Positions 1 through 64,000 of a stretch of DNA of 64,000 bases are shown piece by piece. This DNA is from Acidobacteriaceae bacterium (GTDB lineage Bacteria; Acidobacteriota; Terriglobia; Terriglobales; Acidobacteriaceae). The stretch spans positions 992,001 to 1,056,000 of the forward strand of contig DASZBM010000002.1 in assembly GCA_035944135.1 (NCBI GenBank), written 5' to 3'. Position 1 is the stretch's first letter, and every line of letters begins with the position of its first letter. The notes beneath the pieces are model-generated. The model searched no databases. It was not told where the DNA came from and saw nothing but the letters and a program-made list of their open reading frames with translations. The position numbers were made by a program, and so were the translations under genes.

Positions 1-1
1 G

Positions 2-1495
2 TACGGCATCCTGGCGACGCACTGGTACTGGATTGGCGCGATACCGGCGATGCTCTTTTTGGGCATCGTGATGATGCCCTTCTATTACATATCGAAGACG
101 CACTCGGTACCCGGCTACCTCCAATTGCGGTTCGGCGAGGGAGCGCGGGGACTCGCGGCGATCTCGTTCGGTTTCATGACGATCCTGATGTCCGGCGTGA
201 ACATGTACGCGATGGCGCTGGTGATGAAGGTCATCCTTGGATGGGACATCAACTTCTCCATCTGGGTGGGGGCGGCGACAGTCGCGCTGTATGTGATGTT
301 GGGCGGATTGCGGTCCGCGATCATCAATGAGGTGCTGCAGTTCATCCTGATCTGGGCGGGCGCGGCGCTGATTCCGATCCTGGGGTTGATCGAGGCCGGC
401 GGCTGGACGAACCTGAAGGCACAGATCGCAGTCAACGTGGGAAATACCACCTACACGCATATGTGGTCGACGCTCGGGCACTTCAAAGACAACCCCATGG
501 GAATTAACTGGGTCGGCATCGTCTTCGGGCTCGGCGCGATCATCTCGTTCGGCTATTGGACGACGGACTTTCTTGTCGTGCAGCGCGTGCTGAGTGCCCA
601 CAACCTGCGTGCGGCCAAGATGGCTCCGGTTCTCGGTGCGGCGTTCAAGATGGCCGTGCCACTTATCGTTATTGTTCCGGGCCTGCTAGCGCTCGGCGTG
701 CTACGTGACCCGAACACGCATCAGATTATTCATCTCGTTGGTCAGGACCAGGTGAGCGCGGCGCACCCGTACAGCTACAACGAGGTGCTTCCGCTGATGC
801 TGATCCGGTACTGCGGACCCGGTCTGCTGGGCCTTGGCATTACGGCTCTCGTTGCGGGCTTTATGAGTGGTATGGCTGGCAATGTTTCGGCGTTTTCGAC
901 CGTGTGGACCTACGACATCTACGGCGCGTATATGAACAAGAAGGCGCCGGATAAGCACTACGTGCTGATGGGCCGCTGGTCGACGATTGTCGGCATGCTG
1001 ATCTCGATCGGAACCGCGTACCTGGTGATGAATGCGGCGTCGATCATGGATTACGTGCAGGCACTGTTCAGCTTCTTTATCGCGCCTTTGTTCGGCACGG
1101 TCATTCTGGGCATGCTGTGGAAGCGGGCCACGAACTGGGGCGGCTTCCTGGGATTGCTCGCGGGTACGGCCTCATCGATTGGGATGTGGGTCTACACGAA
1201 CTTCGGCACTGCGGCACACAAGGCAGACGCGCTGGCACATATCGCACTTTCGCGCGATGCGCAGCCGATGGCCAACGACATGTTCCGGGCGTTGTGGAGC
1301 TGGATCATCTGCGTTCTGGTTACGATCATCGTCAGCTACATGACCACACCCAGGCCCGAAGCCGAACTGAATGGGCTTGTGTACGGCGCAACGGTGATTC
1401 CGGACGATGGCGCCACCACAATCTGGCAAAAGCCGATATTCTGGGCCTGCGTCGTCGCGGCGGTGTTCGTCGTGCTAAACATTATTTTCTGGTAG
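2..1495 (+). CDS. Sodium:solute symporter (SSS family), 5' end outside window
   Basis: This is a polytopic inner-membrane protein of the solute:sodium symporter (SLC5-like) family, which couples Na+ entry to uptake of sugars, amino acids or similar solutes. The reading frame is already open at the first bases, so the true start lies upstream. About 498 residues are visible, with roughly a dozen hydrophobic segments. Family-like features are the early GYLQLRFGEGAR stretch, the GGLRSAIINEVLQF segment and the FMSGMAGNVSAFSTVWTYDIY segment near the middle. An 80-codon membrane gene and a fucose/arabinose-isomerase-like gene follow in the same direction with short gaps, which makes a sugar substrate likely. 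The exact substrate is not readable from sequence. Confidence 0.9.
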   Translation, partial: YGILATHWYWIGAIPAMLFLGIVMMPFYYISKTHSVPGYLQLRFGEGARGLAAISFGFMTILMSGVNMYAMALVMKVILGWDINFSIWVGAATVALYVMLGGLRSAIINEVLQFILIWAGAALIPILGLIEAGGWTNLKAQIAVNVGNTTYTHMWSTLGHFKDNPMGINWVGIVFGLGAIISFGYWTTDFLVVQRVLSAHNLRAAKMAPVLGAAFKMAVPLIVIVPGLLALGVLRDPNTHQIIHLVGQDQVSAAHPYSYNEVLPLMLIRYCGPGLLGLGITALVAGFMSGMAGNVSAFSTVWTYDIYGAYMNKKAPDKHYVLMGRWSTIVGMLISIGTAYLVMNAASIMDYVQALFSFFIAPLFGTVILGMLWKRATNWGGFLGLLAGTASSIGMWVYTNFGTAAHKADALAHIALSRDAQPMANDMFRALWSWIICVLVTIIVSYMTTPRPEAELNGLVYGATVIPDDGATTIWQKPIFWACVVAAVFVVLNIIFW

Positions 1496-1589
1496 AAAAG
1501 CGACAGATTTGGGACCGTTCCGGGGATAATATTTCTGGACAACAAACAAGCTGGCGATTGGTAGATTTCGCACGGAACGGAGGGACGCG

Positions 1590-1832
1590 ATGGCACTGGG
1601 TACAGGACGCGGAGAACGGCTCTCGATTTGGTTCTTTGTAGGGATCATGACGCTGTCCTACGGCATTGTGCTGTTTCCGTATGGGGCGTGGGAGTGGTTC
1701 GGGAACCATGAACCGGGAACGGTGTTGAATAACCTGCACCCGACGTTCTGGTGGGGCCTGCTGCTTCTGCTGTTCGGTGGCTTCTATACATTTCGCTATC
1801 GTCCGCGGCCCGGTGACAAGGACGTCGCCTGA
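1590..1832 (+). CDS. Small two-helix membrane protein of unknown function
   Basis: This 80-residue protein has two hydrophobic segments (about residues 11-30 and 48-65) separated by a short loop containing PYGAWEWFGN, and a basic C-terminal tail. The start ATG has a good ribosome-binding site, GGAGG, about six bases upstream. It lies 94 bp after the symporter and 57 bp before the isomerase gene, all on one strand, so co-transcription is likely. I do not recognise a family. It may be an accessory to the symporter, but that is only inferred from position. Confidence 0.7.
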   Translation: MALGTGRGERLSIWFFVGIMTLSYGIVLFPYGAWEWFGNHEPGTVLNNLHPTFWWGLLLLLFGGFYTFRYRPRPGDKDVA

Positions 1833-1889
1833 GCGCATCAAGGGGTCTGAGCGCGGCCAATTGCCGCATTACGAGGAGTTCACAGCAGT

Positions 1890-3302
1890 ATGGGTAGAGA
1901 GATGACAATGGGAGTCGTGGTCGGCAACCGCGGCTTTTTCCCGAGCCACCTGGCCACGAGCGGACGGCTGGAGATTGTCGCTGCGCTGGAGGCTGCCGGC
2001 ATCAAGCCGATCGTGCTTTCGCCAGAGGAGACCGCGCATGGGGCCGTTGAGACTTATGAGGATGCGAAACGGTGCGCTGAGCTCTTCAAAAAGCACGCAA
2101 ATGAAATCGATGGCATCATCATTACCCTGCCCAACTTCGGCGAGGAGCGTGGCCTGGCCGACACACTACGGCTGGCTGATCTGCGTGTTCCCGTTCTGAT
2201 TCAGGCCACGCCGGATTCGCCCGGCAAGATGGGCATTGCCTTTCGTCGCGACAGCTTCTGCGGCAAGATGTCGATCTGCAACAACCTGAAGCAGTACGGC
2301 ATTCCCTACACGCTGACCACACTGCACACGGAGGCACCGGACTCCGCGGAGTTCAAGGCAGATCTTGCCTGGTTTTCTGCGATCTGCCGAATTGTGCGCG
2401 GCTTCCGCAATCTGCGGCTGGGCGCAATTGGCGCTAGGCCGGCCGCGTTCAACACGGTGCGGTACTCGGAGAAGCTGCTGGAGCGATCCGGGATTACAGT
2501 GGACACGCTGGATTTGTCAGAGGTGTTCGGTGGTATTTCTCGTCTGAAAGACAACGACGATGCGGTGCAGCAGAAACTGGCCGCGATCAAGGGTTACATT
2601 CCAATCAACAACACGCCTGAAGAAGCGCTGCTGAAGATGTCGAAGCTCGGCGTAGTAATCGACAAGTGGATGAGTTCGCATGAGCTGACCATTTCTTCAG
2701 TTCAGTGCTGGACGTCGATGGAGGAGTTCTTCGGCGTGGTTCCCTGCACCGTGATGTCGATGATGAGCGAGAAGCTGATCCCGTCGGCATGCGAGGTGGA
2801 CACGTTGGGCACGCTGTCGATGTACGCTTTGTCGCTGGCGAGTGAGACGCCTTCGGCGTTGCTGGACTGGAACAACAACTACGGCGAAGACCCGAACAAG
2901 GCGGTGTGCTTCCACTGTTCCAATTTGCCGAAGCACTTCTTCCGTGAAGGCGTGAAGATGGACTACCAGCTCATCATCGCCGGCACGGTGGGCAAGGAGA
3001 ACACACACGGCACACTGGACGGGACCGTGAAGGCCGGCGATATGAGCTTCGCGCGATTCTCTACCCTGGACCTCGAGGGCCGGATCGCGGGCTACTGCGG
3101 GCAGGGACGGTTCACGGACGACCCGCTGACGACTTTTGGCGGCGCGGGTGTTGTCGAGATTCCTAATCTGCAGAACCTGTTGCATTACATATGCGAGAAC
3201 GGGTTTGAGCACCACGTTGCGGCGAACTTTTCGCATACGGCGGATGCGGTGTACGAGGCTGCCAGCAAGTACCTCGGGTGGCGGATGCATCGACATCAAT
3301 AG
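1890..3302 (+). CDS. L-fucose/L-arabinose isomerase family protein
   Basis: This 470-residue cytosolic protein has the fold and length of the L-fucose/L-arabinose isomerase superfamily, metal-dependent enzymes that interconvert aldoses and ketoses. A Rossmann-like N-terminal part (GVVVGNRGFFP, then IIITLPNFGEERG) is followed by the active-site region ACEVDTLGTLS at about residues 296-306, whose Glu and Asp match the usual Mn-binding pair. A late GFEHHVAANFSH supplies the expected C-terminal histidines. The second methionine (MTMGVVVGN) is a possible alternative start. The upstream symporter suggests the imported sugar is the substrate. Related family members act on L-fucose, L-arabinose or sulfoquinovose, and I cannot choose between them. 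A strong terminator follows. Confidence 0.85.
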   Translation: MGREMTMGVVVGNRGFFPSHLATSGRLEIVAALEAAGIKPIVLSPEETAHGAVETYEDAKRCAELFKKHANEIDGIIITLPNFGEERGLADTLRLADLRVPVLIQATPDSPGKMGIAFRRDSFCGKMSICNNLKQYGIPYTLTTLHTEAPDSAEFKADLAWFSAICRIVRGFRNLRLGAIGARPAAFNTVRYSEKLLERSGITVDTLDLSEVFGGISRLKDNDDAVQQKLAAIKGYIPINNTPEEALLKMSKLGVVIDKWMSSHELTISSVQCWTSMEEFFGVVPCTVMSMMSEKLIPSACEVDTLGTLSMYALSLASETPSALLDWNNNYGEDPNKAVCFHCSNLPKHFFREGVKMDYQLIIAGTVGKENTHGTLDGTVKAGDMSFARFSTLDLEGRIAGYCGQGRFTDDPLTTFGGAGVVEIPNLQNLLHYICENGFEHHVAANFSHTADAVYEAASKYLGWRMHRHQ

Positions 3303-3318
3303 ATTTCCTAGTGCAGCA

Positions 3319-3348
3319 AGGGCCGCCAATCGGCGGCCCTGCTCTTTT
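3319..3348 (+). terminator. Intrinsic terminator after the isomerase gene
   Basis: A perfect 9-bp stem (AGGGCCGCC / GGCGGCCCT) with loop AATC is followed by GCTCTTTT. It lies 16 bp after the isomerase stop codon and upstream of ppk, so it probably closes the symporter-isomerase operon. Confidence 0.85.
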
Positions 3349-3413
3349 GAGTAAACCATTCAATTACTTCGGTTTTAGGCGCGTTCTGCGCGATGCGCTA
3401 CCCTTGAAGGAGT

Positions 3414-5579
3414 ATGGCGGCTGGAGCAACAGCGATACGACGGCGGACAGTCAAGCGGAAGAAGGGCGCGGTAGAACCCTCCGTGAATCCGCTGGAGAGT
3501 CGTTATCTGAACCGGGACGAGACGTGGCTTGAGTTCAATCGCCGTGTCCTGGAGGAGGCGGACGATCCTACGAATCCGCTGCTGGAGCGAGTTAAGTTTC
3601 TAGCGATCACAGCCAGCAATCTTGACGAATTTCTCGAGATCCGCGTGGCCGGCATCCTCCAGCAGATCGAAGAGGACCTGGGCTCCTTTCAGGCCCTGGA
3701 CGACACAGGATTAACGCTTGTGCAGCGGCTTAAGCGCCTGGGTGAGCACTTGCATGAGTTCACGCGCGAGCAGGCAGTTGCATGGAATGATCGGCTCGCA
3801 CTGCAATTGGACGCGGCGCAAATCCGGATCGTGCGCTGGCGGCAGCTCTCGCGAGCAGATCGCGCGTTTGCAACGCGTTACTTCGAAGAGCAAGTTGATC
3901 CGCTGCTGACGCCGGTGACGATCGATCCTTCGCATCCGTTCCCCCGAGTGCTGAACAAGGCTTTGTGTCTTGCGTTGCTGCTGAGACTGAAGCGTCGCGC
4001 CCGCTCCACGACGCCGCCATCGTTGGGCGTAATTACGATTCCGCGTTCGCTACCGACGCTGATTCAGTTGCCGAACGGAAATGGCAGGCATGATTTTCTT
4101 CTTCTTGATGAGCTCATCAAAGCGCACGCCGACCGGATGTTCCGTGGCTACAGAGTGCTGGGTATGGGCGCCTTCCGCGTGACTCGCAACAGCAATTTGT
4201 ACTTGGAAGAGGAAGAGAGCCGCACGGTGCTGGAGAGCGTTGCGGAGGAGTTGCATAACCGGCGCAAGGGTGATGTGGTGCGCATGGAGATCGACTCGGC
4301 GGCGTCCGATGAGATTGTCGAGAGATTGAGCCTCAACTTCGAGCTCGACCCCTGGCAGATATTCGCGACGGATGCGCCAGTCAACCTTTCGCGCGTGATG
4401 GATCTGTATAACGCGCTCCATATGCCTGATCTCAAGTTCCCGGAGTTTCATGGACGACGCGTGCGATTGAGCAAGAACTCAAATGACATCTTTGACGAAC
4501 TGCGCAAGCGTGATCTGCTCTTTCATCATCCGTACGACAGTTACAGCGCGGTCGAAAATTTCATTGAGGCCGGCACGACAGATCCGAACGTCGTATCGAT
4601 CAAGCAGACGCTGTATCGCACGAACGCGAACTCGCCCATCTTTCGGGCTCTGACAGAGGCCGCGCAGAGGATCGATGTAACCGTGGTCGTTGAGTTGATG
4701 GCGCGATTTGATGAGGCGTCGAATATCCGCTGGGCGCGCGAACTGGAAGACGCCGGCGTGCAGGTGTACCACGGAGTTTTCGGATACAAGACGCACTGCA
4801 AGCTCGCGATGCTCGTGCGGCGCGATCCCGATGGCGAGTTGCGCAGTTATGTGCATCTTGGCACCGGCAACTACAATCCGGTGACGGCGCGGTTCTATAC
4901 AGACATAAGCCTGCTCACTGCCCGGCCAGAGATTACTGAGGCAGTGCAACGGGTGTTCCGATATCTGACTGCCGAGTGGGACGCGGGACCCGAGGCGTAT
5001 CGGCCACTGCTGGTAGCTCCGGTAACTTTGGCGACTGATTTTCTGGGGCTGATCGCGCGAGAGACCGAGCACGCAAGAGCGGGCCGTCCTGCGCGGATCA
5101 TCACGAAGATCAATGCGTTAGTAGATCTGAAAACGATCGACGCTTTGTATGTTGCATCACAGGCGGGAGTCGAGATTGACCTGATTGTGCGCGGAATGTG
5201 TACTTTGCGGCCTGGAATTCCAGGTCTCAGCGACCGGATTCGCGTGCGCTCAGTCGTGGGGCGGTTCCTCGAGCACAGTCGAATTTTCTGGTTCCAGAAC
5301 GGTGACTCTCCTGAAATTTTCTCGGGCAGCGCAGACTGGATGCAGCGAAACCTGTACGAGCGCTGCGAGGTGGTCTTCCCTGTTCTGGATGCTGCTCTAG
5401 CGAATCGCCTGCGCAATGAAATTCTTGAGGCTTACCTGCGCGACGATACGAAGGCGCGGCTGATGCAGCCGGACGGCTCTTACATTCGTGCACAACGCAA
5501 AGGTGCCGGATTCGCCGCGCAGGATTGGCTCATGGCTCATGCGCTGGAGGCCGAGGCTGAACTGGCGGTTACGGGGTAG
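3414..5579 (+). CDS. ppk1: Polyphosphate kinase 1
   Basis: Polyphosphate kinase reversibly transfers the gamma-phosphate of ATP to inorganic polyphosphate. The 721-residue length is normal for PPK1. The N-terminal domain carries the family signature FLAITASNLDEFLEIRVAG. The autophosphorylated histidine is expected at H461 in GYKTHCKLAM, and the second conserved histidine is H621 in FLEHSRIFWF. LGTGNYNP also matches the C-terminal catalytic domains. The ATG is preceded by GAAGGAG at good distance, which fixes the start. A GCTACCCT element just before the ribosome-binding site could be a promoter -10 box. The gene appears to be a single transcription unit, and its stop codon overlaps the convergent next gene by 11 bp. 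Confidence 0.97.
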   Translation: MAAGATAIRRRTVKRKKGAVEPSVNPLESRYLNRDETWLEFNRRVLEEADDPTNPLLERVKFLAITASNLDEFLEIRVAGILQQIEEDLGSFQALDDTGLTLVQRLKRLGEHLHEFTREQAVAWNDRLALQLDAAQIRIVRWRQLSRADRAFATRYFEEQVDPLLTPVTIDPSHPFPRVLNKALCLALLLRLKRRARSTTPPSLGVITIPRSLPTLIQLPNGNGRHDFLLLDELIKAHADRMFRGYRVLGMGAFRVTRNSNLYLEEEESRTVLESVAEELHNRRKGDVVRMEIDSAASDEIVERLSLNFELDPWQIFATDAPVNLSRVMDLYNALHMPDLKFPEFHGRRVRLSKNSNDIFDELRKRDLLFHHPYDSYSAVENFIEAGTTDPNVVSIKQTLYRTNANSPIFRALTEAAQRIDVTVVVELMARFDEASNIRWARELEDAGVQVYHGVFGYKTHCKLAMLVRRDPDGELRSYVHLGTGNYNPVTARFYTDISLLTARPEITEAVQRVFRYLTAEWDAGPEAYRPLLVAPVTLATDFLGLIARETEHARAGRPARIITKINALVDLKTIDALYVASQAGVEIDLIVRGMCTLRPGIPGLSDRIRVRSVVGRFLEHSRIFWFQNGDSPEIFSGSADWMQRNLYERCEVVFPVLDAALANRLRNEILEAYLRDDTKARLMQPDGSYIRAQRKGAGFAAQDWLMAHALEAEAELAVTG

Positions 5580-6387
5580 TGCCGAGATCCGGCTGGACGG
5601 TCATCACGCTGTCGATCCATGGTGCGTAGTACGAGATGCGAGTGTTGTAGGTTTCGTCGTCGTAAACGAAGTAACGATAGTTGGCGAGCGGACCCACGGC
5701 GTACAGTCGCCACATCAGTCCAGCGAGGGTCCACAAGCCGTGCACTTTCATCAGAACGGGGCCACCTTCATCTCCGTTGCCGGGCATGCCTTCGAGCGGA
5801 AGTGCCTCGCGCTTTGAGTGAAACTGCAGCTTGATCCAATGACCGTCTGCGCTTTCGATGCGCGTAAAGGCGCGTCGCAGTTCGCTGCGATGGGGCGAGG
5901 TTGAGTATTCACCGATGAGGCCGTTGCCTGCTGCTCCCTTGCCGATGATCTCCGCATCTTCATTTCTCTCGTCCTGACCGCGGTAGAGCAGAGCCGGCTG
6001 AACATCGCTGACTGGATCCTTCAACTCGATCATCGCGATGTCATCGAGGTCACGCTCGAAGAGCAGCAGCGGCGTCGCGTCGCCGGAATAGAGTTCTTTT
6101 GGAGTGGGTTTGTAACCGGGATGGATGACGATGCGCGCGACCGGCCGAGTAATGCCGTTGATGGTGACCTCGTGGATGTCTTTGCCATCGACAGCGCTCG
6201 CCAGCGTGACTACCCACGCGGGAGCGATGAGGACACCGTGCCCTTCGACGGGAAGATCAGCGAGCGCCGGAAACACTGAAGCTGCGATTTTGTATCTGTC
6301 GTCGGGCACATCATGCCGCATGATGATCGCCTGCGCGGTGCCGCAGACAAACGCCAACCCAATCGCCAGCAGACGAGATGCCTTCAC
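5569..6387 (-). CDS. Secreted trypsin-fold protein lacking catalytic His and Ser (pseudoprotease)
   Basis: This 272-residue exported protein starts with a signal peptide (about residues 1-20, ending GTAQA) and has the chymotrypsin/trypsin layout. GVLIAPAWVVTLASAVDG at residues 51-68 replaces the usual TAAHC, so Ser64 stands at the His position. Asp116 in LDDIAMIEL fits the catalytic Asp. GNGDEGGPVL places Glu207 where GDSGGP has its nucleophile. I read codon GAA directly, so two of three catalytic residues are gone while the surrounding glycines are kept. It is therefore probably a binding or scaffolding protein, or an unusual hydrolase. It is transcribed toward ppk1 and the two stops overlap by 11 bp. 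Confidence 0.8.
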   Translation of the reverse strand: MKASRLLAIGLAFVCGTAQAIIMRHDVPDDRYKIAASVFPALADLPVEGHGVLIAPAWVVTLASAVDGKDIHEVTINGITRPVARIVIHPGYKPTPKELYSGDATPLLLFERDLDDIAMIELKDPVSDVQPALLYRGQDERNEDAEIIGKGAAGNGLIGEYSTSPHRSELRRAFTRIESADGHWIKLQFHSKREALPLEGMPGNGDEGGPVLMKVHGLWTLAGLMWRLYAVGPLANYRYFVYDDETYNTRISYYAPWIDSVMTVQPDLGTTP

Positions 6388-6496
6388 GGGAGAACTCCTG
6401 GATTGCCCTCAGCATACGCTCGCCGGGCTGTCGTCACTCTAACAATTTCTTGAGCTTGCGTGGCAGCTATGATGAAGTAAGGAGGCTCTCGCCCGC

Positions 6497-8245
6497 GTGC
6501 CTAATTTGAAGCTTTATCTCCCCTGTTTCGCGCTTGCGCTCACCACAGCATGGTGTCCTCCTCGATCGAGCGCGCAACAATCCCAGGCGCACGACCCGTT
6601 TGAGAAGAACCTGGAGGCACGCACGGCGGTCAAAGTGCTGCCGAATGGCCTCACGCTTGTCCTTTGCGAGCGTCACGAAGCGCCGGTCTTCAGCTTCTTC
6701 ACCGAAGTGGATGCGGGCTCGGCGAACGATCCCAGCGGAGAGAGCGGCCTCGCCCACATGTTCGAGCACATCGCCTTCAAAGGGACGACCGAGATCGGGA
6801 CGAGCAACTACGCGGCCGAGAAGGCGGCGCTGGATAAGGTCGAGACGGCCTACTCGGCCTACGACGCGGAGCTGCGCAAGCGCGTCGGCCAGGATCCGGC
6901 CAAGCTGGCGACGCTGAAGAAGACTTTTGACGACAGTGTGGCGGCGGCGGAGAAGTATGTAATTCCGAACCAGTTTTCCGAGATCGCTGAAGAGAACGGC
7001 GCTACGGACGTAAACGCGTCGACGGCCGAAGATACGACGCAGTACTTCTGGTCGATGCCTTCGAACCGGCTGGAGCTCTGGGCGTACCTTGAGTCGAGCC
7101 GCATTGGTTGGCCGGTAGCACGCGAGTTCTACAAAGAACGCGACGTGGTGCAGGAGGAACGGCGCATGCGCGTCGATTCTTCGCCCGAGGGCCGTCTGGT
7201 GGAAGAGTTTCTCGCGGCTGCGTATATGGCGCACCCGTACGGCCGGCCTGGCGTCGGATGGGAGAGCGAAATCTCGCAGGTGTCTGCGACTGAAGCGGAC
7301 GCGTTTCACAAGAAGTACTACGTGCCGTCGAACATTGTGGTCGCGGTTGTTGGGGATTTCAATATCAAGACGGCGCTTCCGATGCTGGAACGGTACTTCG
7401 GCGCGATCCCTGGAGGACCGGCGCCAGAGGGCATGACCACCATTGAGCCGAAGCAGACCGCCGAGCGTGACGTGGTCATGCACGAGGCGACGCAGCCCAT
7501 CTACCTTGAGGGCTACCATAAGCCGGACTACCGCTCGCCTGATGATGCGGTGTACGACGCGATCACAGATATCTTCTCGAATGGCCGCACCTCGCGGCTT
7601 TATCGCTCGCTTGTGCGCGACCAGCGGATCGCAGTGGTTGCGGAAGGATTCAGCGGATTTCCCGGAGTGAAGTATCCGGGTCTGTTCGCGTTCTATGCTG
7701 TGCCGATGCAGGGCCACACTGCCGAGGAGATGGCACCTGCGATTCACAAGGAACTCGAAAAGCTGAAGACGACGGACGTCTCTGACGCTGAGCTTGAGCG
7801 ATTCAAGACGCGCGCACGAGCCGACCTGTTGCGTTCCCTGGGTGACAACTCGACGCTCGCGAATATGCTGGCCGACTACCAGACACGCTACGGCGACTGG
7901 CAGGAGATGTTTGGCGAGCTCGACAAAATTGATGCGGTAAGCAAGGCGGACATCCGGCGCGTGGCGCAGCAGATCTTTGTCGACTCAAATCGGACCACTG
8001 CACGAATCGAGTTTGCCCCGCCGCATCCACCATCGCCGCCTGTCGAGCCGACACCTCCTCCCGCAACAACCGCGCCTGCGACGACTCCGCTTCCGCCGCC
8101 GAGCACAACGCCTGATCAGCCTTCGCAGCCCAAGCCTGCTCAGCCGAACACGCCGGCGAAACCAGTGACTCCGCCAACAACGAATCCACCGGCAAACGCG
8201 CCGAAAACGCCACAAGGGTCAGCGGGCAACGGAGGTGCGCAATGA
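6497..8245 (+). CDS. M16 family zinc metallopeptidase, catalytic subunit, with Pro-rich tail
   Basis: This is a 582-residue secreted or periplasmic insulinase-family peptidase. A signal-like N-terminus precedes the inverted zinc motif HMFEH at residues 87-91. The further Glu is probably within ERDVVQEERR near residues 212-221. Compared with typical M16B proteins there is a long charged insertion after the zinc motif. The last 70 or so residues are rich in Pro, Thr, Gln and Asn, like a linker or surface tail. The GTG start is chosen because AAGGAGG lies 12 bases upstream and the signal sequence begins there. The stop overlaps the start of the next M16 gene by 4 bp, the usual arrangement for a heterodimeric pair. 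Confidence 0.9.
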   Translation: MPNLKLYLPCFALALTTAWCPPRSSAQQSQAHDPFEKNLEARTAVKVLPNGLTLVLCERHEAPVFSFFTEVDAGSANDPSGESGLAHMFEHIAFKGTTEIGTSNYAAEKAALDKVETAYSAYDAELRKRVGQDPAKLATLKKTFDDSVAAAEKYVIPNQFSEIAEENGATDVNASTAEDTTQYFWSMPSNRLELWAYLESSRIGWPVAREFYKERDVVQEERRMRVDSSPEGRLVEEFLAAAYMAHPYGRPGVGWESEISQVSATEADAFHKKYYVPSNIVVAVVGDFNIKTALPMLERYFGAIPGGPAPEGMTTIEPKQTAERDVVMHEATQPIYLEGYHKPDYRSPDDAVYDAITDIFSNGRTSRLYRSLVRDQRIAVVAEGFSGFPGVKYPGLFAFYAVPMQGHTAEEMAPAIHKELEKLKTTDVSDAELERFKTRARADLLRSLGDNSTLANMLADYQTRYGDWQEMFGELDKIDAVSKADIRRVAQQIFVDSNRTTARIEFAPPHPPSPPVEPTPPPATTAPATTPLPPPSTTPDQPSQPKPAQPNTPAKPVTPPTTNPPANAPKTPQGSAGNGGAQ

Positions 8246-9735
8246 ACATCCGCACCTCTCGTGTTTACCTTGCGACTGCGCTGCTCTTGGTTTGTGCTTT
8301 CGAACCGGCGCTGCTGCCTGCTCAAACCGCACAACCGATGCAGAATCGACCCGGCACAGAGCCGTGGAAGTCGATTCCGATCCCGCCATTGAACGCCTTC
8401 AAACCGGCGGAGCCCACGCGCGTAACGCTTCCCAACGGCGTCCAGCTCTTCCTCGTCGAAGACCACGAACTGCCCTTCATCACGGGCTTCGTGCGCATTC
8501 GCGGCGGAAGTCGCGACGAGCCTACAGAAAAAGTGGGCCTCGTCTCGCTCTACGGCCAGGCGTGGCGTACAAGCGGAACTGTAAGCACGTCAGGCGATGT
8601 GCTCGATGATCAGCTTGCCGCCAAGGCAGCCAGCGTCGAAACTGGCGGTGCACAGGCGTCTACGTACGTGAGCTGGAACAGCTTGGCGAAGGATTTTGAC
8701 CCGGTCTTCGCGACTGCACTGGACGTGCTGCTGCATCCGAACTTCCAGCAATCGAAACTTGACCTCGCGAAACGGAGCGAGCTTACGGGCATCCTCCGGC
8801 GTAACGACGACGCCTCGGCGATTGCCAGCCGCGAGGCGATTGAGATCGCCTACGGTTCGACCAATCCTTACGGACGCGTCCCGGAGATCGCAACCGTATC
8901 GGCCGTCAAGCTGGATGATTTGAAAGCGTGGCATGAGCGGACCGTGGTCGGCGCAAATCTGATTGTCGGCGTGATTGGAGACTTCAAGATTCCGGAGATG
9001 GAGGCAAAACTCCGCGCAGGCTTCTCGTCGATTCCGCAGGGCACCCAGTTCCCTGCTGCGAAGATCGATTTCAGCGAGCCGAAGCCGGGCATTTATTTCG
9101 CAAACAAAGGCGACGTCGATCAGTCGAATGTCTACATGGTCGGCCTCGGCACAGAGGAGCGCAATCCGGACTTCTATGCGTTGTCGGTGATGAACGAGGT
9201 TTTCTCGGGCGGCTTCGGCTCGCGCGTTGTGCAGGAGGTTCGCACAAAGCTTGGGCTGGCCTATGAGGTCGGCGGCAGCTTCGGCGCTGCGTATGACCAT
9301 CCAGGGCTGTTCGCTGTGGGTCTGGGAACGAAGAGCTCTTCGACGGATGCGGCGACCAAAGCGACCCTGGACGAGGTCCGAAAGCTCCGGACCGAACCGC
9401 CGACCGAGGCCGAGCTTCGCAAAGCCAAGGACGACCTCCTGAACAGCTTCATCTTCAACTACGATTCGCCGGAGAAGGTGCTGGGACAGCAGATCACGCT
9501 CGCGGTCTACGGATACCCGCCGGACTTCCTCGAACGTTACCGGGCAGGAGTCGAGCGCGTGACGGCGGCTGACGTGGCTCGGGTCGCACAGAAGTACGTA
9601 CAGCCGGAAAGGCTGGCGATTGTGGTTGTTGGGAACCAGTCAGAGATAACGCCGCCGTTGAACCAGCTCGGGCCCGTGACGCCGCTCGACATCACGATTC
9701 CGGGAGCACCGCCGCAGGCCTCCGGCATGCAGTGA
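8242..9735 (+). CDS. M16 family peptidase-like protein, non-catalytic partner
   Basis: This 497-residue M16-fold protein has an N-terminal signal peptide (ending about LLPAQ). At the position of the zinc motif it reads GLVSLYGQAW, so the HxxEH site is absent. It keeps the second M16 domain, including GGFGSRVVQEVRTKLGLAYEVG, the Arg/Tyr-type region that the partner subunit of heterodimeric M16B enzymes contributes to substrate binding. Its ATG overlaps the TGA of the upstream catalytic gene (ATGA), so translation is probably coupled and the products likely form a heterodimer. The substrate is unknown. Short peptides or misfolded secreted proteins are plausible. Confidence 0.9.
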   Translation: MNIRTSRVYLATALLLVCAFEPALLPAQTAQPMQNRPGTEPWKSIPIPPLNAFKPAEPTRVTLPNGVQLFLVEDHELPFITGFVRIRGGSRDEPTEKVGLVSLYGQAWRTSGTVSTSGDVLDDQLAAKAASVETGGAQASTYVSWNSLAKDFDPVFATALDVLLHPNFQQSKLDLAKRSELTGILRRNDDASAIASREAIEIAYGSTNPYGRVPEIATVSAVKLDDLKAWHERTVVGANLIVGVIGDFKIPEMEAKLRAGFSSIPQGTQFPAAKIDFSEPKPGIYFANKGDVDQSNVYMVGLGTEERNPDFYALSVMNEVFSGGFGSRVVQEVRTKLGLAYEVGGSFGAAYDHPGLFAVGLGTKSSSTDAATKATLDEVRKLRTEPPTEAELRKAKDDLLNSFIFNYDSPEKVLGQQITLAVYGYPPDFLERYRAGVERVTAADVARVAQKYVQPERLAIVVVGNQSEITPPLNQLGPVTPLDITIPGAPPQASGMQ

Positions 9736-9757
9736 GGTTGGGGTGCCGGCTGAATTA

Positions 9758-10168
9758 TCAGCGAGCAGGCGGGCGAGTTTCGGTTCGGAATCCCGCAGCG
9801 CTGCGCTCTCGGTGGCGCCAGTGCGACCACCCGAGGAACCAAACTACCGCGAAGGCAATCGCGATGATTGCATTGGCGATGCCTGCTCCGTTGATCAGTC
9901 CCTCGAAGTTCGGGGGCGCCCAGGGCTTCACAGTCGCGGCGACCACGAAGGTCATCGCGGCGGTCGCCAAATCGGCAATAACCATAGCCCAACACACCGG
10001 CGTGAGCATGATGGAGCGCACCACGGTTTCGGGCGCTCTTGCAAACCACCAGCTCGCGCCGACGACGTTCGATAAAGTAAGAAATGTGAACCACAGCATG
10101 TAGACGTCAATGATCGTTCGCGCCCATGCGCCGCCATCCATTGCCACCGGCCATCCGGCACCCTGCAT
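9758..10168 (-). CDS. Hypothetical membrane protein
   Basis: This 136-residue protein has three or four hydrophobic segments, at about residues 22-42, 52-80 and 95-115, and a basic C-terminal tail. I recognise no family. The start at 10168 is supported by GAGGTG four bases upstream. An internal methionine ten residues later (MDGGAW) is an alternative. It ends 22 bp from the stop of the convergent M16 pair and starts about 170 bp from the divergent pdxS start. Its role is unknown. Confidence 0.65.
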   Translation of the reverse strand: MQGAGWPVAMDGGAWARTIIDVYMLWFTFLTLSNVVGASWWFARAPETVVRSIMLTPVCWAMVIADLATAAMTFVVAATVKPWAPPNFEGLINGAGIANAIIAIAFAVVWFLGWSHWRHRERSAAGFRTETRPPAR

Positions 10169-10339
10169 CGATCACCTCGCTATACCGCACAGTCGCAGCC
10201 GCTCTCGCTGCCGCGCAGATGCACAATCTGACGAGCCCCAGCTACAGCTCGTCACGATACCAGAATTCGCACCGAACTCGCGGTAAACTAGAAATTGGCG
10301 TTCCCGAAAATCTCCTTTCACGCCAGCGGGAGTCCACTT

Positions 10340-11353
10340 ATGCCTCACAAGAACGGTCACAACACTAACGGCTCCGCCGCTTCGCTTCGCCTGAAAACCG
10401 GGCTCGCCGAGATGCTCAAAGGCGGCGTCATCATGGACGTTATGAACGTCGAGCAGGCCCGCATCGCGGAAGAGGCAGGCGCCGTCTCCGTCATGGCGCT
10501 GGAGCGCGTTCCGGCCATGATTCGGGCCGAAGGCGGCGTCGCCCGCATGGCGAACCCCAAGCTTATCAAGGAGATTATGGCCGCGGTGTCAATTCCGGTC
10601 ATGGCGAAGGCGCGCATCGGCCACTTCGTCGAGGCGCAGGTTCTGCAGGAGCTCGGCGTCGACTTCATCGACGAGTCCGAGGTCCTGACTCCGGCGGACG
10701 AGCAGCACCACATCGACAAGCACGCCTTCACTACCCCGTTCGTCTGCGGTGCGAAAAACCTGGGCGAGGCGTTGCGTCGCATCGCGGAAGGCGCGGCCAT
10801 GATCCGAACAAAGGGAGAGCCCGGGACGGGCGATGTGGTCCACGCCGTCACCCACATGCGCACCATCGTGCGTGAAATCAAAGCTCTCACTGTCCTCGAC
10901 GAGACCGAGCTCTATGCCGCCGCCAAAACCCTGCAAGCTCCGTACGAGCTCGTTCGCATGGTTGCCGAGACCGGTAAGCTGCCCGTGCCGAACTTTTCTG
11001 CCGGCGGCATCGCCACACCCGCCGACGCTGCGCTCATGATGCAGCTGGGCGCCGAGACAGTCTTTGTGGGCTCCGGCATCTTCATGAAGGAGCGCGCCAC
11101 CCCACTCGACGTCGAAGTTCATAAGGATCACACCGTCTTCCCGAACCACAAAGACTATGAGGCGGCCGTCGCCAAAGCACAGGAAGAACGCGCTGAAGCG
11201 GTCTCCCGCGCCAAAGCGATCGTGCTTGCAGCCGCACACTTCAACGATCCAAAGATCGTCGCCGAAGCCAGCGAAGCTGTTACCGGGACGATGAAGGGCC
11301 TTGCTGCCGCCGGCATCGAAGAGCGTGATCGCATGCAGACGCGCGGCTGGTAG
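10340..11353 (+). CDS. pdxS: Pyridoxal 5'-phosphate synthase lyase subunit PdxS
   Basis: PdxS makes PLP from ribose 5-phosphate, glyceraldehyde 3-phosphate and ammonia supplied by PdxT, working as a dodecamer of TIM barrels in the cytosol. The match is very strong: [29 protein letters not shown] with Lys90, and RTKGEPGTG with Lys158. The two lysines are 68 residues apart, as in characterised PdxS. The ATG at 10340 gives 337 residues and fits the family N-terminus; a TTG 45 bp upstream is less likely. Compared with the usual 290-295 residues, the protein has an extra charged segment of about 35 residues after VFVGSGIF. PdxT is encoded about 300 bp downstream. Confidence 0.97.
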
Positions 11354-11409
11354 TCGTTTTCAGCTTAGCCAAGCGCGACTGGTTCCAGAAGGCGGCTGGT
11401 GTCCATCTT

Positions 11410-11559
11410 TCAGTGAACGAAAACGCTTCCCATCAGCAGCGCGGCAAACAGCACGACAAACGCTCCCGTCACCTTGGGGAACGACTGCTTATAGGCCGCT
11501 TCACCCATCGCAAACAGCACCGAAATCACAAATAGGGCCACAGCAAGCAACGTCAACAT
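11410..11559 (-). CDS. 49-aa membrane microprotein between pdxS and pdxT
   Basis: This short frame encodes 49 residues starting MLTLLAVALFVISVLFAMG and ending in VVLFAALLMGSVFVH, two hydrophobic helices joined by EAAYKQSFPK. It runs opposite to both pdx genes. A possible ribosome-binding site GGGAG lies about 11 bases before the ATG. The hydrophobic pattern and fit between neighbours suggest a real gene rather than chance. It resembles no family I can name, and it could be a small regulator or subunit of a membrane complex. Conservation in related genomes would decide. Confidence 0.5.
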   Translation of the reverse strand: MLTLLAVALFVISVLFAMGEAAYKQSFPKVTGAFVVLFAALLMGSVFVH

Positions 11560-11645
11560 CAGTGGTTTTTCTCCCGCGCGAAACGATACGCAAACCCGTC
11601 AATGATCCGCAAGAGTACCGTCGTGGGACTCGAAAGCCACACTGC

Positions 11646-11651
11646 TACCCT
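11646..11651 (+). promoter_or_regulatory. TACCCT box 6 nt before pdxT start
   Basis: TACCCT ends exactly six bases before the GTG of pdxT. The only purine-rich bases (GAAGG) touch the start codon and are too close to act as a normal ribosome-binding site. This fits a -10 element that fires a leaderless transcript. No clear -35 is visible. Confidence 0.4.
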
Positions 11652-11657
11652 TGAAGG

Positions 11658-12272
11658 GTGAGCACCAATTCTTCCCGGACCGGCATCAAGACTGGCGTAA
11701 AGATCGGCGTCCTCGCTCTCCAGGGCGCCTTTGACGTCCACGCAAAGCGGCTCGCCGAACTGGGCGCCTCCGCGCACCTCGTCCGCAAGCCGGACGATCT
11801 CGCCGACCTCGACGGGCTGGTTATCCCGGGAGGCGAATCCAGCACCTTCCTCAAGCACCTCGAACGCGCCGGCTTCTACGACGTCCTTGACACGTTCGTA
11901 CGCTCCAGGCCCGTCTTCGGAACCTGCGCCGGCTGCATCCTGCTTGCGAAAGAGGTCACGAACCCGCCGCAGCGCAGCTTCGCCGTACTCGACATTGCGG
12001 TTGAGCGGAACGCATACGGCCGGCAGAATGACTCGGTCATTCTCAACGCGCCCACCATGCTGCCCGGAGGCCCGATGGAGATGGTCTTCATTCGCGCGCC
12101 ACGAATCAGTCACATAGGGCCGGGCGTTGAAATCCTTGCCCGCCGCGATGATGATCCCGTACTCGTTCGCTCTGGGCGCATCCTCGCTGCGACGTTTCAC
12201 CCAGAGCTCTCCGAAGACCGCCGCGTTCATCAACTCTTCCTCGACATTGTTCTCGAGAATCGCGCGACCTGA
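11658..12272 (+). CDS. pdxT: Pyridoxal 5'-phosphate synthase glutaminase subunit PdxT
   Basis: PdxT is the class I glutaminase that hydrolyses glutamine and channels ammonia to PdxS. This 204-residue protein has IGVLALQGAFDVH at the start of the domain, the oxyanion-type VIPGGESST, nucleophile Cys90 in GTCAGC, and the His/Glu pair in FHPEL near residues 178-182. The GTG at 11658 is the only possible start because an in-frame TGA lies directly upstream and no other ATG or GTG precedes the conserved region. A 49-codon gene on the other strand separates it from pdxS, so the two subunits are probably transcribed from their own promoters. Confidence 0.96.
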   Translation: MSTNSSRTGIKTGVKIGVLALQGAFDVHAKRLAELGASAHLVRKPDDLADLDGLVIPGGESSTFLKHLERAGFYDVLDTFVRSRPVFGTCAGCILLAKEVTNPPQRSFAVLDIAVERNAYGRQNDSVILNAPTMLPGGPMEMVFIRAPRISHIGPGVEILARRDDDPVLVRSGRILAATFHPELSEDRRVHQLFLDIVLENRAT

Positions 12273-12290
12273 TTCGGCCTTGTTGCAAAC

Positions 12291-12296
12291 TACAAT
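12291..12296 (+). promoter_or_regulatory. TACAAT box 6 nt before cytochrome oxidase subunit II start
   Basis: TACAAT is a near-ideal -10 hexamer and ends six bases before the ATG of the oxidase operon. There is no purine-rich ribosome-binding site in between (CACCTC). A leaderless transcript for the oxidase operon is the simplest reading. The -35 region is not convincing. Confidence 0.45.
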
Positions 12297-12302
12297 CACC
12301 TC

Positions 12303-13067
12303 ATGCTCTCCGCGCAGGCGATCCCGCCAGCACTCCGCTTCTGGCATCTGCCTGTGGACGGCTCGTGGCATGGGCACGCGCTCGACTCGCATCTGCTGCT
12401 CAATCTATGGATTGCTCTGGCGCTGTTCGCGTTTGCGAATCTGCTGCTGATCGTCGGTGTGCTCTCGCGTCGGCGGGCGCATCGCCCGATCCACAAACTC
12501 ACGCTTGAGTACCTTCCTCTGCTGGCGTTTGCCGCAACATTTTTGTTGCTCGGAAGCCGTGCGAGCTCGCTCTGGGCGACGCAGCGCTATACAGGCGCTG
12601 CGCCGGACGCCCTGCAGGTTGAGGTCACCGGGTTGCAGTTTGCCTGGTACTTTCGCTACCCCGGCACAGATGCGACCTTCGGACGCACGCGCAATGAGCT
12701 CGTCAACGCCGCTGAGGGCAATCCAGTAGGTCTTGACCCGGCCGACCCGCATGGCGCTGACGATCTCGTTCGACCTCAACTCGTGCTTCCCGCCGGGCGC
12801 GAGGTCGACCTTATGCTTCGCGCGGTGGACGTCATCCATGGCTTCGCAATTCCCGAGATGCGCCTGAAGCAGAACGCCGTTCCCGGCCAGACGCAACATA
12901 TTCACTTCACGCCGGAGCGCCCGGGCGACTACGCGATCCTGTGCACGCAGGTCTGCGGCCTTGGCCATTACCGCATGCAGGCGATGTTGCGGGTCCTTCC
13001 CGCAGCAGACTTCAATAAGTGGCTCACGGAGCAGGAACGCGGCCTGACCGCTGAGGTGCAACCATGA
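12303..13067 (+). CDS. coxB: Cytochrome c oxidase subunit II
   Basis: Subunit II of the terminal oxidase receives electrons at a binuclear CuA centre facing the periplasm. The 254-residue protein has two transmembrane helices (about residues 35-55 and 70-88) and a cupredoxin domain starting at VEVTGLQFAWYF. The CuA ligands are present: His179 in DVIHGF, Cys214, Cys218, His222 and Met225 in CTQVCGLGHYRM. The Glu that normally sits between the two cysteines and also binds Mg is Gln216 here. No heme c motif is fused. The stop overlaps the subunit I start by 4 bp. It may belong to the alternative, coxMNOP-like class of oxidases. Confidence 0.92.
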   Translation: MLSAQAIPPALRFWHLPVDGSWHGHALDSHLLLNLWIALALFAFANLLLIVGVLSRRRAHRPIHKLTLEYLPLLAFAATFLLLGSRASSLWATQRYTGAAPDALQVEVTGLQFAWYFRYPGTDATFGRTRNELVNAAEGNPVGLDPADPHGADDLVRPQLVLPAGREVDLMLRAVDVIHGFAIPEMRLKQNAVPGQTQHIHFTPERPGDYAILCTQVCGLGHYRMQAMLRVLPAADFNKWLTEQERGLTAEVQP

Positions 13068-14824
13068 GTGCGCCCTCGCAGAGGCTCCGCACCACGCCCG
13101 CGCGCGTGCATCGCATTGGTCGCGCCCTTACCTCCACGACGCACCGCAATATCGGCTTCGGTTATCTCGCGATTTCGGCCACGGCACTCATCTTCGGCAC
13201 CATCCTCTCGTGGCTGATGCGAATTCATCTCTCCTGGCCTGATTGGAAGCTTCCGCTGCACGGGCCGATTCTGCCAGAGGACTATCTCGCGCTTGTCACG
13301 ATGCACGGTACGCTGATGCTCTTCTTCGTCCTGACGGTCGCGCCGCAATCGGGTTTCGGCAATCTGATCCTTCCTGCGCAGATTGGAGCGCGTCGGATGG
13401 CCTTCCCGCGCCTCAATGCTCTCGGCATGTGGACGACGGCCGCGGCTCTCCTCGTCCTTCTCTGTGCGTTCCTTGTGACCGGCGGTAGTCCTATTGCAGG
13501 CTGGACATCCTATCCTCCTCTCTCGGTTACGCCACTCGCAGGCCCCGGCGAAGGAGCTGGGCAGGATGTCTGGCTCGCAAGCATCGCGCTCTTCGCGATT
13601 GGCGGAACTATCAGCGCGGTTGTGATGCTCACCACCATCGTGAAGCTCCGCTGCCCAGGGATGACCTGGCTCCGGGTGCCGCTCACCGTATGGGGATGGT
13701 TCACCGCCGCACTGCTAGCTGTTCCGGCATTCTCCGTTCTTCTCGCAGCAATAGTCCTCTTGCTTTGCGATCGCCATCTCGGCAGCGCATTCTTCATCCC
13801 GCACGGCGACGTCATCAACTCCACACTCGTCTCGCATCATGGCACCGGCTCGCCGTTGCTATGGCTGCATCTCTTCTGGTTCTTCGGCCACCCGGAGGTT
13901 TACATCGCCATCCTTCCCGGCATGGGCCTTACCTCGATGGTTATCGCAAACTTTTCGCGGCGGCGTGTCTTCGCCTACCGCCTGATGATCGCGACTACGC
14001 TCGCCATCGGCTTACTTGGACTGCTCGTGTGGGGTCACCACATGTTCGTTGCCGGGATGAATCCCTTCGCCGGAACGGCATTCGCCGCTGCCTCACTCGC
14101 GATCGCCGTCCCCGCGACAGCAAAGGTACTGAGCTGGATTGCGACATCCTGGCGTGCGCGTCCGTGGTTGTCCACTCCGATGCTCTTCGCGCTGGGATTC
14201 GTGTCGCTCTTCATCGCCGGCGGTCTTAGCGGAATCATAGTTGCCCAGCCCATCCTCGATGAGTATCTGCACAACACGTTCTTCATCGTCGGCCACTTCC
14301 ATCTCATCATGGCGATGGCCGGAGTCTTCGGCCTCTTCTGCGCGACGTACTACTGGTTTCCTTTGCTCGCGCAGGGTCGCATGCTGTCCGAACGACTAGG
14401 AAAATGGCACTTCTGGCTCACGCTGCTCTTCACCTACACCACGTTCCTTCCTATGTATTTCTCTGGTCTGGCCGGCGAGCCGCGCCGCTACGCGCAGCTC
14501 ACCGGGCTCAACCCGCCCGCACAGGCACTTCTCGGCGCGCATCAGGTGCTTCAGTTCCACATCACGGGCGGAGCCTTAGCCCTCGGCTTCACGCAACTCC
14601 TCTTCCTGTTCAATATGGTGCAGTCATTGCGTTTTCCCTCGATTCGGACCGATAACCCATGGTCTGCGACGACGATGGAATGGGCTCCTCAGGCGATGCT
14701 CGAACCTTCGCCCGACCTCCCAGTGCCGGTGGCTTATAACCCTCCTTGTCATTACACCGACGACGGGACCTCCTTCACGCCACAATGGGAGTGTCCACAG
14801 CCATCCACCGCTGAACAGGAGTAA
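13064..14824 (+). CDS. ctaD: Cytochrome c oxidase subunit I (heme-copper oxidase, A1-like)
   Basis: This 586-residue, twelve-helix catalytic subunit holds low-spin heme, the heme-CuB site and the proton paths. Visible ligands are the heme His in MHGTLMLFF (His80), the CuB/Tyr motif GHPEVYIAILPG, the paired histidines in WGHHMF, and HNTFFIVGHFH for the two hemes. GHPEVY marks the A1 class, and the K-channel lysine is kept in AVPATAKVLSW. At the D-channel mouth, IGARRMAFPRLN has Arg111 where the canonical PDMAFPRMN motif has Asp. It is translated directly after subunit II (ATGA overlap) and followed 40 bp later by subunit III. Confidence 0.95.
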   Translation: MSAPSQRLRTTPARVHRIGRALTSTTHRNIGFGYLAISATALIFGTILSWLMRIHLSWPDWKLPLHGPILPEDYLALVTMHGTLMLFFVLTVAPQSGFGNLILPAQIGARRMAFPRLNALGMWTTAAALLVLLCAFLVTGGSPIAGWTSYPPLSVTPLAGPGEGAGQDVWLASIALFAIGGTISAVVMLTTIVKLRCPGMTWLRVPLTVWGWFTAALLAVPAFSVLLAAIVLLLCDRHLGSAFFIPHGDVINSTLVSHHGTGSPLLWLHLFWFFGHPEVYIAILPGMGLTSMVIANFSRRRVFAYRLMIATTLAIGLLGLLVWGHHMFVAGMNPFAGTAFAAASLAIAVPATAKVLSWIATSWRARPWLSTPMLFALGFVSLFIAGGLSGIIVAQPILDEYLHNTFFIVGHFHLIMAMAGVFGLFCATYYWFPLLAQGRMLSERLGKWHFWLTLLFTYTTFLPMYFSGLAGEPRRYAQLTGLNPPAQALLGAHQVLQFHITGGALALGFTQLLFLFNMVQSLRFPSIRTDNPWSATTMEWAPQAMLEPSPDLPVPVAYNPPCHYTDDGTSFTPQWECPQPSTAEQE

Positions 14825-14863
14825 GCTGTTGTTGCCCGTTGATTCCGGCATCAAAACTGTCCT

Positions 14864-15649
14864 ATGCCGACGATCCTTACACCTCCCGGAATTTATCAGC
14901 CCCGGCGTCCCGGGCGTCCCGGCGACCTTGGTGAAGGCGATAGTGGGTCTGGCCGTCGTCCGCCAACTGATAAGCGCACCGGCGGAAATGGTGACGGCGA
15001 TAACTGGAGTGATCGTCCTCAAGGTCGCCGCGGCCCCCGCGAACGCTTGTCCCGTGCGCGCATCGGCCTGTTCTTCGCCCTCGGCGGCGACCTCATGTTC
15101 TTCATCGCGCTGGTCAGCGTCTTCTTCGTCGCGAAGACATCCGGCCATTTCGACGCCTACAGCCGCTTCATCAACGACTGGCTACCCACAGCGATCCCAT
15201 CGATCCTCTGGCTGAACACCGCAGTCCTTCTCGTCAGCTCCGTCGCAGCTGAGATAGCGCGGCGCAGCATGTTCCGCGAGACAGATCTCATGGACGAATG
15301 GTTCGGGTTTGGCCGACCGACCTCGCGCCGCGCGGCCATCTGGCTCTCAGCCACACTCGCCCTTGGCACACTCTTTCTCATCGGCCAATACATCGCCTGG
15401 TCGCAGCTCGCGGCACAACACGTCTTCTTCAACTCCAACGCGAGCAGCCACTTCTTTTACCTGATCACAGTCGCACACGCCGCACACCTTTTCCTCGGGA
15501 TCACAGCCTTGGTCACGGCTCTCAGCTTCCTGATTCGCTCGCGGCAACTGGCCACGCGCCAGGTTGTCGTCGATGCAACAGTCTGGTACTGGCACGCAAT
15601 GGGTCTGCTTTGGATCTTCCTCTTCGCGTTGCTGGAGTACGGTCAGTGA
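14864..15649 (+). CDS. ctaE: Cytochrome c oxidase subunit III
   Basis: This 261-residue integral membrane subunit stabilises the oxidase core. A charged, Gly/Arg-rich N-terminal extension of about 65 residues is unusual. Five hydrophobic helices follow, starting at RIGLFFALGGDLMFF and ending with the family-typical VWYWHAMGLLWIFLFALLEYGQ region. HFFYLITVAHAAHLFLG matches the conserved histidine helix. The count of about five helices fits the short, bacterial type of subunit III. The ATG at 14864 has no clear ribosome-binding site. The stop codon overlaps the GTG of the next small gene (GTGA). Confidence 0.9.
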   Translation: MPTILTPPGIYQPRRPGRPGDLGEGDSGSGRRPPTDKRTGGNGDGDNWSDRPQGRRGPRERLSRARIGLFFALGGDLMFFIALVSVFFVAKTSGHFDAYSRFINDWLPTAIPSILWLNTAVLLVSSVAAEIARRSMFRETDLMDEWFGFGRPTSRRAAIWLSATLALGTLFLIGQYIAWSQLAAQHVFFNSNASSHFFYLITVAHAAHLFLGITALVTALSFLIRSRQLATRQVVVDATVWYWHAMGLLWIFLFALLEYGQ

Positions 15650-15867
15650 CCCTGCGCCGTTTGCAATTACTACCGACGATCGCCGCCATCCTGTTTGTCT
15701 GTACGGTCCCACCAGCCTTCGCCCAAGGATGCGCGCAATGTCTCGACACGACGCGCGCTACCCCTCCGCCGGTGCAGGCTGCTTATCGCCACGCAATCCT
15801 GTTAATGTTGGGCGCAGCCTCGACTCTCTTTATTGCCGGCGTCATCCTGCTCCGCCGCGAACCTTGA
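15646..15867 (+). CDS. 73-aa exported CxxC protein of the oxidase operon
   Basis: This short gene starts at a GTG overlapping the subunit III stop. It encodes 73 residues: a signal-like segment (LQLLPTIAAILFVCTVPPAFAQ), then GCAQCLDTT with a CxxC pair at the start of the mature part, and one C-terminal transmembrane helix (about residues 50-67) ending in LRREP. The tight coupling to three oxidase genes points to a role in that complex, for example copper delivery to CuA or a small structural subunit. Neither role can be shown from sequence. The family is unknown to me. Confidence 0.7.
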   Translation: MTLRRLQLLPTIAAILFVCTVPPAFAQGCAQCLDTTRATPPPVQAAYRHAILLMLGAASTLFIAGVILLRREP

Positions 15868-16005
15868 TATATCAACGGGATCCCGTCACGCCTTGACGTT
15901 CGTGAAATGCCGGGACTCGCATTCGCGGATTTGCTTAGGTCAAATGGACTTTCTGGCGGACAGGTATTGTTTGCATAAGTCCTTGGGCCAGGTGGGCAGT
16001 GAGGT

Positions 16006-16038
16006 AGAAAAAATCCCCGCATCCTTCCGGACGCGGGG
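16006..16038 (-). terminator. Intrinsic terminator of the first TonB receptor gene
   Basis: Read on the minus strand, CCCCGCGTCC pairs with GGATGCGGGG (one G-T wobble) around a GGAA tetraloop and runs into a six-T tract. It lies 25 bp after the stop codon of the receptor. Confidence 0.85.
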
Positions 16039-16062
16039 AGGAGGTTTACCCAACAACCCAGG

Positions 16063-19000
16063 TTAGAAGCTCATCTTCACCGATGCCTGCAGCACGCGTG
16101 GGCCACCTACGCCGTTCACGACGCCGGCGCCACTGGCGAGGACCGAGGTGACCTTGCCGAAGGTACCCGAGGTGATCGCGTTTGATGGGTTCGCAAACTC
16201 CGGGGTATTGGTCATGTTGAATGCATCGAAGCGGGCGTCAACGCTCCAGCTCTCGTGGATTGGGAAGGTTTTGGAGAGGGAAAGATTGTCAGCGAAGTAA
16301 CCCGGTCCGCGAAACTGATTGCGGTTCGTGTTGCCAAGGACGCAAGGGTTGGGATTGGTGCTTGAGTATGGTGTGCAGGTGGGCGGTGTAAACGCCGCGG
16401 GAGTAAACCACGTCGGCGAGCCTGCCACGATGGCGCTGGTGTGGCCGTGAGTCACGTTATAGGTGCCGGTCAGGTTGGCCGTCTGCGTAACGCCTGAAGT
16501 AGCGCTGTTCGCCGTGACAGAGAAGGGCAAGCCCGACACTCCCTGAATAATGGCGGACAATCTCCATCCACCCAGCGTATAAGCGCCAACGCCAGATTTC
16601 ATGTACTTTTGGCCTTTGCCTATTGGAGGTTCGTATGTGATGGTCGACGAAAGATTATTAGTACGGTCGAAATCCAGGACCGAGTAATTCATGTGTGGGT
16701 TCGGAGCCGTGAGGCCATAGAACAAGGCGCCTGTCTGCGCCCCAGTGACATAACCTGACGCCTTGCCCCAAGTGTAGGCCACGGTATAACCGAAGCCACT
16801 ATGGAACCGACGGTTGAACTGTACCTGCAACGATTGGTAGTTCGTCGAAGTGCCGACCATGAACTGCGTCACCGCAGCCGTTTTGCCGAACGCTATCGCC
16901 AGTGGCTCGTAAGAATTACCTTGGCCGTAAATGCTCGGCAGATTGATGTTTTGCTCGATGCTGATGCGCGTGCCGTGATTGGCGACATACGCCAGTTGCA
17001 GTGAGGAGTCATGCGCTAACGCTTGTTGTACTACGGCGTTCCAGGAACTTACGTAGGGATTTTTGAAGTTTAGCGGGATGTACAGGTTCGCTAACCCGAT
17101 CGTTCCGTTCGCGGCAGTTTCGGTCAGCGTGCCGTTGGATCCGAAGGCTGCGGTCGGAGTTGCCGGGACGCCCGTTACGAAGTTGACGACGCCGCCGATA
17201 GGGTTAAGGGCCTGACCGTAGGTCGCGTTATTGTTGTAAAACGTGCTCGTCTTGATGGGGTAGTTGTATGCATACGTGTTGTCAATGAACGGCACATAGC
17301 TGACACCGAACCCGGTGCGAACGACGAGCTTTTCATTGACGCGATACGCGACTCCCAGGCGCGGCGCGAAGTTCTTGTAGTTGCTTTGCATGCCGAGGTT
17401 CGACGGATTTCCGTCCTGACCGGCGACGACGAGCTGATTGTTGTTCGGGTTGTAGTTCACGAAACCGCCCGGCTTGCGAGGTGTGGCGGGTGGGTAGAGT
17501 TCCCAGCGAAGGCCCAGGTCCAGCGTGAGTTTGGGCGTCGCCTGCCACTTATCCGAGGCGAAGAAGAACAGCCACGTCTGGCGGTATGCGGGAAACGTGC
17601 TGTTGGTGTCCTGGCCTACCTGGAAGGGAACGTCGAAAAGCACCGTTGCATAGTCATTGGCCTGGCCGGTGGCGCCGCCATTGAACGAGGGCGCACCCGG
17701 AGCGGAAGTGGCGTTCTCATTGAAGTAGAAATTGCCAGCGGCCGCGTTATTGTTGCCCTGCAATAAGTCGTCGCGGATACGGCGTATGTCCGCGCCAAAT
17801 TTCATCTGGTGATTGCCGATGATCTTTGTCCAGTTATTGGCGAAGTCAATGTTGGATTCCGCGCGTAGCCAAGGCAGTGAGGCGGAGTATCCGATCAGGG
17901 GGTTGGCGAAGTTGGGTACATTGAACGCTATCTGACCACTGGTTGTTAGCGTGTTGTTCGTGCCGTTCGGACCGTTGCCAGGGATACCGAGTGTGCGCGC
18001 ATCGTTCGCACCGTAGTCCGTCTGCGTCGCGAAATTGCGTAGATGAGCGACACCGGCACGAGCTTCCGTGAACAAAGTCGGCGAGAAGATGTGATCGTAG
18101 TTGACGCCGGTGCTGTACGCGTTTTCAATACCGGTCGCCTCAAAGCCGCCGCCGGCCGGGCCACCGAGGAACGCGCCGAAGAGCGGCGCCTGGAAGGTGT
18201 TGATGTGCTGGTGGCTAAAACGGCCGCTCAGGTGATCCTTGCTGGTGATGTTGTAGTCAGACTTGATGTCGTAGCTCCACATATCCTTGTGGAAAGGCAG
18301 GTTGGCGGAAAAGTTGTTACCGGTGGCCCCGTTCAGATACGCGGCTGAATTGAGATTGGTTTTGGGATTGCGCGCCAAGGCATCGATGGCCTGAAACACC
18401 TTTAGCGCAATAGGACTGATGCCGGGGTTCGATAATGGAATCAGGTTGCCTGCAAACGCGGTGCGCCCTACACCGCAGTTCGTTGGATTCGATCCGCCTT
18501 GGCAGTCGACGGTGTCACCGGTGTTCGGGTCATAAACCTGGCCTTTGTAGCCGGCCAGACTGAGCACATTATTGCTCACGTTGTAATAGGGAACGGTCGT
18601 GGTGGTGTTCGCTTCTTCGTGGTCAGAGACGCGCAGAAGATCGCCGAAGATGAACAGCTTGTTCTTGAGGATTGGACCGCCGAGACTACCGCCCGTGTAG
18701 TTGTATACGAGACGCCCGTTGGGGCCGGTCTGAAAGTACGAGCGCGCATTCACACCGTTGTTTTCCATGTTTTGGAAAACGTTGCCGTGCCAGTTGTTCG
18801 TTCCCGATTTCAACGTCACATTCACGACCGTGCCCACGGCGCGTCCGAACTCGGCTTCGAAGTTGTTGGTCGTGATATCGACGTTCTGGATAGCGTTGGC
18901 AGGCGGCACCAGGATGATATGGATTCCGGTGCGCTGATCGTCGTCGATGCCTTCAATCTGGTAGAGGTTCACGTAGGACGACTGCCCATTTGCGTTCGTA

Positions 19001-19560
19001 GAAAGATCGTTGTTCGCGTTGTAAAACTGCGAGTTGTTGAACACGATAGGCGCCATGCCTGGCACGGTATTCAGCAGTGATTGAAAGCTATTGCCGCTGC
19101 TGAGCGGGAGATTGCTGATCTGATGCTGCTCGATCGTGGTCGAAATGTCGGCTCGATCGGTCTGCAGAGCGGGAGGCGCGGTGGTGACGGTGATCTCCTC
19201 GGAAGTGCTGCCGTTCGCCAGAATCGCGTCAACGCGTTGGGTAGTGTTGGTCAGCACGGCGATATTGTCGTAGGCCTCTTTCTTGAATCCCTGCGCGGTG
19301 ATAACCACGCTGTAAGTTCCGGGCTCCAGGTCAGGCTCAGTGAAGTTGCCGCTCTCATTCGTGGTTGTGTTATGCGAGACGTTTTGACCAGTGAGACTAA
19401 TTACGACGGTGGCGTTGGGTACCACGGCTCCGGTGGCGTCGGTAACTGTGCCGACGATAGTCCCTGTGACTGCCTGTGCCAATGCTCGCGGCGCAGCGGC
19501 CAGCACACACAGCGCGAGCGGTAGAACGGCGAGTGTCCTTCGGATGGACTTGAAGTGCAT
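16063..19560 (-). CDS. TonB-dependent receptor with carboxypeptidase-regulatory-like domain (Oar-like)
   Basis: This 1165-residue outer-membrane protein begins with a signal peptide ending ALAQ. A carboxypeptidase-regulatory-like beta-sandwich follows at about residues 30-115 (GTIVGTVTDATGAVVPNATVVI), then a plug region with FEAEFGRAVGTVVNVTLKSGTNNWHG at about 240-265. A long beta-barrel ends in the aromatic C-terminus QASVKMSF, as expected for barrel insertion. Acidobacteria have many such receptors, thought to import large or complex nutrients. The start has AAGGAG nine bases upstream. The gene is monocistronic with its own terminator. The substrate is unknown. The nearest sugar genes are separated from it by a 626-bp gap. 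Confidence 0.9.
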   Translation of the reverse strand: MHFKSIRRTLAVLPLALCVLAAAPRALAQAVTGTIVGTVTDATGAVVPNATVVISLTGQNVSHNTTTNESGNFTEPDLEPGTYSVVITAQGFKKEAYDNIAVLTNTTQRVDAILANGSTSEEITVTTAPPALQTDRADISTTIEQHQISNLPLSSGNSFQSLLNTVPGMAPIVFNNSQFYNANNDLSTNANGQSSYVNLYQIEGIDDDQRTGIHIILVPPANAIQNVDITTNNFEAEFGRAVGTVVNVTLKSGTNNWHGNVFQNMENNGVNARSYFQTGPNGRLVYNYTGGSLGGPILKNKLFIFGDLLRVSDHEEANTTTTVPYYNVSNNVLSLAGYKGQVYDPNTGDTVDCQGGSNPTNCGVGRTAFAGNLIPLSNPGISPIALKVFQAIDALARNPKTNLNSAAYLNGATGNNFSANLPFHKDMWSYDIKSDYNITSKDHLSGRFSHQHINTFQAPLFGAFLGGPAGGGFEATGIENAYSTGVNYDHIFSPTLFTEARAGVAHLRNFATQTDYGANDARTLGIPGNGPNGTNNTLTTSGQIAFNVPNFANPLIGYSASLPWLRAESNIDFANNWTKIIGNHQMKFGADIRRIRDDLLQGNNNAAAGNFYFNENATSAPGAPSFNGGATGQANDYATVLFDVPFQVGQDTNSTFPAYRQTWLFFFASDKWQATPKLTLDLGLRWELYPPATPRKPGGFVNYNPNNNQLVVAGQDGNPSNLGMQSNYKNFAPRLGVAYRVNEKLVVRTGFGVSYVPFIDNTYAYNYPIKTSTFYNNNATYGQALNPIGGVVNFVTGVPATPTAAFGSNGTLTETAANGTIGLANLYIPLNFKNPYVSSWNAVVQQALAHDSSLQLAYVANHGTRISIEQNINLPSIYGQGNSYEPLAIAFGKTAAVTQFMVGTSTNYQSLQVQFNRRFHSGFGYTVAYTWGKASGYVTGAQTGALFYGLTAPNPHMNYSVLDFDRTNNLSSTITYEPPIGKGQKYMKSGVGAYTLGGWRLSAIIQGVSGLPFSVTANSATSGVTQTANLTGTYNVTHGHTSAIVAGSPTWFTPAAFTPPTCTPYSSTNPNPCVLGNTNRNQFRGPGYFADNLSLSKTFPIHESWSVDARFDAFNMTNTPEFANPSNAITSGTFGKVTSVLASGAGVVNGVGGPRVLQASVKMSF

Positions 19561-20186
19561 TACGGTGGTCTCCTTGCGAAACAGATCAGCTGTGAATCGT
19601 AGTTCATTGTGGGTCTGGCGGAAGTTGAGGGTATCTCAGACCTTTGCTCTCAGCCCTTCTCGTAGTTCTGCGTGTCATCGAAACGCGCTCCCGAGAAGTT
19701 GAGTCTTTCTACGAAGGATTTATCTCCACATACGAAAAGCCGCCCACAGAAGCCAATGCCGATTGGCTACAGTGGGCGGCTCTATCTAATCTCTGCCGCG
19801 AAGTGAAACGTTAGGCTATCGCTCTCTTCGATGTCAACTGGTTTTTTGCGCACGAAGAGCCAGTTGGCTGCACCCCTTCTGGCTGCGAAGGCCGTTCAGC
19901 GTTTCGCTTCGCTTCCCTTAAGCCTAAGGGGCATCCGATCACGCGACACAGCCAGGTGAGTAGCGTGAAGGAATTACTTGCCAGGTTCTTCTTGCCACCA
20001 ACTCCCAGCACGATTTGAAGATTGCGGCGTTCCGATCCTTAGGTCCAGAACAGCAAAGATGTTCATCTTTCTATTAATAAAGACGGGATCAGAAGCTGAA
20101 AGTCTGCTGGGATGGCTTGTCGAGCAGCGCAGCCTCAGCCTTTCGAGATCACCACGGAGTTCCCTTCCTCTTTGATCTGGAAGAAT
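19561..20186. other. 626-bp intergenic region with no supported gene
   Basis: This gap lies between the first TonB receptor and the 716-residue hydrolase-like gene, both on the minus strand. It must hold the receptor promoter near 19600. A short minus-strand open frame at 19811-20011 has no supporting features and an odd composition. The only strong structure is the hairpin at 19738-19781. I see nothing else. Confidence 0.5.
19738..19781 (-). terminator. Long two-part hairpin followed by TTTT on the minus strand
   Basis: A 10-bp outer stem (AGCCGCCCAC / GTGGGCGGCT) encloses, after 3-nt bulges on each side, a 7-bp inner stem (AGCCAAT / ATTGGCT) with loop GCCG. On the minus strand it runs into TTTT, so it may terminate transcripts coming from the hydrolase gene 400 bp upstream. 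It could also be an interspersed repeat. Confidence 0.5.
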
Positions 20187-22337
20187 TCAGACTTCTATGA
20201 GAACAGCAGCCGAACGCGCGGGAATTTGCAGCGCTCCATTCGATGACTTTCCGTCAGGTTGCTCCGGTGTAGCTTCGATGAGGGTGCCCGGGTTCGATAG
20301 GGTCACCTTGGCGGTTAGGGCCGCGTCGGAGCTGAGGTTGATGACGACGACAGCACGCTTACCGTTCTCTGCGAGAAACACCGAGTAACGATGCTGACCG
20401 TCGGAGCTGACCTCCGCGCCTAGATTATCGCGGAAGGCGCCGTCCCAGAGATACGCCTTGTACTTGCGGCGCAGGTCGTCAATCTTCTTGCCGTAAGCCA
20501 TGGTCATTGGAAAATCGTGCAGATGGCCCTTGTAGAGGAAGGGTTCGTACTGGATAACGCAACGGTTGAGCAGGATGTTGTTCAATTGCTCCCGATCGTC
20601 GAATCCGCTGACACCCGCAATCATCAGCGAGTTGCGCGTATCGAGGAACTGGCAGATTGGCGTTGCGCTCACGCCTGCTTCAGAAACGGGAAAGTATTGC
20701 ATGAGCCAGTCCTGCGGTCCCTCACCGGCGAAGAGGAAGTCGGGGCTGATTTTGTCAGCCGCGTCGCGAAGTGAGGCTGAGAGCGGAAGATCGCCAGCAT
20801 AAATATATCCGGGCGGATTGTAGCCGTGCCCTGGCGCAAAGTTGTAGATCGCCCCCGAGTGATGGCAGATTTCATCCCAGAGCCAGCCGGTGGAACCGAG
20901 CGCGAGTATCTTTTGAAATTCTCTTAGTGCGATCGTGCGATAGCGCGGGTCGGCAAAGTCCATCACCGCGCGGCGGCGCGTGTTGATGCCCGCCAACTGC
21001 GTGGGAGTTACGTAGTTGTAGCCACCCTGCTCATAGCGAATGCCGTAGGGATCCTTGGCTTCATATTTGTAGAGCTCCGTCTTGTACCAGTCTGTAGTCA
21101 GATCGGCCCAGTTCAGTTTGCCGAAGAGGATGACGTTGACGCCAAGCGACTGCACCTTCGCGATCGCGTCGTGGAAATCCTGCCAGGTGCCGAGATTCGG
21201 GTCGGTGTCCTGCGAAGGATCGTCGCGGTCCTGGCCTCCGATATTCCATCCGATGAGCTGCACTGCCTTTACGCCGTACTTCGCATACTCCTCCCCGTAC
21301 TCCACAAATTTCTTGTAGGAGATGGTGTAGTCCTCTTCCGGCGTATTCATGCGCAGCATGGTCCAGGAGTGCACATCCTGCGCCCATGCCGGGAGGTGCG
21401 GCTTTTTGAACCATGTGTCGCGCCACTGGCGATAGACGTCAACTGCCGCGTGCCAGTCGCCCTTGTAGCCGCGGACGACAATCGGCGCAAGCGTTTTGCT
21501 TGAGTTGGGTTGGACATACGCGAAGTGACAGGTGCGGAACTCCAGATGTACGGGAAAGCCCGAGAACTCATCAGTCTTGGGCACCAATGCCCCGTGCACT
21601 ACACCTGGATGTTGCTCAAATGTGTATTCCAGGTAGTAAGGCAGCGTGGGATCGGACATCTCAAAATAGAGACCCTCGGTGGGTGCCTGGATGAGGCAGA
21701 ACAGGCTGCGATTGGCACCGAACGTCTTGGTTGGAACGTCGACACCCCAATAACCCTTGGCATTGCCGAAGTTCGGATACAGCTCGTCGTTCCCGAGATT
21801 CCCGTACCACATGGTTCGCGCCGCAATAGAGGAGTCGCGAGCAGGCGGATTCAGGTCGCCGAAGTAAGGGAAATCGATCGTTTCGATCGGGTGAGGCGAT
21901 TTGTTCTCGACGGTGGCGTCGAAACTCAATTTGCCCCCCTTTAACGTAACCGTTGCAGCAAAGTTGATGGGCAGGACACCGCCGTGTTCGCTCGCAAGCT
22001 CATTCCAGACGATCCGCACCTGATCGTCTGAAATTTTCCTGACGCTGACTGGGCGCTGCTTCTGACCGAGAACGAAATTCGCGCGGCGGCCGGGTACCGG
22101 GACCAGCATCCGAAACGATACGCCAAGCGCGGGACGTCGCTGGACTATCCAATTCGTTGGCTTGTGCTCCATGCGCGTGAGCGCTCCGGACCCAGGATCG
22201 AACGCGACCATGAACACGTCGTCCTGCAGAATGACTTCGCCTGAGGCGTTAGCAGCAGCCTCGGCGCTCATATCGATGTCAGCCAGTGCGGCCAATGCCG
22301 TAAAGCCGGCAAGTTTATTGAAGGTGCGTCTATTCAT
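20187..22337 (-). CDS. Secreted glycoside-hydrolase-like protein (Tat signal)
   Basis: This 716-residue protein begins with MNRRTFNKLAGFTALAALA, a twin-arginine-type export signal. An N-terminal beta-sandwich (about 30-310) precedes a TIM-barrel-like region from about 320, with WTMLRMN, VKAVQLIGWNIGG, GSTGWLWDEICHH and LFAGEGPQDW. A C-terminal beta domain follows. The layout resembles alpha-galactosidase/GH36- or DUF6259-like hydrolases. The Asp in LWDEI and the Glu in GEGPQ are candidate catalytic residues, but I cannot prove this. It is divergent from the RhaT-type sugar operon, so it may release the sugar that operon consumes. A -10-like TACTAT lies 15 bp before the start. Confidence 0.7.
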   Translation of the reverse strand: MNRRTFNKLAGFTALAALADIDMSAEAAANASGEVILQDDVFMVAFDPGSGALTRMEHKPTNWIVQRRPALGVSFRMLVPVPGRRANFVLGQKQRPVSVRKISDDQVRIVWNELASEHGGVLPINFAATVTLKGGKLSFDATVENKSPHPIETIDFPYFGDLNPPARDSSIAARTMWYGNLGNDELYPNFGNAKGYWGVDVPTKTFGANRSLFCLIQAPTEGLYFEMSDPTLPYYLEYTFEQHPGVVHGALVPKTDEFSGFPVHLEFRTCHFAYVQPNSSKTLAPIVVRGYKGDWHAAVDVYRQWRDTWFKKPHLPAWAQDVHSWTMLRMNTPEEDYTISYKKFVEYGEEYAKYGVKAVQLIGWNIGGQDRDDPSQDTDPNLGTWQDFHDAIAKVQSLGVNVILFGKLNWADLTTDWYKTELYKYEAKDPYGIRYEQGGYNYVTPTQLAGINTRRRAVMDFADPRYRTIALREFQKILALGSTGWLWDEICHHSGAIYNFAPGHGYNPPGYIYAGDLPLSASLRDAADKISPDFLFAGEGPQDWLMQYFPVSEAGVSATPICQFLDTRNSLMIAGVSGFDDREQLNNILLNRCVIQYEPFLYKGHLHDFPMTMAYGKKIDDLRRKYKAYLWDGAFRDNLGAEVSSDGQHRYSVFLAENGKRAVVVINLSSDAALTAKVTLSNPGTLIEATPEQPDGKSSNGALQIPARSAAVLIEV

Positions 22338-22445
22338 AGTTTGCCTAGAGGGATAGTATGGGGTCGAACTGGGGACCGGTATCTCATTTGGGAAACCGAT
22401 CTGATGCTGAGAGTATAGATTGCTCGATTGATGTTCGTAATTCTG

Positions 22446-22463
22446 GTCTGTATGATATCAGAC
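22446..22463. promoter_or_regulatory. Candidate GntR operator in the divergent sugar promoter region
   Basis: GTCTG and CAGAC form an inverted repeat with an 8-bp centre (TATGATAT). With flanking bases it extends to TGGTCTG/CAGACAA, six of seven symmetric positions. A second palindrome, TGATATCA, overlaps it. Size and symmetry suit an FCD-type GntR regulator such as the one encoded at 27.5-28.3 kb. This is inference. Confidence 0.35.
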
Positions 22464-22518
22464 AACTGGCAATCAAAATTAGCTGAGTTCCCGATTTTTC
22501 AACGAGGTCCACATCATT

Positions 22519-23544
22519 TTGCAACCCTCCGCGCACCCGGTACTGGGATTCGTGACCGTCGCTTTCAGCGGCATGATGACGGCCAGTTTCGCCGCGCCGA
22601 TGAAGCTCTCGCGTCGCTGGTCATGGGAAAACACTTGGCTTGTCTATGCAACGCTGGCGCTGGTGCTGATTCCAGGCGCGCTCATCGTTTGGAGCATCCC
22701 GCACCCCCTAACGTTCTACACATCCCTTTCGCCGCGGCAACTGCTTCTGCCCTTGCTCTTTGGTTTCGGCTGGGGGATCGCGCAAGTGACCTTCGGTCTC
22801 TCCATCGTTCGTGTAGGTATGGCCATGGCCTTCGCGATTGTGATCGGGCTCAGTTCCCTCCTGGGCAGCGCTATCCCTCTCGCGGTCTTTCATCCCGAAG
22901 ATCTACTCGGCAGGGTCGGCATCGCGCTCTTCGTGAGCGCGATCCTGCTAGCCGTCGGTCTCGTTCTGTTCGCAAAAGCTGGCCGTGAGCGCGAACTTCT
23001 TTCTGGAAACAAATCGACGGCAAAGCAGGCGTTTCGCCTGGGTATCCTGCTATGCATCTTTACGGGATGTTTCGGCTCCATGATCAACATGGGCTTCGTT
23101 TTCGGCAGCGGCATCGCGCAACAGGCAACCGCCAACGGCGTTTCGCCGCAGAAGGCGACGCTCGCGGTCTGGTTTGTGGTGCTGGGCGCCGGATACATTC
23201 CAAATCTGTTTTTCACTCTCTATCTGCTGAAGAAGAACGGCACGTGGAACCGCTTTGTTCAGTCTTCGGGGCGTGAGATGCTACTCGCGCTTGCGGCAGC
23301 GGTGCTGTGGCTCTTTGGCATGCTGGGGTACGGCGTGGGCGCTAGCATAATGGGAAAATTCGGGAATTCTATCGGCTTCGCCGTGTGCATGGCTGCGCTG
23401 TTACTGTGGTCGAGCGCGCTTGGCGAAATGACTGGCGAATGGCGTGCGGCGCCTCCTTCCACGTTGCGGTGCATGCGAATCGGCCTGGGATTCATCATGC
23501 TTGCGGTCATCACCCTGGGTTTCGGAAGTCTATTTCGCTCGTAA
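22519..23544 (+). CDS. L-rhamnose/proton symporter (RhaT) family transporter
   Basis: This 341-residue inner-membrane protein with about ten hydrophobic helices has the length and layout of RhaT, which imports L-rhamnose with H+. RhaT-like landmarks are WSWENTWLVYA, LLFGFGWGIAQVTFGLSIVRVGMAMAFAIVIG and GCFGSMINMGFVFG. The TTG start at 22519 has a GAGG about eleven bases upstream; the next ATG, at 22573, would remove the first helix. It is the first gene of a five-gene run with a dehydratase, a lactonase, a dehydrogenase and an FAH-fold protein. A 6-deoxy-hexose such as L-rhamnose or L-fucose is therefore a reasonable substrate, but it is not proven. Confidence 0.85.
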   Translation: MQPSAHPVLGFVTVAFSGMMTASFAAPMKLSRRWSWENTWLVYATLALVLIPGALIVWSIPHPLTFYTSLSPRQLLLPLLFGFGWGIAQVTFGLSIVRVGMAMAFAIVIGLSSLLGSAIPLAVFHPEDLLGRVGIALFVSAILLAVGLVLFAKAGRERELLSGNKSTAKQAFRLGILLCIFTGCFGSMINMGFVFGSGIAQQATANGVSPQKATLAVWFVVLGAGYIPNLFFTLYLLKKNGTWNRFVQSSGREMLLALAAAVLWLFGMLGYGVGASIMGKFGNSIGFAVCMAALLLWSSALGEMTGEWRAAPPSTLRCMRIGLGFIMLAVITLGFGSLFRS

Positions 23545-23563
23545 CGATACTTTGAGGAGATTC

Positions 23564-24655
23564 ATGCGAATCAGGAAGGTATCTTCCGAACTATATCGAA
23601 TCCCCGTTCATCGCGAGATGCACGACGCCATTCGTCACTTCAGCCATATGGACGTAGTATTCGCCCACGTAGAAACCGACGAAGGCCTTGTGGGGAGCGG
23701 CTTCACCTACAGCATCATTCCACACGGCGCACGGGAGATTTGTTCGGTCATCAATAACAGCTTCGACGAACTGCTTAAGGGCATGGACCCTCGCGACCAT
23801 GAGCGCGTGTGGAACAAGATGTGGCGAAGTGTGGACTGGGTGGGACGCGGCGGCATTGCGGTACTGGCGGTTGCTGCGGTAGACATCGCAATTTGGGACT
23901 TGAAGACGAGGCTGGCCGGCATGTCGTTGCATCGCCTGCTTGGCGGCGCGAAAGATCGCATTCCGGTCTACAACACGGACGGAGGTTGGTTGAATCACAC
24001 GATCGACCAACTTGTCGAAGAGACTAAGAAAATTGTCGCTGCCGGCTTCCGTGGGACGAAGATCAAGGTTGGCAAAGACGATCCGGCCGAGGATGCGGAG
24101 CGCATCGCTGCAGTACGCGAGGTGCTCGGGCCTCATCGCAACCTGATGGTCGATGCGAATGAGCGCTTCACAGCCGCCGAGGCCACCAAACGGGCACGCA
24201 TGTGGGAGCCGTACAACCTCTTTTGGTTTGAGGAGCCGCTGCCGGCGGAGGACATTCTGGGCCACGCGACTGTACGTGCGCACACGTCTATCCCCATCGC
24301 GATCGGCGAGTCGCTATTCTCGCGTTTTCAGTTCCGCGACTACGTGGTGAGCGGCGGTGCTTCCATCCTGCAGGCGGACGTCTGCCGCTGCGGTGGCATT
24401 ACCGAGTGGCTCAAAATTGCGCACATGGCGGACTGCCACAACATGCAGATTAGCCCGCATTTTGTAATGGAGTTGCATCTCCCGCTGGTCGCGGCGATCC
24501 AGAACGGCCTGTTCGTCGAATACATCCCATCGCTCGATCCAATTCTCACCGAACCGCTAAAACTCCAGGATGGATACTTTCATGTCGGCGATACGCCGGG
24601 CCTCGGCGTGAACATTGACTGGGAGAAGCTGAAGAAGTACGGAGTTGCATTGTGA
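23564..24655 (+). CDS. Sugar-acid dehydratase, mandelate racemase-type enolase superfamily
   Basis: This 363-residue cytosolic enzyme has a complete mandelate-racemase-subgroup active site: Lys166 and Lys168 (TKIKVGK), metal ligands Asp197, Glu223 and Glu249, and the Asp272/His299 dyad (ADVCRCGG, ISPHFVMELH). The spacings equal those of mandelate racemase, shifted by two residues. Members with this site dehydrate sugar acids such as fuconate, rhamnonate or galactonate to 2-keto-3-deoxy acids. The ATG at 23564 has GAGGAG four bases upstream, so the longer in-frame extension is rejected. The gene lies 20 bp after the transporter and overlaps the lactonase start (GTGA). Confidence 0.92.
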   Translation: MRIRKVSSELYRIPVHREMHDAIRHFSHMDVVFAHVETDEGLVGSGFTYSIIPHGAREICSVINNSFDELLKGMDPRDHERVWNKMWRSVDWVGRGGIAVLAVAAVDIAIWDLKTRLAGMSLHRLLGGAKDRIPVYNTDGGWLNHTIDQLVEETKKIVAAGFRGTKIKVGKDDPAEDAERIAAVREVLGPHRNLMVDANERFTAAEATKRARMWEPYNLFWFEEPLPAEDILGHATVRAHTSIPIAIGESLFSRFQFRDYVVSGGASILQADVCRCGGITEWLKIAHMADCHNMQISPHFVMELHLPLVAAIQNGLFVEYIPSLDPILTEPLKLQDGYFHVGDTPGLGVNIDWEKLKKYGVAL

Positions 24656-25485
24656 GAATCGACGGTCATCAGCATTTTTGGCGCGCTTCCCGCGGCGATT
24701 ATCACTGGATGAGCGAGAGCGTGGGCATCCTGTGCCGCGACTATATGCCGGAAGACCTGCAGCCTATCCTCGCGCGCCATCGCATCGATCGCACCGTGCT
24801 CGTGCAGGCTGCTCAGACAGTGGCGGAGACAGACTTCCTGCTTGAGCTTGCCGCACAGCATGAATTTATTGCCGGCGTTGTCGGCTGGCTGGATATGGAT
24901 AGCCCAGAGTTCGCGCAACAGTTCGCGCGCTACCGCAAGAACCCGAAGTTCATAGGTCTGCGGCCGATGCTGCAGGACCTCCCCGAGTCGAATTGGATCT
25001 TGCGGCCTCAGGTTCTCCGATCCCTGCAGATCGTGGCGGACGACGATTTTCCATTTGAGTTTCTCACCTACACCCGGCACTTGCCGTTTGTACTCGATGC
25101 TTTGGATAAGGTTCCTTTGCGGCGCGCAGTGATCGATCACATTTCGAAGCCGGAGATCGCAAAGCGCGTGATGGAACCTTGGCGATCTCTGATGGCGGAG
25201 CTCGCCGATAGGGGGCTCTATTGCAAGCTCTCCGGCATGGCAACAGAAGATGACCACGACAACTGGTCGGCACAGTCGTTACAGCCGTACATTCAGCACT
25301 CGGTGGACTGCTTCGGTTGGGACCGCATCATCTTCGGCAGCGACTGGCCGGTTTGTCTTCTTGCGGGGAGCTACGATGACGTCGTCGCAGCGTTGAAGGC
25401 CGCTCTGGCAAACCGGATGGATGACGACACGGAGCGCAAACTCTTTGGTGAGAATGCAAGAAAGTTCTACAAATTGACCGTTTGA
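24652..25485 (+). CDS. Amidohydrolase-fold sugar lactonase (L-fuconolactonase-like)
   Basis: This 277-residue TIM-barrel amidohydrolase belongs to the COG3618 group. Motifs are DGHQHFW at residues 4-10 on strand 1, VLVQAAQTVAETDFLL, DHISKP near residue 161 and FGSDWPVC near 228-235. Family members hydrolyse fuconolactone, rhamnonolactone or 2-pyrone-4,6-dicarboxylate. Next to a sugar-acid dehydratase, an aldonolactone is the likely substrate. The GTG start overlaps the TGA of the dehydratase, so translation is coupled. The next gene starts 9 bp after the stop. Confidence 0.88.
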   Translation: MRIDGHQHFWRASRGDYHWMSESVGILCRDYMPEDLQPILARHRIDRTVLVQAAQTVAETDFLLELAAQHEFIAGVVGWLDMDSPEFAQQFARYRKNPKFIGLRPMLQDLPESNWILRPQVLRSLQIVADDDFPFEFLTYTRHLPFVLDALDKVPLRRAVIDHISKPEIAKRVMEPWRSLMAELADRGLYCKLSGMATEDDHDNWSAQSLQPYIQHSVDCFGWDRIIFGSDWPVCLLAGSYDDVVAALKAALANRMDDDTERKLFGENARKFYKLTV

Positions 25486-25494
25486 GAAAATGGC

Positions 25495-26487
25495 ATGGAT
25501 TCGAAAGTCGGAGTAGCGTTCGTCGGTGCGGGCATCGTGGCGGAAATGCACGGACGCGGTGTGTCCGCAAGCACAAGCGCCAGGCTCATCGGTGTATACG
25601 ACGTGAATGCAGGCAAGGCGGCGGCTATCGCATCCAGGTTCGGGGGTCGCCAGTACGAATCACTCGAACAGCTTCTCGCCGACCCGGAAGTGCGTGGTGT
25701 ACACGTCCTCACTCCCCTGGAAGATCACGTCTCCACGGCCGTTGCCGCGATGCGCGCTGGCAAGGACGTGCTTCTGGAAAAACCCGTGGCCTCTTCACGA
25801 GCAGACATCCGCACGCTGCAGAAGGTGGCAAAGGAGCAGGGGCGCATCTGCATGCCCGCGCATAACTACATCTATGTTCCTTCACTACGGAGAGCCAAGC
25901 GACTCATCGAGAGCGGCAAACTCGGCAAAATCGCCAGCCTGTTTGTGTTGTACAACGTGTTTCACTCTGAGGAGATCGCCGCAATCTATGGGGGCGTTCT
26001 GCGTGCGGTTTGCATGCACCACGCCTACTCGTTGCTATATCTTCTCGGCAGACCGAAGCGCGTTGCCTGCCTGACGTCGAGCGTCCACTACGAGCGACTC
26101 ACATGCGAAGATCAGGCGATGATCACGTGCGAAATGCAAAATGGTGCTATCGCCAACCTCTGGTGCAGCTTTGCCGCGAACGATCCGACAAACGATCCGT
26201 GGACTGTGATCTACAAAATCCTCGGCACAAAGGGCGGTGTCAGCTACTCGTGGAATGAAGCGCAGTTTCAGGACGATGGCGGTCCGGCATGGGGCTTGCC
26301 ATGTTACGAAGAAGGCTTTGTAGAAGAGATCGATTTCTTCGTTAAGGAATGTATCGCTGGCGGAAAAGCGCCGCTCTCCACCCTGGACGATGCCGCAGAC
26401 GCGCTCACTATTCTTGAGGCCGCTCAGGGCGCCGCGGATCGATTCTCGAGCGCGGAGCCCCTATTTTACGAAGACCCCACCGCATAG
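25495..26487 (+). CDS. Gfo/Idh/MocA family sugar dehydrogenase
   Basis: This 330-residue oxidoreductase has the N-terminal Rossmann nucleotide site VAFVGAGIVAEMHGRG at residues 5-20 and the EKPVA motif near residue 97, whose lysine is catalytic in this family. A C-terminal alpha/beta domain contains HHAYSLLYLLGRPKR. In this operon it could oxidise the incoming sugar at C1 to the lactone that the upstream lactonase opens. The family also contains inositol and 3-keto-sugar enzymes, so the assignment rests on context. It is 9 bp after the lactonase and 17 bp before the FAH-fold gene. Confidence 0.88.
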   Translation: MDSKVGVAFVGAGIVAEMHGRGVSASTSARLIGVYDVNAGKAAAIASRFGGRQYESLEQLLADPEVRGVHVLTPLEDHVSTAVAAMRAGKDVLLEKPVASSRADIRTLQKVAKEQGRICMPAHNYIYVPSLRRAKRLIESGKLGKIASLFVLYNVFHSEEIAAIYGGVLRAVCMHHAYSLLYLLGRPKRVACLTSSVHYERLTCEDQAMITCEMQNGAIANLWCSFAANDPTNDPWTVIYKILGTKGGVSYSWNEAQFQDDGGPAWGLPCYEEGFVEEIDFFVKECIAGGKAPLSTLDDAADALTILEAAQGAADRFSSAEPLFYEDPTA

Positions 26488-26504
26488 GAAGGAAAGAGGA
26501 AGGC

Positions 26505-27506
26505 ATGCGTCTGGTCCAGCTAAGCAGCAACGCGGTTCGCCGGGTGGCTGTCGTCGAGGAGCCGAACCTGCATTTTCTTAGCGGCGTTTCCTCCATCTAT
26601 GAGCTTGCGCTGCAAGCGATTCGAAAGAAGGCAAGCCTCTCAGCCTGCATTGCAGAGATTCGCTCGAATGACCCGCTCGCGTATGACGAAGTTTATGCGA
26701 ACCGCTCGTCGTGGAGCCTTCTGCCCGCCTTCGATCACCCGTACGAGGCCTCGCGCTGTCTTGTTTCTGGCACTGGACTTACGCATTTGGGAAGCGCAAA
26801 AGACCGCAACGCAATGCACAATCTGCAGCCCGATCAGTTAACCGACAGCATGCGTATTTTCCAGTCGGGACTCGAGGGTGGTAAGCCGGAGGAGGGTTGT
26901 ATCGGCCCGGCCCCGGAATGGTTCTACAAAGGCAATGGAAATATCCTGCGCGCACATGGAGAGCCGTTGATTGTGCCGCCCTATGCCGAAGATGGTGGTG
27001 AAGAGGCCGAGGTCGCGGCATGCTACGTCGTATCAGAAGACGGCACTCCCTTCCGCGTGGGTATGGCGACGGGAAATGAGTTCTCCGATCATGTCTTCGA
27101 AAAGAAGAACTACCTGAATCTGGCTGGTTCCAAGCTGAGGACCTGCGCGTTAGGTCCCGAGCTTGTCATCAATCCGGATTTTAATTCTGTGCCTGGTACA
27201 GTGCGCCTTCAGCGCGAGGGACAGACGATCTGGTCCAGCTCGATCCGAACTGGTGAAAACGAGATGTGTCATAGCCTGAGAAACATAGAACACCACCACT
27301 TCAAATTTGAACGGCACCGCACACCTGGAGATGCGCATGTCCACTATCTTGGCGCTGGTCTACTCAGCTTCGGAGCAGGCGTTCGTCTGCAAGAGGGCGA
27401 CGTAATGGAAATCGCCTACGACGGCTTTGGAAGACCGCTTCGTAACGCCGTCCATTGGTTTCCGCAGGAAAATAATACCCTCGTAACTGTAACGCCCCTC
27501 GGATAA
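26505..27506 (+). CDS. FAH-fold AraD1/GguC-like sugar-acid enzyme
   Basis: This 333-residue protein belongs to the fumarylacetoacetate hydrolase superfamily, nearest the AraD1/GguC group found in sugar-acid operons. The metal site is probably GGEEAEVAACYV (acidic pair at about residues 166-168) with a further acidic residue in GNEFSDHVFEKKNYL, which takes the place of the usual NDVSARD. LRTCALGPELVI matches the family's CPLGP motif. It would act on the 2-keto-3-deoxy acid made by the dehydratase, by hydrolysis, dehydration or aldol cleavage. The ribosome-binding site GGAAGGAAAGAGG is strong. It ends 16 bp from the convergent GntR gene. Confidence 0.82.
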   Translation: MRLVQLSSNAVRRVAVVEEPNLHFLSGVSSIYELALQAIRKKASLSACIAEIRSNDPLAYDEVYANRSSWSLLPAFDHPYEASRCLVSGTGLTHLGSAKDRNAMHNLQPDQLTDSMRIFQSGLEGGKPEEGCIGPAPEWFYKGNGNILRAHGEPLIVPPYAEDGGEEAEVAACYVVSEDGTPFRVGMATGNEFSDHVFEKKNYLNLAGSKLRTCALGPELVINPDFNSVPGTVRLQREGQTIWSSSIRTGENEMCHSLRNIEHHHFKFERHRTPGDAHVHYLGAGLLSFGAGVRLQEGDVMEIAYDGFGRPLRNAVHWFPQENNTLVTVTPLG

Positions 27507-27522
27507 GAGGGCTGACCGGGTG

Positions 27523-28320
27523 TTATTGCTTCTTCCCGGCCTTTGATGACTTCCCTGTGCTCTTCTGCACGGTCGCAACCTTCCATCGTGCGAGAGAGGA
27601 CTCGTCCATCAACAGAAAGCGCTCAAGCGTTTGCATCAGCTCTTCAAGCTTGTTATGCAGGTGCTTGCGCATGGCGGCATCAGCAGCCTCTTCAGATCCT
27701 TCGGCAAGAGAGCGCGCTAGCTGTTCATGCCAGTGAGCCGGCAATTTCCTTCCACCGTACAGTTGATGGTCATAAAACCAGTTGAAAACGAGCAACTGAT
27801 TCTTTGCGATCTCCCCCGTCAGGTAATGCAGCTTCGTACCTTCGGCAATGCGCATATGGAAGCGCATGTGTGCTGAGCGCCACCGATAGAGCACCTTCGG
27901 ATCAGGCTCCGTGGCATCCGGATCAGACTCGTGCATGGCCTCGTGCATCCTGTCCAACTCCTGGGCCAATGCTGTCAACTCCTTGTGCTCTTTTTTCGTG
28001 GCAACACGGGCATACAGTCGTGCGGCTTGCGTCTCAAGTCCTTCTCGAACAGCCCAGAACCCGCGGATATCCTCGGGTGACGGAATCCTGACCTTAGTGC
28101 CAACGCGCGGAGCGTTTTCAATCAGATATTCATTCTCCAGACGGCTCATCGCTTCGTTGACCGGGACCAGACTCATGCCGAGATTGGCCGCAAGATCGCG
28201 CCGGGAGATCGAAGTGCCAAACGTATATTCGCCGGTCAAAATGCGCTCGCGAACATAGTCGTATGCCCTCTTCGACAGTTCTTTGCGCTTCTTATCCGAC
28301 TCCATTGTGTGACCCCACAT
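27523..28320 (-). CDS. GntR-family (FCD) transcriptional regulator
   Basis: This protein of about 265 residues has an N-terminal winged helix (about residues 10-75: AYDYVRERILTGEY, ISRRDLAANLGMSLVPVNEAMSRL) and a C-terminal all-helical FCD effector domain with HMRFHMRIAEG, likely part of its metal/effector site. The tail is Lys/Ser-rich. FadR-type regulators of this class usually sense sugar acids, which fits the adjoining operon on the opposite strand. Starts are possible at 28323 (TTG), 28320 (ATG) and 28305 (ATG, MESDKK); the last has GGGGT upstream. It probably controls the transporter-dehydratase operon and itself. Confidence 0.88.
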   Translation of the reverse strand: MWGHTMESDKKRKELSKRAYDYVRERILTGEYTFGTSISRRDLAANLGMSLVPVNEAMSRLENEYLIENAPRVGTKVRIPSPEDIRGFWAVREGLETQAARLYARVATKKEHKELTALAQELDRMHEAMHESDPDATEPDPKVLYRWRSAHMRFHMRIAEGTKLHYLTGEIAKNQLLVFNWFYDHQLYGGRKLPAHWHEQLARSLAEGSEEAADAAMRKHLHNKLEELMQTLERFLLMDESSLARWKVATVQKSTGKSSKAGKKQ

Positions 28321-29043
28321 CAAGTTGGATTACGTTGGCTTTTGATGTCATTATATCGGTAAGGTGAAGTGTCAGATGGTCGTTTTCGACGCGAATGGCG
28401 GCAAGCGCCAATGTTTCGGGCGGGGACCGATCGGAACGATTCTCGCATAGGACCAGACAAGTGGGCTGCCTCAGATTCGATATCTCCCACAACGTCTTCC
28501 TCCACTCGCACTGTCAGGTAATCCAACCGCGCAGTGAGGGCTCGGGATGCGGTATTTCATGCAGATCCCCTCAACGCACGAAAGTAAGCCAGTGTCTCAG
28601 TCTGAATGCCCCTGAGACACCATTTACTCACCACTTCATTAACCCCGAGAGTTCGCACTTTTTCCCGAAAGCCCATTATTGTGAACACAGCGTCTACAAA
28701 GCGACGAACTGTTCCGGCCGGTCCAGCGCATATCCGATACCTTGCCAGGGGACTAGGTCACGGCTGTGATAGACGGTCCGGAAAATATTCAAACGAACTG
28801 GTGAAGGGTAGTAGTCATTTCACATTCGGACCACTGAAGTGCCCGGATTCATCCCGCCAAGCACCGGATTCTGATAGCTTTGAGCGCATGCGGCACATGT
28901 ACCCAGCAGCAGCCCTGTACACCAGACCATCGCCCAAATTCACACGAATACCAGCTCATTCGAATTGCTACAGTAAACGATAAACAAAGACCTCTTGGCG
29001 ACTACCGCCGTGAACAACCGACAAACCTTGAGAGGAACCTGGG
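28321..29043. other. 720-bp intergenic region, no gene supported
   Basis: This gap separates the divergent GntR gene and the phosphoesterase gene. Open frames inside it have no ribosome-binding site or protein-like composition. It contains a perfect 9-bp inverted repeat, GTGTCTCAG / CTGAGACAC (28592-28620, 11-nt loop), without a T tract on either side, so it is not an obvious terminator. Promoters for both flanking genes must lie here. Confidence 0.5.
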
Positions 29044-31002
29044 ATGAGGAACACCTGGCGGTGTCTCGCGTTATGCATGGCGGCCTGCAGCGCTACCTGC
29101 GCAGCCCAGGACGCCGGTCACGCCCAGGTGCACGCGGCAAACGATGCGAAGGTAGCGCAATACATCATCGACCCCGTACTTGAACCTGCACTTTCGCACG
29201 CCGACAAACTCGCCCTCGCGCGTTCGCGCATCCGTCACGTTTTTGTTCTCTTCCAGGAAAACCGCAGCTTCGATTTTTACTTCGGGACCTTTCCAAACGC
29301 CGACGGACTCTATTCGCAGTCGTCACAAGAAACAGCCGGCTTCGTGCAGCCCATAGTGAATGTGGACGGCACCATCGGAACCATCTCGCCGTTCCGCATA
29401 CCAGCTTTCGTGAAGACAGCTACCGGAGCAACGATCCCGCTCTATCCCGCAGACATTTCCTCGGTCAACCACGCGCATACCGCGATCGCTCGCAAGCTTT
29501 CGCTCGATGCTCACCTCGTTCCTCACAACGATCAATATGCGCTGACCGAAGAAGGCGTCACAATCGTCAAAGGCAAGCCCAACCACGCGCCCACTCTTGA
29601 ACGCAAACAGTTCGGTGAGCTCGTCATGGCGCACGTCGACTGCGACACAGTTCCTTTTCTCTGGCAATACGCAGATCGCTTCACTCTCTTCGATCACTTC
29701 TTCGACACAGTCATCGGGCCTTCCGGGCCGAACGCGGTTGCCATGATCGCGGGCCAGACCGGCGAAACCCAGTGGATGTTGCACCCGGAGCTCGCCAGTC
29801 CGAAGGATGGAACCGCTTTGCCGATGGTCGTGAACGCTCTTCCCTACTGGGGATCACTGCTCGACCCGAACAAGACCGAGCCGCAGCCTGTTCCTGCCGC
29901 GCACCCACTGCCCAATCTCACCTTCGCATCGCTTCCGCTTTCGTTCATGGGCAGTAGCATTCACGAGACAACTGCGCATGACGGCAATCCAAAGATGGAC
30001 CTCGGCGACGTGCAGGCCGACATCGAGAAGATCGCCGGTCACGGAACGACCGCCGTTCCTTGGCGCTGGTATCAGCAGGGCTACGATCATGAGCCGAACG
30101 ATCCCTCCGGCGACGCCAACCACAAAGGCTACGTCGTGCACCACAACGGCCCGGCGTATTTCGGCTACGTCTCCAACAACCCCGAAGTCAAAGCGCATCT
30201 GCGTGGTTTGGAAGACTTCTTTATGGACGTAAAGAAGCGCCGCTTGCCCGCGGAAGGCGTCTTCTACGTGCGCGGCGGATATGGCAATCTGCACAATCTT
30301 CCGCCCGCCGATCCCAACCCGCGCCTCGCCACAATCTACGCCGGCGACGACGACCACCCCGGCTACTCGGACTCGCAGATCAGCGAATCGTTAATCGCCG
30401 AAGAGATCGATGCAATCGCCAAGAGTCCCTACTGGAAAGATTCCGTCATCCTGATCGCCTACGACGAATCGGACGGCGAATACGATCACGAGCTCCCGAA
30501 GGTGCGCTCGCACGATGCGCACGGTCTTCCGCTCGACCAGGGCCCGCGTATCCCATCCATTCTTATCTCCCCCTACGCTGTCGCGCATGGCATCTCGCAT
30601 GAGATGGAAGAACACAGCTCCATAATCAAACTCGTGGACGAGATCTTCGGTCTCGTCCCACTCGCCGACCTTCCGGATGAAGAGCGTGGGCGCGCGATCG
30701 GCAAGGCTAAGTTCGGACAGGACCAGCTCGGACCCGCCGACGACAAGGTGCCCGGTGTCGGCGATATGCTGTCCGGCCTCGACGATCTTCGTCTCGAAGG
30801 TAAGCAGCCACCGTTGCGGCCGTCCTATGCGATCATTCCGCGCAGAGAAATCAATCACTATCCGCACCACCAGGGCGAAGGCTGCAAGGCACTCGGCATC
30901 ACTCCAACAGATTGGGGGCGCCCCAATCCCGTGCCGCCAGACTTCAACCCTCGTCCTGATTCACAGCCCGGCATCCCCTCTTCTGGGAGCTGGCGCCCGT
31001 GA
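29044..31002 (+). CDS. Secreted phosphoesterase (phospholipase C / acid phosphatase family)
   Basis: This 652-residue exported enzyme of the PF04185 phosphoesterase family hydrolyses phospholipids or phosphomonoesters outside the cytoplasm. A signal peptide (MRNTWRCLALCMAACSATCAAQ) is followed by the family's first motif, HVFVLFQENRSFDFYFGTFP at about residues 64-83. VMAHVDCDTVPFLWQYADRFTLFDHFF follows, and later VILIAYDESDGEYDHE, which carries further metal ligands. The ATG has GAGAGG eight bases upstream. The C-terminus is Pro-rich. The stop codon overlaps the GTG of a solute-binding protein, so the two are made together, perhaps to release and sense a phosphate-bearing compound. Confidence 0.9.
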   Translation: MRNTWRCLALCMAACSATCAAQDAGHAQVHAANDAKVAQYIIDPVLEPALSHADKLALARSRIRHVFVLFQENRSFDFYFGTFPNADGLYSQSSQETAGFVQPIVNVDGTIGTISPFRIPAFVKTATGATIPLYPADISSVNHAHTAIARKLSLDAHLVPHNDQYALTEEGVTIVKGKPNHAPTLERKQFGELVMAHVDCDTVPFLWQYADRFTLFDHFFDTVIGPSGPNAVAMIAGQTGETQWMLHPELASPKDGTALPMVVNALPYWGSLLDPNKTEPQPVPAAHPLPNLTFASLPLSFMGSSIHETTAHDGNPKMDLGDVQADIEKIAGHGTTAVPWRWYQQGYDHEPNDPSGDANHKGYVVHHNGPAYFGYVSNNPEVKAHLRGLEDFFMDVKKRRLPAEGVFYVRGGYGNLHNLPPADPNPRLATIYAGDDDHPGYSDSQISESLIAEEIDAIAKSPYWKDSVILIAYDESDGEYDHELPKVRSHDAHGLPLDQGPRIPSILISPYAVAHGISHEMEEHSSIIKLVDEIFGLVPLADLPDEERGRAIGKAKFGQDQLGPADDKVPGVGDMLSGLDDLRLEGKQPPLRPSYAIIPRREINHYPHHQGEGCKALGITPTDWGRPNPVPPDFNPRPDSQPGIPSSGSWRP

Positions 31003-32018
31003 AAAACCTGCTGTGGGCCCTCGTTCTACTCGCGAGCACCGCGGCAGCCCAGGCATCGCCCGCGCCTTCGACGCTCGCGCGGGTACGCGCCTCCGGGATT
31101 GTCCACTGCGGGGTTATCGAGGATGACGCGGAATATTCCAACGAGGACGACCACGCCTCACGCGCCGAATTCGATGACAACCTGTGCAAGGGCATGGCCG
31201 TCGCGGCGCTCGGCCTAAACGCCAAAGTAGAGATACTCCGCTTCCTGGACGAAGACTCCGCCGTCGCCGCGCTGAAAAGCGGGAGCGTCGACCTTATAGC
31301 AACTCTCAGCTCGAACTCCGCCCACACATCCGACACAAGCCTTCTCCTTTCCCTTCCTGTCTTCTACGACGGCACCTCCTTGCTGACGGCGCGTTCGCTC
31401 CACATCAACAGCGTGCGCGCTCTCTCCGGTAGAAAAATCTGCTTCCTCGCCGAAACAGAAACCGAGCTTGCACTGCAACAATGGTTCGCCGCCCATCACC
31501 TCGACCTCCTTCCGTTCCCATTCCAGGAAGAGGGCGAAATGGAAGCCGCCTACGTGACCGGCAACTGCGCCGCAATCGCATCTGATCGAACGCGCCTGTC
31601 GCTACTTCGCGCATCGCTCGGCAAGCTCGCATCACAACACATCCTTCTGCCCACGCTGCTTTCGCTGCATCCGCTCGCAATGGCCACACGCTCCGACGAC
31701 CCCACGTGGTCGAGCCTGACCAATGCACTCATCTCCGTTCTTCTCGATGCGGAAGATCTCGGCATAAGCTCGCATGATCTCGCTTCGGCAGAAGCCGCAT
31801 CCAAACTGGCGGTCCAGACTTTCCTGCAATCCGCCCGCGCCTTCGGCGGCACACTCGGCCTTCGCCCAACATGGGCCGCTGACGTCCTGCAATCCATCGG
31901 CAACTATGGGCAGGTCTACGACACCACATTCGGTCCCGGATCGCCGCGCGCTCTGGACCGCTCCGTCAATCGCGTTCGTGACCGCGGCGGTCTGCTCGCT
32001 CCCGCCAGCGTGCCCTGA
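30999..32018 (+). CDS. Orphan periplasmic solute-binding protein (family 3-like)
   Basis: This 339-residue exported protein has a cleavable signal (ending AAAQAS). Its bilobal fold resembles amino-acid-type solute-binding proteins: LARVRASGIVHCGVI opens lobe 1, LCKGMAVAALG and LKSGSVDLIATLSSN follow, and ALSGRKICFLAETETE opens lobe 2. Family 3 proteins normally start the mature part with a similar LxxVRxxGxLxxGV motif. No ABC permease or ATPase is nearby, so transport is not implied. It may present a ligand to another system or act as a sensor. Translation is coupled to the upstream phosphoesterase (GTGA overlap). Confidence 0.75.
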   Translation: MKNLLWALVLLASTAAAQASPAPSTLARVRASGIVHCGVIEDDAEYSNEDDHASRAEFDDNLCKGMAVAALGLNAKVEILRFLDEDSAVAALKSGSVDLIATLSSNSAHTSDTSLLLSLPVFYDGTSLLTARSLHINSVRALSGRKICFLAETETELALQQWFAAHHLDLLPFPFQEEGEMEAAYVTGNCAAIASDRTRLSLLRASLGKLASQHILLPTLLSLHPLAMATRSDDPTWSSLTNALISVLLDAEDLGISSHDLASAEAASKLAVQTFLQSARAFGGTLGLRPTWAADVLQSIGNYGQVYDTTFGPGSPRALDRSVNRVRDRGGLLAPASVP

Positions 32019-32041
32019 GCATTCCACCAGAAGGAGATCGC

Positions 32042-32230
32042 ATGCACCCCGCCCGTCGCGCCGTTTTGCTCTCATTACTCGCCTGCCGTCCTGCGATACG
32101 GATTCGGTGGACGAGACGTCGAAGGCGCGACCGACTGGTTGAGCTGGCGCAAGAGGCTTCGCTGGGGAGGCGGTCACCTGGTTTGTAGACGCCGGCTCGG
32201 AGGTCCAACAGCAGAGCTAGATGAGGCGAT
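32042..32230 (+). pseudogene. Possible remnant of a secreted-protein gene
   Basis: An ATG with an excellent ribosome-binding site (AGAAGGAG) opens with MHPARRAVLLSLLAC, which looks like a lipoprotein or secretion signal. The frame then turns Arg-rich and stops at 32188. In another frame the following bases read LRYGFGGRDVEGATDWLSWRKRL, protein-like and stopping near 32230. This suggests that a frameshift or deletion has broken the third gene of the phosphoesterase operon. The original family is not identifiable, although the second segment faintly resembles the end of a secreted esterase. Confidence 0.35.
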
Positions 32231-32684
32231 ACTGTGGTAAGTCGTTCGGTTTACGCGCTGAACGTTCTAGAATGAAATGCTTCGCCCTGGACACGTCCCG
32301 CCTGTGATGACGGTGGATAGGTCGCCTACGCTCTCAACGGCGCAGGATTTTCATGGGTCTATCGACACGGCGCCTGTACCGCGTATCCAGCGATCAGCAT
32401 GTCGAATAGTGATTCTCCAACGTAAGTCGACGTGGTCTGGTTATATGCGGATCGACAAATATATAAACATATTTCCCCGACGATCTGACCGACAAAATGG
32501 TCCCAATCGAGAGATTGGGTTTATTAGTTCACCGGTATTAAGTTTCTTCCTTCCGTCTTTCGATGATGTTACCTCGAGGCTGCTGCTTCGAGGCTGCTAA
32601 TGGAAATTCCAGCGCGCTGACAGCTCAAACAGACGTGCTTTATGATGTTCGACTAAAGATCGAGAAAGTTCAGGGTCATGCAGC
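32231..32684. other. AT-richer intergenic region before the multiheme cytochrome gene
   Basis: No gene is supported here. The middle is AT-rich for this genome (AAATATATAAACATATTT at about 32457-32474). A small hairpin CCCAATC / GATTGGG (32502-32519, loop GAGA) is followed by TTTATTAG and may be a weak terminator. The promoter of the cytochrome gene should lie in the last 100 bp. Confidence 0.45.
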
Positions 32685-34967
32685 ATGAAGCGGACCGGAA
32701 TATGGCAAATCGCACGCTGGGCGGCTGTTCTGGCTGTGGTTTTGGTCGGATCCGCTGGTGCTATCTATGTCTTCCTCGAGGGCGTTTCTTCGGTCCGGGC
32801 AGGTTCTGAAGCCGATTTGGCGCAGGCAGCACGCGACGCCTATAACGCGAAAAAACTGAAGAATTACCGTTTTCCATACGGGCCTGGCAAAACCTTTTTG
32901 CCGTCGAACTTCAGGACGGACGACGGCCAATTCATCGATCCCAAGAGCTATCCAACAGCTGAATACTGTGGGCATTGTCATCAGGCGGCGCTGCTGCAGT
33001 GGCGTCAATCAGCTCACAGCAACTCCGTTAGGCCACCTTGGTACCAGCGGAACGTGAACCTGCTCGATGCGGAGAAAGGAATTCCTTCCAGCCGACATTG
33101 CGAGGGCTGCCATAATCCACTGGCACTGGCGGCCGGCGACCTCACGGACGGAGTTCAACGAGTCCACAGCTATGACCAGGACGGGATCACGTGCTCGGTG
33201 TGTCACTCGATCCAGAGCGTGGACACGCGTGGAACCGGGAGTTTCGTACTCGGTGCCCCGGCAGTCCTGCTGGATGAGAACGGACAACCGATCGAGCGGC
33301 CCGTGCAGGACGCAGAGATCCTCGCGCATCTCGACCGCCACTCGGCGGCGGTGATGAAGCCGTTCTACCGGACAAGTGAGTACTGCGCCGCATGCCACAA
33401 GGCGGCCCTGCCGCGTGAGCTGAACGATTACAAGTGGCTTCGCGCAATCTCCCTCTACGATGAATGGCAGAACTCCTCGTACTCGAAGGAATCACCGCTG
33501 CCGTTTTATGAGAAGCCGCTTTCGACCTGCCAGACCTGCCACATGCCCCGTGAGCCACTGGGCGCAACGCGGGATTACGGGGCGAAGAAGGGCGAGCTTG
33601 CATCCCACCGATGGCTTGGGGCGAACACAATAATTCCGCAGTATTACTCATTCGATGAGCAAGCGAAGCGCATCGTTGAATTTCTGCAGAACAATGTCTT
33701 CAATCTCGACATCTTTGCGTTGGAGACCGGAGACGAAAACAACTCGACACTCATAGCTTCGCTTGGGAAACAACCCTTCACATTGCGCTCGGGAGAGCAT
33801 GTGGTTCTTACTGCGGTTCTGCAGAACAAAGGCATCGCCCACTCGCACGTCCCAGAGCAACGTGACATGTATGAGAGTTGGGTGGATTTCCAGCTGAAAG
33901 ATCGCAGCGGGAAGATTCTGTGCGAGAGCGGCTATCTCGCTCCGGATGGAGAGCTCAACCCGGAAGCGCATAGCTTTACCAACCGGTTGATCAACAAGCA
34001 GGGCACGCTGAACGACCTGCATCAGGTTTGGGATAACAGGGTCACGGCTTTCAACAACACTATCCAGGCGGGCAGATCGCAATTGATTCGGTACGGCTTT
34101 AGCGTCCCGGCCAGCCAGGATTTCACGGTAGAGATCAAAGTTCGGTACCGCCGCTTCGACCAGCACTTTATGGACTTCGGCATGAGTAAGCCGATGGGCG
34201 AACACTATCACATGCCGGTAGTAGACATGGTCTCAACGACACGTACGTTTCACGTCGGCGACAACCCGGCGACGGCGCCTTCGCCGACCGACAATCCGGA
34301 ATGGATGCGGTGGAACAACTACGGGATTGGGCTACTAGACGCCCAGCAGTATGCGGCCAGCGTGGCAGCCTTCGAGCACGTAGCAGAGTTGCGTAAGGAC
34401 TATGCGGATGCGCAGATCAATGTCGGGCTCGCCTACATCCAGTGGGAGAAATATGACGATGCCCTCTCCTATCTGAACAAAGGGCTGGAGTTGGCACAGG
34501 GTGACGACCGGGCGACGGCTCGCGCGCTGTATTACATTGCGTTGGTACAGCGGAACCAAGGCAATGTCGATGATGCGATTGTCAACTTGAAGAAGGTGGC
34601 TGACCTGTATCCGCGATCCCGGGATGCGCAACGCGAACTCGGGTTCTCGTACTACCAGCTTCACCGGTACCACGAGGCTGAGGCACGTTACCTGATGGTG
34701 CAGGCGATCGACCCGGATGATTTAGCAGCTCACTACAATCTTGCGATTCTCTATCGCCGGCTTGGGATGAAGGATAAAGCGGCGGCCGAAGCTGCTTACT
34801 TCGCTGACGAGAAGGACGATCCAACGGCGATCACATTCGCCTTGCAATACCTGCGCAAGAACAATGAGGTTGCGCGCGAGACGAACCCCTGGCATGTGCA
34901 CGAGTTGATGTCGCCTGCAGCTTCGGCGGACAAGAAGGAGCAGGCTGCACTCGTTGCGAAACCCTAG
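32685..34967 (+). CDS. Pentaheme c-type cytochrome fused to TPR repeats
   Basis: This 760-residue protein is anchored or exported by an N-terminal hydrophobic helix (about residues 10-32). Five heme c attachment motifs follow: CGHCH 95-99, CEGCH 139-143, CSVCH 170-174, CAACH 234-238 and CQTCH 282-286. The middle (about 340-520) is a beta-rich domain with many aromatic residues. From about 540 to 720 there are tandem TPR units such as YADAQINVGLAYIQWEKYDDAL and LAAHYNLAILYRRLGMKDKA. It could carry electrons across the periplasm while the TPRs dock partners. It converges with the TPR/ASPIC-UnbV genes, 40 bp apart, which suggests a shared process. Confidence 0.88.
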   Translation: MKRTGIWQIARWAAVLAVVLVGSAGAIYVFLEGVSSVRAGSEADLAQAARDAYNAKKLKNYRFPYGPGKTFLPSNFRTDDGQFIDPKSYPTAEYCGHCHQAALLQWRQSAHSNSVRPPWYQRNVNLLDAEKGIPSSRHCEGCHNPLALAAGDLTDGVQRVHSYDQDGITCSVCHSIQSVDTRGTGSFVLGAPAVLLDENGQPIERPVQDAEILAHLDRHSAAVMKPFYRTSEYCAACHKAALPRELNDYKWLRAISLYDEWQNSSYSKESPLPFYEKPLSTCQTCHMPREPLGATRDYGAKKGELASHRWLGANTIIPQYYSFDEQAKRIVEFLQNNVFNLDIFALETGDENNSTLIASLGKQPFTLRSGEHVVLTAVLQNKGIAHSHVPEQRDMYESWVDFQLKDRSGKILCESGYLAPDGELNPEAHSFTNRLINKQGTLNDLHQVWDNRVTAFNNTIQAGRSQLIRYGFSVPASQDFTVEIKVRYRRFDQHFMDFGMSKPMGEHYHMPVVDMVSTTRTFHVGDNPATAPSPTDNPEWMRWNNYGIGLLDAQQYAASVAAFEHVAELRKDYADAQINVGLAYIQWEKYDDALSYLNKGLELAQGDDRATARALYYIALVQRNQGNVDDAIVNLKKVADLYPRSRDAQRELGFSYYQLHRYHEAEARYLMVQAIDPDDLAAHYNLAILYRRLGMKDKAAAEAAYFADEKDDPTAITFALQYLRKNNEVARETNPWHVHELMSPAASADKKEQAALVAKP

Positions 34968-35007
34968 CGCCGCGACGCACGGATCCAAGTCAAAAACAGC
35001 CAGTGTT

Positions 35008-36897
35008 TCACTGCGTGTGGGTTGCTGGAGGCACCGCCTTGCTACCCATGGCAACGGTCTTCAGCACTTTGCCGCCCTCTTGAACGACGTATAGAGAATT
35101 TGCGGCGAGATCATTCAGTGTGTCATGCGTTCCCGACGGCCAGAGGATCTCGACTGCGTCGACTTTGGCTGCACCATCCAGGCCGAAATGGACGCGCAGA
35201 TCATTCTGGGAGAAGTAGCTGCCGCCGCTGCGTACCTCTTCCACTTGCCGCAAAGGCTGCTTGCCTATCCCTGACTTCTCCTGTGGGGCTGTGGTTGCGG
35301 TCACGGTGATGCGTGCACCTACACCGGTGCGGTTGCTCTTGGTTCCAACGAGCCTCAACTTGATCCAGTTACGCGCGATGGTGGAGTCACAGCGCAGGAG
35401 TTGAGGTGGTGCATTGACACAATTGACGACGACATCCATATCGCCATCATTGTCGTAATCGCCGAATGCGCAGCCACGTGCCGGTGCCGCATCGGTGACG
35501 CCACTTCCAGCAATATTGGTAACCTCCTCGAACTGGCCGTTGCGAAGATTCCGGTAGACGTACTTGTGCTCCGCGTAAGGGGCGTCAAGGTGCGAGGTAT
35601 CGACTTCCGGGTAGACGTGACCATTTGAGATAAAGATATCGAGCCAGCCGTCGTTATCAAGATCGATGAAGCCGACTCCCCAGCCGAGATATCGTGTGTT
35701 GATACCAAGGCCGCTAAGGTAAGTGTGATCCTCGAATGTGCCGTCGCCGAGGTTCTGGTAGAGAGAGTCCGTATCTCCGGCGAAGTTTGTCTTCACAATG
35801 TCGAGCAGGCCATCGCGGTTGAAGTCGCCAACGGCCACCCCCATTCCGGCCTGCGGCTTCCCGTCGGGCGAATAGGCGACCCCAGACTCGATTGCAACGT
35901 CTTTGAAGGTGCCGTCCTTCTGGTTCTGATACAGCGTGGCCGCGGTCGAGTCATTCGCCACATAGATGTCGGGCCACCCGTCGTTATCGAGGTCGGCGAC
36001 CGTGACACTCAGGGCGTACGTTCCGATGGTGCTCCACATGCCTGCTTTTTCGCTGACGTCTACAAAGGTCCCGTCGCCCCGGTTGTGATACAGGATGTTC
36101 TTTCCTCCTTCAAGGCCCGGTGGACCACATGCGACCTGAATTCCCTTGTAGGAACAACCGGCGGCCTCCGGCAGCGGGGCGGTCTTTATATCGAAGTCGA
36201 TGTAGTTCGCGACGAAGAGGTCAAGGTGGCCATCCTTGTCGTAGTCGAGGAAGGCGCAGCCCGTATTCCAACGTGTCCGGGACTGCGCAAGACCCGCCTT
36301 GACTGTCACGTCGGTAAATGTGCCGTTGCCATGGTTCTTGTATAGGATGTTCTGCCCGTAGTAGCTCACGAACAGATCGTTCAATCCATCGTTGTCGTAA
36401 TCTCCGACACAACAGCCCTGGCCCCAGCCGCTGCGGGTCATTCCACTCTTCGCCGTAATATCGGTGAATGTTCCGTCACGATTGTTTTTAAATAGGCGGC
36501 TTATCGGTTCCTGACCCTTCGGAAACTCACCATCCAGCCGAGTGCCGTTGACCAGAAACAGGTCGAGCCAATCGTCGTGGTCGAAGTCAAAAAACGCAAC
36601 ACCGCAACCGGTGGTCTCCAACAGATAACGGTTCTTGTGCTCATTTCCAAAGACGGTTTTAGCTTGTAACCCACTCTGCTTCGCGCCATCGACGAAGCTG
36701 TAGCCCAGTGGTGTTCCAACAACGGGAGAAGGAAGCGAACGGGGTGCGGGCCGGGGTTTTGCATCGAAGACCGGCCGAGACCCTATGTTCTGCTGCTGTA
36801 TTTGCTGAGCCGGTGCCGCCAGCTTCAAGACGTCTTCGAACGACAGCACGAGTGCCGTCCGCGAAAGCGACTGGATAAATCCCCGCCTTGACCACAT
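35008..36897 (-). CDS. FG-GAP / ASPIC-UnbV domain protein with Tat signal
   Basis: This exported protein of about 629 residues starts MWSRRGFIQSLSRT, close to the twin-arginine consensus. It contains about seven FG-GAP (VCBS) repeats with Ca-binding loops of the type DYDNDGLNDLFV, DLDNDGWPDIYV and DLDNDGWLDIFI, which should fold as a beta-propeller. The C-terminal ASPIC/UnbV domain spans about residues 505-610 (NWIKLRLVGTKSNRTGVGARITV, VEILWPSG). The ATG at 36897 is chosen over an upstream GTG because of GGGAGAG eight bases before it and the Tat motif. It is last in a run TPR, ASPIC-UnbV, ASPIC-UnbV. The function of this family is unknown; binding of glycans or a surface role is only a guess. 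Confidence 0.88.
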   Translation of the reverse strand: MWSRRGFIQSLSRTALVLSFEDVLKLAAPAQQIQQQNIGSRPVFDAKPRPAPRSLPSPVVGTPLGYSFVDGAKQSGLQAKTVFGNEHKNRYLLETTGCGVAFFDFDHDDWLDLFLVNGTRLDGEFPKGQEPISRLFKNNRDGTFTDITAKSGMTRSGWGQGCCVGDYDNDGLNDLFVSYYGQNILYKNHGNGTFTDVTVKAGLAQSRTRWNTGCAFLDYDKDGHLDLFVANYIDFDIKTAPLPEAAGCSYKGIQVACGPPGLEGGKNILYHNRGDGTFVDVSEKAGMWSTIGTYALSVTVADLDNDGWPDIYVANDSTAATLYQNQKDGTFKDVAIESGVAYSPDGKPQAGMGVAVGDFNRDGLLDIVKTNFAGDTDSLYQNLGDGTFEDHTYLSGLGINTRYLGWGVGFIDLDNDGWLDIFISNGHVYPEVDTSHLDAPYAEHKYVYRNLRNGQFEEVTNIAGSGVTDAAPARGCAFGDYDNDGDMDVVVNCVNAPPQLLRCDSTIARNWIKLRLVGTKSNRTGVGARITVTATTAPQEKSGIGKQPLRQVEEVRSGGSYFSQNDLRVHFGLDGAAKVDAVEILWPSGTHDTLNDLAANSLYVVQEGGKVLKTVAMGSKAVPPATHTQ

Positions 36898-36954
36898 TCC
36901 GTTCACTCTCCCATTTCCGGCTGCGCACAAGTATAGGCAGCGACGTGTACGTTC

Positions 36955-39237
36955 TCAATGACTTGGAATGTGCCAAATGATGAGCGTTCCGTTACCCTCA
37001 CGCAAGGTATAACGGGTGTCGACTTTTACATTGCGCATCCGGTCAACGATTCCGGTTGCTGGCCAGGTCACCGACAGGTCATCCACGATCGTTGCTGACC
37101 CAAGGCCGATATGCTGCTCGATTGGATTACCGCCAAAACTTGAACCAAAGCCTACCGTGCGAAAGATCTGGCGTCGCTTGCCATGCGAGTCGCGCACAGT
37201 GACATCGATTACAGCACCGAAGGCGAGACGATTCGACCGTACGCCTTCGAGCTTCAGCGTGATCCAGTGATTGCTATTGCCAGGATTCTTGTAGAGCGCG
37301 CTCTGAAAAATGTCGCTCGGCAGTGCGCCGCCCATCTCTTCGAACACGTCTTCAAACCCTGTGCGATGCAGATCGGCGAAGGAGACCGCGTGGCCCTTCT
37401 GCAGATTTCCGAAATTGCCGGCCGTGGTTACATCTTGAAAGGTCTGGCCGTTGTTGTTGCGAAACATGCGGTTCGGCAGGAGTGCTGTAAGCGTGGAGTC
37501 GCCGGTCCCTAGGTAAACGTCAAGCCACCCATCATTGTCGAGATCGCCGAAGCTCGCGCCCATGGTAAGGATGGCGCGGTTGAGATGCATCTCGTCCGTC
37601 ACGTCACGGAACGTACCGTCGTGCATATTGCGATAGAGCCTTGGCAGTTCCGCATTGGTGCGCCGTCCCAACTCGAAGGAGCCTACATCCGCGTTTCCCG
37701 GGGTGAAGTAGCCTGCTACAAAGATGTCGGGCCAGCCGTCGTTGTCGTAATCAAAAAACCAAGTGGCGAAGCTATCGTGCTGTTTGTCGACTCCTGCTGT
37801 AGCGGTCACATCTGTGAAGCGCCAACCTTTACGGAGATCGTGCGGGTCCTTCGGCCCATCATTACGGAAGAGATGATTGCGGCCGTTCATCACGGATACG
37901 TAGAGGTCAGGACGCCCGTCACGGTTATAGTCTCCCCAGGCCACGCCTTTTACGAAGCCGAGATCCCCGATGCCACTGGCCTCGCCGATCTCCGTAAATG
38001 TGCCGTCGCCATTGTTGTGGAAGAGTAGCGAACGATGCGGATCGCTGGGCTTTGACTCATACCCGATGAACAGATCCAGCCAGCCATCGCCGTCGAAGTC
38101 CGCCCAAGCCGCCGTCTGTGTTGGGCCGCTTACTAGCAGGCCTGCCTCTTCGGTTACATCGTCAAACGTGCCGTTGCCGTTGTTGCGCAGCAGCGAGAGA
38201 GGGTAGGCTCCAGCTTTACCCCACCAACCGCCGCGAAGTACTAATACGTCCGGATGACCGTCATTGTTGTAATCAGCCAGCACCAGATTTAAGCCGCCTG
38301 TCTCTCCTATCAGGCCGGCGCGACGCGTAACATCGCGGAACGTACCGTCGCCGTTATTATGAAACAGGTGCATCTGGTCATTTGGCCCACACGAGCTAAC
38401 CATCACATCAAGCCAGCCATCCCCATCGAAGTCCTCCACCAGGACGCCACCCGCGTGGCCAGTGACGTCCAACCCTTCCGACGCAGCAATCTCGGGGAAT
38501 TCCGGAAACTTTGCATCCGACGCAAACAGACTCTCTGGCATGAGCCATCTAGCGGGTACATCCTTCGGGTATCTGCCTAGCTGCATATAGGCGACATTCA
38601 GCAGCCACTGCGATTGCGCATCATCCTGATCTATCTCGAGCAGCGCAGTGAGCTCCCGGACTGCTCCTTCTGCTCCACGCGTCATCTGGTGTTTTGCGCT
38701 GGCGCGCAGCGGGAAGAGGCACGAGGTTTGTCCGTGCATCTCGAGACAGTTTTCCTGTTCCCCCAGACGCAGATAAGCCAGCGCCATAAGGGCGCCGAGC
38801 TCATGCATCTCCGGCTTCGTCATGGAGGTGCTGCTCGACATCCAGGCTGCCCGCACTGTCTCCAGTTGCGCTATGGCGCCCTCATTGTCGCCGGAGTAAA
38901 GCATCTCGCGAGCAAGCTGTTCGCGCACGACGGTGGCGTCGCCCAGGCTTAGAGCGCGTGACTTCAGCAACTCCTGGTAATAGTTCACACGGAGCGCGGC
39001 CTTGTTTGTATCTGTCTTCCAATCTGTCGCGGCAAAGGCGGCGCGCAGACGTTGCGCCATGCGCATTGTGCCCGGAGACTGATAGATGGGGTCCGTATCA
39101 GCCGTTTTGGAGGGCACGCTGACGGAGCCGATCGCCGGTGCCTGCATCTGATGCGACATCTGAGCGTGCAGAACCAGCGACGAGGCGAGAAAGAAAGCTG
39201 CGAGTAATGTCACCGGCAAAGGGAAGAGCTTTCTCAT
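36955..39237 (-). CDS. Large FG-GAP / ASPIC-UnbV protein with helical N-terminus
   Basis: This secreted protein of about 760 residues has a clear signal peptide (MRKLFPLPVTLLAAFFLASSLVLHA). A helical, TPR-like region follows at about residues 45-220. At least six FG-GAP repeats come next, with DFDGDGWLDVMV, DYNNDGHPDVLV, DYNRDGRPDLYV and DYDNDGWPDIFV among them. The C-terminal ASPIC/UnbV domain begins HWITLKLEGVRSNRLAFGAVIDV. The ATG at 39237 is preferred because the signal peptide begins there, 10 bp after the upstream TPR stop. ATG 39261 overlaps that gene and is an alternative. It is 57 bp upstream of the second ASPIC-UnbV gene in the same direction. Confidence 0.87.
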   Translation of the reverse strand: MRKLFPLPVTLLAAFFLASSLVLHAQMSHQMQAPAIGSVSVPSKTADTDPIYQSPGTMRMAQRLRAAFAATDWKTDTNKAALRVNYYQELLKSRALSLGDATVVREQLAREMLYSGDNEGAIAQLETVRAAWMSSSTSMTKPEMHELGALMALAYLRLGEQENCLEMHGQTSCLFPLRASAKHQMTRGAEGAVRELTALLEIDQDDAQSQWLLNVAYMQLGRYPKDVPARWLMPESLFASDAKFPEFPEIAASEGLDVTGHAGGVLVEDFDGDGWLDVMVSSCGPNDQMHLFHNNGDGTFRDVTRRAGLIGETGGLNLVLADYNNDGHPDVLVLRGGWWGKAGAYPLSLLRNNGNGTFDDVTEEAGLLVSGPTQTAAWADFDGDGWLDLFIGYESKPSDPHRSLLFHNNGDGTFTEIGEASGIGDLGFVKGVAWGDYNRDGRPDLYVSVMNGRNHLFRNDGPKDPHDLRKGWRFTDVTATAGVDKQHDSFATWFFDYDNDGWPDIFVAGYFTPGNADVGSFELGRRTNAELPRLYRNMHDGTFRDVTDEMHLNRAILTMGASFGDLDNDGWLDVYLGTGDSTLTALLPNRMFRNNNGQTFQDVTTAGNFGNLQKGHAVSFADLHRTGFEDVFEEMGGALPSDIFQSALYKNPGNSNHWITLKLEGVRSNRLAFGAVIDVTVRDSHGKRRQIFRTVGFGSSFGGNPIEQHIGLGSATIVDDLSVTWPATGIVDRMRNVKVDTRYTLREGNGTLIIWHIPSH

Positions 39238-39247
39238 GACTGGGAGC

Positions 39248-40279
39248 TTAGTGCGGTTCATCGCCCGTCGGTTGGCTGGCCGGGTGCAAGCGTTGCACCG
39301 CGGCAAACTCGCGGCTGGCATCTTCTTTCCTTCCGACGGCGCGGTAGGCTTGGCCAAGCAGGTTACGCGTGACGTAATTGGACGGGTCCATCGCGCGTGC
39401 ATGCTCCAGCATCGTCACAGCGCCGACCGCATCGCCCTGCCTCAATCTTGTTTTGCCCAGCAGGATATAGGGCCCGGTGGAGTGGGGTTCAAGAAGAATG
39501 TCCTCCTCGAGGACACGGCTTGCGTCCTCCAACTTCCCTTCGCGCAAATATGCATCGCCCAGGCGGTCGTACACAGATCCTTCCATCGGATTGCGGGCGC
39601 GCTCCGCTTCGAATTCAGCGATAGCAGCATCCGTGTGTCCAGCGGCCAAATCGAGTTCGCCCAGGAGTTCATGCGCGAGCGGAATCGCCGGATCGATTTC
39701 CAAAGCTTTGTGTGCGAACTGGTCGGATATGGGAAGGTAGTCGCGTCTCAATAACATTCGCGCGGCGACGAGATAGCCCGCCGCACTGTCAGGAGCCACG
39801 CGAAACTGGTTGGCGAAAGCTCGGCGAGCGTCGTCCCAGCGCGACGTGTCCATGTAGCAGAGGCCAAGGATGTAATTCGGATCGGTCTCACCGCGGGTGG
39901 AGGCGGGCGACTGCTCGAGCAGAGGAATTGCGTCTGCCGGGTGACCCAGGCGGAACAGCACAAGTCCCCGCATCTGAGCGGCTTCCATGTCGCCGGGGTC
40001 TGCCGCAAGAGCCGCAGCCAGCGCAGCGTCGGCGCCGTACAGATCACCCTTGGCGTATAGCGCGAGCCCTTGCAACCGGTCCAGGCCACGCACTGCCGCT
40101 CCCGAAGCGCGCACCCGTGCCACTGCAGCCAGTGCCGCATCAGGATGTCCCGTGTCGATCGATTTGCGAATGCTTTCTGGCGAGTCCAGGGCAGCCGCGG
40201 AGGGCGCCGCAGGATTCTGCGCCATATCTATAGGGCCGTAGAGACTCAAGCAAAGCAACAGCAGGAATTTCCTCACCAC
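39248..40279 (-). CDS. Secreted TPR-repeat protein
   Basis: This 343-residue protein has an N-terminal signal (RKFLLLLCLSLYGPIDMAQ) and about eight tetratricopeptide-like helix pairs covering most of the mature part, for example DMEAAQMRGLVLFRLGHPADAIPLLEQS and GSVYDRLGDAYLREGKLEDASRVLEE. TPRs mediate protein contacts, so it may organise the two ASPIC-UnbV products encoded downstream. The start is one of two adjacent GTG codons, with GGAGAGG just upstream. A TACAAT -10-like box lies about 25 bp before it. The receptor terminator upstream suggests the TPR gene heads its own operon. Confidence 0.85.
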   Translation of the reverse strand: MVRKFLLLLCLSLYGPIDMAQNPAAPSAAALDSPESIRKSIDTGHPDAALAAVARVRASGAAVRGLDRLQGLALYAKGDLYGADAALAAALAADPGDMEAAQMRGLVLFRLGHPADAIPLLEQSPASTRGETDPNYILGLCYMDTSRWDDARRAFANQFRVAPDSAAGYLVAARMLLRRDYLPISDQFAHKALEIDPAIPLAHELLGELDLAAGHTDAAIAEFEAERARNPMEGSVYDRLGDAYLREGKLEDASRVLEEDILLEPHSTGPYILLGKTRLRQGDAVGAVTMLEHARAMDPSNYVTRNLLGQAYRAVGRKEDASREFAAVQRLHPASQPTGDEPH

Positions 40280-40319
40280 GTACCTCTCCCGCGGCTTGGA
40301 TTGTACGTTGTGCGCGCCA

Positions 40320-40351
40320 GAAAGAATAGGAGAGGAGACCTCGTCCCCTCC
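40320..40351 (-). terminator. Probable terminator of the second TonB receptor gene
   Basis: On the minus strand GGAGGGGA pairs with TCCTCTCC (one G-T wobble) around a 7-nt loop and is followed by TATTCTTTCT. It begins about 20 bp after the receptor stop codon. The T tract is interrupted, so efficiency may be moderate. Confidence 0.6.
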
Positions 40352-40371
40352 CCTATGGGTGCCTGTCGAGC

Positions 40372-43300
40372 TTAGAACTGCAAGCGCAGCGTGAACTGCA
40401 ATTGCCGCGGTTCCGATCCGTCAGGGAATGGTCCGCCACCGATCTGACCGGCATTGCTTGAGTCGATCGTGCCGTTGGGGGTTCCGAAGTTGATGTGGTT
40501 GAAAGCGTTATACGCATCCATGCGGAACTGGGCCGTGTAGTGTTCGTAGAAGGTGAAGTTCTTCATCAGCGACATATCCGCCTTCCAGAAGCCAGGGCCC
40601 CAGGCGGTATTGCGACCAACGTTGCCGATGGTATCGGCGGCTGGCTCGGTGAAAGCACCACCCAACGTCACCGGATCGTAAGCGCGCACAGTGCTCACAC
40701 CGGGCGTGCCGCTGTAATGCTTCTTCAACGCGCTTGCGTTGCCGTTCACTTCACAAGGTGCGTTGCCCGGAACGTCGTTCCCGCATTTCGAGTAGCCCAG
40801 CGTGAACGGAAGCCCGCTGTGAATCAGCACGATTGGACTGATTTCCCAACCGCCCACGATGTAGTCGGCGGCCCTGCTGTGGTTGAGGTACATGCCTTGC
40901 CTGCCGAACGGCAGCTTGTACAAGCCATACGCGGTGAACGCATTCCGGCTCACCGCGCTGTCGTTGCCAATCACAGCGGCCTTGTTCCAGGTCGCGAAGG
41001 ACGACTGCGAGGACAGCGCGTGCTGGTACGCATACGCCAGGTTGTAACTCAGACCATGCCAAGGTGCCTGGGCCAGGCTCACCTGCAGCGCGTTGTAGTG
41101 GGTGTCCTGATCATCCCCGTAGTAACTGATGTCTTGATTCCACATGCACGGTCCGCCGCACGCCGGCAGGCTACCCCCGACATACCGGCGTAGCTGATTC
41201 TGCACGTTGGTAGCGCCCTGCAAAGAACCTGAAACCGGCACTCCACTGACGCAGTTGCCCGCTGCGGCCGCGCAATAGAGCTGAATCAGGCCCTGATGGA
41301 ACACGTTGTTGCTGTCCGTGTACGGTTGATCTCCAGGCTCGTTGTCATAGTGAAGCGCAATCTGCTGGCCGCCGCTGACGATGGAGCTGTACTGCGCGGG
41401 CAGGAAGAGCGCCTCTTCGTTCGGATTTGTGTTGTTGCCGTCGCCGTCGCTCAGCGTGTGCGTGCCCTTGTTGCCCACGTACGCTGCGGTGATCGACATG
41501 GTAGTCGTAATCGCCCGCTGCACTGAGATGTTCCACGCATCCAGCGTCGGCAGACGTTCGGTGAACGGACGCGCTTTGACGTTGGTGAACTGGCCCACAG
41601 TCAGGCCCACAGGGTTCGACGGCGTCTGCGTTCCCGGGACAATCGCCGTGATTGGAATCTGACCACTGGAGTTAGGCTGCACCGGGCTGTAGTTCGTCAA
41701 GCTCGTTGCACGGCCGCCCTGCGTGCTTGCAGGGTTATCCAATTGGAATGCGTAGGTCGCATAATTCCCTGGCGAATTGATGGACTGGTTCGCCAGAACA
41801 GGGATGTTCTGCGTCACAACATGACCGAATGTCGAACCGAAAACACCCAGGTCAAAGCTGCGCCCATAACCGGCGCGGATGACCGTCTTCGAACCGATTT
41901 GGTACGAAAGGCCCATGCGCGGGTTGAACGGAAACTTCGGAGCGGCTACGCCCATATTCAGGGGAACGCTGCCTGCTCCGGCTACGTTGATATCGCCGGT
42001 AGACAGGTTCAGCAGTGCACCATTGTCCGTTCCGTTTACCCGCTCCGGAGCGTAATACTCATAACGCAGACCGTAGTTCGCGGTCAGCTTCGGAGTCACC
42101 CGCCACGTATCCTGTGCGAAAAAGAAGTCACGTGGCTGAAATTCCTTGGCATTGGTCTCGTTGGAAGTACCCACGTACCGGTTGTATGCGGTCACGTCAC
42201 CCAACACAAACGTTGCAAAGCCGAGACCAGTGCCGCCCGAACCGTTCGAGGTTGGGCCGGAGCCGAAGTTGTTCACGCCCGTGCGGTCGTTATCAGAGGG
42301 CACACGCAGGTTCCGCGCGTAACGCAGGTCGATACCAAATTTGACTTCGTGCGTGCCGAGTACTCGAGTCCAGTTGTTTACCAACTGGAACTGATCTTCA
42401 TGCTCCTTGAGCGGGCAGTTGCAACGGTCCACGTTGAGACCTGCGCCGTATTGAGCGCCGGCTGCCTGACCGTTGTTGCCGCCGGAGTCACCCGGAGCCT
42501 TCGCGCCGGAGATTCCGATGTCGGCAACATCCAGATCCGGCGCGCCGAACTGCTGCGCGATGGTGTACCCGCCCCCACTGAGGTTCTCACCCAGGATCGG
42601 AAGATTGGAATTGCCTTGGTCATATTTCGATGTGTTAATGCCGTAGCGGAAGTAGCCCAGACGGACCTCCGTCAGCCACTTCGGCGATATAGCAAAGTCC
42701 ATGCCCATCGCCAGCGAATCGTTGCTGCCGGCGGACGTGCCCCCGTAGCCACCGATGCCGAAGCCTGCACCGCCGGCATTGCCAAACAGTGTTTTGCCGG
42801 TCAGGGTGTCGGTAAAGCGGCTGAAGCGCACGAAGGCGTGGATCTTACCGCTTATCTGCGAGTCGCCGCGAACGTCCCACTGGTTGCTATTGAAGATGCC
42901 GGTGCCGGTCCCAGAGTAGTTGTTGGTTAGCGTGGCCTGGTTGATGTTTGGGGCATATGGCTTCAGCAGCGCAAACAGCTTCATCGCCGTCGGCGAAATC
43001 AGCGACGCCGGAATCACGTTGCCGGGCCAGGGCGATCCGTTCGCCACCCCGTTCACCGTCGCGCCCGTGTTGTTGTAGAGCACGTGACCCGGACCTGCCG
43101 CGAGGTATTCACTGAAGTCGCAACCCGGAGTCGCGACTCCGTTCACAACGGGAGTCACCGTACCGAGACAGGAGTTGATCACGTTCTGCGTAGGCACGGT
43201 CATGTTCGCGCCCGTGCCTACCTTCTGGCGCACGCCCTGGTAGTCGCCGAAGAAGAAGAGGCGATCCCTCCAGATCGGACCACCGATAGATCCGCCGAAC

Positions 43301-44181
43301 TGGTTCTTAAGTGCTTTGGGGAACGGCTGGCTCCTTGGCTGAGTAAATGGGTCAACAGCCAGATTGGCGCCGCTCTCGCGATTGTCGAACAGCGTTCCGT
43401 GGAAGTTGTTCGAACCTGACTTGGTCTGGACGGTAATGACCGAAGATACTGCCTTCCCAAACTCAGCGTCGAAATTTTGCGTCGTCAGTTTTGTCTCCGA
43501 CATGGAATCGGAGTTCGGATTGATGACGATGATTCCGAGGATCGCGTCCTGATTATCCGTGCCGTCCAGCGTATAGTTCACGCCGCCAAATGCCTGTCCG
43601 TCGATCTGGATCTGCTTAGAACCCTGCGGATCCTCGCTGGCGGCGTGCGACCAGCCTAGTTGCTGCGCACCGGGCAGCAGCAGTTCTAGGTTCGTGAAGT
43701 TGTGGTCCGGAATCGGTAGGCTCTCAATCTCTGGCGCGCTAAAGATCGTCGAGACGTCTGCCTTGTCTGTCTTCAACTGCGGAACAGCATCCGCATTCAC
43801 TTCGATCGTCTCACCACCGCCGCCAACAGCAAGCTGTGCGGTCACCTTCGGCGCCGAGTCGGCGAACACCTGAATATTCGTCTGCTCGAAATTCTTGAAG
43901 CCCTGCGCGCTGACCTTCACGTTGTAGTGATCCGGAATCAGTTGCTGGGCCGTGAACTCGCCAGCCGAATCGGAGGTAAGCGTCGTGCTGGTTCCCTTCT
44001 CAACATCTGTGATCGTGACGGTCGCATTGGGAATCGCGGCGCCGCTCGTATCCTGCACCGTGCCCTGAATGCTTCCATAGACCGCCTGCGCTCGCGCTTG
44101 CGTGCCCAACACACTCACGGTAGTCAGCGTTATGCCTGCCGCCAGCAACAGCCCACTCTTCTGCAGCCATGTCCCTAACAT
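40372..44181 (-). CDS. TonB-dependent receptor with carboxypeptidase-regulatory-like domain (Oar-like)
   Basis: This outer-membrane receptor of about 1269 residues has a signal peptide ending TQARAQ. A carboxypeptidase-regulatory-like domain follows (GSIQGTVQDTSGAAIPNATVTITD), then a plug with NFDAEFGKAVSSVITVQTKSGSNNFHG, and a large barrel ending LQFTLRLQF. The start at 44181 is fixed by AGGAGG seven bases upstream, so an ATG ten codons earlier is rejected. It is divergently paired with a secreted GH13 glucosidase, and the 431-bp space between them contains palindromic sites. Import of malto-oligosaccharides, trehalose or a related glucan product is therefore a sensible guess. Confidence 0.9.
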   Translation of the reverse strand: MLGTWLQKSGLLLAAGITLTTVSVLGTQARAQAVYGSIQGTVQDTSGAAIPNATVTITDVEKGTSTTLTSDSAGEFTAQQLIPDHYNVKVSAQGFKNFEQTNIQVFADSAPKVTAQLAVGGGGETIEVNADAVPQLKTDKADVSTIFSAPEIESLPIPDHNFTNLELLLPGAQQLGWSHAASEDPQGSKQIQIDGQAFGGVNYTLDGTDNQDAILGIIVINPNSDSMSETKLTTQNFDAEFGKAVSSVITVQTKSGSNNFHGTLFDNRESGANLAVDPFTQPRSQPFPKALKNQFGGSIGGPIWRDRLFFFGDYQGVRQKVGTGANMTVPTQNVINSCLGTVTPVVNGVATPGCDFSEYLAAGPGHVLYNNTGATVNGVANGSPWPGNVIPASLISPTAMKLFALLKPYAPNINQATLTNNYSGTGTGIFNSNQWDVRGDSQISGKIHAFVRFSRFTDTLTGKTLFGNAGGAGFGIGGYGGTSAGSNDSLAMGMDFAISPKWLTEVRLGYFRYGINTSKYDQGNSNLPILGENLSGGGYTIAQQFGAPDLDVADIGISGAKAPGDSGGNNGQAAGAQYGAGLNVDRCNCPLKEHEDQFQLVNNWTRVLGTHEVKFGIDLRYARNLRVPSDNDRTGVNNFGSGPTSNGSGGTGLGFATFVLGDVTAYNRYVGTSNETNAKEFQPRDFFFAQDTWRVTPKLTANYGLRYEYYAPERVNGTDNGALLNLSTGDINVAGAGSVPLNMGVAAPKFPFNPRMGLSYQIGSKTVIRAGYGRSFDLGVFGSTFGHVVTQNIPVLANQSINSPGNYATYAFQLDNPASTQGGRATSLTNYSPVQPNSSGQIPITAIVPGTQTPSNPVGLTVGQFTNVKARPFTERLPTLDAWNISVQRAITTTMSITAAYVGNKGTHTLSDGDGNNTNPNEEALFLPAQYSSIVSGGQQIALHYDNEPGDQPYTDSNNVFHQGLIQLYCAAAAGNCVSGVPVSGSLQGATNVQNQLRRYVGGSLPACGGPCMWNQDISYYGDDQDTHYNALQVSLAQAPWHGLSYNLAYAYQHALSSQSSFATWNKAAVIGNDSAVSRNAFTAYGLYKLPFGRQGMYLNHSRAADYIVGGWEISPIVLIHSGLPFTLGYSKCGNDVPGNAPCEVNGNASALKKHYSGTPGVSTVRAYDPVTLGGAFTEPAADTIGNVGRNTAWGPGFWKADMSLMKNFTFYEHYTAQFRMDAYNAFNHINFGTPNGTIDSSNAGQIGGGPFPDGSEPRQLQFTLRLQF

Positions 44182-44394
44182 CGCGTGCCTCCTGAGCAAA
44201 TCCGTCAACATTCATCGCGGGCCCGAGTTCGCGTGTCTTGTGCTGCTCGTTAGGGCGGAATTCCTCCCGTTCAACCGGTCCCGTGCGCTCTCCCAACTCC
44301 AGACGAGCACAATTCGGTGTTCTAATTTTCGATTCACATTACGCTCGCCACCCGGAAGTCTGTCAACACGTTTCTGCAACGAAGTGCATTGTGT

Positions 44395-44410
44395 TTCTCC
44401 ATATGGAGAA
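44395..44410. promoter_or_regulatory. Perfect 16-bp palindrome TTCTCCATATGGAGAA
   Basis: TTCTCCATATGGAGAA is fully self-complementary over 16 bp, without a spacer, and sits between the divergent receptor and GH13 genes. This is typical of a dimeric repressor or activator site. No regulator gene is adjacent, so the binding protein is unknown. Confidence 0.55.
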
Positions 44411-44436
44411 TGGGAAGTGAAGATTCGACCCTACGC

Positions 44437-44464
44437 AATATGGAAGTGAAAGTCTGTCCATATT
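44437..44464. promoter_or_regulatory. Second CCATAT-type inverted repeat
   Basis: AATATGGA and TCCATATT are perfect 8-bp inverted copies separated by 12 bp. Each arm contains the same TCCATAT half-site as the 16-bp palindrome about 40 bp away. Together they look like clustered binding sites for one regulator. Confidence 0.5.
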
Positions 44465-44612
44465 CTTGGTGCAGAACCTGACGTCCTGTGGCGCGGAGAA
44501 GCCGCTTCTCCAGCGCATTCAATTCACCGGAAGACGACTCAACGTGATTACAGATTGCTCAGCAAATCAAACGAACTGTACTATCGGTCGCGTCCTAACC
44601 GAGGAGCCCTGC

Positions 44613-46463
44613 ATGCACTCACGTCCCTTGTTCCGGTCCACTGCACGTCGCCTGCGGTTTGCCTGTTTCTCTGCTGCTATTTCGGCTTTACTTGGCTTCA
44701 GCATCCTGCCCGCTCCCGCGCAGGATCGCACTCCAAGATCATCCGAAGTCACGCACGCCGCCGACCCCTGGTATCGTCACGCGCTGGTCTACGAGATCTA
44801 TCCCCGCAGCTTTCAGGACTCCAACGGCGACGGAATCGGCGATCTCAACGGCATCACGACGCGACTGCCATACCTGCACCATCTTGGCGTCGATGCGATC
44901 TGGATCTCACCCATGTACCCATCGCCGCAAGTGGACTTCGGTTACGACATCTCGGATTACGAGGCAGTCGATCCTCAGTACGGCACCCTCGCCGACATGG
45001 ACCATCTCATTGCCGCCTCCCACAAGGAAAACATTCGCGTTCTGCTTGACATGGTGATGAACCATACCTCCGACAAACACAAGTGGTTTATCGAGGCCGC
45101 CAGCTCGCGAACCAATCCAAGACACGACTGGTATGTGTGGAACGATGGCAAGCCCGCAGACGCGCCCGGCGTTACAGCCTACGAGCGCAAGTACGAGCAC
45201 GAGGGCCGCGTTCCGCCCAACAACTGGGTCTCGCTCTTCGGCGGCAGTGCCTGGGAATGGGTGCCTGCCGTGCACCAGTTCTACTATCACAAGTTTTACA
45301 AGCAGCAACCGGACCTGAACTGGCGCAATCCGGAGGTCGAGAAGGCCATGTTCAACGTGATGCGCTTCTGGCTCGATCGCGGTGTCGCCGGTTTTCGTCT
45401 CGATGCCATTCCCACCTTGTTTGAAGATCCACAGCTGCGTGATGAGCCGGACCTTGGCGGCACAAACGCGCAGGGCGATCCAAACCTCAATGACGAATAC
45501 ACGAACATGTTGCCCGAGGTGCACGACGTGCAGCGCCGCATGCGCAAGCTGGTCGACAGCTATCCGGGGGACCGCGTGCTCATCGGCGAAACCTACCTGC
45601 CGAACACGCGTGAGCTATTGAAATGGTATGGCGGCGACAAGCAGGACGAGTTGCAGCTTCCCATGGACACGCTCGTTGGATTTCACTCCGAGGGTGGCGG
45701 CCCCAGCTCTGCGAACGTGGCTCTCGACCTTACCCACTTCCGCACAACTCTGACGGACATGCAGACCGAACTGGGCAGCAATTGGCCACTCCTGGTCTTT
45801 GACAATCACGACAACCCGCGCAGTTGGGATCGCTTCGGCGACGGCAGGCACAACTTCGAGATTGCCAAATTGATCGCCACCGTGTTGCTCACCACCCGCG
45901 CCACCGCGCTCACCTACTACGGGGCGGAAATCGGCATGGTGACTTCGACGCCTCCGCGCAAAGAAGACGTGAAGGACCCCATCGGCATCACCGGTTGGCC
46001 GAAGGAAAAAGGCCGTGACGGAGAACGCACGCCCATGCAGTGGACACCGGGACCACAGGCCGGATTCAGCACGAACCCGCACACATGGCTGCCCGTTGCA
46101 TCGGACTACAAAACTGTGAACGTCCAGACGGAAGAGCAGGAACCGAACTCCGAATTGAACTGGTTTCGCAACCTCACGATGCTGCGTCGAACCAATCCGG
46201 CGCTGCACAATGGCAAGGAAGTGATGATCGACCAGAGCGATTCAAGCGTTCTCAGCTACGTGCGCACCGATGGAGCATCAAGCGTGGTGGTCGCGCTGAA
46301 CTTTACAGACCAGCCTCATGCGATAACGCTCGATGTCGACACCGCCGGCGTGCATGGAAAATCCGTGAAGACTCTCATGAGTGATGTTCCGTCACTGCAG
46401 GGCGCAACCAGCCTGAATGTCACACTGCCGCCATACTCAAGCTGGATCGCCAGCGTGCAGTAG
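44613..46463 (+). CDS. Secreted GH13 alpha-glucosidase/amylase-type enzyme
   Basis: This 616-residue GH13 enzyme has an N-terminal signal peptide (ending PAPAQ). The barrel begins at WYRHALVYEIYPRSFQDSNGDGIGDLNG, typical of alpha-glucosidases and oligo-1,6-glucosidases. The catalytic residues are nucleophile Asp264 (GFRLDAIP), acid/base Glu326 (LIGETYLP) and Asp400 (FDNHDNPRSW). A C-terminal beta domain follows. The start at 44613 has GAGGAG at good distance; longer in-frame extensions lack one and would bury the signal peptide. It should hydrolyse alpha-glucosidic bonds in the periplasm or outside. The convergent gene encodes a second glucan-type hydrolase. Confidence 0.92.
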   Translation: MHSRPLFRSTARRLRFACFSAAISALLGFSILPAPAQDRTPRSSEVTHAADPWYRHALVYEIYPRSFQDSNGDGIGDLNGITTRLPYLHHLGVDAIWISPMYPSPQVDFGYDISDYEAVDPQYGTLADMDHLIAASHKENIRVLLDMVMNHTSDKHKWFIEAASSRTNPRHDWYVWNDGKPADAPGVTAYERKYEHEGRVPPNNWVSLFGGSAWEWVPAVHQFYYHKFYKQQPDLNWRNPEVEKAMFNVMRFWLDRGVAGFRLDAIPTLFEDPQLRDEPDLGGTNAQGDPNLNDEYTNMLPEVHDVQRRMRKLVDSYPGDRVLIGETYLPNTRELLKWYGGDKQDELQLPMDTLVGFHSEGGGPSSANVALDLTHFRTTLTDMQTELGSNWPLLVFDNHDNPRSWDRFGDGRHNFEIAKLIATVLLTTRATALTYYGAEIGMVTSTPPRKEDVKDPIGITGWPKEKGRDGERTPMQWTPGPQAGFSTNPHTWLPVASDYKTVNVQTEEQEPNSELNWFRNLTMLRRTNPALHNGKEVMIDQSDSSVLSYVRTDGASSVVVALNFTDQPHAITLDVDTAGVHGKSVKTLMSDVPSLQGATSLNVTLPPYSSWIASVQ

Positions 46464-46487
46464 CGAAATCAAGACCAACGGCCCCGC

Positions 46488-48968
46488 CTACCAGCGGAGC
46501 GTGACCATTCGCGTGCTGTATTGATCTCCCGAAGCCTCGAAGACAACGTGCAGTACTTTCTGTGTCGGCATCTCCGCGCCCTCTACTCTCACCGCCGCAG
46601 AGCTATGCTCATGCACGGGCAGATCGAACGCTGAGCCCGCGGGCGCTTCGAGCTCCAGTTTCAGCATGCGCGGCTCACGCGTTTCGCTCAGCACCTTCAG
46701 CCCGCGAGTGCGCGCGCCACGGAGCGGCAATCCGTGCGGCAGCTCTACCTCGACCACTGACGTAGGCACGCGCATTGTCTGGCCATCACCTGCCCCGTCC
46801 AGCTTCACGGCAGGCCCGCTCCGTTGTTCCATCCTCACGATCCACTCCGCAGACGTGCGCTCAAACAAGAGGTCGACCGTACTCGCCCCTACATGCACGC
46901 GGCGCAATTCTGCCCGGTCCCAGCTGGCAGGCAGTTGAGGAGCGACACGGAGAGTGTGTGTGAGACCGTTCACTTCCAGGCCGAACATCCCACGCACAAT
47001 CGGCGTGATGACCATAGCCGAAGACCAGAGCTGGTGGCTGGTGCTTCGCCCAAACGGTTCGTAAAACTCGCCTGAAAGAAGCTCGGTCACCGCTCCAGGA
47101 TCTTGCGCAAACGTCAGATCTGCGTTCTGCATCGTGAGAGCATAGCCTGCTAGCGGATGTCCGCCGCGATACTCTGCGATGGCGGCCCACCCGGTGAACA
47201 GCGGCCACACTGAGCCTTCGTGGTAACTCATCGGGTCGAATCGCGCATCATCCTCTGCAACCGAGCGCGTTCCCCAGTCGGTGTCGAAACGATGCGAAGC
47301 CCAACCCCTGAGCGCAGCTTCCTTATGTTCGAGCCCTTTGCCATCGGTCCACCACGCAACGGCCGGGAAGATCGTGTCCGTCCGGTCGTCTCCCTGCCTG
47401 TTATCGCTGAACGCATAGCGACCGTCGCCGGCCCGAAAATATTCCTTCTCAATCGTGCCGCGGATCTTACCCGCCCGCTCTTGCGCGCCCTTTGCGACAT
47501 CGGTCTCACCGAGCTCGTGAGCCAGCCCGGCCATGGCAGTCGAGGCTTGCGCGTCGAGCAACGCAAGATAAATCTCCTGCTGCGGAAACACGCCTTTCCA
47601 GCTTTCCACCCAGCCGGTTCCCTGCGCATTATCGTAGATGCCATCGCCATTGGCGTCGTGCGTGGTTTCAAACTCCCACGCCTTTCGAACCGTCTCTGAC
47701 TGCTCGTGTAAGAACGCCGTATCACCACTGGCACGCACATAATCCTCCATGGCCAGCAAAAACAAAGGAGTGGCGTCCGCCGCCGCGTATTGGTACGGCA
47801 GCGCTGCCCAATTTGTATTCTGGGCGGTCTGCGAACGCTCGTGCATGATCTTGCCGTCACCACGTTGATGGAGTGCAAGGTAGGCTAGCTCCGAACGCAC
47901 ATCGGCAAAGTCACCATAGCTGTCTAGCGCGAACAGAGTGTAGAGCGCATCACGACCGAAGAACCATCCAAAGCCCGGCCGGGCGGAATCTCCCGAGGCA
48001 TAGTAACCTGCGACGAATGCTGTGCCGCCGTCCGGAGTGCGCGCACGCAATTGTTCAATCGAAGTCTCTGCCCAACCAAACTCTGAATTTAACGTGGGGT
48101 CAGGTGAATCCAGATCCATGCGCTCGTTTTCCCGCGCCTGGTATTGCGCGGCATGAGATGCGTACAAGGAAGGAAGTTGCGCATCGAGTTCAGCGAGCTT
48201 CCCACCTAGCGCCGCCGACGAGGCGTGCTCTTTATCCTGACCGATGGCCATCAGTAGCGGAAATAGTTTGCCTCGATCCCTGACGGGATCGACATGCAAG
48301 ATCAATTCCAGCGGATGAGTTTGCGGTCGCTCTTGATAAGGAGCCAGAATGCCCGGCTGGCTCCCCGGAATTGTGAATGCTCCTGAAAAGCTATCAAAGT
48401 CACTGTGCAACACATAGTAACCGCTGCCATCACTTGTCTTCACCCACTCCGGCGAAGGATTACCACTGCTTAACTGCGGCCACATGGCGCGCAGATCCCC
48501 TTGGAAACGGAATACCAGTTCGGTCGGATGAAGCGCATCAATGGAGAACAGCACAACGGGGCCTGTCCCCTCCGGGGCCTTATCTGGCGAGAACATGATC
48601 TGACGAACGACGAGCGCGATATGCGAGTAGGTGATCGCAGTGTGATCGGGACGCACCTCGATCTCGCGCGCCATGTCATTCAACTTCAGTGGGACGGGAT
48701 AGCCTTCAACGCGTGCCTCAATGGTCATGTGACTAAGCAGCTTGACCGGGAGTACCCACGCCTCTAGCTCTCCGCTCTGCTGCCCAACTAACACGCCCCG
48801 TTCCCCTGCGACCGTAAACGGCTCTTGATCTTCCACGGGGCGCACAATAACCGCTCCATCGCCAGTAAAAGAAAGCCCAGTTATTGTGGTCCATTGCAGG
48901 TCCTGCCCGCCCGCGATCGCACAGATCGGGAAGAGGATCGAGGCCAACACCCAGTTCTTTGCCAACAT
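46488..48968 (-). CDS. Secreted (alpha/alpha)6-barrel glycoside hydrolase, amylo-glucosidase-like
   Basis: This exported protein of about 826 residues has an N-terminal beta domain and a central helical barrel from about residue 300. FGWFFGRDALYTLFALDSYGDF is typical of amylo-alpha-1,6-glucosidase/GH63/GH15-like enzymes, followed by GKIMHERSQT, GTGWVESWKG and MSYHEGSVWPLFTGW. Acidic residues in these motifs are candidate catalytic groups. The ATG at 48968 is preferred because AAGGTGG lies five bases upstream and a signal peptide begins there. ATG 48995 gives a longer, more basic N-terminus and is possible. It ends 24 bp from the convergent GH13 gene, which supports a shared role in alpha-glucan breakdown. 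Confidence 0.82.
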   Translation of the reverse strand: MLAKNWVLASILFPICAIAGGQDLQWTTITGLSFTGDGAVIVRPVEDQEPFTVAGERGVLVGQQSGELEAWVLPVKLLSHMTIEARVEGYPVPLKLNDMAREIEVRPDHTAITYSHIALVVRQIMFSPDKAPEGTGPVVLFSIDALHPTELVFRFQGDLRAMWPQLSSGNPSPEWVKTSDGSGYYVLHSDFDSFSGAFTIPGSQPGILAPYQERPQTHPLELILHVDPVRDRGKLFPLLMAIGQDKEHASSAALGGKLAELDAQLPSLYASHAAQYQARENERMDLDSPDPTLNSEFGWAETSIEQLRARTPDGGTAFVAGYYASGDSARPGFGWFFGRDALYTLFALDSYGDFADVRSELAYLALHQRGDGKIMHERSQTAQNTNWAALPYQYAAADATPLFLLAMEDYVRASGDTAFLHEQSETVRKAWEFETTHDANGDGIYDNAQGTGWVESWKGVFPQQEIYLALLDAQASTAMAGLAHELGETDVAKGAQERAGKIRGTIEKEYFRAGDGRYAFSDNRQGDDRTDTIFPAVAWWTDGKGLEHKEAALRGWASHRFDTDWGTRSVAEDDARFDPMSYHEGSVWPLFTGWAAIAEYRGGHPLAGYALTMQNADLTFAQDPGAVTELLSGEFYEPFGRSTSHQLWSSAMVITPIVRGMFGLEVNGLTHTLRVAPQLPASWDRAELRRVHVGASTVDLLFERTSAEWIVRMEQRSGPAVKLDGAGDGQTMRVPTSVVEVELPHGLPLRGARTRGLKVLSETREPRMLKLELEAPAGSAFDLPVHEHSSAAVRVEGAEMPTQKVLHVVFEASGDQYSTRMVTLRW

Positions 48969-49091
48969 GTATGCCACCTTCAAAAGCCGCTTCATTCTAA
49001 CTTGCAGGCGTTTCCCTTTAGACCGTAGCATCAGACCATTGCCACAGTAGATCGACACGAGGCATCACGCGTCATCCGTAGACAATCGACT

Positions 49092-49097
49092 TACACT
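49092..49097 (+). promoter_or_regulatory. TACACT box 6 nt before TPR gene start
   Basis: TACACT ends six bases before the ATG at 49104, with only CTCGTC between and no ribosome-binding site. This matches the spacing seen at three other genes in the window and suggests a -10 element for leaderless mRNA. Confidence 0.4.
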
Positions 49098-49103
49098 CTC
49101 GTC

Positions 49104-50903
49104 ATGACCGAGTTCCTCAGGACGGCTGGAGCGCGCTTTCGCCGCATAGTCACAGGCACCGTCCTTTGCGCTGTGCTGGGGATCTCGGCCGCACAAACGC
49201 CACCATCCCTACAGAACGCGACTCGTCTTATGCGTGCAGGCCTTGAGGAGGCCAATCGCGGTGATCTCGTGGCGGCTCGCCGCGACCTGGAGCGAGTCGT
49301 TCGTCTGGCGCCCCAAATTGCTCCCGGGCATAGCGCGCTGGGGTCGGTCCTGCTTTCGCTGAATCAGCCTTCCGAGGCCGAACTGGAACTCCGCACGGCA
49401 TTACGCCTTGCACCGGGCGACGTTCCTACGCAGATCAGTCTCGCTCGCTGCGATTCAGCCTTAGGCCGTCACGCGGAGGCAGTTATTTTGTTCCGCGAAG
49501 CGACCTCAAAATCGCAGGACGTGGTACTGAGTGAGGCGGAGGTTCTCGCCTTTGCCGTCTCCCTTAGCGCCACCGGAGACAACGCGGCCGCCATGCAGTT
49601 GCTTACATCTGCCGAGCCATCGTTTCAGAATTCTGCACCGATAGCGGACGCGATAGGAGTACTGCTGGCCGGACAAGGACAGTCCTCAGCGGCGCTCCAC
49701 TATTTCGATCGCGCATTAGAACTCGATCCGAACAGTAATCGCGCTCTTTACCATCGTGCTGCCGCTTTGCTCGAAACAGGGCAAGCCTTGGAATCTGTAA
49801 CTTCGGCTCAGGAGTTGGAGGCTAGGACTAATCCGCCGAGCTTCGACGTGGAACTCCTGCTGGGTCGCGCTTTGTCTGCGACGCACGATGACAGCCATGC
49901 GCTCACTCATCTGCGCCGTGCGGTTGGCATGCACCCGGAGCTACACTCGTCGGGAGCGCAATACGCACTCGCGCTAGCTCTGCAGGCGAGCGGTGATTCT
50001 GCCGGCGCGCTGCCGTGGTTCGCACGCGTTGTGAACGATGGAAGCGCTCTTCCTGCTGAGGGAAACTCACCGCTGATCAACTACGCGCTGGCTCGCGTTC
50101 AAACCGGCGACGCAACCGGGGCTCTTCTTCTCTATGCGCGTGCGCTCGAGGAAGGTCGCGATTCGGCGACGCTTCGCGAGGACTACGGGGCAGCCTATCT
50201 CCAGGCGAACAAAGTTGACGAGGCTCTCAAGCAATTCACCGCGGGAATCCGTCTGGAACCGAATTCCGCTTTGCTGCACTACGATCTGGGCCTCGCATTC
50301 AAACTTCAGGACAACCTGACCGAGGCCGTGCCAGAATTTGAGAAAGCAGCTGCGCTCGATCAGAGCCTGCCGGATCCGCCCTATACTTTGGCGATCATCT
50401 ACATGCAGCAAGGACGATTCGCTGACGCGGCTAGCAGCCTGCGTGATGTTCTCCGGCTCCAACCAGAGAATGGGGAGGCCTGGGCTCTCCTCGGAAGCGT
50501 CTTGAAGGATAGCGAGCATATGGATGAAGCTGCCGAGGCACTGCAGCACGCAATCGCGCTGGAACCGGACCAGCCCAGCTTGCATATACAACTCGCCGCT
50601 ATCGAAACAACGAAAGGGAATAAAGAACGGGCAGCAGCAGAGCGGAAGATCGCGGCTGATCTGAGCCGCGCAGCGAACGAGCACCAACGCGCAAACTTCG
50701 CCCTGCGCAGTGGGCGTGCGCTGCTGGCACAGGGCCAACTGGATATGGCGGTACTTCAGTTGAAGACTGCTGCGAATGCCGAACCCGCGCTCGCGGAACC
50801 ACATCTTCTTCTCGCCGAAGCCTACACGAAGCAGGGCAAGACCGCAGCCGCCGCGCTGGAGCGCAAGGAAGCCGCGAAGCGGACCAACAGCGTAACACCG
50901 TAA
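49104..50903 (+). CDS. Exported TPR-repeat protein
   Basis: This 599-residue protein has a signal or membrane-anchor segment at about residues 14-32 (IVTGTVLCAVLGISAAQ). Tandem TPRs then run almost to the C-terminus, for example LHYFDRALELDPNSNRALYHRAAALLETG and LLHYDLGLAFKLQDNLTEAVPEFEKAAAL, about a dozen units in all. Such proteins act as scaffolds in the periplasm or at the membrane. Partners cannot be named from sequence. It starts about 135 bp from the divergent glycoside hydrolase gene. The C-terminal residues are Lys/Arg-rich. Confidence 0.87.
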   Translation: MTEFLRTAGARFRRIVTGTVLCAVLGISAAQTPPSLQNATRLMRAGLEEANRGDLVAARRDLERVVRLAPQIAPGHSALGSVLLSLNQPSEAELELRTALRLAPGDVPTQISLARCDSALGRHAEAVILFREATSKSQDVVLSEAEVLAFAVSLSATGDNAAAMQLLTSAEPSFQNSAPIADAIGVLLAGQGQSSAALHYFDRALELDPNSNRALYHRAAALLETGQALESVTSAQELEARTNPPSFDVELLLGRALSATHDDSHALTHLRRAVGMHPELHSSGAQYALALALQASGDSAGALPWFARVVNDGSALPAEGNSPLINYALARVQTGDATGALLLYARALEEGRDSATLREDYGAAYLQANKVDEALKQFTAGIRLEPNSALLHYDLGLAFKLQDNLTEAVPEFEKAAALDQSLPDPPYTLAIIYMQQGRFADAASSLRDVLRLQPENGEAWALLGSVLKDSEHMDEAAEALQHAIALEPDQPSLHIQLAAIETTKGNKERAAAERKIAADLSRAANEHQRANFALRSGRALLAQGQLDMAVLQLKTAANAEPALAEPHLLLAEAYTKQGKTAAAALERKEAAKRTNSVTP

Positions 50904-51115
50904 GCACGCGCTCCTGCGACGCATTACCTGAACAAGATCGCACAGCATGAAACCTGCACATTTGCTGTATTTTCAGACCCGCAATCCGTTCAACGTGTCG
51001 GGAGAGTCCGTTGTGTTTTCTGTTTCTGAGCATGACGGTGCCGGTGATGAACCATCTGCTAACCATTCGATAGCGCTCAGAGCATGAGCCGCTAATGTCT
51101 GTAAGTTGCTTATTT
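50904..51115. other. Intergenic stretch upstream of the tRNA 3' end
   Basis: These 212 bp between the TPR gene and the tRNA contain no supported gene and no hairpin with a T tract. Nothing distinctive is seen. Confidence 0.4.
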
Positions 51116-51204
51116 TGGTGCCCGAGGGGGGACTTGAACCCCCACGCCGCTTTCGCAGCTGCGGATTTTAAGTCCGCTGTGTCTGCCGATTCCACCACCC
51201 GGGC
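51116..51204 (-). tRNA. tRNA-Leu (anticodon UAA)
   Basis: On the minus strand this 89-nt sequence folds as a class II tRNA. The acceptor arm GCCCGGG pairs with CUCGGGC, followed by discriminator A and an encoded CCA. The anticodon stem-loop GCGGA-CUUAAAA-UCCGC gives anticodon UAA. The long variable arm (CAGCUGCGAAAGCGGCG) is typical of leucine tRNAs, and the T arm reads GGGGG-UUCAAGU-CCCCC. It decodes UUA and UUG. A TAGGAT sequence about 10 bp upstream of the 5' end is a possible -10 box. Confidence 0.96.
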
Positions 51205-51308
51205 GCCTGCTCCATCCTACCAACTCTCAGCCTCGCGCCACGACGAGGGAACAACCCGCCTCACGCCTGCGTACCCCAACTAACGCTCTTCATCGGGCGG
51301 ACGCCATC

Positions 51309-52562
51309 ATGCCCTTTCACGAGATCCTCAAACAAACGCTTGCCGCACTCTGGGAGTCGAAGCTCCGCAGCTTCCTCACCATGTTCGGCATCCTCTGGGG
51401 CATCACCTCGGTCATCCTCCTCGTCGGCCTCGGCATCGGCTTCAGCATTCAGCAGCGCAAGCAGCTCGCCACCATCGGCACCGACATCGCCATCATGTTC
51501 GGAGGCAAAACCGGCATGCCCTTCCAGGGCTACCCCGCCGGCCGCGACGTGCTCCTCAGCATCGACGACGCCGTCGCAATCAAGCAGCTCGCTCCGCTCA
51601 TCAAAACCGTCTCACCCGAAATCCGCAAGACCGTCAACGAAGTCAGCCAGTGGAACGCCTCCAACCGCGCCGTCCGCGGTGTCTGGCCCGAGTACCAGCA
51701 CTTTCGCTCGCTCACTGTCGCGCAGGGCCGCCTCATGTCCCAGGAAGACGAAGACTCGGGCGCACGCGTCGTGGTCCTCGGCGCTGACTCCGAGCGCCAA
51801 CTCTTCCCCGGCAAGCTCTCCATCGGCCAACCCATCCAGATCTCCGGCTACCCCTACACCGTCGTCGGCGTGCTCGAGAAAAAACAGCAGAACGGCAGCT
51901 ACGGCTCCGGCCCCGACAACACCCAGCTCTTCGTCCCGTTCTCCGCCATGGAGCGCGACTTCCCGCCCGACTTCAAAGGCTCCTTCGCCGGCTACGTCAA
52001 CAACATTGTCGTCGCGCCCGTCGACCCCAAGCTCCACGAGGCTGCAATGCGTCAGGTCCGCGAAGTCCTCGGCGCGCGCCATCACTTCGACCCAATCGAC
52101 CTCGACGCCCTCTGGGTCTGGGACACGCTCGACAGCGTCAAGTTCACCGACCGCATCTTCCACGTCATGACGCTCTTCTTCGCCGCCGTCGCTCTGCTCA
52201 CGCTCGCGCTCGGCGGCATCGGCGTCATGAATATCATGCTCGTCGCCGTCTCCGAACGCACCCGCGAGATCGGGGTCCGCAAGGCACTCGGCGCCACCGC
52301 CCGCGACATCCGCCGTCAGTTCCTCACCGAAGCCGCTATCATCACCCTCGTCAGCGGCGGCCTGGGGCTCTTGTGCTCCTTCGCCATCATCGCCGGCATC
52401 CGTCTCATTCCACTGCCGCCGTTCATTCCGGTTCCGGCCATCTCTCCGTTCGCCATCGTCTCGTCACTTCTCACGCTCGCGGCCATCACCGTCGGCGCCG
52501 GCATGTATCCTGCCATGCGCGCCGCCAGCCTCACGCCCATCGAGTGCCTCACCACCGAATAA
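51309..52562 (+). CDS. MacB/FtsX-type ABC transporter permease, first paralogue
   Basis: This 417-residue inner-membrane protein has an N-terminal helix (SFLTMFGILWGITSVILLVGLG), a periplasmic MacB_PCD-type domain of about 230 residues, and three C-terminal FtsX-domain helices. The first of these ends IGVMNIMLVAVSERTREIGVRKALGA. MacB-like permeases drive periplasmic conformational change or export of peptides, toxins or lipids, powered by a cytoplasmic ATPase. No ATPase gene adjoins it here. Its paralogue begins 31 bp downstream, so the two probably form the membrane heterodimer. The coding strand is very pyrimidine-rich, which opens long spurious frames elsewhere. Confidence 0.93.
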   Translation: MPFHEILKQTLAALWESKLRSFLTMFGILWGITSVILLVGLGIGFSIQQRKQLATIGTDIAIMFGGKTGMPFQGYPAGRDVLLSIDDAVAIKQLAPLIKTVSPEIRKTVNEVSQWNASNRAVRGVWPEYQHFRSLTVAQGRLMSQEDEDSGARVVVLGADSERQLFPGKLSIGQPIQISGYPYTVVGVLEKKQQNGSYGSGPDNTQLFVPFSAMERDFPPDFKGSFAGYVNNIVVAPVDPKLHEAAMRQVREVLGARHHFDPIDLDALWVWDTLDSVKFTDRIFHVMTLFFAAVALLTLALGGIGVMNIMLVAVSERTREIGVRKALGATARDIRRQFLTEAAIITLVSGGLGLLCSFAIIAGIRLIPLPPFIPVPAISPFAIVSSLLTLAAITVGAGMYPAMRAASLTPIECLTTE

Positions 52563-52593
52563 AAAGCATTAAGCAGATCCGGAAATCGTAGCC

Positions 52594-53850
52594 ATGCAAA
52601 TCCGCGAAGCCTTCATCCAGTCCGTCGACTCCCTTCGCCGCAATCGTGTGCGCTCCGTCCTCACCATGCTCGGCATCGTCTGGGGACTCGTCACCGTCGT
52701 TCTCCTGCTCAGCTACGGCAACGCCATCGGGAAGTGCGTGCTCCAGGGCTTCCTCGGCATCGGCAACAACATCGTCATGTTCTGGGGCGGTCAAACTTCA
52801 ATGCAGGCCGGCGGCCAGCGTTCCGGCCAGAAAGTAATCCTCAAGGAAGAGGACGCCGAAGCCCTCCGCGACGCGCTTCCCTTCCTCCGCGCCGTCTCCG
52901 ACGAGATCGACGACGGCCTCAGCGTCAAGTACGGCCCCAAAGTCGTCAGCATCCAGTCCAAAGCCGTCGAGCTCCCCTACGGTGGCATGCGCCGTCTCGA
53001 CGTCGAAACCGGCCGCTACTTCGAGTCCGACGACTTCACGCAGCATCGCCAGGTCGTCATCTTTGGCTCCCACGCTGCCGAAAAGCTCTTCAACGGCTAT
53101 CCGCCCGTCGGCGAAACCGTGCAGATCGAAGGCCAGCCCTTCGAAGTCATCGGCGTCCTTCGCAACAAGATCCAGGACTCGTCCAACAACGGCCCTGACA
53201 ACGAAAACATCTTCGTTCCCTACGAAACCATGCGCTCGATTAAGCAGGAGCGCGACCCGGGCTCCATCGTCTTCCAGCCCAGCTCGCCGGAGATCCATCT
53301 CCGCGCCATCGCCGCCGTCCGCACCGTCCTCGCGCAGCGCCACCACTTCAACCCCGCCGACGACAAAGCCCTCAACATGTGGGACACCATCGAAAACTCC
53401 AAGCAGATCATGGCCTTTTCTATCGGCCTCGAAGTCCTGCTCGGCATCATCGGCGCCATGACCCTCGCCGTCGGCGGCGTCGGCGTTATGAACATCATGC
53501 TCGTCTCCGTCACCGAACGCACGCGGGAGATCGGCATCCTCAAAGCCCTCGGCGCGCGCCGCCGCGACATCCTCGCTCAGTTCCTTCTCGAGAGCCTCAT
53601 CCTCACCTTCATGGCCGGTGCCATCGGCATGATCATCGCCGTCATCCTCGGCCATCTCATCCCGCCCATGCCCCTCTACTCCGACATCTACAAGACCGCG
53701 AACCACGAAGGCGACATCATCCTCCGCGCCTCCGGCTCCACCATGATCGCGTCCTTCGCCATCCTCGCGCTCGTCGGCATTATCAGCGGCTTCATCCCCG
53801 CCTTCCGCGCCTCACGCCTCGACCCCGTCGTCGCCCTTCGCCACGAGTAA
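52594..53850 (+). CDS. MacB/FtsX-type ABC transporter permease, second paralogue
   Basis: This 418-residue protein has the same layout as its upstream neighbour: N-terminal helix (RSVLTMLGIVWGLVTVVLLLSYG), a periplasmic domain, and three C-terminal helices with VGVMNIMLVSVTERTREIGILKALGA. The two proteins clearly descend from one duplication. The periplasmic domains differ, since only this one contains RQVVIFGSHAAEKLFNGYPPVGE at the usual MacB position with an ELPYGGMRRLDVETG lead-in. The start ATG has only a weak GGA upstream. No ATPase or membrane-fusion-protein gene is within reach, so either the partner is encoded elsewhere or the operon was split. Confidence 0.93.
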   Translation: MQIREAFIQSVDSLRRNRVRSVLTMLGIVWGLVTVVLLLSYGNAIGKCVLQGFLGIGNNIVMFWGGQTSMQAGGQRSGQKVILKEEDAEALRDALPFLRAVSDEIDDGLSVKYGPKVVSIQSKAVELPYGGMRRLDVETGRYFESDDFTQHRQVVIFGSHAAEKLFNGYPPVGETVQIEGQPFEVIGVLRNKIQDSSNNGPDNENIFVPYETMRSIKQERDPGSIVFQPSSPEIHLRAIAAVRTVLAQRHHFNPADDKALNMWDTIENSKQIMAFSIGLEVLLGIIGAMTLAVGGVGVMNIMLVSVTERTREIGILKALGARRRDILAQFLLESLILTFMAGAIGMIIAVILGHLIPPMPLYSDIYKTANHEGDIILRASGSTMIASFAILALVGIISGFIPAFRASRLDPVVALRHE

Positions 53851-53876
53851 ACACAACTGCAGCGAGCCGCTTCTCC

Positions 53877-54626
53877 TCAGTTTGGCGTCGGATCTTCACT
53901 ACGATCGACCACCAGCGTCTCGAACATCGCCTTTTTCGGCGTTATTTGCAATCCCAACTCCCCTTTCAGAGCAGCGTTCAGAACGGCGCCGACGCTCGGC
54001 AGCTGAGACTTGTCGGTCTCGGCAACGTCAACGTAGGACCTGAAGTCAAGCTCGAGGTCGTACTGTCCAGGCAGGCCGGTTTGGTCGGCCACAGGACCCT
54101 CCAGAGGACCGGAAAGAAAATCGGCGAACTCCTTCATCGTGATGTTGCGCGCCACAGTGCCTGTCGCCGAATTCTCGTGATAAGCCTGGCCGGGCGCGGC
54201 GGATCGATGAAACTTCGCTGGATTCTTCGGCGGTTGCGCGAAGACACTCATCACATATCCGCGCATCTCTCGCTGTTCATGGTGCAGAGTCAGATGAAAC
54301 CGATCGGCGAGCAGTGCCTGCATCATCTGCCGCATCTGGTCGGCAGTAACGTCGTGATCTACCTTCGCGACAATGTCGTAGCGTTTGTCGCTAATGGAGG
54401 CAGGACCGGCTACCTGTGACGTAGAGACGCCGTAAGCAAACGCCACGCAATTCCGTACCGATACGTCGTGCATCTGAAGAGCGTCGCGCGAAATCGTCGT
54501 GCGGCCGTCCCTTTCATTAGCAACACGCTCTGTCGCAGGGCGAATGCTGGCGACATCGAAGCTCGTTTGGGCAAATCCTGAATACGGCAGCGCTGCCATG
54601 AGAGCGAGAAGAATCGAGCGAAGCAT
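53877..54626 (-). CDS. TIGR03435-type secreted protein of unknown function
   Basis: This 249-residue exported protein has a signal peptide ending SGFAQ. The hallmark of the acidobacterial TIGR03435 family follows immediately: TSFDVASIRPA, then later ADQMRQMMQALLADRFHLTLHHEQREM and LPGQYDLELDF. The C-terminal part contains PSVGAVLNAALKGELGLQ and ends VVDRSEDPTPN. The family is abundant in Acidobacteria and has no known biochemical role. It resembles the secretin/TonB short-domain style in places, so interaction with envelope machinery is possible. It converges with the ABC permease pair, 26 bp apart. Confidence 0.88.
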   Translation of the reverse strand: MLRSILLALMAALPYSGFAQTSFDVASIRPATERVANERDGRTTISRDALQMHDVSVRNCVAFAYGVSTSQVAGPASISDKRYDIVAKVDHDVTADQMRQMMQALLADRFHLTLHHEQREMRGYVMSVFAQPPKNPAKFHRSAAPGQAYHENSATGTVARNITMKEFADFLSGPLEGPVADQTGLPGQYDLELDFRSYVDVAETDKSQLPSVGAVLNAALKGELGLQITPKKAMFETLVVDRSEDPTPN

Positions 54627-54680
54627 GATCCTGACTACGGCGCCGCCCTTGAGGAGGTTCCCACGCGTGAAAAATTCGCC

Positions 54681-57071
54681 CTACTTCCCTCCATAAATCG
54701 CCCGATACATCTCACGATTCCGCAAAATACTCTGCACATAATCCCGCGTCTCGCTATAGGGAATCGACTCCACCCACTCCGGCACATCCTTGTAGTCACC
54801 CTCCGCAATCCACTGCCTCACCGGCGAATCGCCCGCGTTGTAGCTTGCCAGCGCATACTCCACCTGGCCGCCATACTTATTGATCGCCTGCTTCAAATCC
54901 GTCGTCCCCAACTTGATATTCACCGTCGGGTCCAGCAACTCATTCGCGTTGAAGTGCTTCACGCCATCCTTGCGCGCCAGCCCCTTGCCCGTCGACGGCA
55001 GCAGCTGCATCAGCCCCACCGCATTCGCCCGGCTCACCGCGCCCGCATTGAACTCCGACTCCTGTCTTATCAGCGAAGCCACAAGATAGGGATCCAGCCC
55101 ATTCGCCGCAGCATTATCCTTCAGCGTCGACCAGTACGGCCGCGGATACAAAATCTCCCAGTACGCATGCGGCACATCATCCACATTCAGCGCAAAGAAC
55201 GGAATCTTGCTCCGCTTCATCGCCTGCAGCGCCCGCGTCGTCTCGCCAAAGCTCTCGTAGATATCCGCCTCCGCCAACGCGCCCCACTCGTTCGAGGTCG
55301 CACTCAGCGCAATCTCCGGCCGGATGTACTCATTCAGCGCCGCGTTCGCCAGCAGCCGCGCCTTGATCAAATGCGGATCGTTCTCCGGCAACTGATCGAT
55401 CAACTCCGGATCATCCACCTCGCGCACCGCCGCCAGCGTCGTCGCCTCGACCGCCTCATCGCGCTTTCCGATCGCCGCCATCCTCTGCCGCGCCAGCATC
55501 GCGTAATAGCTGTTCACATACGCGTCGTTCAGCTTGTTGTAGTAGTTCAGCGCCTGCGAGAAGTTGTGCTCTACATCCTCGTACAATCGCCCGCGCCAAT
55601 ACAGCGCTCCCGGAATCTCCTGCCCTCCCGGATAGTTCTGTATCTGTTCATCCATCAGCCTTGCAGCCTCCGGATAATTCCGCGTCCGATAGTTCAGCCA
55701 CGCCGCACGCCAGTGCGCGCTCGGCGCATACACACTCTTCGGAAAGTGCTGCACCAGCGCCGCGTAATCCCCAATCGCGCGCCCCGTGTCCCGGCGGATC
55801 AGGTACATGTTCCCGCCCGAGTACAGCGCCTCTTCCAGCCACCGGCTCTGCGGATACTGTTGCATCAACTGCTGCACAAGAATGTCCTGCGCCGTCGTGT
55901 CACCCACGTTGCGCGCGATCTCCGCCTGCAGATATAACTTCAGCGCCGCACTGTCATCGCCCGTCACCGGCAGCCGTTCCACATCCGCCCGGCTCAGCCG
56001 CTTCAGCTTCAGATCGCAAACTGCTGCATAGATCTCCAGCGCGTCGCGGTCCGCCTGCGTCAGATCTTTGTCATCCTTCTGCAGCTCGCGATACTCGATC
56101 GCCGCATCGCCATACTGATGCGCATTGAACATCGCATCCGCATGCTGCTTGCGCTCCGCCACCGTCAGCGGAATCTGCATGCTGGCCAGCTGGTTCTTCG
56201 CCTCATACGCCTGGCTGCTCAGCGGATCTCCCAGATAAATCCCGCGATACAACTTCGCCGCCTCCGCAGAGTTCCCACTCTGCTGATACGCCTTCGCCAG
56301 CGTCGACCGAAAATCCACATGGCTTCCCGCCGGCGTATTCGCCAGTGGCTGCAACACGCGCAGCGCGCTCGCAGCATCATGATTTTCCAGATACGCCTGG
56401 GCCAGCGTTACCGGCGCATTCGGCACAAACAAACTGTCCGGATACTTCTCCGCAAAATTCGCCAACGCCGGAATCGCGTCTGAAGGTCTGTTCGCTGCAA
56501 TCGCCGCCTGCGCGCCCAGATACACCGCGTAATCATCCAGCGCATCGCCGGCCTGCTTCGCCGCCGCGTATGCCTCCTCCGCCTCCGGATATCTGTGGTC
56601 CAGCATCAGCGCATGCCCCAGCGCCAACTGCGCCGCCGCCGCGCCATCGCCCGGATGCCCCGCAGCCCAGTGCTGCACGCCCTCGTACGCAGCCGCACTC
56701 CGCGTGCTTATCAGCTCCTGCGCCATAGGCCGCAACTGCGCACTCGCTACAAACGCCGTATGCAGCCGTTTGCTCAGCGCCGTCGCCGCCACCTCAATAT
56801 GCTTCCGCCGAACCTTCCCGCGCCCCGCATGCCTCTTCGCTGCAGTCCGCTTCGACGTCGCTGCATGATGAGTCGTCGCTGCGTGATGAGTCGTCGCCGC
56901 ATGATGCGCAGCCTGACACGGGCAGCTCTTCCCGGAACTGCAGCAGCTCTTCGAAGGCGCGGCCTTCTTCTTGTGTGTGCTCGTACTCGAGCTCTGCGCC
57001 AGCCCAACAGCCATCGCCGTGCACATTGTGCCGGCTACCAACCACTTCAATCCCGAACCCTGCTTCACCAT
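54681..57071 (-). CDS. Soluble lytic murein transglycosylase (Slt-type) with TPR-like domain
   Basis: This exported enzyme of about 796 residues cleaves the glycan strands of peptidoglycan with 1,6-anhydro product formation. After the signal peptide there is an unusual Cys/His/Lys-rich linker (SCCSSGKSCPCQ, then HHAATT three times). A long helical, TPR-like superhelix covers about residues 100-610. The C-terminal lysozyme-like domain carries the catalytic Glu in LIRQESEFNAGAVS, followed by GLMQLLPSTGKG and ALASYNAGDSPV. The ATG at 57071 is chosen for the signal peptide; AAGGTGG lies very close to it. The gene stands alone on the minus strand and is divergent from an epimerase-like gene. Confidence 0.9.
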   Translation of the reverse strand: MVKQGSGLKWLVAGTMCTAMAVGLAQSSSTSTHKKKAAPSKSCCSSGKSCPCQAAHHAATTHHAATTHHAATSKRTAAKRHAGRGKVRRKHIEVAATALSKRLHTAFVASAQLRPMAQELISTRSAAAYEGVQHWAAGHPGDGAAAAQLALGHALMLDHRYPEAEEAYAAAKQAGDALDDYAVYLGAQAAIAANRPSDAIPALANFAEKYPDSLFVPNAPVTLAQAYLENHDAASALRVLQPLANTPAGSHVDFRSTLAKAYQQSGNSAEAAKLYRGIYLGDPLSSQAYEAKNQLASMQIPLTVAERKQHADAMFNAHQYGDAAIEYRELQKDDKDLTQADRDALEIYAAVCDLKLKRLSRADVERLPVTGDDSAALKLYLQAEIARNVGDTTAQDILVQQLMQQYPQSRWLEEALYSGGNMYLIRRDTGRAIGDYAALVQHFPKSVYAPSAHWRAAWLNYRTRNYPEAARLMDEQIQNYPGGQEIPGALYWRGRLYEDVEHNFSQALNYYNKLNDAYVNSYYAMLARQRMAAIGKRDEAVEATTLAAVREVDDPELIDQLPENDPHLIKARLLANAALNEYIRPEIALSATSNEWGALAEADIYESFGETTRALQAMKRSKIPFFALNVDDVPHAYWEILYPRPYWSTLKDNAAANGLDPYLVASLIRQESEFNAGAVSRANAVGLMQLLPSTGKGLARKDGVKHFNANELLDPTVNIKLGTTDLKQAINKYGGQVEYALASYNAGDSPVRQWIAEGDYKDVPEWVESIPYSETRDYVQSILRNREMYRAIYGGK
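56863..56913. repeat. 18-nt tandem repeat coding for HHAATT units
   Basis: Two complete 18-nt units (GCATGATGAGTCGTCGCT and GCGTGATGAGTCGTCGCC) and a partial third encode the repeated HHAATT in the transglycosylase linker on the minus strand. Such tandem units change length easily by slippage. Confidence 0.7.
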
Positions 57072-57216
57072 TCCACCTTGATTCGACTCTACGGCGTTCA
57101 AAAAGACTCTGCATCCACACCTCCGTGCTACCCGAACCACCACAGGTACATCACTGCCGCCCCGCGACCACCAGTGTGTCGGGCTGCGCCCTTTCGTTCC
57201 TGGGATCGATCGGAAC

Positions 57217-57222
57217 TAAAAT
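57217..57222 (+). promoter_or_regulatory. TAAAAT box 6 nt before epimerase-like gene start
   Basis: TAAAAT, close to the -10 consensus, ends exactly six bases before the ATG at 57229, with no separate ribosome-binding site. A GTTCC/GGAAC dyad (about 57196-57216) directly upstream could be an operator. Confidence 0.4.
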
Positions 57223-57228
57223 CCGGGA

Positions 57229-58155
57229 ATGAGAGTTCTGATCGCCGGAGCCACCGGGGCGATTGGTAAGCCTTTGCTGCGTTGTCTCGACGACGCAGGA
57301 CACCAGATGTTTGTACTGGTGCGCCCTTCCAAAGCCGCCGCCATCCAGGTAAAAAACGCCACTCAGGTGGCCGCCGACGCGCTCGATGCCGCAGCCGTGT
57401 CGCAGGCGGTTCGGCAAATCAAGCCTGACGCCATCATCAACGAACTCACGTCGCTTCCGAAACATTACACGCCGGCGGACATGAAAGAAGCCTCACCGCG
57501 GGACACCGAAGTGCGGGTGAAGGGCAATGCAAACCTGCTAACCGCCGCCCGTGCCGTGAATTGCCGCCGTTACATTCTGCAATCTTCCGGCTTCTGGTAC
57601 GCGCCCGGGCCGGGGCTGGCCGATGAGTCCACTCCGTTTGCATCCGACGCCTCGCCCGGCATCGCCGCCGGATGCAGAACCTACGCGGATTTGGAAGCGA
57701 CAGCCCAGAATTCCGGCGTGCAGACAGTACTGTTGCGTTACGGATTTTTCTACGGACCCGGAACCTGGTTCAGCCCGGAAGGCGACGTCGGCCAGCAGGT
57801 TCGCCGGCGCGAGGTTCCCGTCGTCGGTAAGGGTGAAGGAATCTGGAGCTGGGTCCACATAGACGATGCCGCCGCAGCCACCTGTGCCGCGCTCACCGCG
57901 GACCCGGGCGTGTTTAACGTGGTTGGCGATCAGCCAATTGCACAGTCTGCATGGCTGCCCGCATTTGCAAAGTTCGTTGGCGCCCCGGAGCCGCCAACTG
58001 TGTCGGAAGAACAGGCCCTGCAAAATGCCGGACCGGATTCTGTTTATTACGCCACCAGGCTCCGCGGAGCCTCCAACTACAAAGCAAAAATACAATTGGA
58101 ATTCCGTCCACGGCCTCTCGAGTGGATCGGTACGCAGGCAGGCGCGTCGGCCTGA
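57229..58155 (+). CDS. NAD(P)-dependent epimerase/dehydratase-like protein (atypical SDR)
   Basis: This 308-residue protein of the extended short-chain dehydrogenase type has the nucleotide motif LIAGATGAIGKPLL at residues 4-17 and a typical LLRYGFFYGPG at about 165-175. The active-site Tyr region reads TYADLEAT, so Tyr is present but the usual Lys four residues later is Glu. The protein may therefore be an atypical SDR with altered chemistry or only a binding role. It is a single gene between the divergent transglycosylase and the sigma factor gene. No pathway context is visible. Confidence 0.85.
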   Translation: MRVLIAGATGAIGKPLLRCLDDAGHQMFVLVRPSKAAAIQVKNATQVAADALDAAAVSQAVRQIKPDAIINELTSLPKHYTPADMKEASPRDTEVRVKGNANLLTAARAVNCRRYILQSSGFWYAPGPGLADESTPFASDASPGIAAGCRTYADLEATAQNSGVQTVLLRYGFFYGPGTWFSPEGDVGQQVRRREVPVVGKGEGIWSWVHIDDAAAATCAALTADPGVFNVVGDQPIAQSAWLPAFAKFVGAPEPPTVSEEQALQNAGPDSVYYATRLRGASNYKAKIQLEFRPRPLEWIGTQAGASA

Positions 58156-58278
58156 AATGAAGAGCAACTTTTTCCGAGCGAGCGTCACATCCGCGCCGGC
58201 GCTCGTCAAACGTTTATGAAGTCTCAATAGGCCACGGCAGCCGGTTCTGTCATCCATTCAATCCCAATCTGAGTCCTG

Positions 58279-58284
58279 TAAACT
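58279..58284 (+). promoter_or_regulatory. TAAACT box 8 nt before sigma factor start
   Basis: TAAACT lies eight bases before the ATG at 58293. The intervening AAGAACAT has no ribosome-binding site, so transcription probably starts at or within one or two bases of the start codon. A TTCAAT 16 bp upstream is a weak -35. Confidence 0.35.
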
Positions 58285-58292
58285 AAGAACAT

Positions 58293-58952
58293 ATGGCGGC
58301 CCATCCCTCATCTCTCGCAGACGACCCGGCCGAGCTCCACGGAGCCGCTGCCGTTGAGGCTCCGCACCCCGACCTCGAGCTCGTCGAGCGCGCCAAGGCT
58401 GGCGACACCGCCGCCTTCGAAAAACTGGTCCGTCAGTACGACCGCCAGATCTATCGCACCGCCCTCCACATCACCCAGAACCGCGAAGACGCCGAAGACA
58501 TCACTCAGGACGTCTTCTTCAAGGCCTTCCAGAAGCTCGATCAGTTCCAGGGCAACTCCAAGTTCTCCACCTGGCTCGTCCGCATCGCCGTCAACGAGAG
58601 CCTCATGCGCCTCCGCAAGCGCAAGACCTCCAAGACCGTATCCATGGACCAGGACGTCCAGACCGACGAGGGTTCCATCCCCCGGGACTTCGCCGAATGG
58701 CGCCCTAACCCCGAGCAGATTTACTCGCAGGGCGAGCTGGGCGATATCCTCCGCAAAACAATCGCAGGATTGCCCCCAGGTTTCCGAACCGTTTTCACCC
58801 TCCGCGACATCGAAAACCTGTCGACCGAGGAAACGGCCGAGGCGCTAGGATTGAGCGTCCCTGCCGTGAAGTCACGACTGCTGCGTGCGCGCCTGCAACT
58901 ACGCGAGCGCCTCAGCCGCTACTTCCGCAAAGCCAACGAGGGCTCGAAGTGA
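58293..58952 (+). CDS. ECF-type RNA polymerase sigma factor (RpoE-like)
   Basis: This 219-residue sigma factor has region 2 at about residues 30-100 (FEKLVRQYDRQIYRTALHITQNREDAEDITQDVFFKAF, core binding and -10 recognition) and region 4 at about 150-205 (NLSTEETAEALGLSVPAVKSRLLRARLQLRERL, -35 helix-turn-helix). The linker is charged. It overlaps the next gene, a zinc-type anti-sigma factor, by 4 bp (GTGA), the classic arrangement for coupled production of an envelope or oxidative stress sigma factor and its inhibitor. The stress it responds to cannot be read from sequence. Confidence 0.94.
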   Translation: MAAHPSSLADDPAELHGAAAVEAPHPDLELVERAKAGDTAAFEKLVRQYDRQIYRTALHITQNREDAEDITQDVFFKAFQKLDQFQGNSKFSTWLVRIAVNESLMRLRKRKTSKTVSMDQDVQTDEGSIPRDFAEWRPNPEQIYSQGELGDILRKTIAGLPPGFRTVFTLRDIENLSTEETAEALGLSVPAVKSRLLRARLQLRERLSRYFRKANEGSK

Positions 58953-59251
58953 ACTGCACCGATTTTCTTGCGAAACTAACCGACTACTTCGACGGCCAGA
59001 TCGACCCCGATCTCCTTGCAGAAGTCAAAGAGCACCTCGGCACCTGCCACCACTGCGAAGTGGTCGTGAACACCACCCGCAAAACCATCGACATCTACCG
59101 CGGCAACCAGGCCTACGACTTCCCCGAAGACCTCTCGACCCGCCTTCGCTCGGCCATCATGGCCCGCTGTAACGCCTCCAAAGAAGGCGCAGAAGCCAAA
59201 GCCAAACTCCACGCTGAGCTCGTCCGCGACGCCTCCTCCCGCTCCTCCTGA
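58949..59251 (+). CDS. Soluble zinc anti-sigma factor (zf-HC2)
   Basis: This 100-residue protein has the anti-sigma zinc motif H-x3-C-x2-C at His29, Cys33 and Cys36 (EHLGTCHHC) and no transmembrane helix. It should therefore act in the cytoplasm, like redox-sensitive anti-sigma factors that release sigma when cysteines are oxidised. An additional Cys near the N-terminus (NCTDF) and one at RCNAS could take part. The GTG start overlaps the sigma factor stop, so the two are translated together. The C-terminal half is charged and helical. Confidence 0.9.
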   Translation: MNCTDFLAKLTDYFDGQIDPDLLAEVKEHLGTCHHCEVVVNTTRKTIDIYRGNQAYDFPEDLSTRLRSAIMARCNASKEGAEAKAKLHAELVRDASSRSS

Positions 59252-59326
59252 AAGAATCCGAACCGTCCCGACCGGGCGGCCTAGCCTTTCACGGTTTCAT
59301 CGTGAAAGGGCGGGGTATCGCCCGTT

Positions 59327-59357
59327 AAGGCGCGCGAGCCTTTTGCTTTCGTTTTCC
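59327..59357 (+). terminator. Weak terminator after the anti-sigma gene
   Basis: AAGGC and GCCTT pair around a 6-nt loop and are followed by TTGCTTTCGTTTTCC. The stem is short, so confidence is limited. Confidence 0.4.
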
Positions 59358-59582
59358 TTGTTGTCATCCCCGAAGGGGATCTGCTTTTGCTTCTAAGTGC
59401 CTCATGACATGTTCTTCCAAACAAGCTGAGACCCCTTGACACGCCACCTGTTCCGAGAGCCCCTCGCAACGTCACGCCATTCCATCCTCGTCCACCAGAG
59501 ACGCACTAAGGTCCACCCCTAAGGTCTTTCGTTCGAAGATTTTGCGCAAAAAGTACGGGGGGAGGGGGTACCCCACCCCGAA

Positions 59583-59611
59583 CGCAAAAAGGCGGCCCGA
59601 AGGCCGCCTTT
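59583..59611 (-). terminator. Strong intrinsic terminator of the 324-aa secreted protein gene
   Basis: AAAGGCGGCC pairs perfectly with GGCCGCCTTT around a tetraloop (CGAA on the plus strand). On the minus strand it runs into TTTTTGCG. It lies 36 bp after the gene's stop codon. Confidence 0.9.
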
Positions 59612-59612
59612 C

Positions 59613-59643
59613 ACTAACTACTAACTACTAACCACTAACTACT
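59613..59643. repeat. CTAACTA-type short tandem array
   Basis: ACTAACTACTAACTACTAACC and a further ACTAACTACT follow one another. On the minus strand, directly after the stop codon of the next gene, this places TAG codons in all three frames before the terminator. Confidence 0.6.
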
Positions 59644-59646
59644 CGC

Positions 59647-60606
59647 TTACTTCACTACCTGCTGGAACAGCGGCGAGCTTAGCAAACCAGCAAACTCGCT
59701 GTCCGACGACGAGTAATCCACCGTCAGCGTCCCCGAGTTCGAGTCGATCGACGTGTCATCCACCGCGCTCCGCTCGAGCGGCGACCCAGACGTCTTCTTC
59801 AGGATGGCAACACCCTTCAGCAGCGTCGCCGCCGTCGCCGCGGTCATCGTGTCCGACATCACCACGGACATGTCGAACTTCACCCCGTTGGAGAAGTCCA
59901 TCGTGTACCGGGCGCTCTTCATCCGGTTCTTCACCGTGTCGTAGTCCGCCAGCTGCGAAGCCTCACCCAGCACGCTCTTCATCATGGTCTGGGTGCCCTT
60001 CTGGTCCAGAAGGCTCCAAACCGGACGGCTGTCCACGATGGCCATATCGTTCATCATGTCGCCGTTCTGGAGGAAGTTCGGCGCCAGGCCGTCGCGCGCA
60101 TCCAGCGCCGCCTTCACCGCATCCCGGTCCCCGAAGATCATGACCGTCTGGTTCAGGAACGCCACACTCATCCCTGCCACACCCATCGGATACACCGGAT
60201 TATTCCGCACCATCAGCGGCTTGGTCTTCTTCTTGGCGAAGTCCGCGAGGATCGACTGATAGTTGAACTGTCCCTGTGCAACTCCAAGAATCCGCACGTT
60301 ATCCACGCCGGGCGCACGGAAGGCCGCAAACGCCAGCGTGTCGGCATCCTGGTCAACTTTGAGCCCTGAAGTCTTGAGCGAGGTTTCCAGCCGCTTCAAC
60401 TCAGGTGGAAGCACCCGGTCCTTAAGCTGCATGGCGGCCGGCGAGTTCTGCATCGCCCGGTAGTCCACCACAATGATCTGCTGCACGTCCCGTGGGATCG
60501 ACGAACGCGCGTCCCCTGAGAGCTGCGAAGCCCCTGCTATTGAAGGAACCGCCACCAGGCCCACGAGAAGGCCCAGAACCGCTCCACCCTTGAAAATCTT
60601 CGACAT
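59647..60606 (-). CDS. Secreted protein of unknown function
   Basis: This exported protein of about 319 residues has a signal peptide (MSKIFKGGAVLGLLVGLVAVPSIAGA). The mature part has an alternating alpha/beta pattern: IPRDVQQIIVVDYRAMQNS, AAFRAPGVDNVRILGVAQGQF, GMSVAFLNQTVMIFGDRDAV, then FSNGVKFDMSVVMSDTM, which looks like a repeated two-layer fold. I do not recognise a family, though its style is like soluble envelope proteins common in Acidobacteria. The ATG at 60606 is preferred over a GTG five codons earlier. It is a single gene with its own strong terminator. Confidence 0.75.
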   Translation of the reverse strand: MSKIFKGGAVLGLLVGLVAVPSIAGASQLSGDARSSIPRDVQQIIVVDYRAMQNSPAAMQLKDRVLPPELKRLETSLKTSGLKVDQDADTLAFAAFRAPGVDNVRILGVAQGQFNYQSILADFAKKKTKPLMVRNNPVYPMGVAGMSVAFLNQTVMIFGDRDAVKAALDARDGLAPNFLQNGDMMNDMAIVDSRPVWSLLDQKGTQTMMKSVLGEASQLADYDTVKNRMKSARYTMDFSNGVKFDMSVVMSDTMTAATAATLLKGVAILKKTSGSPLERSAVDDTSIDSNSGTLTVDYSSSDSEFAGLLSSPLFQQVVK

Positions 60607-60705
60607 CGTCACTGTCCGCACTCCGACTGAAACCGCGGTTTCCGCAGCCTCTATTGTTTCGTGAACTACCTAAACTCGCAACAAATTCGCGCTACTGCTT
60701 TCGAA

Positions 60706-61671
60706 TCAAGGCCACGCCAAAGGATGTAGCAGCCGGCGCTCCAGGACTCTCTCCTCGGGATTAAACCCGACTATTTGACGAACCCAATCAGCATTTGGCT
60801 CAAACGCCTGCTCCGGAATCAGGCCAATCAACTCCCCGTCGCCGACCAGTGCTCCGTGCCGCGCAGCACTTTCGGCGACCGCCGCATGCACCCGGGCCAT
60901 CGGCGTGTGCCGGAAGTCCGTAACGTTCATGCTGACCTGCGCGTGGCCGTTGACCATAACTCCCATGGCTTTTACGCCATAGAGTCCCCCGCTCGACGCC
61001 CGTACGTCCTTCGCAACCGTCCGGGCAAGCCCGACGTCCGCCTTCCCGCGCCGCGCATGCAGCGTGATGTTGTAAGCGATAAGGAAGTGTCGTGCGCCCA
61101 CCGCGCTGGCGCCCGCCGTGGAATGAATCCCCGGCCCCCCGATGTCCGGCTGTCGCGTCGAGTCCTTCAACGAATCCACGCTGAGGCCTTCGAATTCGCC
61201 CCGGCGCACATTCTCCAGGTGCACACGATCCGGACGCGACGCCGCCGCCTCATAGAAATAAACCGGAACGCCGAAGCGCTTCCATATCTCCATCCCAGCC
61301 TGGCGCGCCAGCAGAACGCATTTGGGCAACGAGATTCCGTTGACCGGAACAAACGGCACGACATCCGCCGCGCCCATGCGCGGGTGTTCGCCCTTCTGCT
61401 GCGTCAGATCGATCAGTTCGGCAGCCTTGCCAACGCCGCGCACAGCAGATTCAAGAACCGCTTCAGGCGAGCCCGCGATGGTCACGACCGAGCGGTTGTG
61501 ATCAGGATCCAGCGACCAGTCCAGAAGGTGAACTCCCTCGACGTGCATCGCGCGAACAATGGCGCGGACCTTGCCCGCGTCTCGGCCTTCGGCGAAGTTG
61601 GGAACGCACTCGACGATCGGTGAAGCAACCGCTTGCGTCTCGTTTTCCTGGACCAGGACTTGGCTGCTCAT
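60706..61671 (-). CDS. ftcD: Glutamate formimidoyltransferase
   Basis: This 321-residue enzyme transfers the formimino group from formiminoglutamate, an intermediate of histidine breakdown, to tetrahydrofolate. Family motifs are IVECVPNFAEGRD at the start of the mature frame, DPDHNRSVVTIAG, GEHPRMGAADVVPFVPV (catalytic His region), and GVMVNGHAQVSMNVTDF near residue 230. Only the transferase domain is present; the cyclodeaminase domain of animal FTCD is absent, as is usual in bacteria. The ATG at 61671 starts 12 bp after the stop of the outer-membrane protein gene upstream, so both may be co-transcribed. No other histidine-degradation genes are seen. Confidence 0.92.
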   Translation of the reverse strand: MSSQVLVQENETQAVASPIVECVPNFAEGRDAGKVRAIVRAMHVEGVHLLDWSLDPDHNRSVVTIAGSPEAVLESAVRGVGKAAELIDLTQQKGEHPRMGAADVVPFVPVNGISLPKCVLLARQAGMEIWKRFGVPVYFYEAAASRPDRVHLENVRRGEFEGLSVDSLKDSTRQPDIGGPGIHSTAGASAVGARHFLIAYNITLHARRGKADVGLARTVAKDVRASSGGLYGVKAMGVMVNGHAQVSMNVTDFRHTPMARVHAAVAESAARHGALVGDGELIGLIPEQAFEPNADWVRQIVGFNPEERVLERRLLHPLAWP

Positions 61672-61682
61672 CAACGGCTTCC

Positions 61683-62471
61683 CTACTTCCACCAGCTATA
61701 CCCAACTGAAAACTGCACGCTTGCGTTCACGCCGGGATTCCGGTCGCCAAGACTAGCGCTGGAAATATGCACCGCGTTCGCGCTGACGTCAATGGATCTT
61801 CCAGGCCGCAGGAAATAATGCGTTCCAACTCCGAACTGCGGCGTAAAGTTCCACACGCTGGTGTCGGCACTGGGTCCGTCGTTATCCAGATAGGATTGGC
61901 CGCTGGGTGGTCCGATCGTCGTCGGTCCAGACGCCGACGTGGCCATCCCATAGGCTGGATATTTGTGATTCGTCCAGACCAGGCCACCGGCTCCCTGAAT
62001 CCAGGGCATCCAGCGCGCCCCGTGCGTGAAGTTCCAGCGCAGAATAATCGGCGTAACGCTCACTCCTGTAAACGTGCCGCCGACGGTGTAGTTTGCCGAG
62101 CAACTCACGTAGGTTCCTGGTTGCGCGGGAGGAAAAATCTGGGTGCAGTTGGCGCGTTGGAACTTCGGCGTATAGCTCTGCCACAGCGGGAAGACTTCGA
62201 CCCCATACTCGAAGTCGCCCTTAAGCAGACCCGCACCGACCTGAGACGTGAGGATGCGTCCGGCGTGCACACCGGCGGTAAGAAATTTGAAGCTGCCGCG
62301 ATCTTCTGTGACGCCGAAGCCGCCTTGTAGGAGCGCGCCGAAGTTCCACTTGGCTGTTGCGGCAGCGTCGGCCACCGGCGATTCATTCGCATTTCGCTGT
62401 GCAACGGCGCTATGAGCCATGGTCAGCGCGATGAAAACCGCCAACACCCCTGCAACGTGTTTTACCGTCAC
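61683..62471 (-). CDS. PagL-like outer-membrane protein (acyloxyacyl hydrolase family)
   Basis: This 262-residue protein has a signal peptide (VTVKHVAGVLAVFIALTMAHSAVAQ) and an eight-strand-type beta-barrel ending with aromatic SVGYSWWK. The late motif NAVHISSASLGDRNPGVN matches the HxS region of PagL-type lipid A 3-O-deacylases, whose His and Ser are catalytic. An acidic third residue is not obvious. The GTG start at 62471 has GAGGAG six bases upstream. Longer in-frame extensions run through a terminator hairpin and lack a signal at their N-terminus, so they are rejected. Lipid A remodelling is a reasonable guess. Confidence 0.78.
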   Translation of the reverse strand: MTVKHVAGVLAVFIALTMAHSAVAQRNANESPVADAAATAKWNFGALLQGGFGVTEDRGSFKFLTAGVHAGRILTSQVGAGLLKGDFEYGVEVFPLWQSYTPKFQRANCTQIFPPAQPGTYVSCSANYTVGGTFTGVSVTPIILRWNFTHGARWMPWIQGAGGLVWTNHKYPAYGMATSASGPTTIGPPSGQSYLDNDGPSADTSVWNFTPQFGVGTHYFLRPGRSIDVSANAVHISSASLGDRNPGVNASVQFSVGYSWWK

Positions 62472-62486
62472 TCGCTGCTCCTCACA

Positions 62487-62516
62487 GTGAAAAGCCGCCA
62501 TGAGAGTGGCGGCTTT
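62487..62516 (-). terminator. Intrinsic terminator of yebC
   Basis: AAAGCCGCCA pairs perfectly with TGGCGGCTTT around a 6-nt loop. On the minus strand the hairpin ends in CTTTTCAC, about 25 bp after the yebC stop codon. Confidence 0.8.
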
Positions 62517-62541
62517 CGCTTCGTTCTCTGATGTTAGACGA

Positions 62542-63282
62542 CTATGCCGGAACCTGCGCTTCATCCATTTCGAAGTTCGAGTAAACATTCTGCGTATCGT
62601 CGAGATCTTCGAGAGTTTCGAGCAGGCGCATCATCGCAGAGGCCTGCGTGCCTTCGAGCTTCTGATAGGTCGAGGGAACCATCGTAACCTCGGCGGATTC
62701 AGGCTCAATCTTCGCGGCTTTCACGGCATCGCGGACGGCCTCGAAGTCCTTCGGCGAGGTCAGAATCTCCCAGTAATCGCCGTCATTGTTGAGGTCGTCG
62801 GCGCCTGCATCGAGCACGATCTCGGTGAGCTTGTCCTCATCGGCGGCTGACTTCGCGACGATGATGACACCCTTCTTCGAGAACATATAGCCGACCGAAC
62901 CGGTCTCACCGAGGTTGCCACCGTTCTTGGAGAACGCATGCCGAATCTCGCTGACAGCCCGATTGCGATTGTCGGTGAGGACCTCGACGATGATGGCCAC
63001 ACCGCCGGGACCGTAGCCCTCGAAGGTGATGTCCTCGTAGCTGGCGCCCTCGATTTCACCCGTGCCGCGCTTGATGGCGCGCGAGATGTTGTCGTTGGGC
63101 ATGTTTTCGGCCTTGGCGGCCGCGATGGCGCTGCGCAGGCGCGGATTGCCGTCAGGGTCTCCGCCGCCGGCTTTCGCGGCGACCATGATTTCCTTGATCA
63201 GCCGAGTAAATATCTTGCCGCGCTTGGCGTCGAGTGCGCCCTTCTTGTGCTTAATGGTCGCCCATTTTGAATGGCCGGACAT
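62542..63282 (-). CDS. yebC: YebC/PmpR family DNA-binding regulator
   Basis: This 246-residue cytosolic protein matches the YebC/TACO1 family throughout: [27 protein letters not shown] at the N-terminus, [17 protein letters not shown], then [28 protein letters not shown] and [13 protein letters not shown]. Three domains are expected. Members act as DNA-binding regulators or assist translation of proline-rich stretches. The ATG has GAGG seven bases upstream. It is followed by a strong terminator and sits upstream of the outer-membrane protein gene. lysA lies upstream in the same direction, with a gap of 111 bp. Confidence 0.96.
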
Positions 63283-63393
63283 GCTGAAACCTCGAACTGA
63301 AAGTCTGTCTGCAAGCTCCGGAACGGGCTCGAAAGGCCACTCAACGAAGCATTTGCACCGTTGGTGATTCTACCGCATGCCCGCGACGTGAGG

Positions 63394-64000
63394 CTAGAGC
63401 AGCTCCGGAGCGAAGAGGTCGTCAAGGGTCTCGCGCCGGCGGATGAGGCGCGCCCTGTCGTCTTCGATGAGGACCTCGGCGGGGCGGACACGGGTGTTGT
63501 AGTGGGAACTGAGGCTCATACCGTAGGCGCCGGCATCGAGCAGGGCGACCAGCTCACCGGAGCGCAGTTGCTCGATTTCGCGATCGCGGGCGAAGAAGTC
63601 GCCGGACTCGCAGACGGGACCGACGATGTCGGCGATTTCTTTCGTCGCGTTTGATTGAAGCACGGGAACGATCTCGTGGTGCGCTCCGTAGAGCGCCGGG
63701 CGGATGAGGTCGTTCATCGCAGCGTCCGTGATGATAAAGCGTTTGCTCCCGTTCTGCTTGGTGTAAAGAACGCGCGACAGCAGCGCGCCAGCCTGTGCGA
63801 TGAGGAAGCGGCCGGGTTCGAGCAGCAGATGAACGCCGAGTCCTTCCAGTGCGGACCGGATGGCGCGCGCATATTCGGCCACCCGTTCGGCGGGATCAAA
63901 CGGCGCTCGGCCGTACTCAATGCCGAAGCCGCCGCCGGCGTCGAGGTACCGGATGTCGATGCCGTCGGCGCGAAGGTCTTCGATGAGGGCGCGAACGCGC
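63394..64000 (-). CDS. lysA: Diaminopimelate decarboxylase, C-terminal part (5' end outside window)
   Basis: This PLP-dependent enzyme makes L-lysine from meso-diaminopimelate. About 202 residues of the C-terminal half are visible, and the frame remains open at the right edge. Motifs are YLDAGGGFGIEYG (PLP phosphate loop), LEPGRFLIAQAG, GPVCESGDFFARDR with the conserved Cys at the dimer active site, and LDAGAYGMSLSSHYNTRVRPAEVL. The stop is at 63394, and yebC follows 111 bp later on the same strand. Nothing in the visible part is damaged. Confidence 0.94.
   Translation of the reverse strand, partial: RVRALIEDLRADGIDIRYLDAGGGFGIEYGRAPFDPAERVAEYARAIRSALEGLGVHLLLEPGRFLIAQAGALLSRVLYTKQNGSKRFIITDAAMNDLIRPALYGAHHEIVPVLQSNATKEIADIVGPVCESGDFFARDREIEQLRSGELVALLDAGAYGMSLSSHYNTRVRPAEVLIEDDRARLIRRRETLDDLFAPELL

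Follow-up and report, generated by a model that had tools for sequence, protein, structure and literature searches.

The divergently transcribed genes for a TonB-dependent receptor and a GH13 alpha-glucosidase are separated, in most of the Acidobacteriaceae relatives that keep this pair, by a region carrying a TGWCATGWCA element, a candidate for the ancestral operator of the divergon, and this element together with its apparent absence from the genome analysed here is the firmest new point of our comparison. In the window, which denotes the whole 64,000-nt stretch of DNA that was analysed, the region between the two genes carries two repeats with a common TCCATAT half-site, and we consider these CCATAT repeats, with a probability of roughly 0.4, to be a lineage-specific operator candidate of this single locus, which is about as likely as their having arisen by chance. 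If functional, they would form a lineage-specific operator pair for a putative dimeric regulator and, lying just upstream of the predicted receptor promoter, might control the receptor and perhaps also the GH13 gene.

The host genome is that of an Acidobacteriaceae bacterium near Granulicella, and it groups with Granulicella and Bryocella. As the earlier note had described, the receptor and the secreted glucosidase are divergent and have one intergenic region in common, and this divergent pair is kept in nine relatives (L034, L041, L043, L044, L071, L074, L010, L011 and L015, of which L044, L071, L010, L011 and L015 belong to genomes G016, G027, G014, G007 and G021, respectively). The receptor is of the Oar type. 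The alpha-glucan character proposed for the locus is also supported, the GH13 protein being related to alpha-glucosidases and sucrose isomerases and being followed downstream by an MGH1-like hydrolase with a distant resemblance to debranching enzymes, which adjoins the GH13 gene and is present in several of the syntenic relatives. A conserved glucan locus, comprising the receptor, TPR, FG-GAP/UnbV_ASPIC and GH13 proteins and often the MGH1-like hydrolase, extends over positions 35008-49058 of the window and recurs in the nine relatives. No SusD-like protein was seen among the proteins examined at this locus, and the TPR and FG-GAP proteins might therefore fill such a role. Genes of this Acidobacteriaceae locus are also found in public records titled Rhodanobacteraceae (L034 and L041) or Verrucomicrobia (L042), and as the L042 genes appear to belong to a genome (G018) placed in the genus of the window, those record titles look wrong.

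Table 1. Features of the receptor/GH13 locus and its surroundings, in window positions; promoter boxes are predictions.
Feature	Position	Strand	Description
Two FG-GAP/UnbV_ASPIC proteins	36955-39402 and 35008-36930	minus	relatives in the same locus elsewhere
Phosphoesterase and 339-aa gene	29044-32018	plus	beside the cytochrome-TPR gene (32685-34967)
TPR protein	39248-40279	minus	downstream of the receptor, kept in the locus
Oar-type TonB-dependent receptor	40372-44211	minus	CarboxypepD_reg plus OMP_b-brl_4
Terminator-like stem-loops (two)	44216-44233 and 44305-44322	plus	intergenic; 0.4 expected
Receptor -10 region	44336-44343	minus	predicted; TAATGT (19 bp spacing) or CGTAAT (17)
Receptor -35 box	44361-44366	minus	predicted; TTGACA
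Perfect 16-bp palindrome TTCTCCATATGGAGAA	44395-44410		arms 44395-44402/44403-44410, no spacer; repeat search
Inverted repeat AATATGGA-N12-TCCATATT	44437-44464		arms 44437-44444/44457-44464, perfect 8+12+8; repeat search
Third inverted repeat GGAGAAGC-C-GCTTCTCC	44495-44511		repeat search
CGTGATTACA	44543-44552	plus	7/10 match to TGWCATGWCA; precedes the GH13 -10 box by 36 bp
GH13 -10 box	44579-44584	plus	predicted; TACTAT, by comparison with TATAGT/TATATT before the relatives' GH13 genes
GH13 alpha-glucosidase	44613-46463	plus	signal-peptide-like start; domain and sequence comparison
MGH1-like glycoside hydrolase	46488-49058	minus	distant debranching-enzyme/glucoamylase relative
Further perfect 16-bp palindromes (three)	4105, 43126 and 58057		

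The palindrome, the 8+12+8 repeat and their common half-site proved exact to the base when the repeats were searched for again independently, and both CCATAT repeats lie between the start of the receptor gene (ATG at 44181 or 44211, minus strand) and that of the GH13 gene (ATG at 44613, plus strand). The GGAGAA/TTCTCC arm of the palindrome recurs in a third inverted repeat that the earlier note does not mention. Comparison of ten divergons indicated where the promoters probably lie: a TTGACA is present on the receptor strand in all 10, with more than one candidate in L043, L071, L010 and L015, and a weak -10 region follows 16-19 bp past it, while a generic sigma-70 scan at its threshold returned no site for either the receptor or the GH13 promoter. 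Relative to the putative receptor -35 box, counted from its promoter-proximal edge, the palindrome is centred ~42 bp upstream and spans 34-50 bp.

The strongest alternative is that an unremarkable palindrome and an unremarkable inverted repeat happen to lie in an A+T-richer intergenic region and are bound by no protein, an account that we regard as quite possible, if short of probable. Each repeat taken alone is ordinary. The window holds four perfect 16-bp palindromes versus a mean of 1.63 in 30 dinucleotide shuffles, and in real DNA (the window plus L034-L103, 901,479 bases) 44 were counted, which corresponds to 3.1 per 64 kb; when the 401-bp intergenic region was shuffled 5000 times, a palindrome of at least 16 bp arose in 35 shuffles and some inverted repeat of the form 8+1..30+8 in 710. 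Against chance stands the half-site common to the two repeats, which is moderately unusual by a test chosen with the pattern already in view: a palindrome no shorter than 10 bp having a 7-mer in common with an inverted repeat was obtained in 1 of 5000 shuffles of the 401-bp region, the statistic being picked post hoc, and in real DNA an inverted repeat sharing a 7-mer lies within 130 bp of 4 of the 44 palindromes, namely that of the window and three others, two of which are purely G+C pairs. The recurrence of the GGAGAA arm in the third repeat and the position of the repeats between two predicted promoters likewise argue against chance.

The distribution of the repeats, in turn, speaks for chance, as they are unconserved and no other intergenic site was found within two mismatches. 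Conservation in orthologous intergenic regions, on which the earlier note had made its own proposal depend, was not observed: neither TCCATAT nor ATATGGA occurs between receptor and GH13 in any of the nine syntenic relatives. Across 75 GH13 loci, some of which share a genome and five of which have less than 400 bp upstream, the half-site was detected at the locus of the window only; the second GH13 copy of the genome (L030, 65-70% identical) has none upstream, and no nucleotide homologs of the intergenic region were returned from 60 relatives (E 0.001). A whole-genome search for the 16-mer within two mismatches recovered the site itself and one place inside an open frame, exact matches to its 10-bp core TCCATATGGA were located at four places, the other three all inside open frames, and ATATGGA-N8..18-TCCATAT matched the copy in the window alone. 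As a second intergenic site within two mismatches is absent, no regulon and no autoregulatory site was found, and the operator set across glucan genes that had been anticipated did not emerge from the genome scan. The single occurrence of the inverted-repeat pattern, and the confinement of the other copies of the 16-mer and its core to open frames, also count in favour of an operator peculiar to this locus.

Family-wide recurrence of the 16-mer as an operator was also considered and rejected. With at most one mismatch it is present in 20 of 300 family genomes including that of the window (19 others), versus 5 of 300 for a reversed control, but open frames of 235 codons or more enclose 16 of the 19 places retrieved, four of which encode a recurring protein stretch (ALLERV...LDMEN), and the copies are thus mostly coding sequence. 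TCCATATGGA was likewise rejected as a published palindromic site, its occurrence in the literature being a cloning primer where examined.

In most of the relatives, one or both predicted promoters are flanked by TGWCATGWCA. With at least 9/10 matching positions, the element precedes the GH13 -10 box by 36-42 bp in seven of the nine relatives (L041, L043, L044, L071, L010, L011 and L015), at 36-37 bp in all but L071, where the distance is 42 bp; L034 carries an 8/10 match at 36 bp, and the best score in L074 is 6/10. On the receptor side, matches of at least 9/10 are placed 44-46 bp from the -35 box in five of the nine (L041, L044, L010, L011 and L015), with an 8/10 match at 45 bp in L043, and the palindrome of the window partly overlaps this receptor-side slot (44-56 bp), which counts in favour of its being an operator. 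At least one 10/10 copy is present in 6 of 9 relatives versus 2 of 2000 shuffled regions, a difference that is overstated because the motif was read from those same sequences. Five Edaphobacter-type loci that played no part in deriving the motif show, at 36-37 bp ahead of the -10 box, scores of 9/10 (L039), 8/10 (L040), 7/10 (L036 and L062) and 5/10 (L038). The eight perfect copies comprise two of TGTCATGACA (L044 and L011), four of TGACATGACA, one of TGTCATGTCA and one of TGACATGTCA. In the window, CGTGATTACA is possibly a remnant of the element; shuffled regions, too, most often reach 7/10 as their best score. When TGWCATGWCA-N27-TATANT was searched for with one mismatch, matches were obtained in 7 of 28 genus genomes, three of them at the divergon (G007, G014 and G021), and none in the genome of the window. 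The other four (G002, G005, G010 and G015), of which that in G015 lies 6 kb from the hybrid regulator gene described below, differ little in number from the three matches of the control, and a wider regulon in the genus was rejected on this ground.

The ancestral element was possibly read by a GntR/LacI-hybrid (AraR-type) regulator since lost from the genome of the window. The gene of such a regulator lies between receptor and GH13 in five Edaphobacter-type loci (L036, L038, L039, L040 and L062); the L038 protein contains PF00392 (GntR HTH, residues 48-111) and PF13377 (LacI-type C-terminal domain, 245-401), and the other hybrid regulators were assigned by similarity to it. Eight of the nine syntenic relatives yielded near full-length counterparts (48-55% to an Edaphobacter-type query): in G016, G007 and G021 the gene is found 10-12 kb past the receptor and is transcribed divergently from an FG-GAP gene adjoining the cytochrome-TPR gene, in G027 and G014 it lies on another contig, and the L041, L043 and L034 genomes hold it as well. 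The L074 genome, a metagenome assembly that may be incomplete, gave no match. Because identity among the regulator relatives is only about one half, and several genomes hold two of them, they are not proven to be orthologs. The genome of the window holds no close homolog, the best match (37%) covering residues 200-389, half the length, and the frames that hold its nine GntR matches measure 130-307 aa versus at least 373 aa for the hybrids; beside its cytochrome-TPR gene stand the phosphoesterase and the 339-aa gene, where three relatives have the FG-GAP gene and the hybrid regulator. No candidate regulator was found beside the receptor and GH13 genes of the window, its one GntR match (27523-28323) being of the FCD type. 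This gene is near the relatives' regulator position, but it belongs to another subfamily and adjoins a sugar-acid cluster (22519-27506), and it was judged unlikely as a replacement. Together with this regulator gene, the apparent sugar-acid catabolic cluster extends over 22519-28323, and its products, named by eye from the translations, are a permease and enolase-type, amidohydrolase, oxidoreductase and fumarylacetoacetase-like proteins.

The link between this regulator and TGWCATGWCA is weak. An element of at least 9/10 accompanies the hybrid regulator in 7 of 8 regulator-positive versus 0 of 2 regulator-negative divergons, with a table probability of 0.067 that ignores kinship; a comparison of 15 genomes gave 5 of 5 with and 0 of 10 without the regulator, but it is not taken as support, since a close receptor homolog is missing from most of the negatives as well. 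Ahead of the regulator's own gene, TGWCATGWCA (at least 9/10) occurs at 3 of 24 loci (L116, L158 and L160), the shuffled rate being 4.4% per 540 bp or ~1 in 24, and autoregulation through this element was rejected on that count. All six loci L155-L160 carry TTTGTCTATACAT upstream of the hybrid regulator, with 10/10 matches to TGTMTAKACA versus 6 in 2400 shuffles. It fits the HutC-type GntR consensus GTMTAKAC and is possibly an autoregulatory site, and its presence there instead of TGWCATGWCA weakens the connection between regulator and element.

Taken one step further, the lineage-specific operator pair could stand in for an ancestral control exerted through TGWCATGWCA elements beside both promoters. 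The lineage would then have lost an AraR-type regulator along with its TGWCATGWCA sites, kept the receptor, TPR, FG-GAP and glucosidase genes, and come under another regulator acting through new CCATAT palindromes, a chain of events that we consider unlikely as a whole. The CCATAT repeats themselves would matter only if shown to be bound by a protein, and a possible regulator replacement is the interesting residue. Apart from this, the comparison yields a testable element and a testable GntR/LacI hybrid for the conserved Acidobacteriaceae receptor/alpha-glucosidase locus, as well as one genome, that of the window, in which both seem to have been lost.

The earlier note had expected the repeats to serve as operators of an alpha-glucan utilisation locus under a regulator encoded elsewhere, with LacI-type proteins as candidates, a proposal that, taken as a LacI-controlled regulon, now looks quite improbable. 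The divergent receptor and alpha-glucosidase genes and 11 LacI-HTH (PF00356) matches over the cut-off in the genome would suit it, but none of these matches lies within the window or is tied to the CCATAT site. When ~3 kb around each of them and around each of the nine GntR matches (six over the cut-off) were inspected, no 16-bp site with up to three mismatches was detected, and a LacI-type regulator for the set is thus unsupported. The nearest 16-mer at these loci has four mismatches and precedes the L177 HTH by 488 bp; half-sites are found upstream at 2 of the 20 loci (L176 and L186), TCCATAT and TTCTCCA both lying within 500 bp before the HTH at L176, and such single half-sites as at the L176 and L177 loci are about at chance level. 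The lack of any other intergenic site within two mismatches and of a half-site upstream of the second GH13 copy also argues against a regulon, and the palindrome is without the central CG that is usual in LacI operators. Least probable is a structural DNA or RNA element, that is, a cruciform or a hairpin in an untranslated leader, since, although TTCTCC-ATAT-GGAGAA could by eye fold into a hairpin with 6 bp in the stem and four bases in the loop, and the second repeat into an 8-bp stem, the arms are too short for a stable cruciform and the repeats lie upstream of the -10 boxes predicted for both genes, hence outside both leaders.

A search of literature that takes in few subscription journals, aimed at the control of TonB-receptor or sugar loci in Acidobacteria by operators or regulons, listed a Solibacter genome paper and nothing else. 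As with LacI-family sugar operators, a symmetric site lies in the window between genes for a transporter and a hydrolase; unlike them, this site is unconserved and lacks the central CG, no regulon was found, and no LacI match lies in the window. The GntR site consensus is given as NyGTNxACNy, of the form GT-Nx-AC (PMC4494728), and the repeats of the window do not match it, TTCTCCATATGGAGAA having CC-N4-GG at that place. The regulator of the relatives is alike in make-up to AraR of Bacillus subtilis, in which a GntR HTH is likewise combined with a LacI-type sugar-binding domain. The ara box of AraR reads At(T/A)tGTaCGTAcaa(A/T)T (PMC4218819), and the TGTCATGACA form of the relatives' element, which accounts for only two of the eight perfect copies, has its GT-N4-AC shape, whereas the CCATAT palindrome is without GT-N4-AC and its genome without a close AraR-type regulator. 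In GntR-family divergons, single or double sites are described as controlling both operons (PMC4494728), and the two TGWCATGWCA sites of the relatives fit the two-site arrangement.
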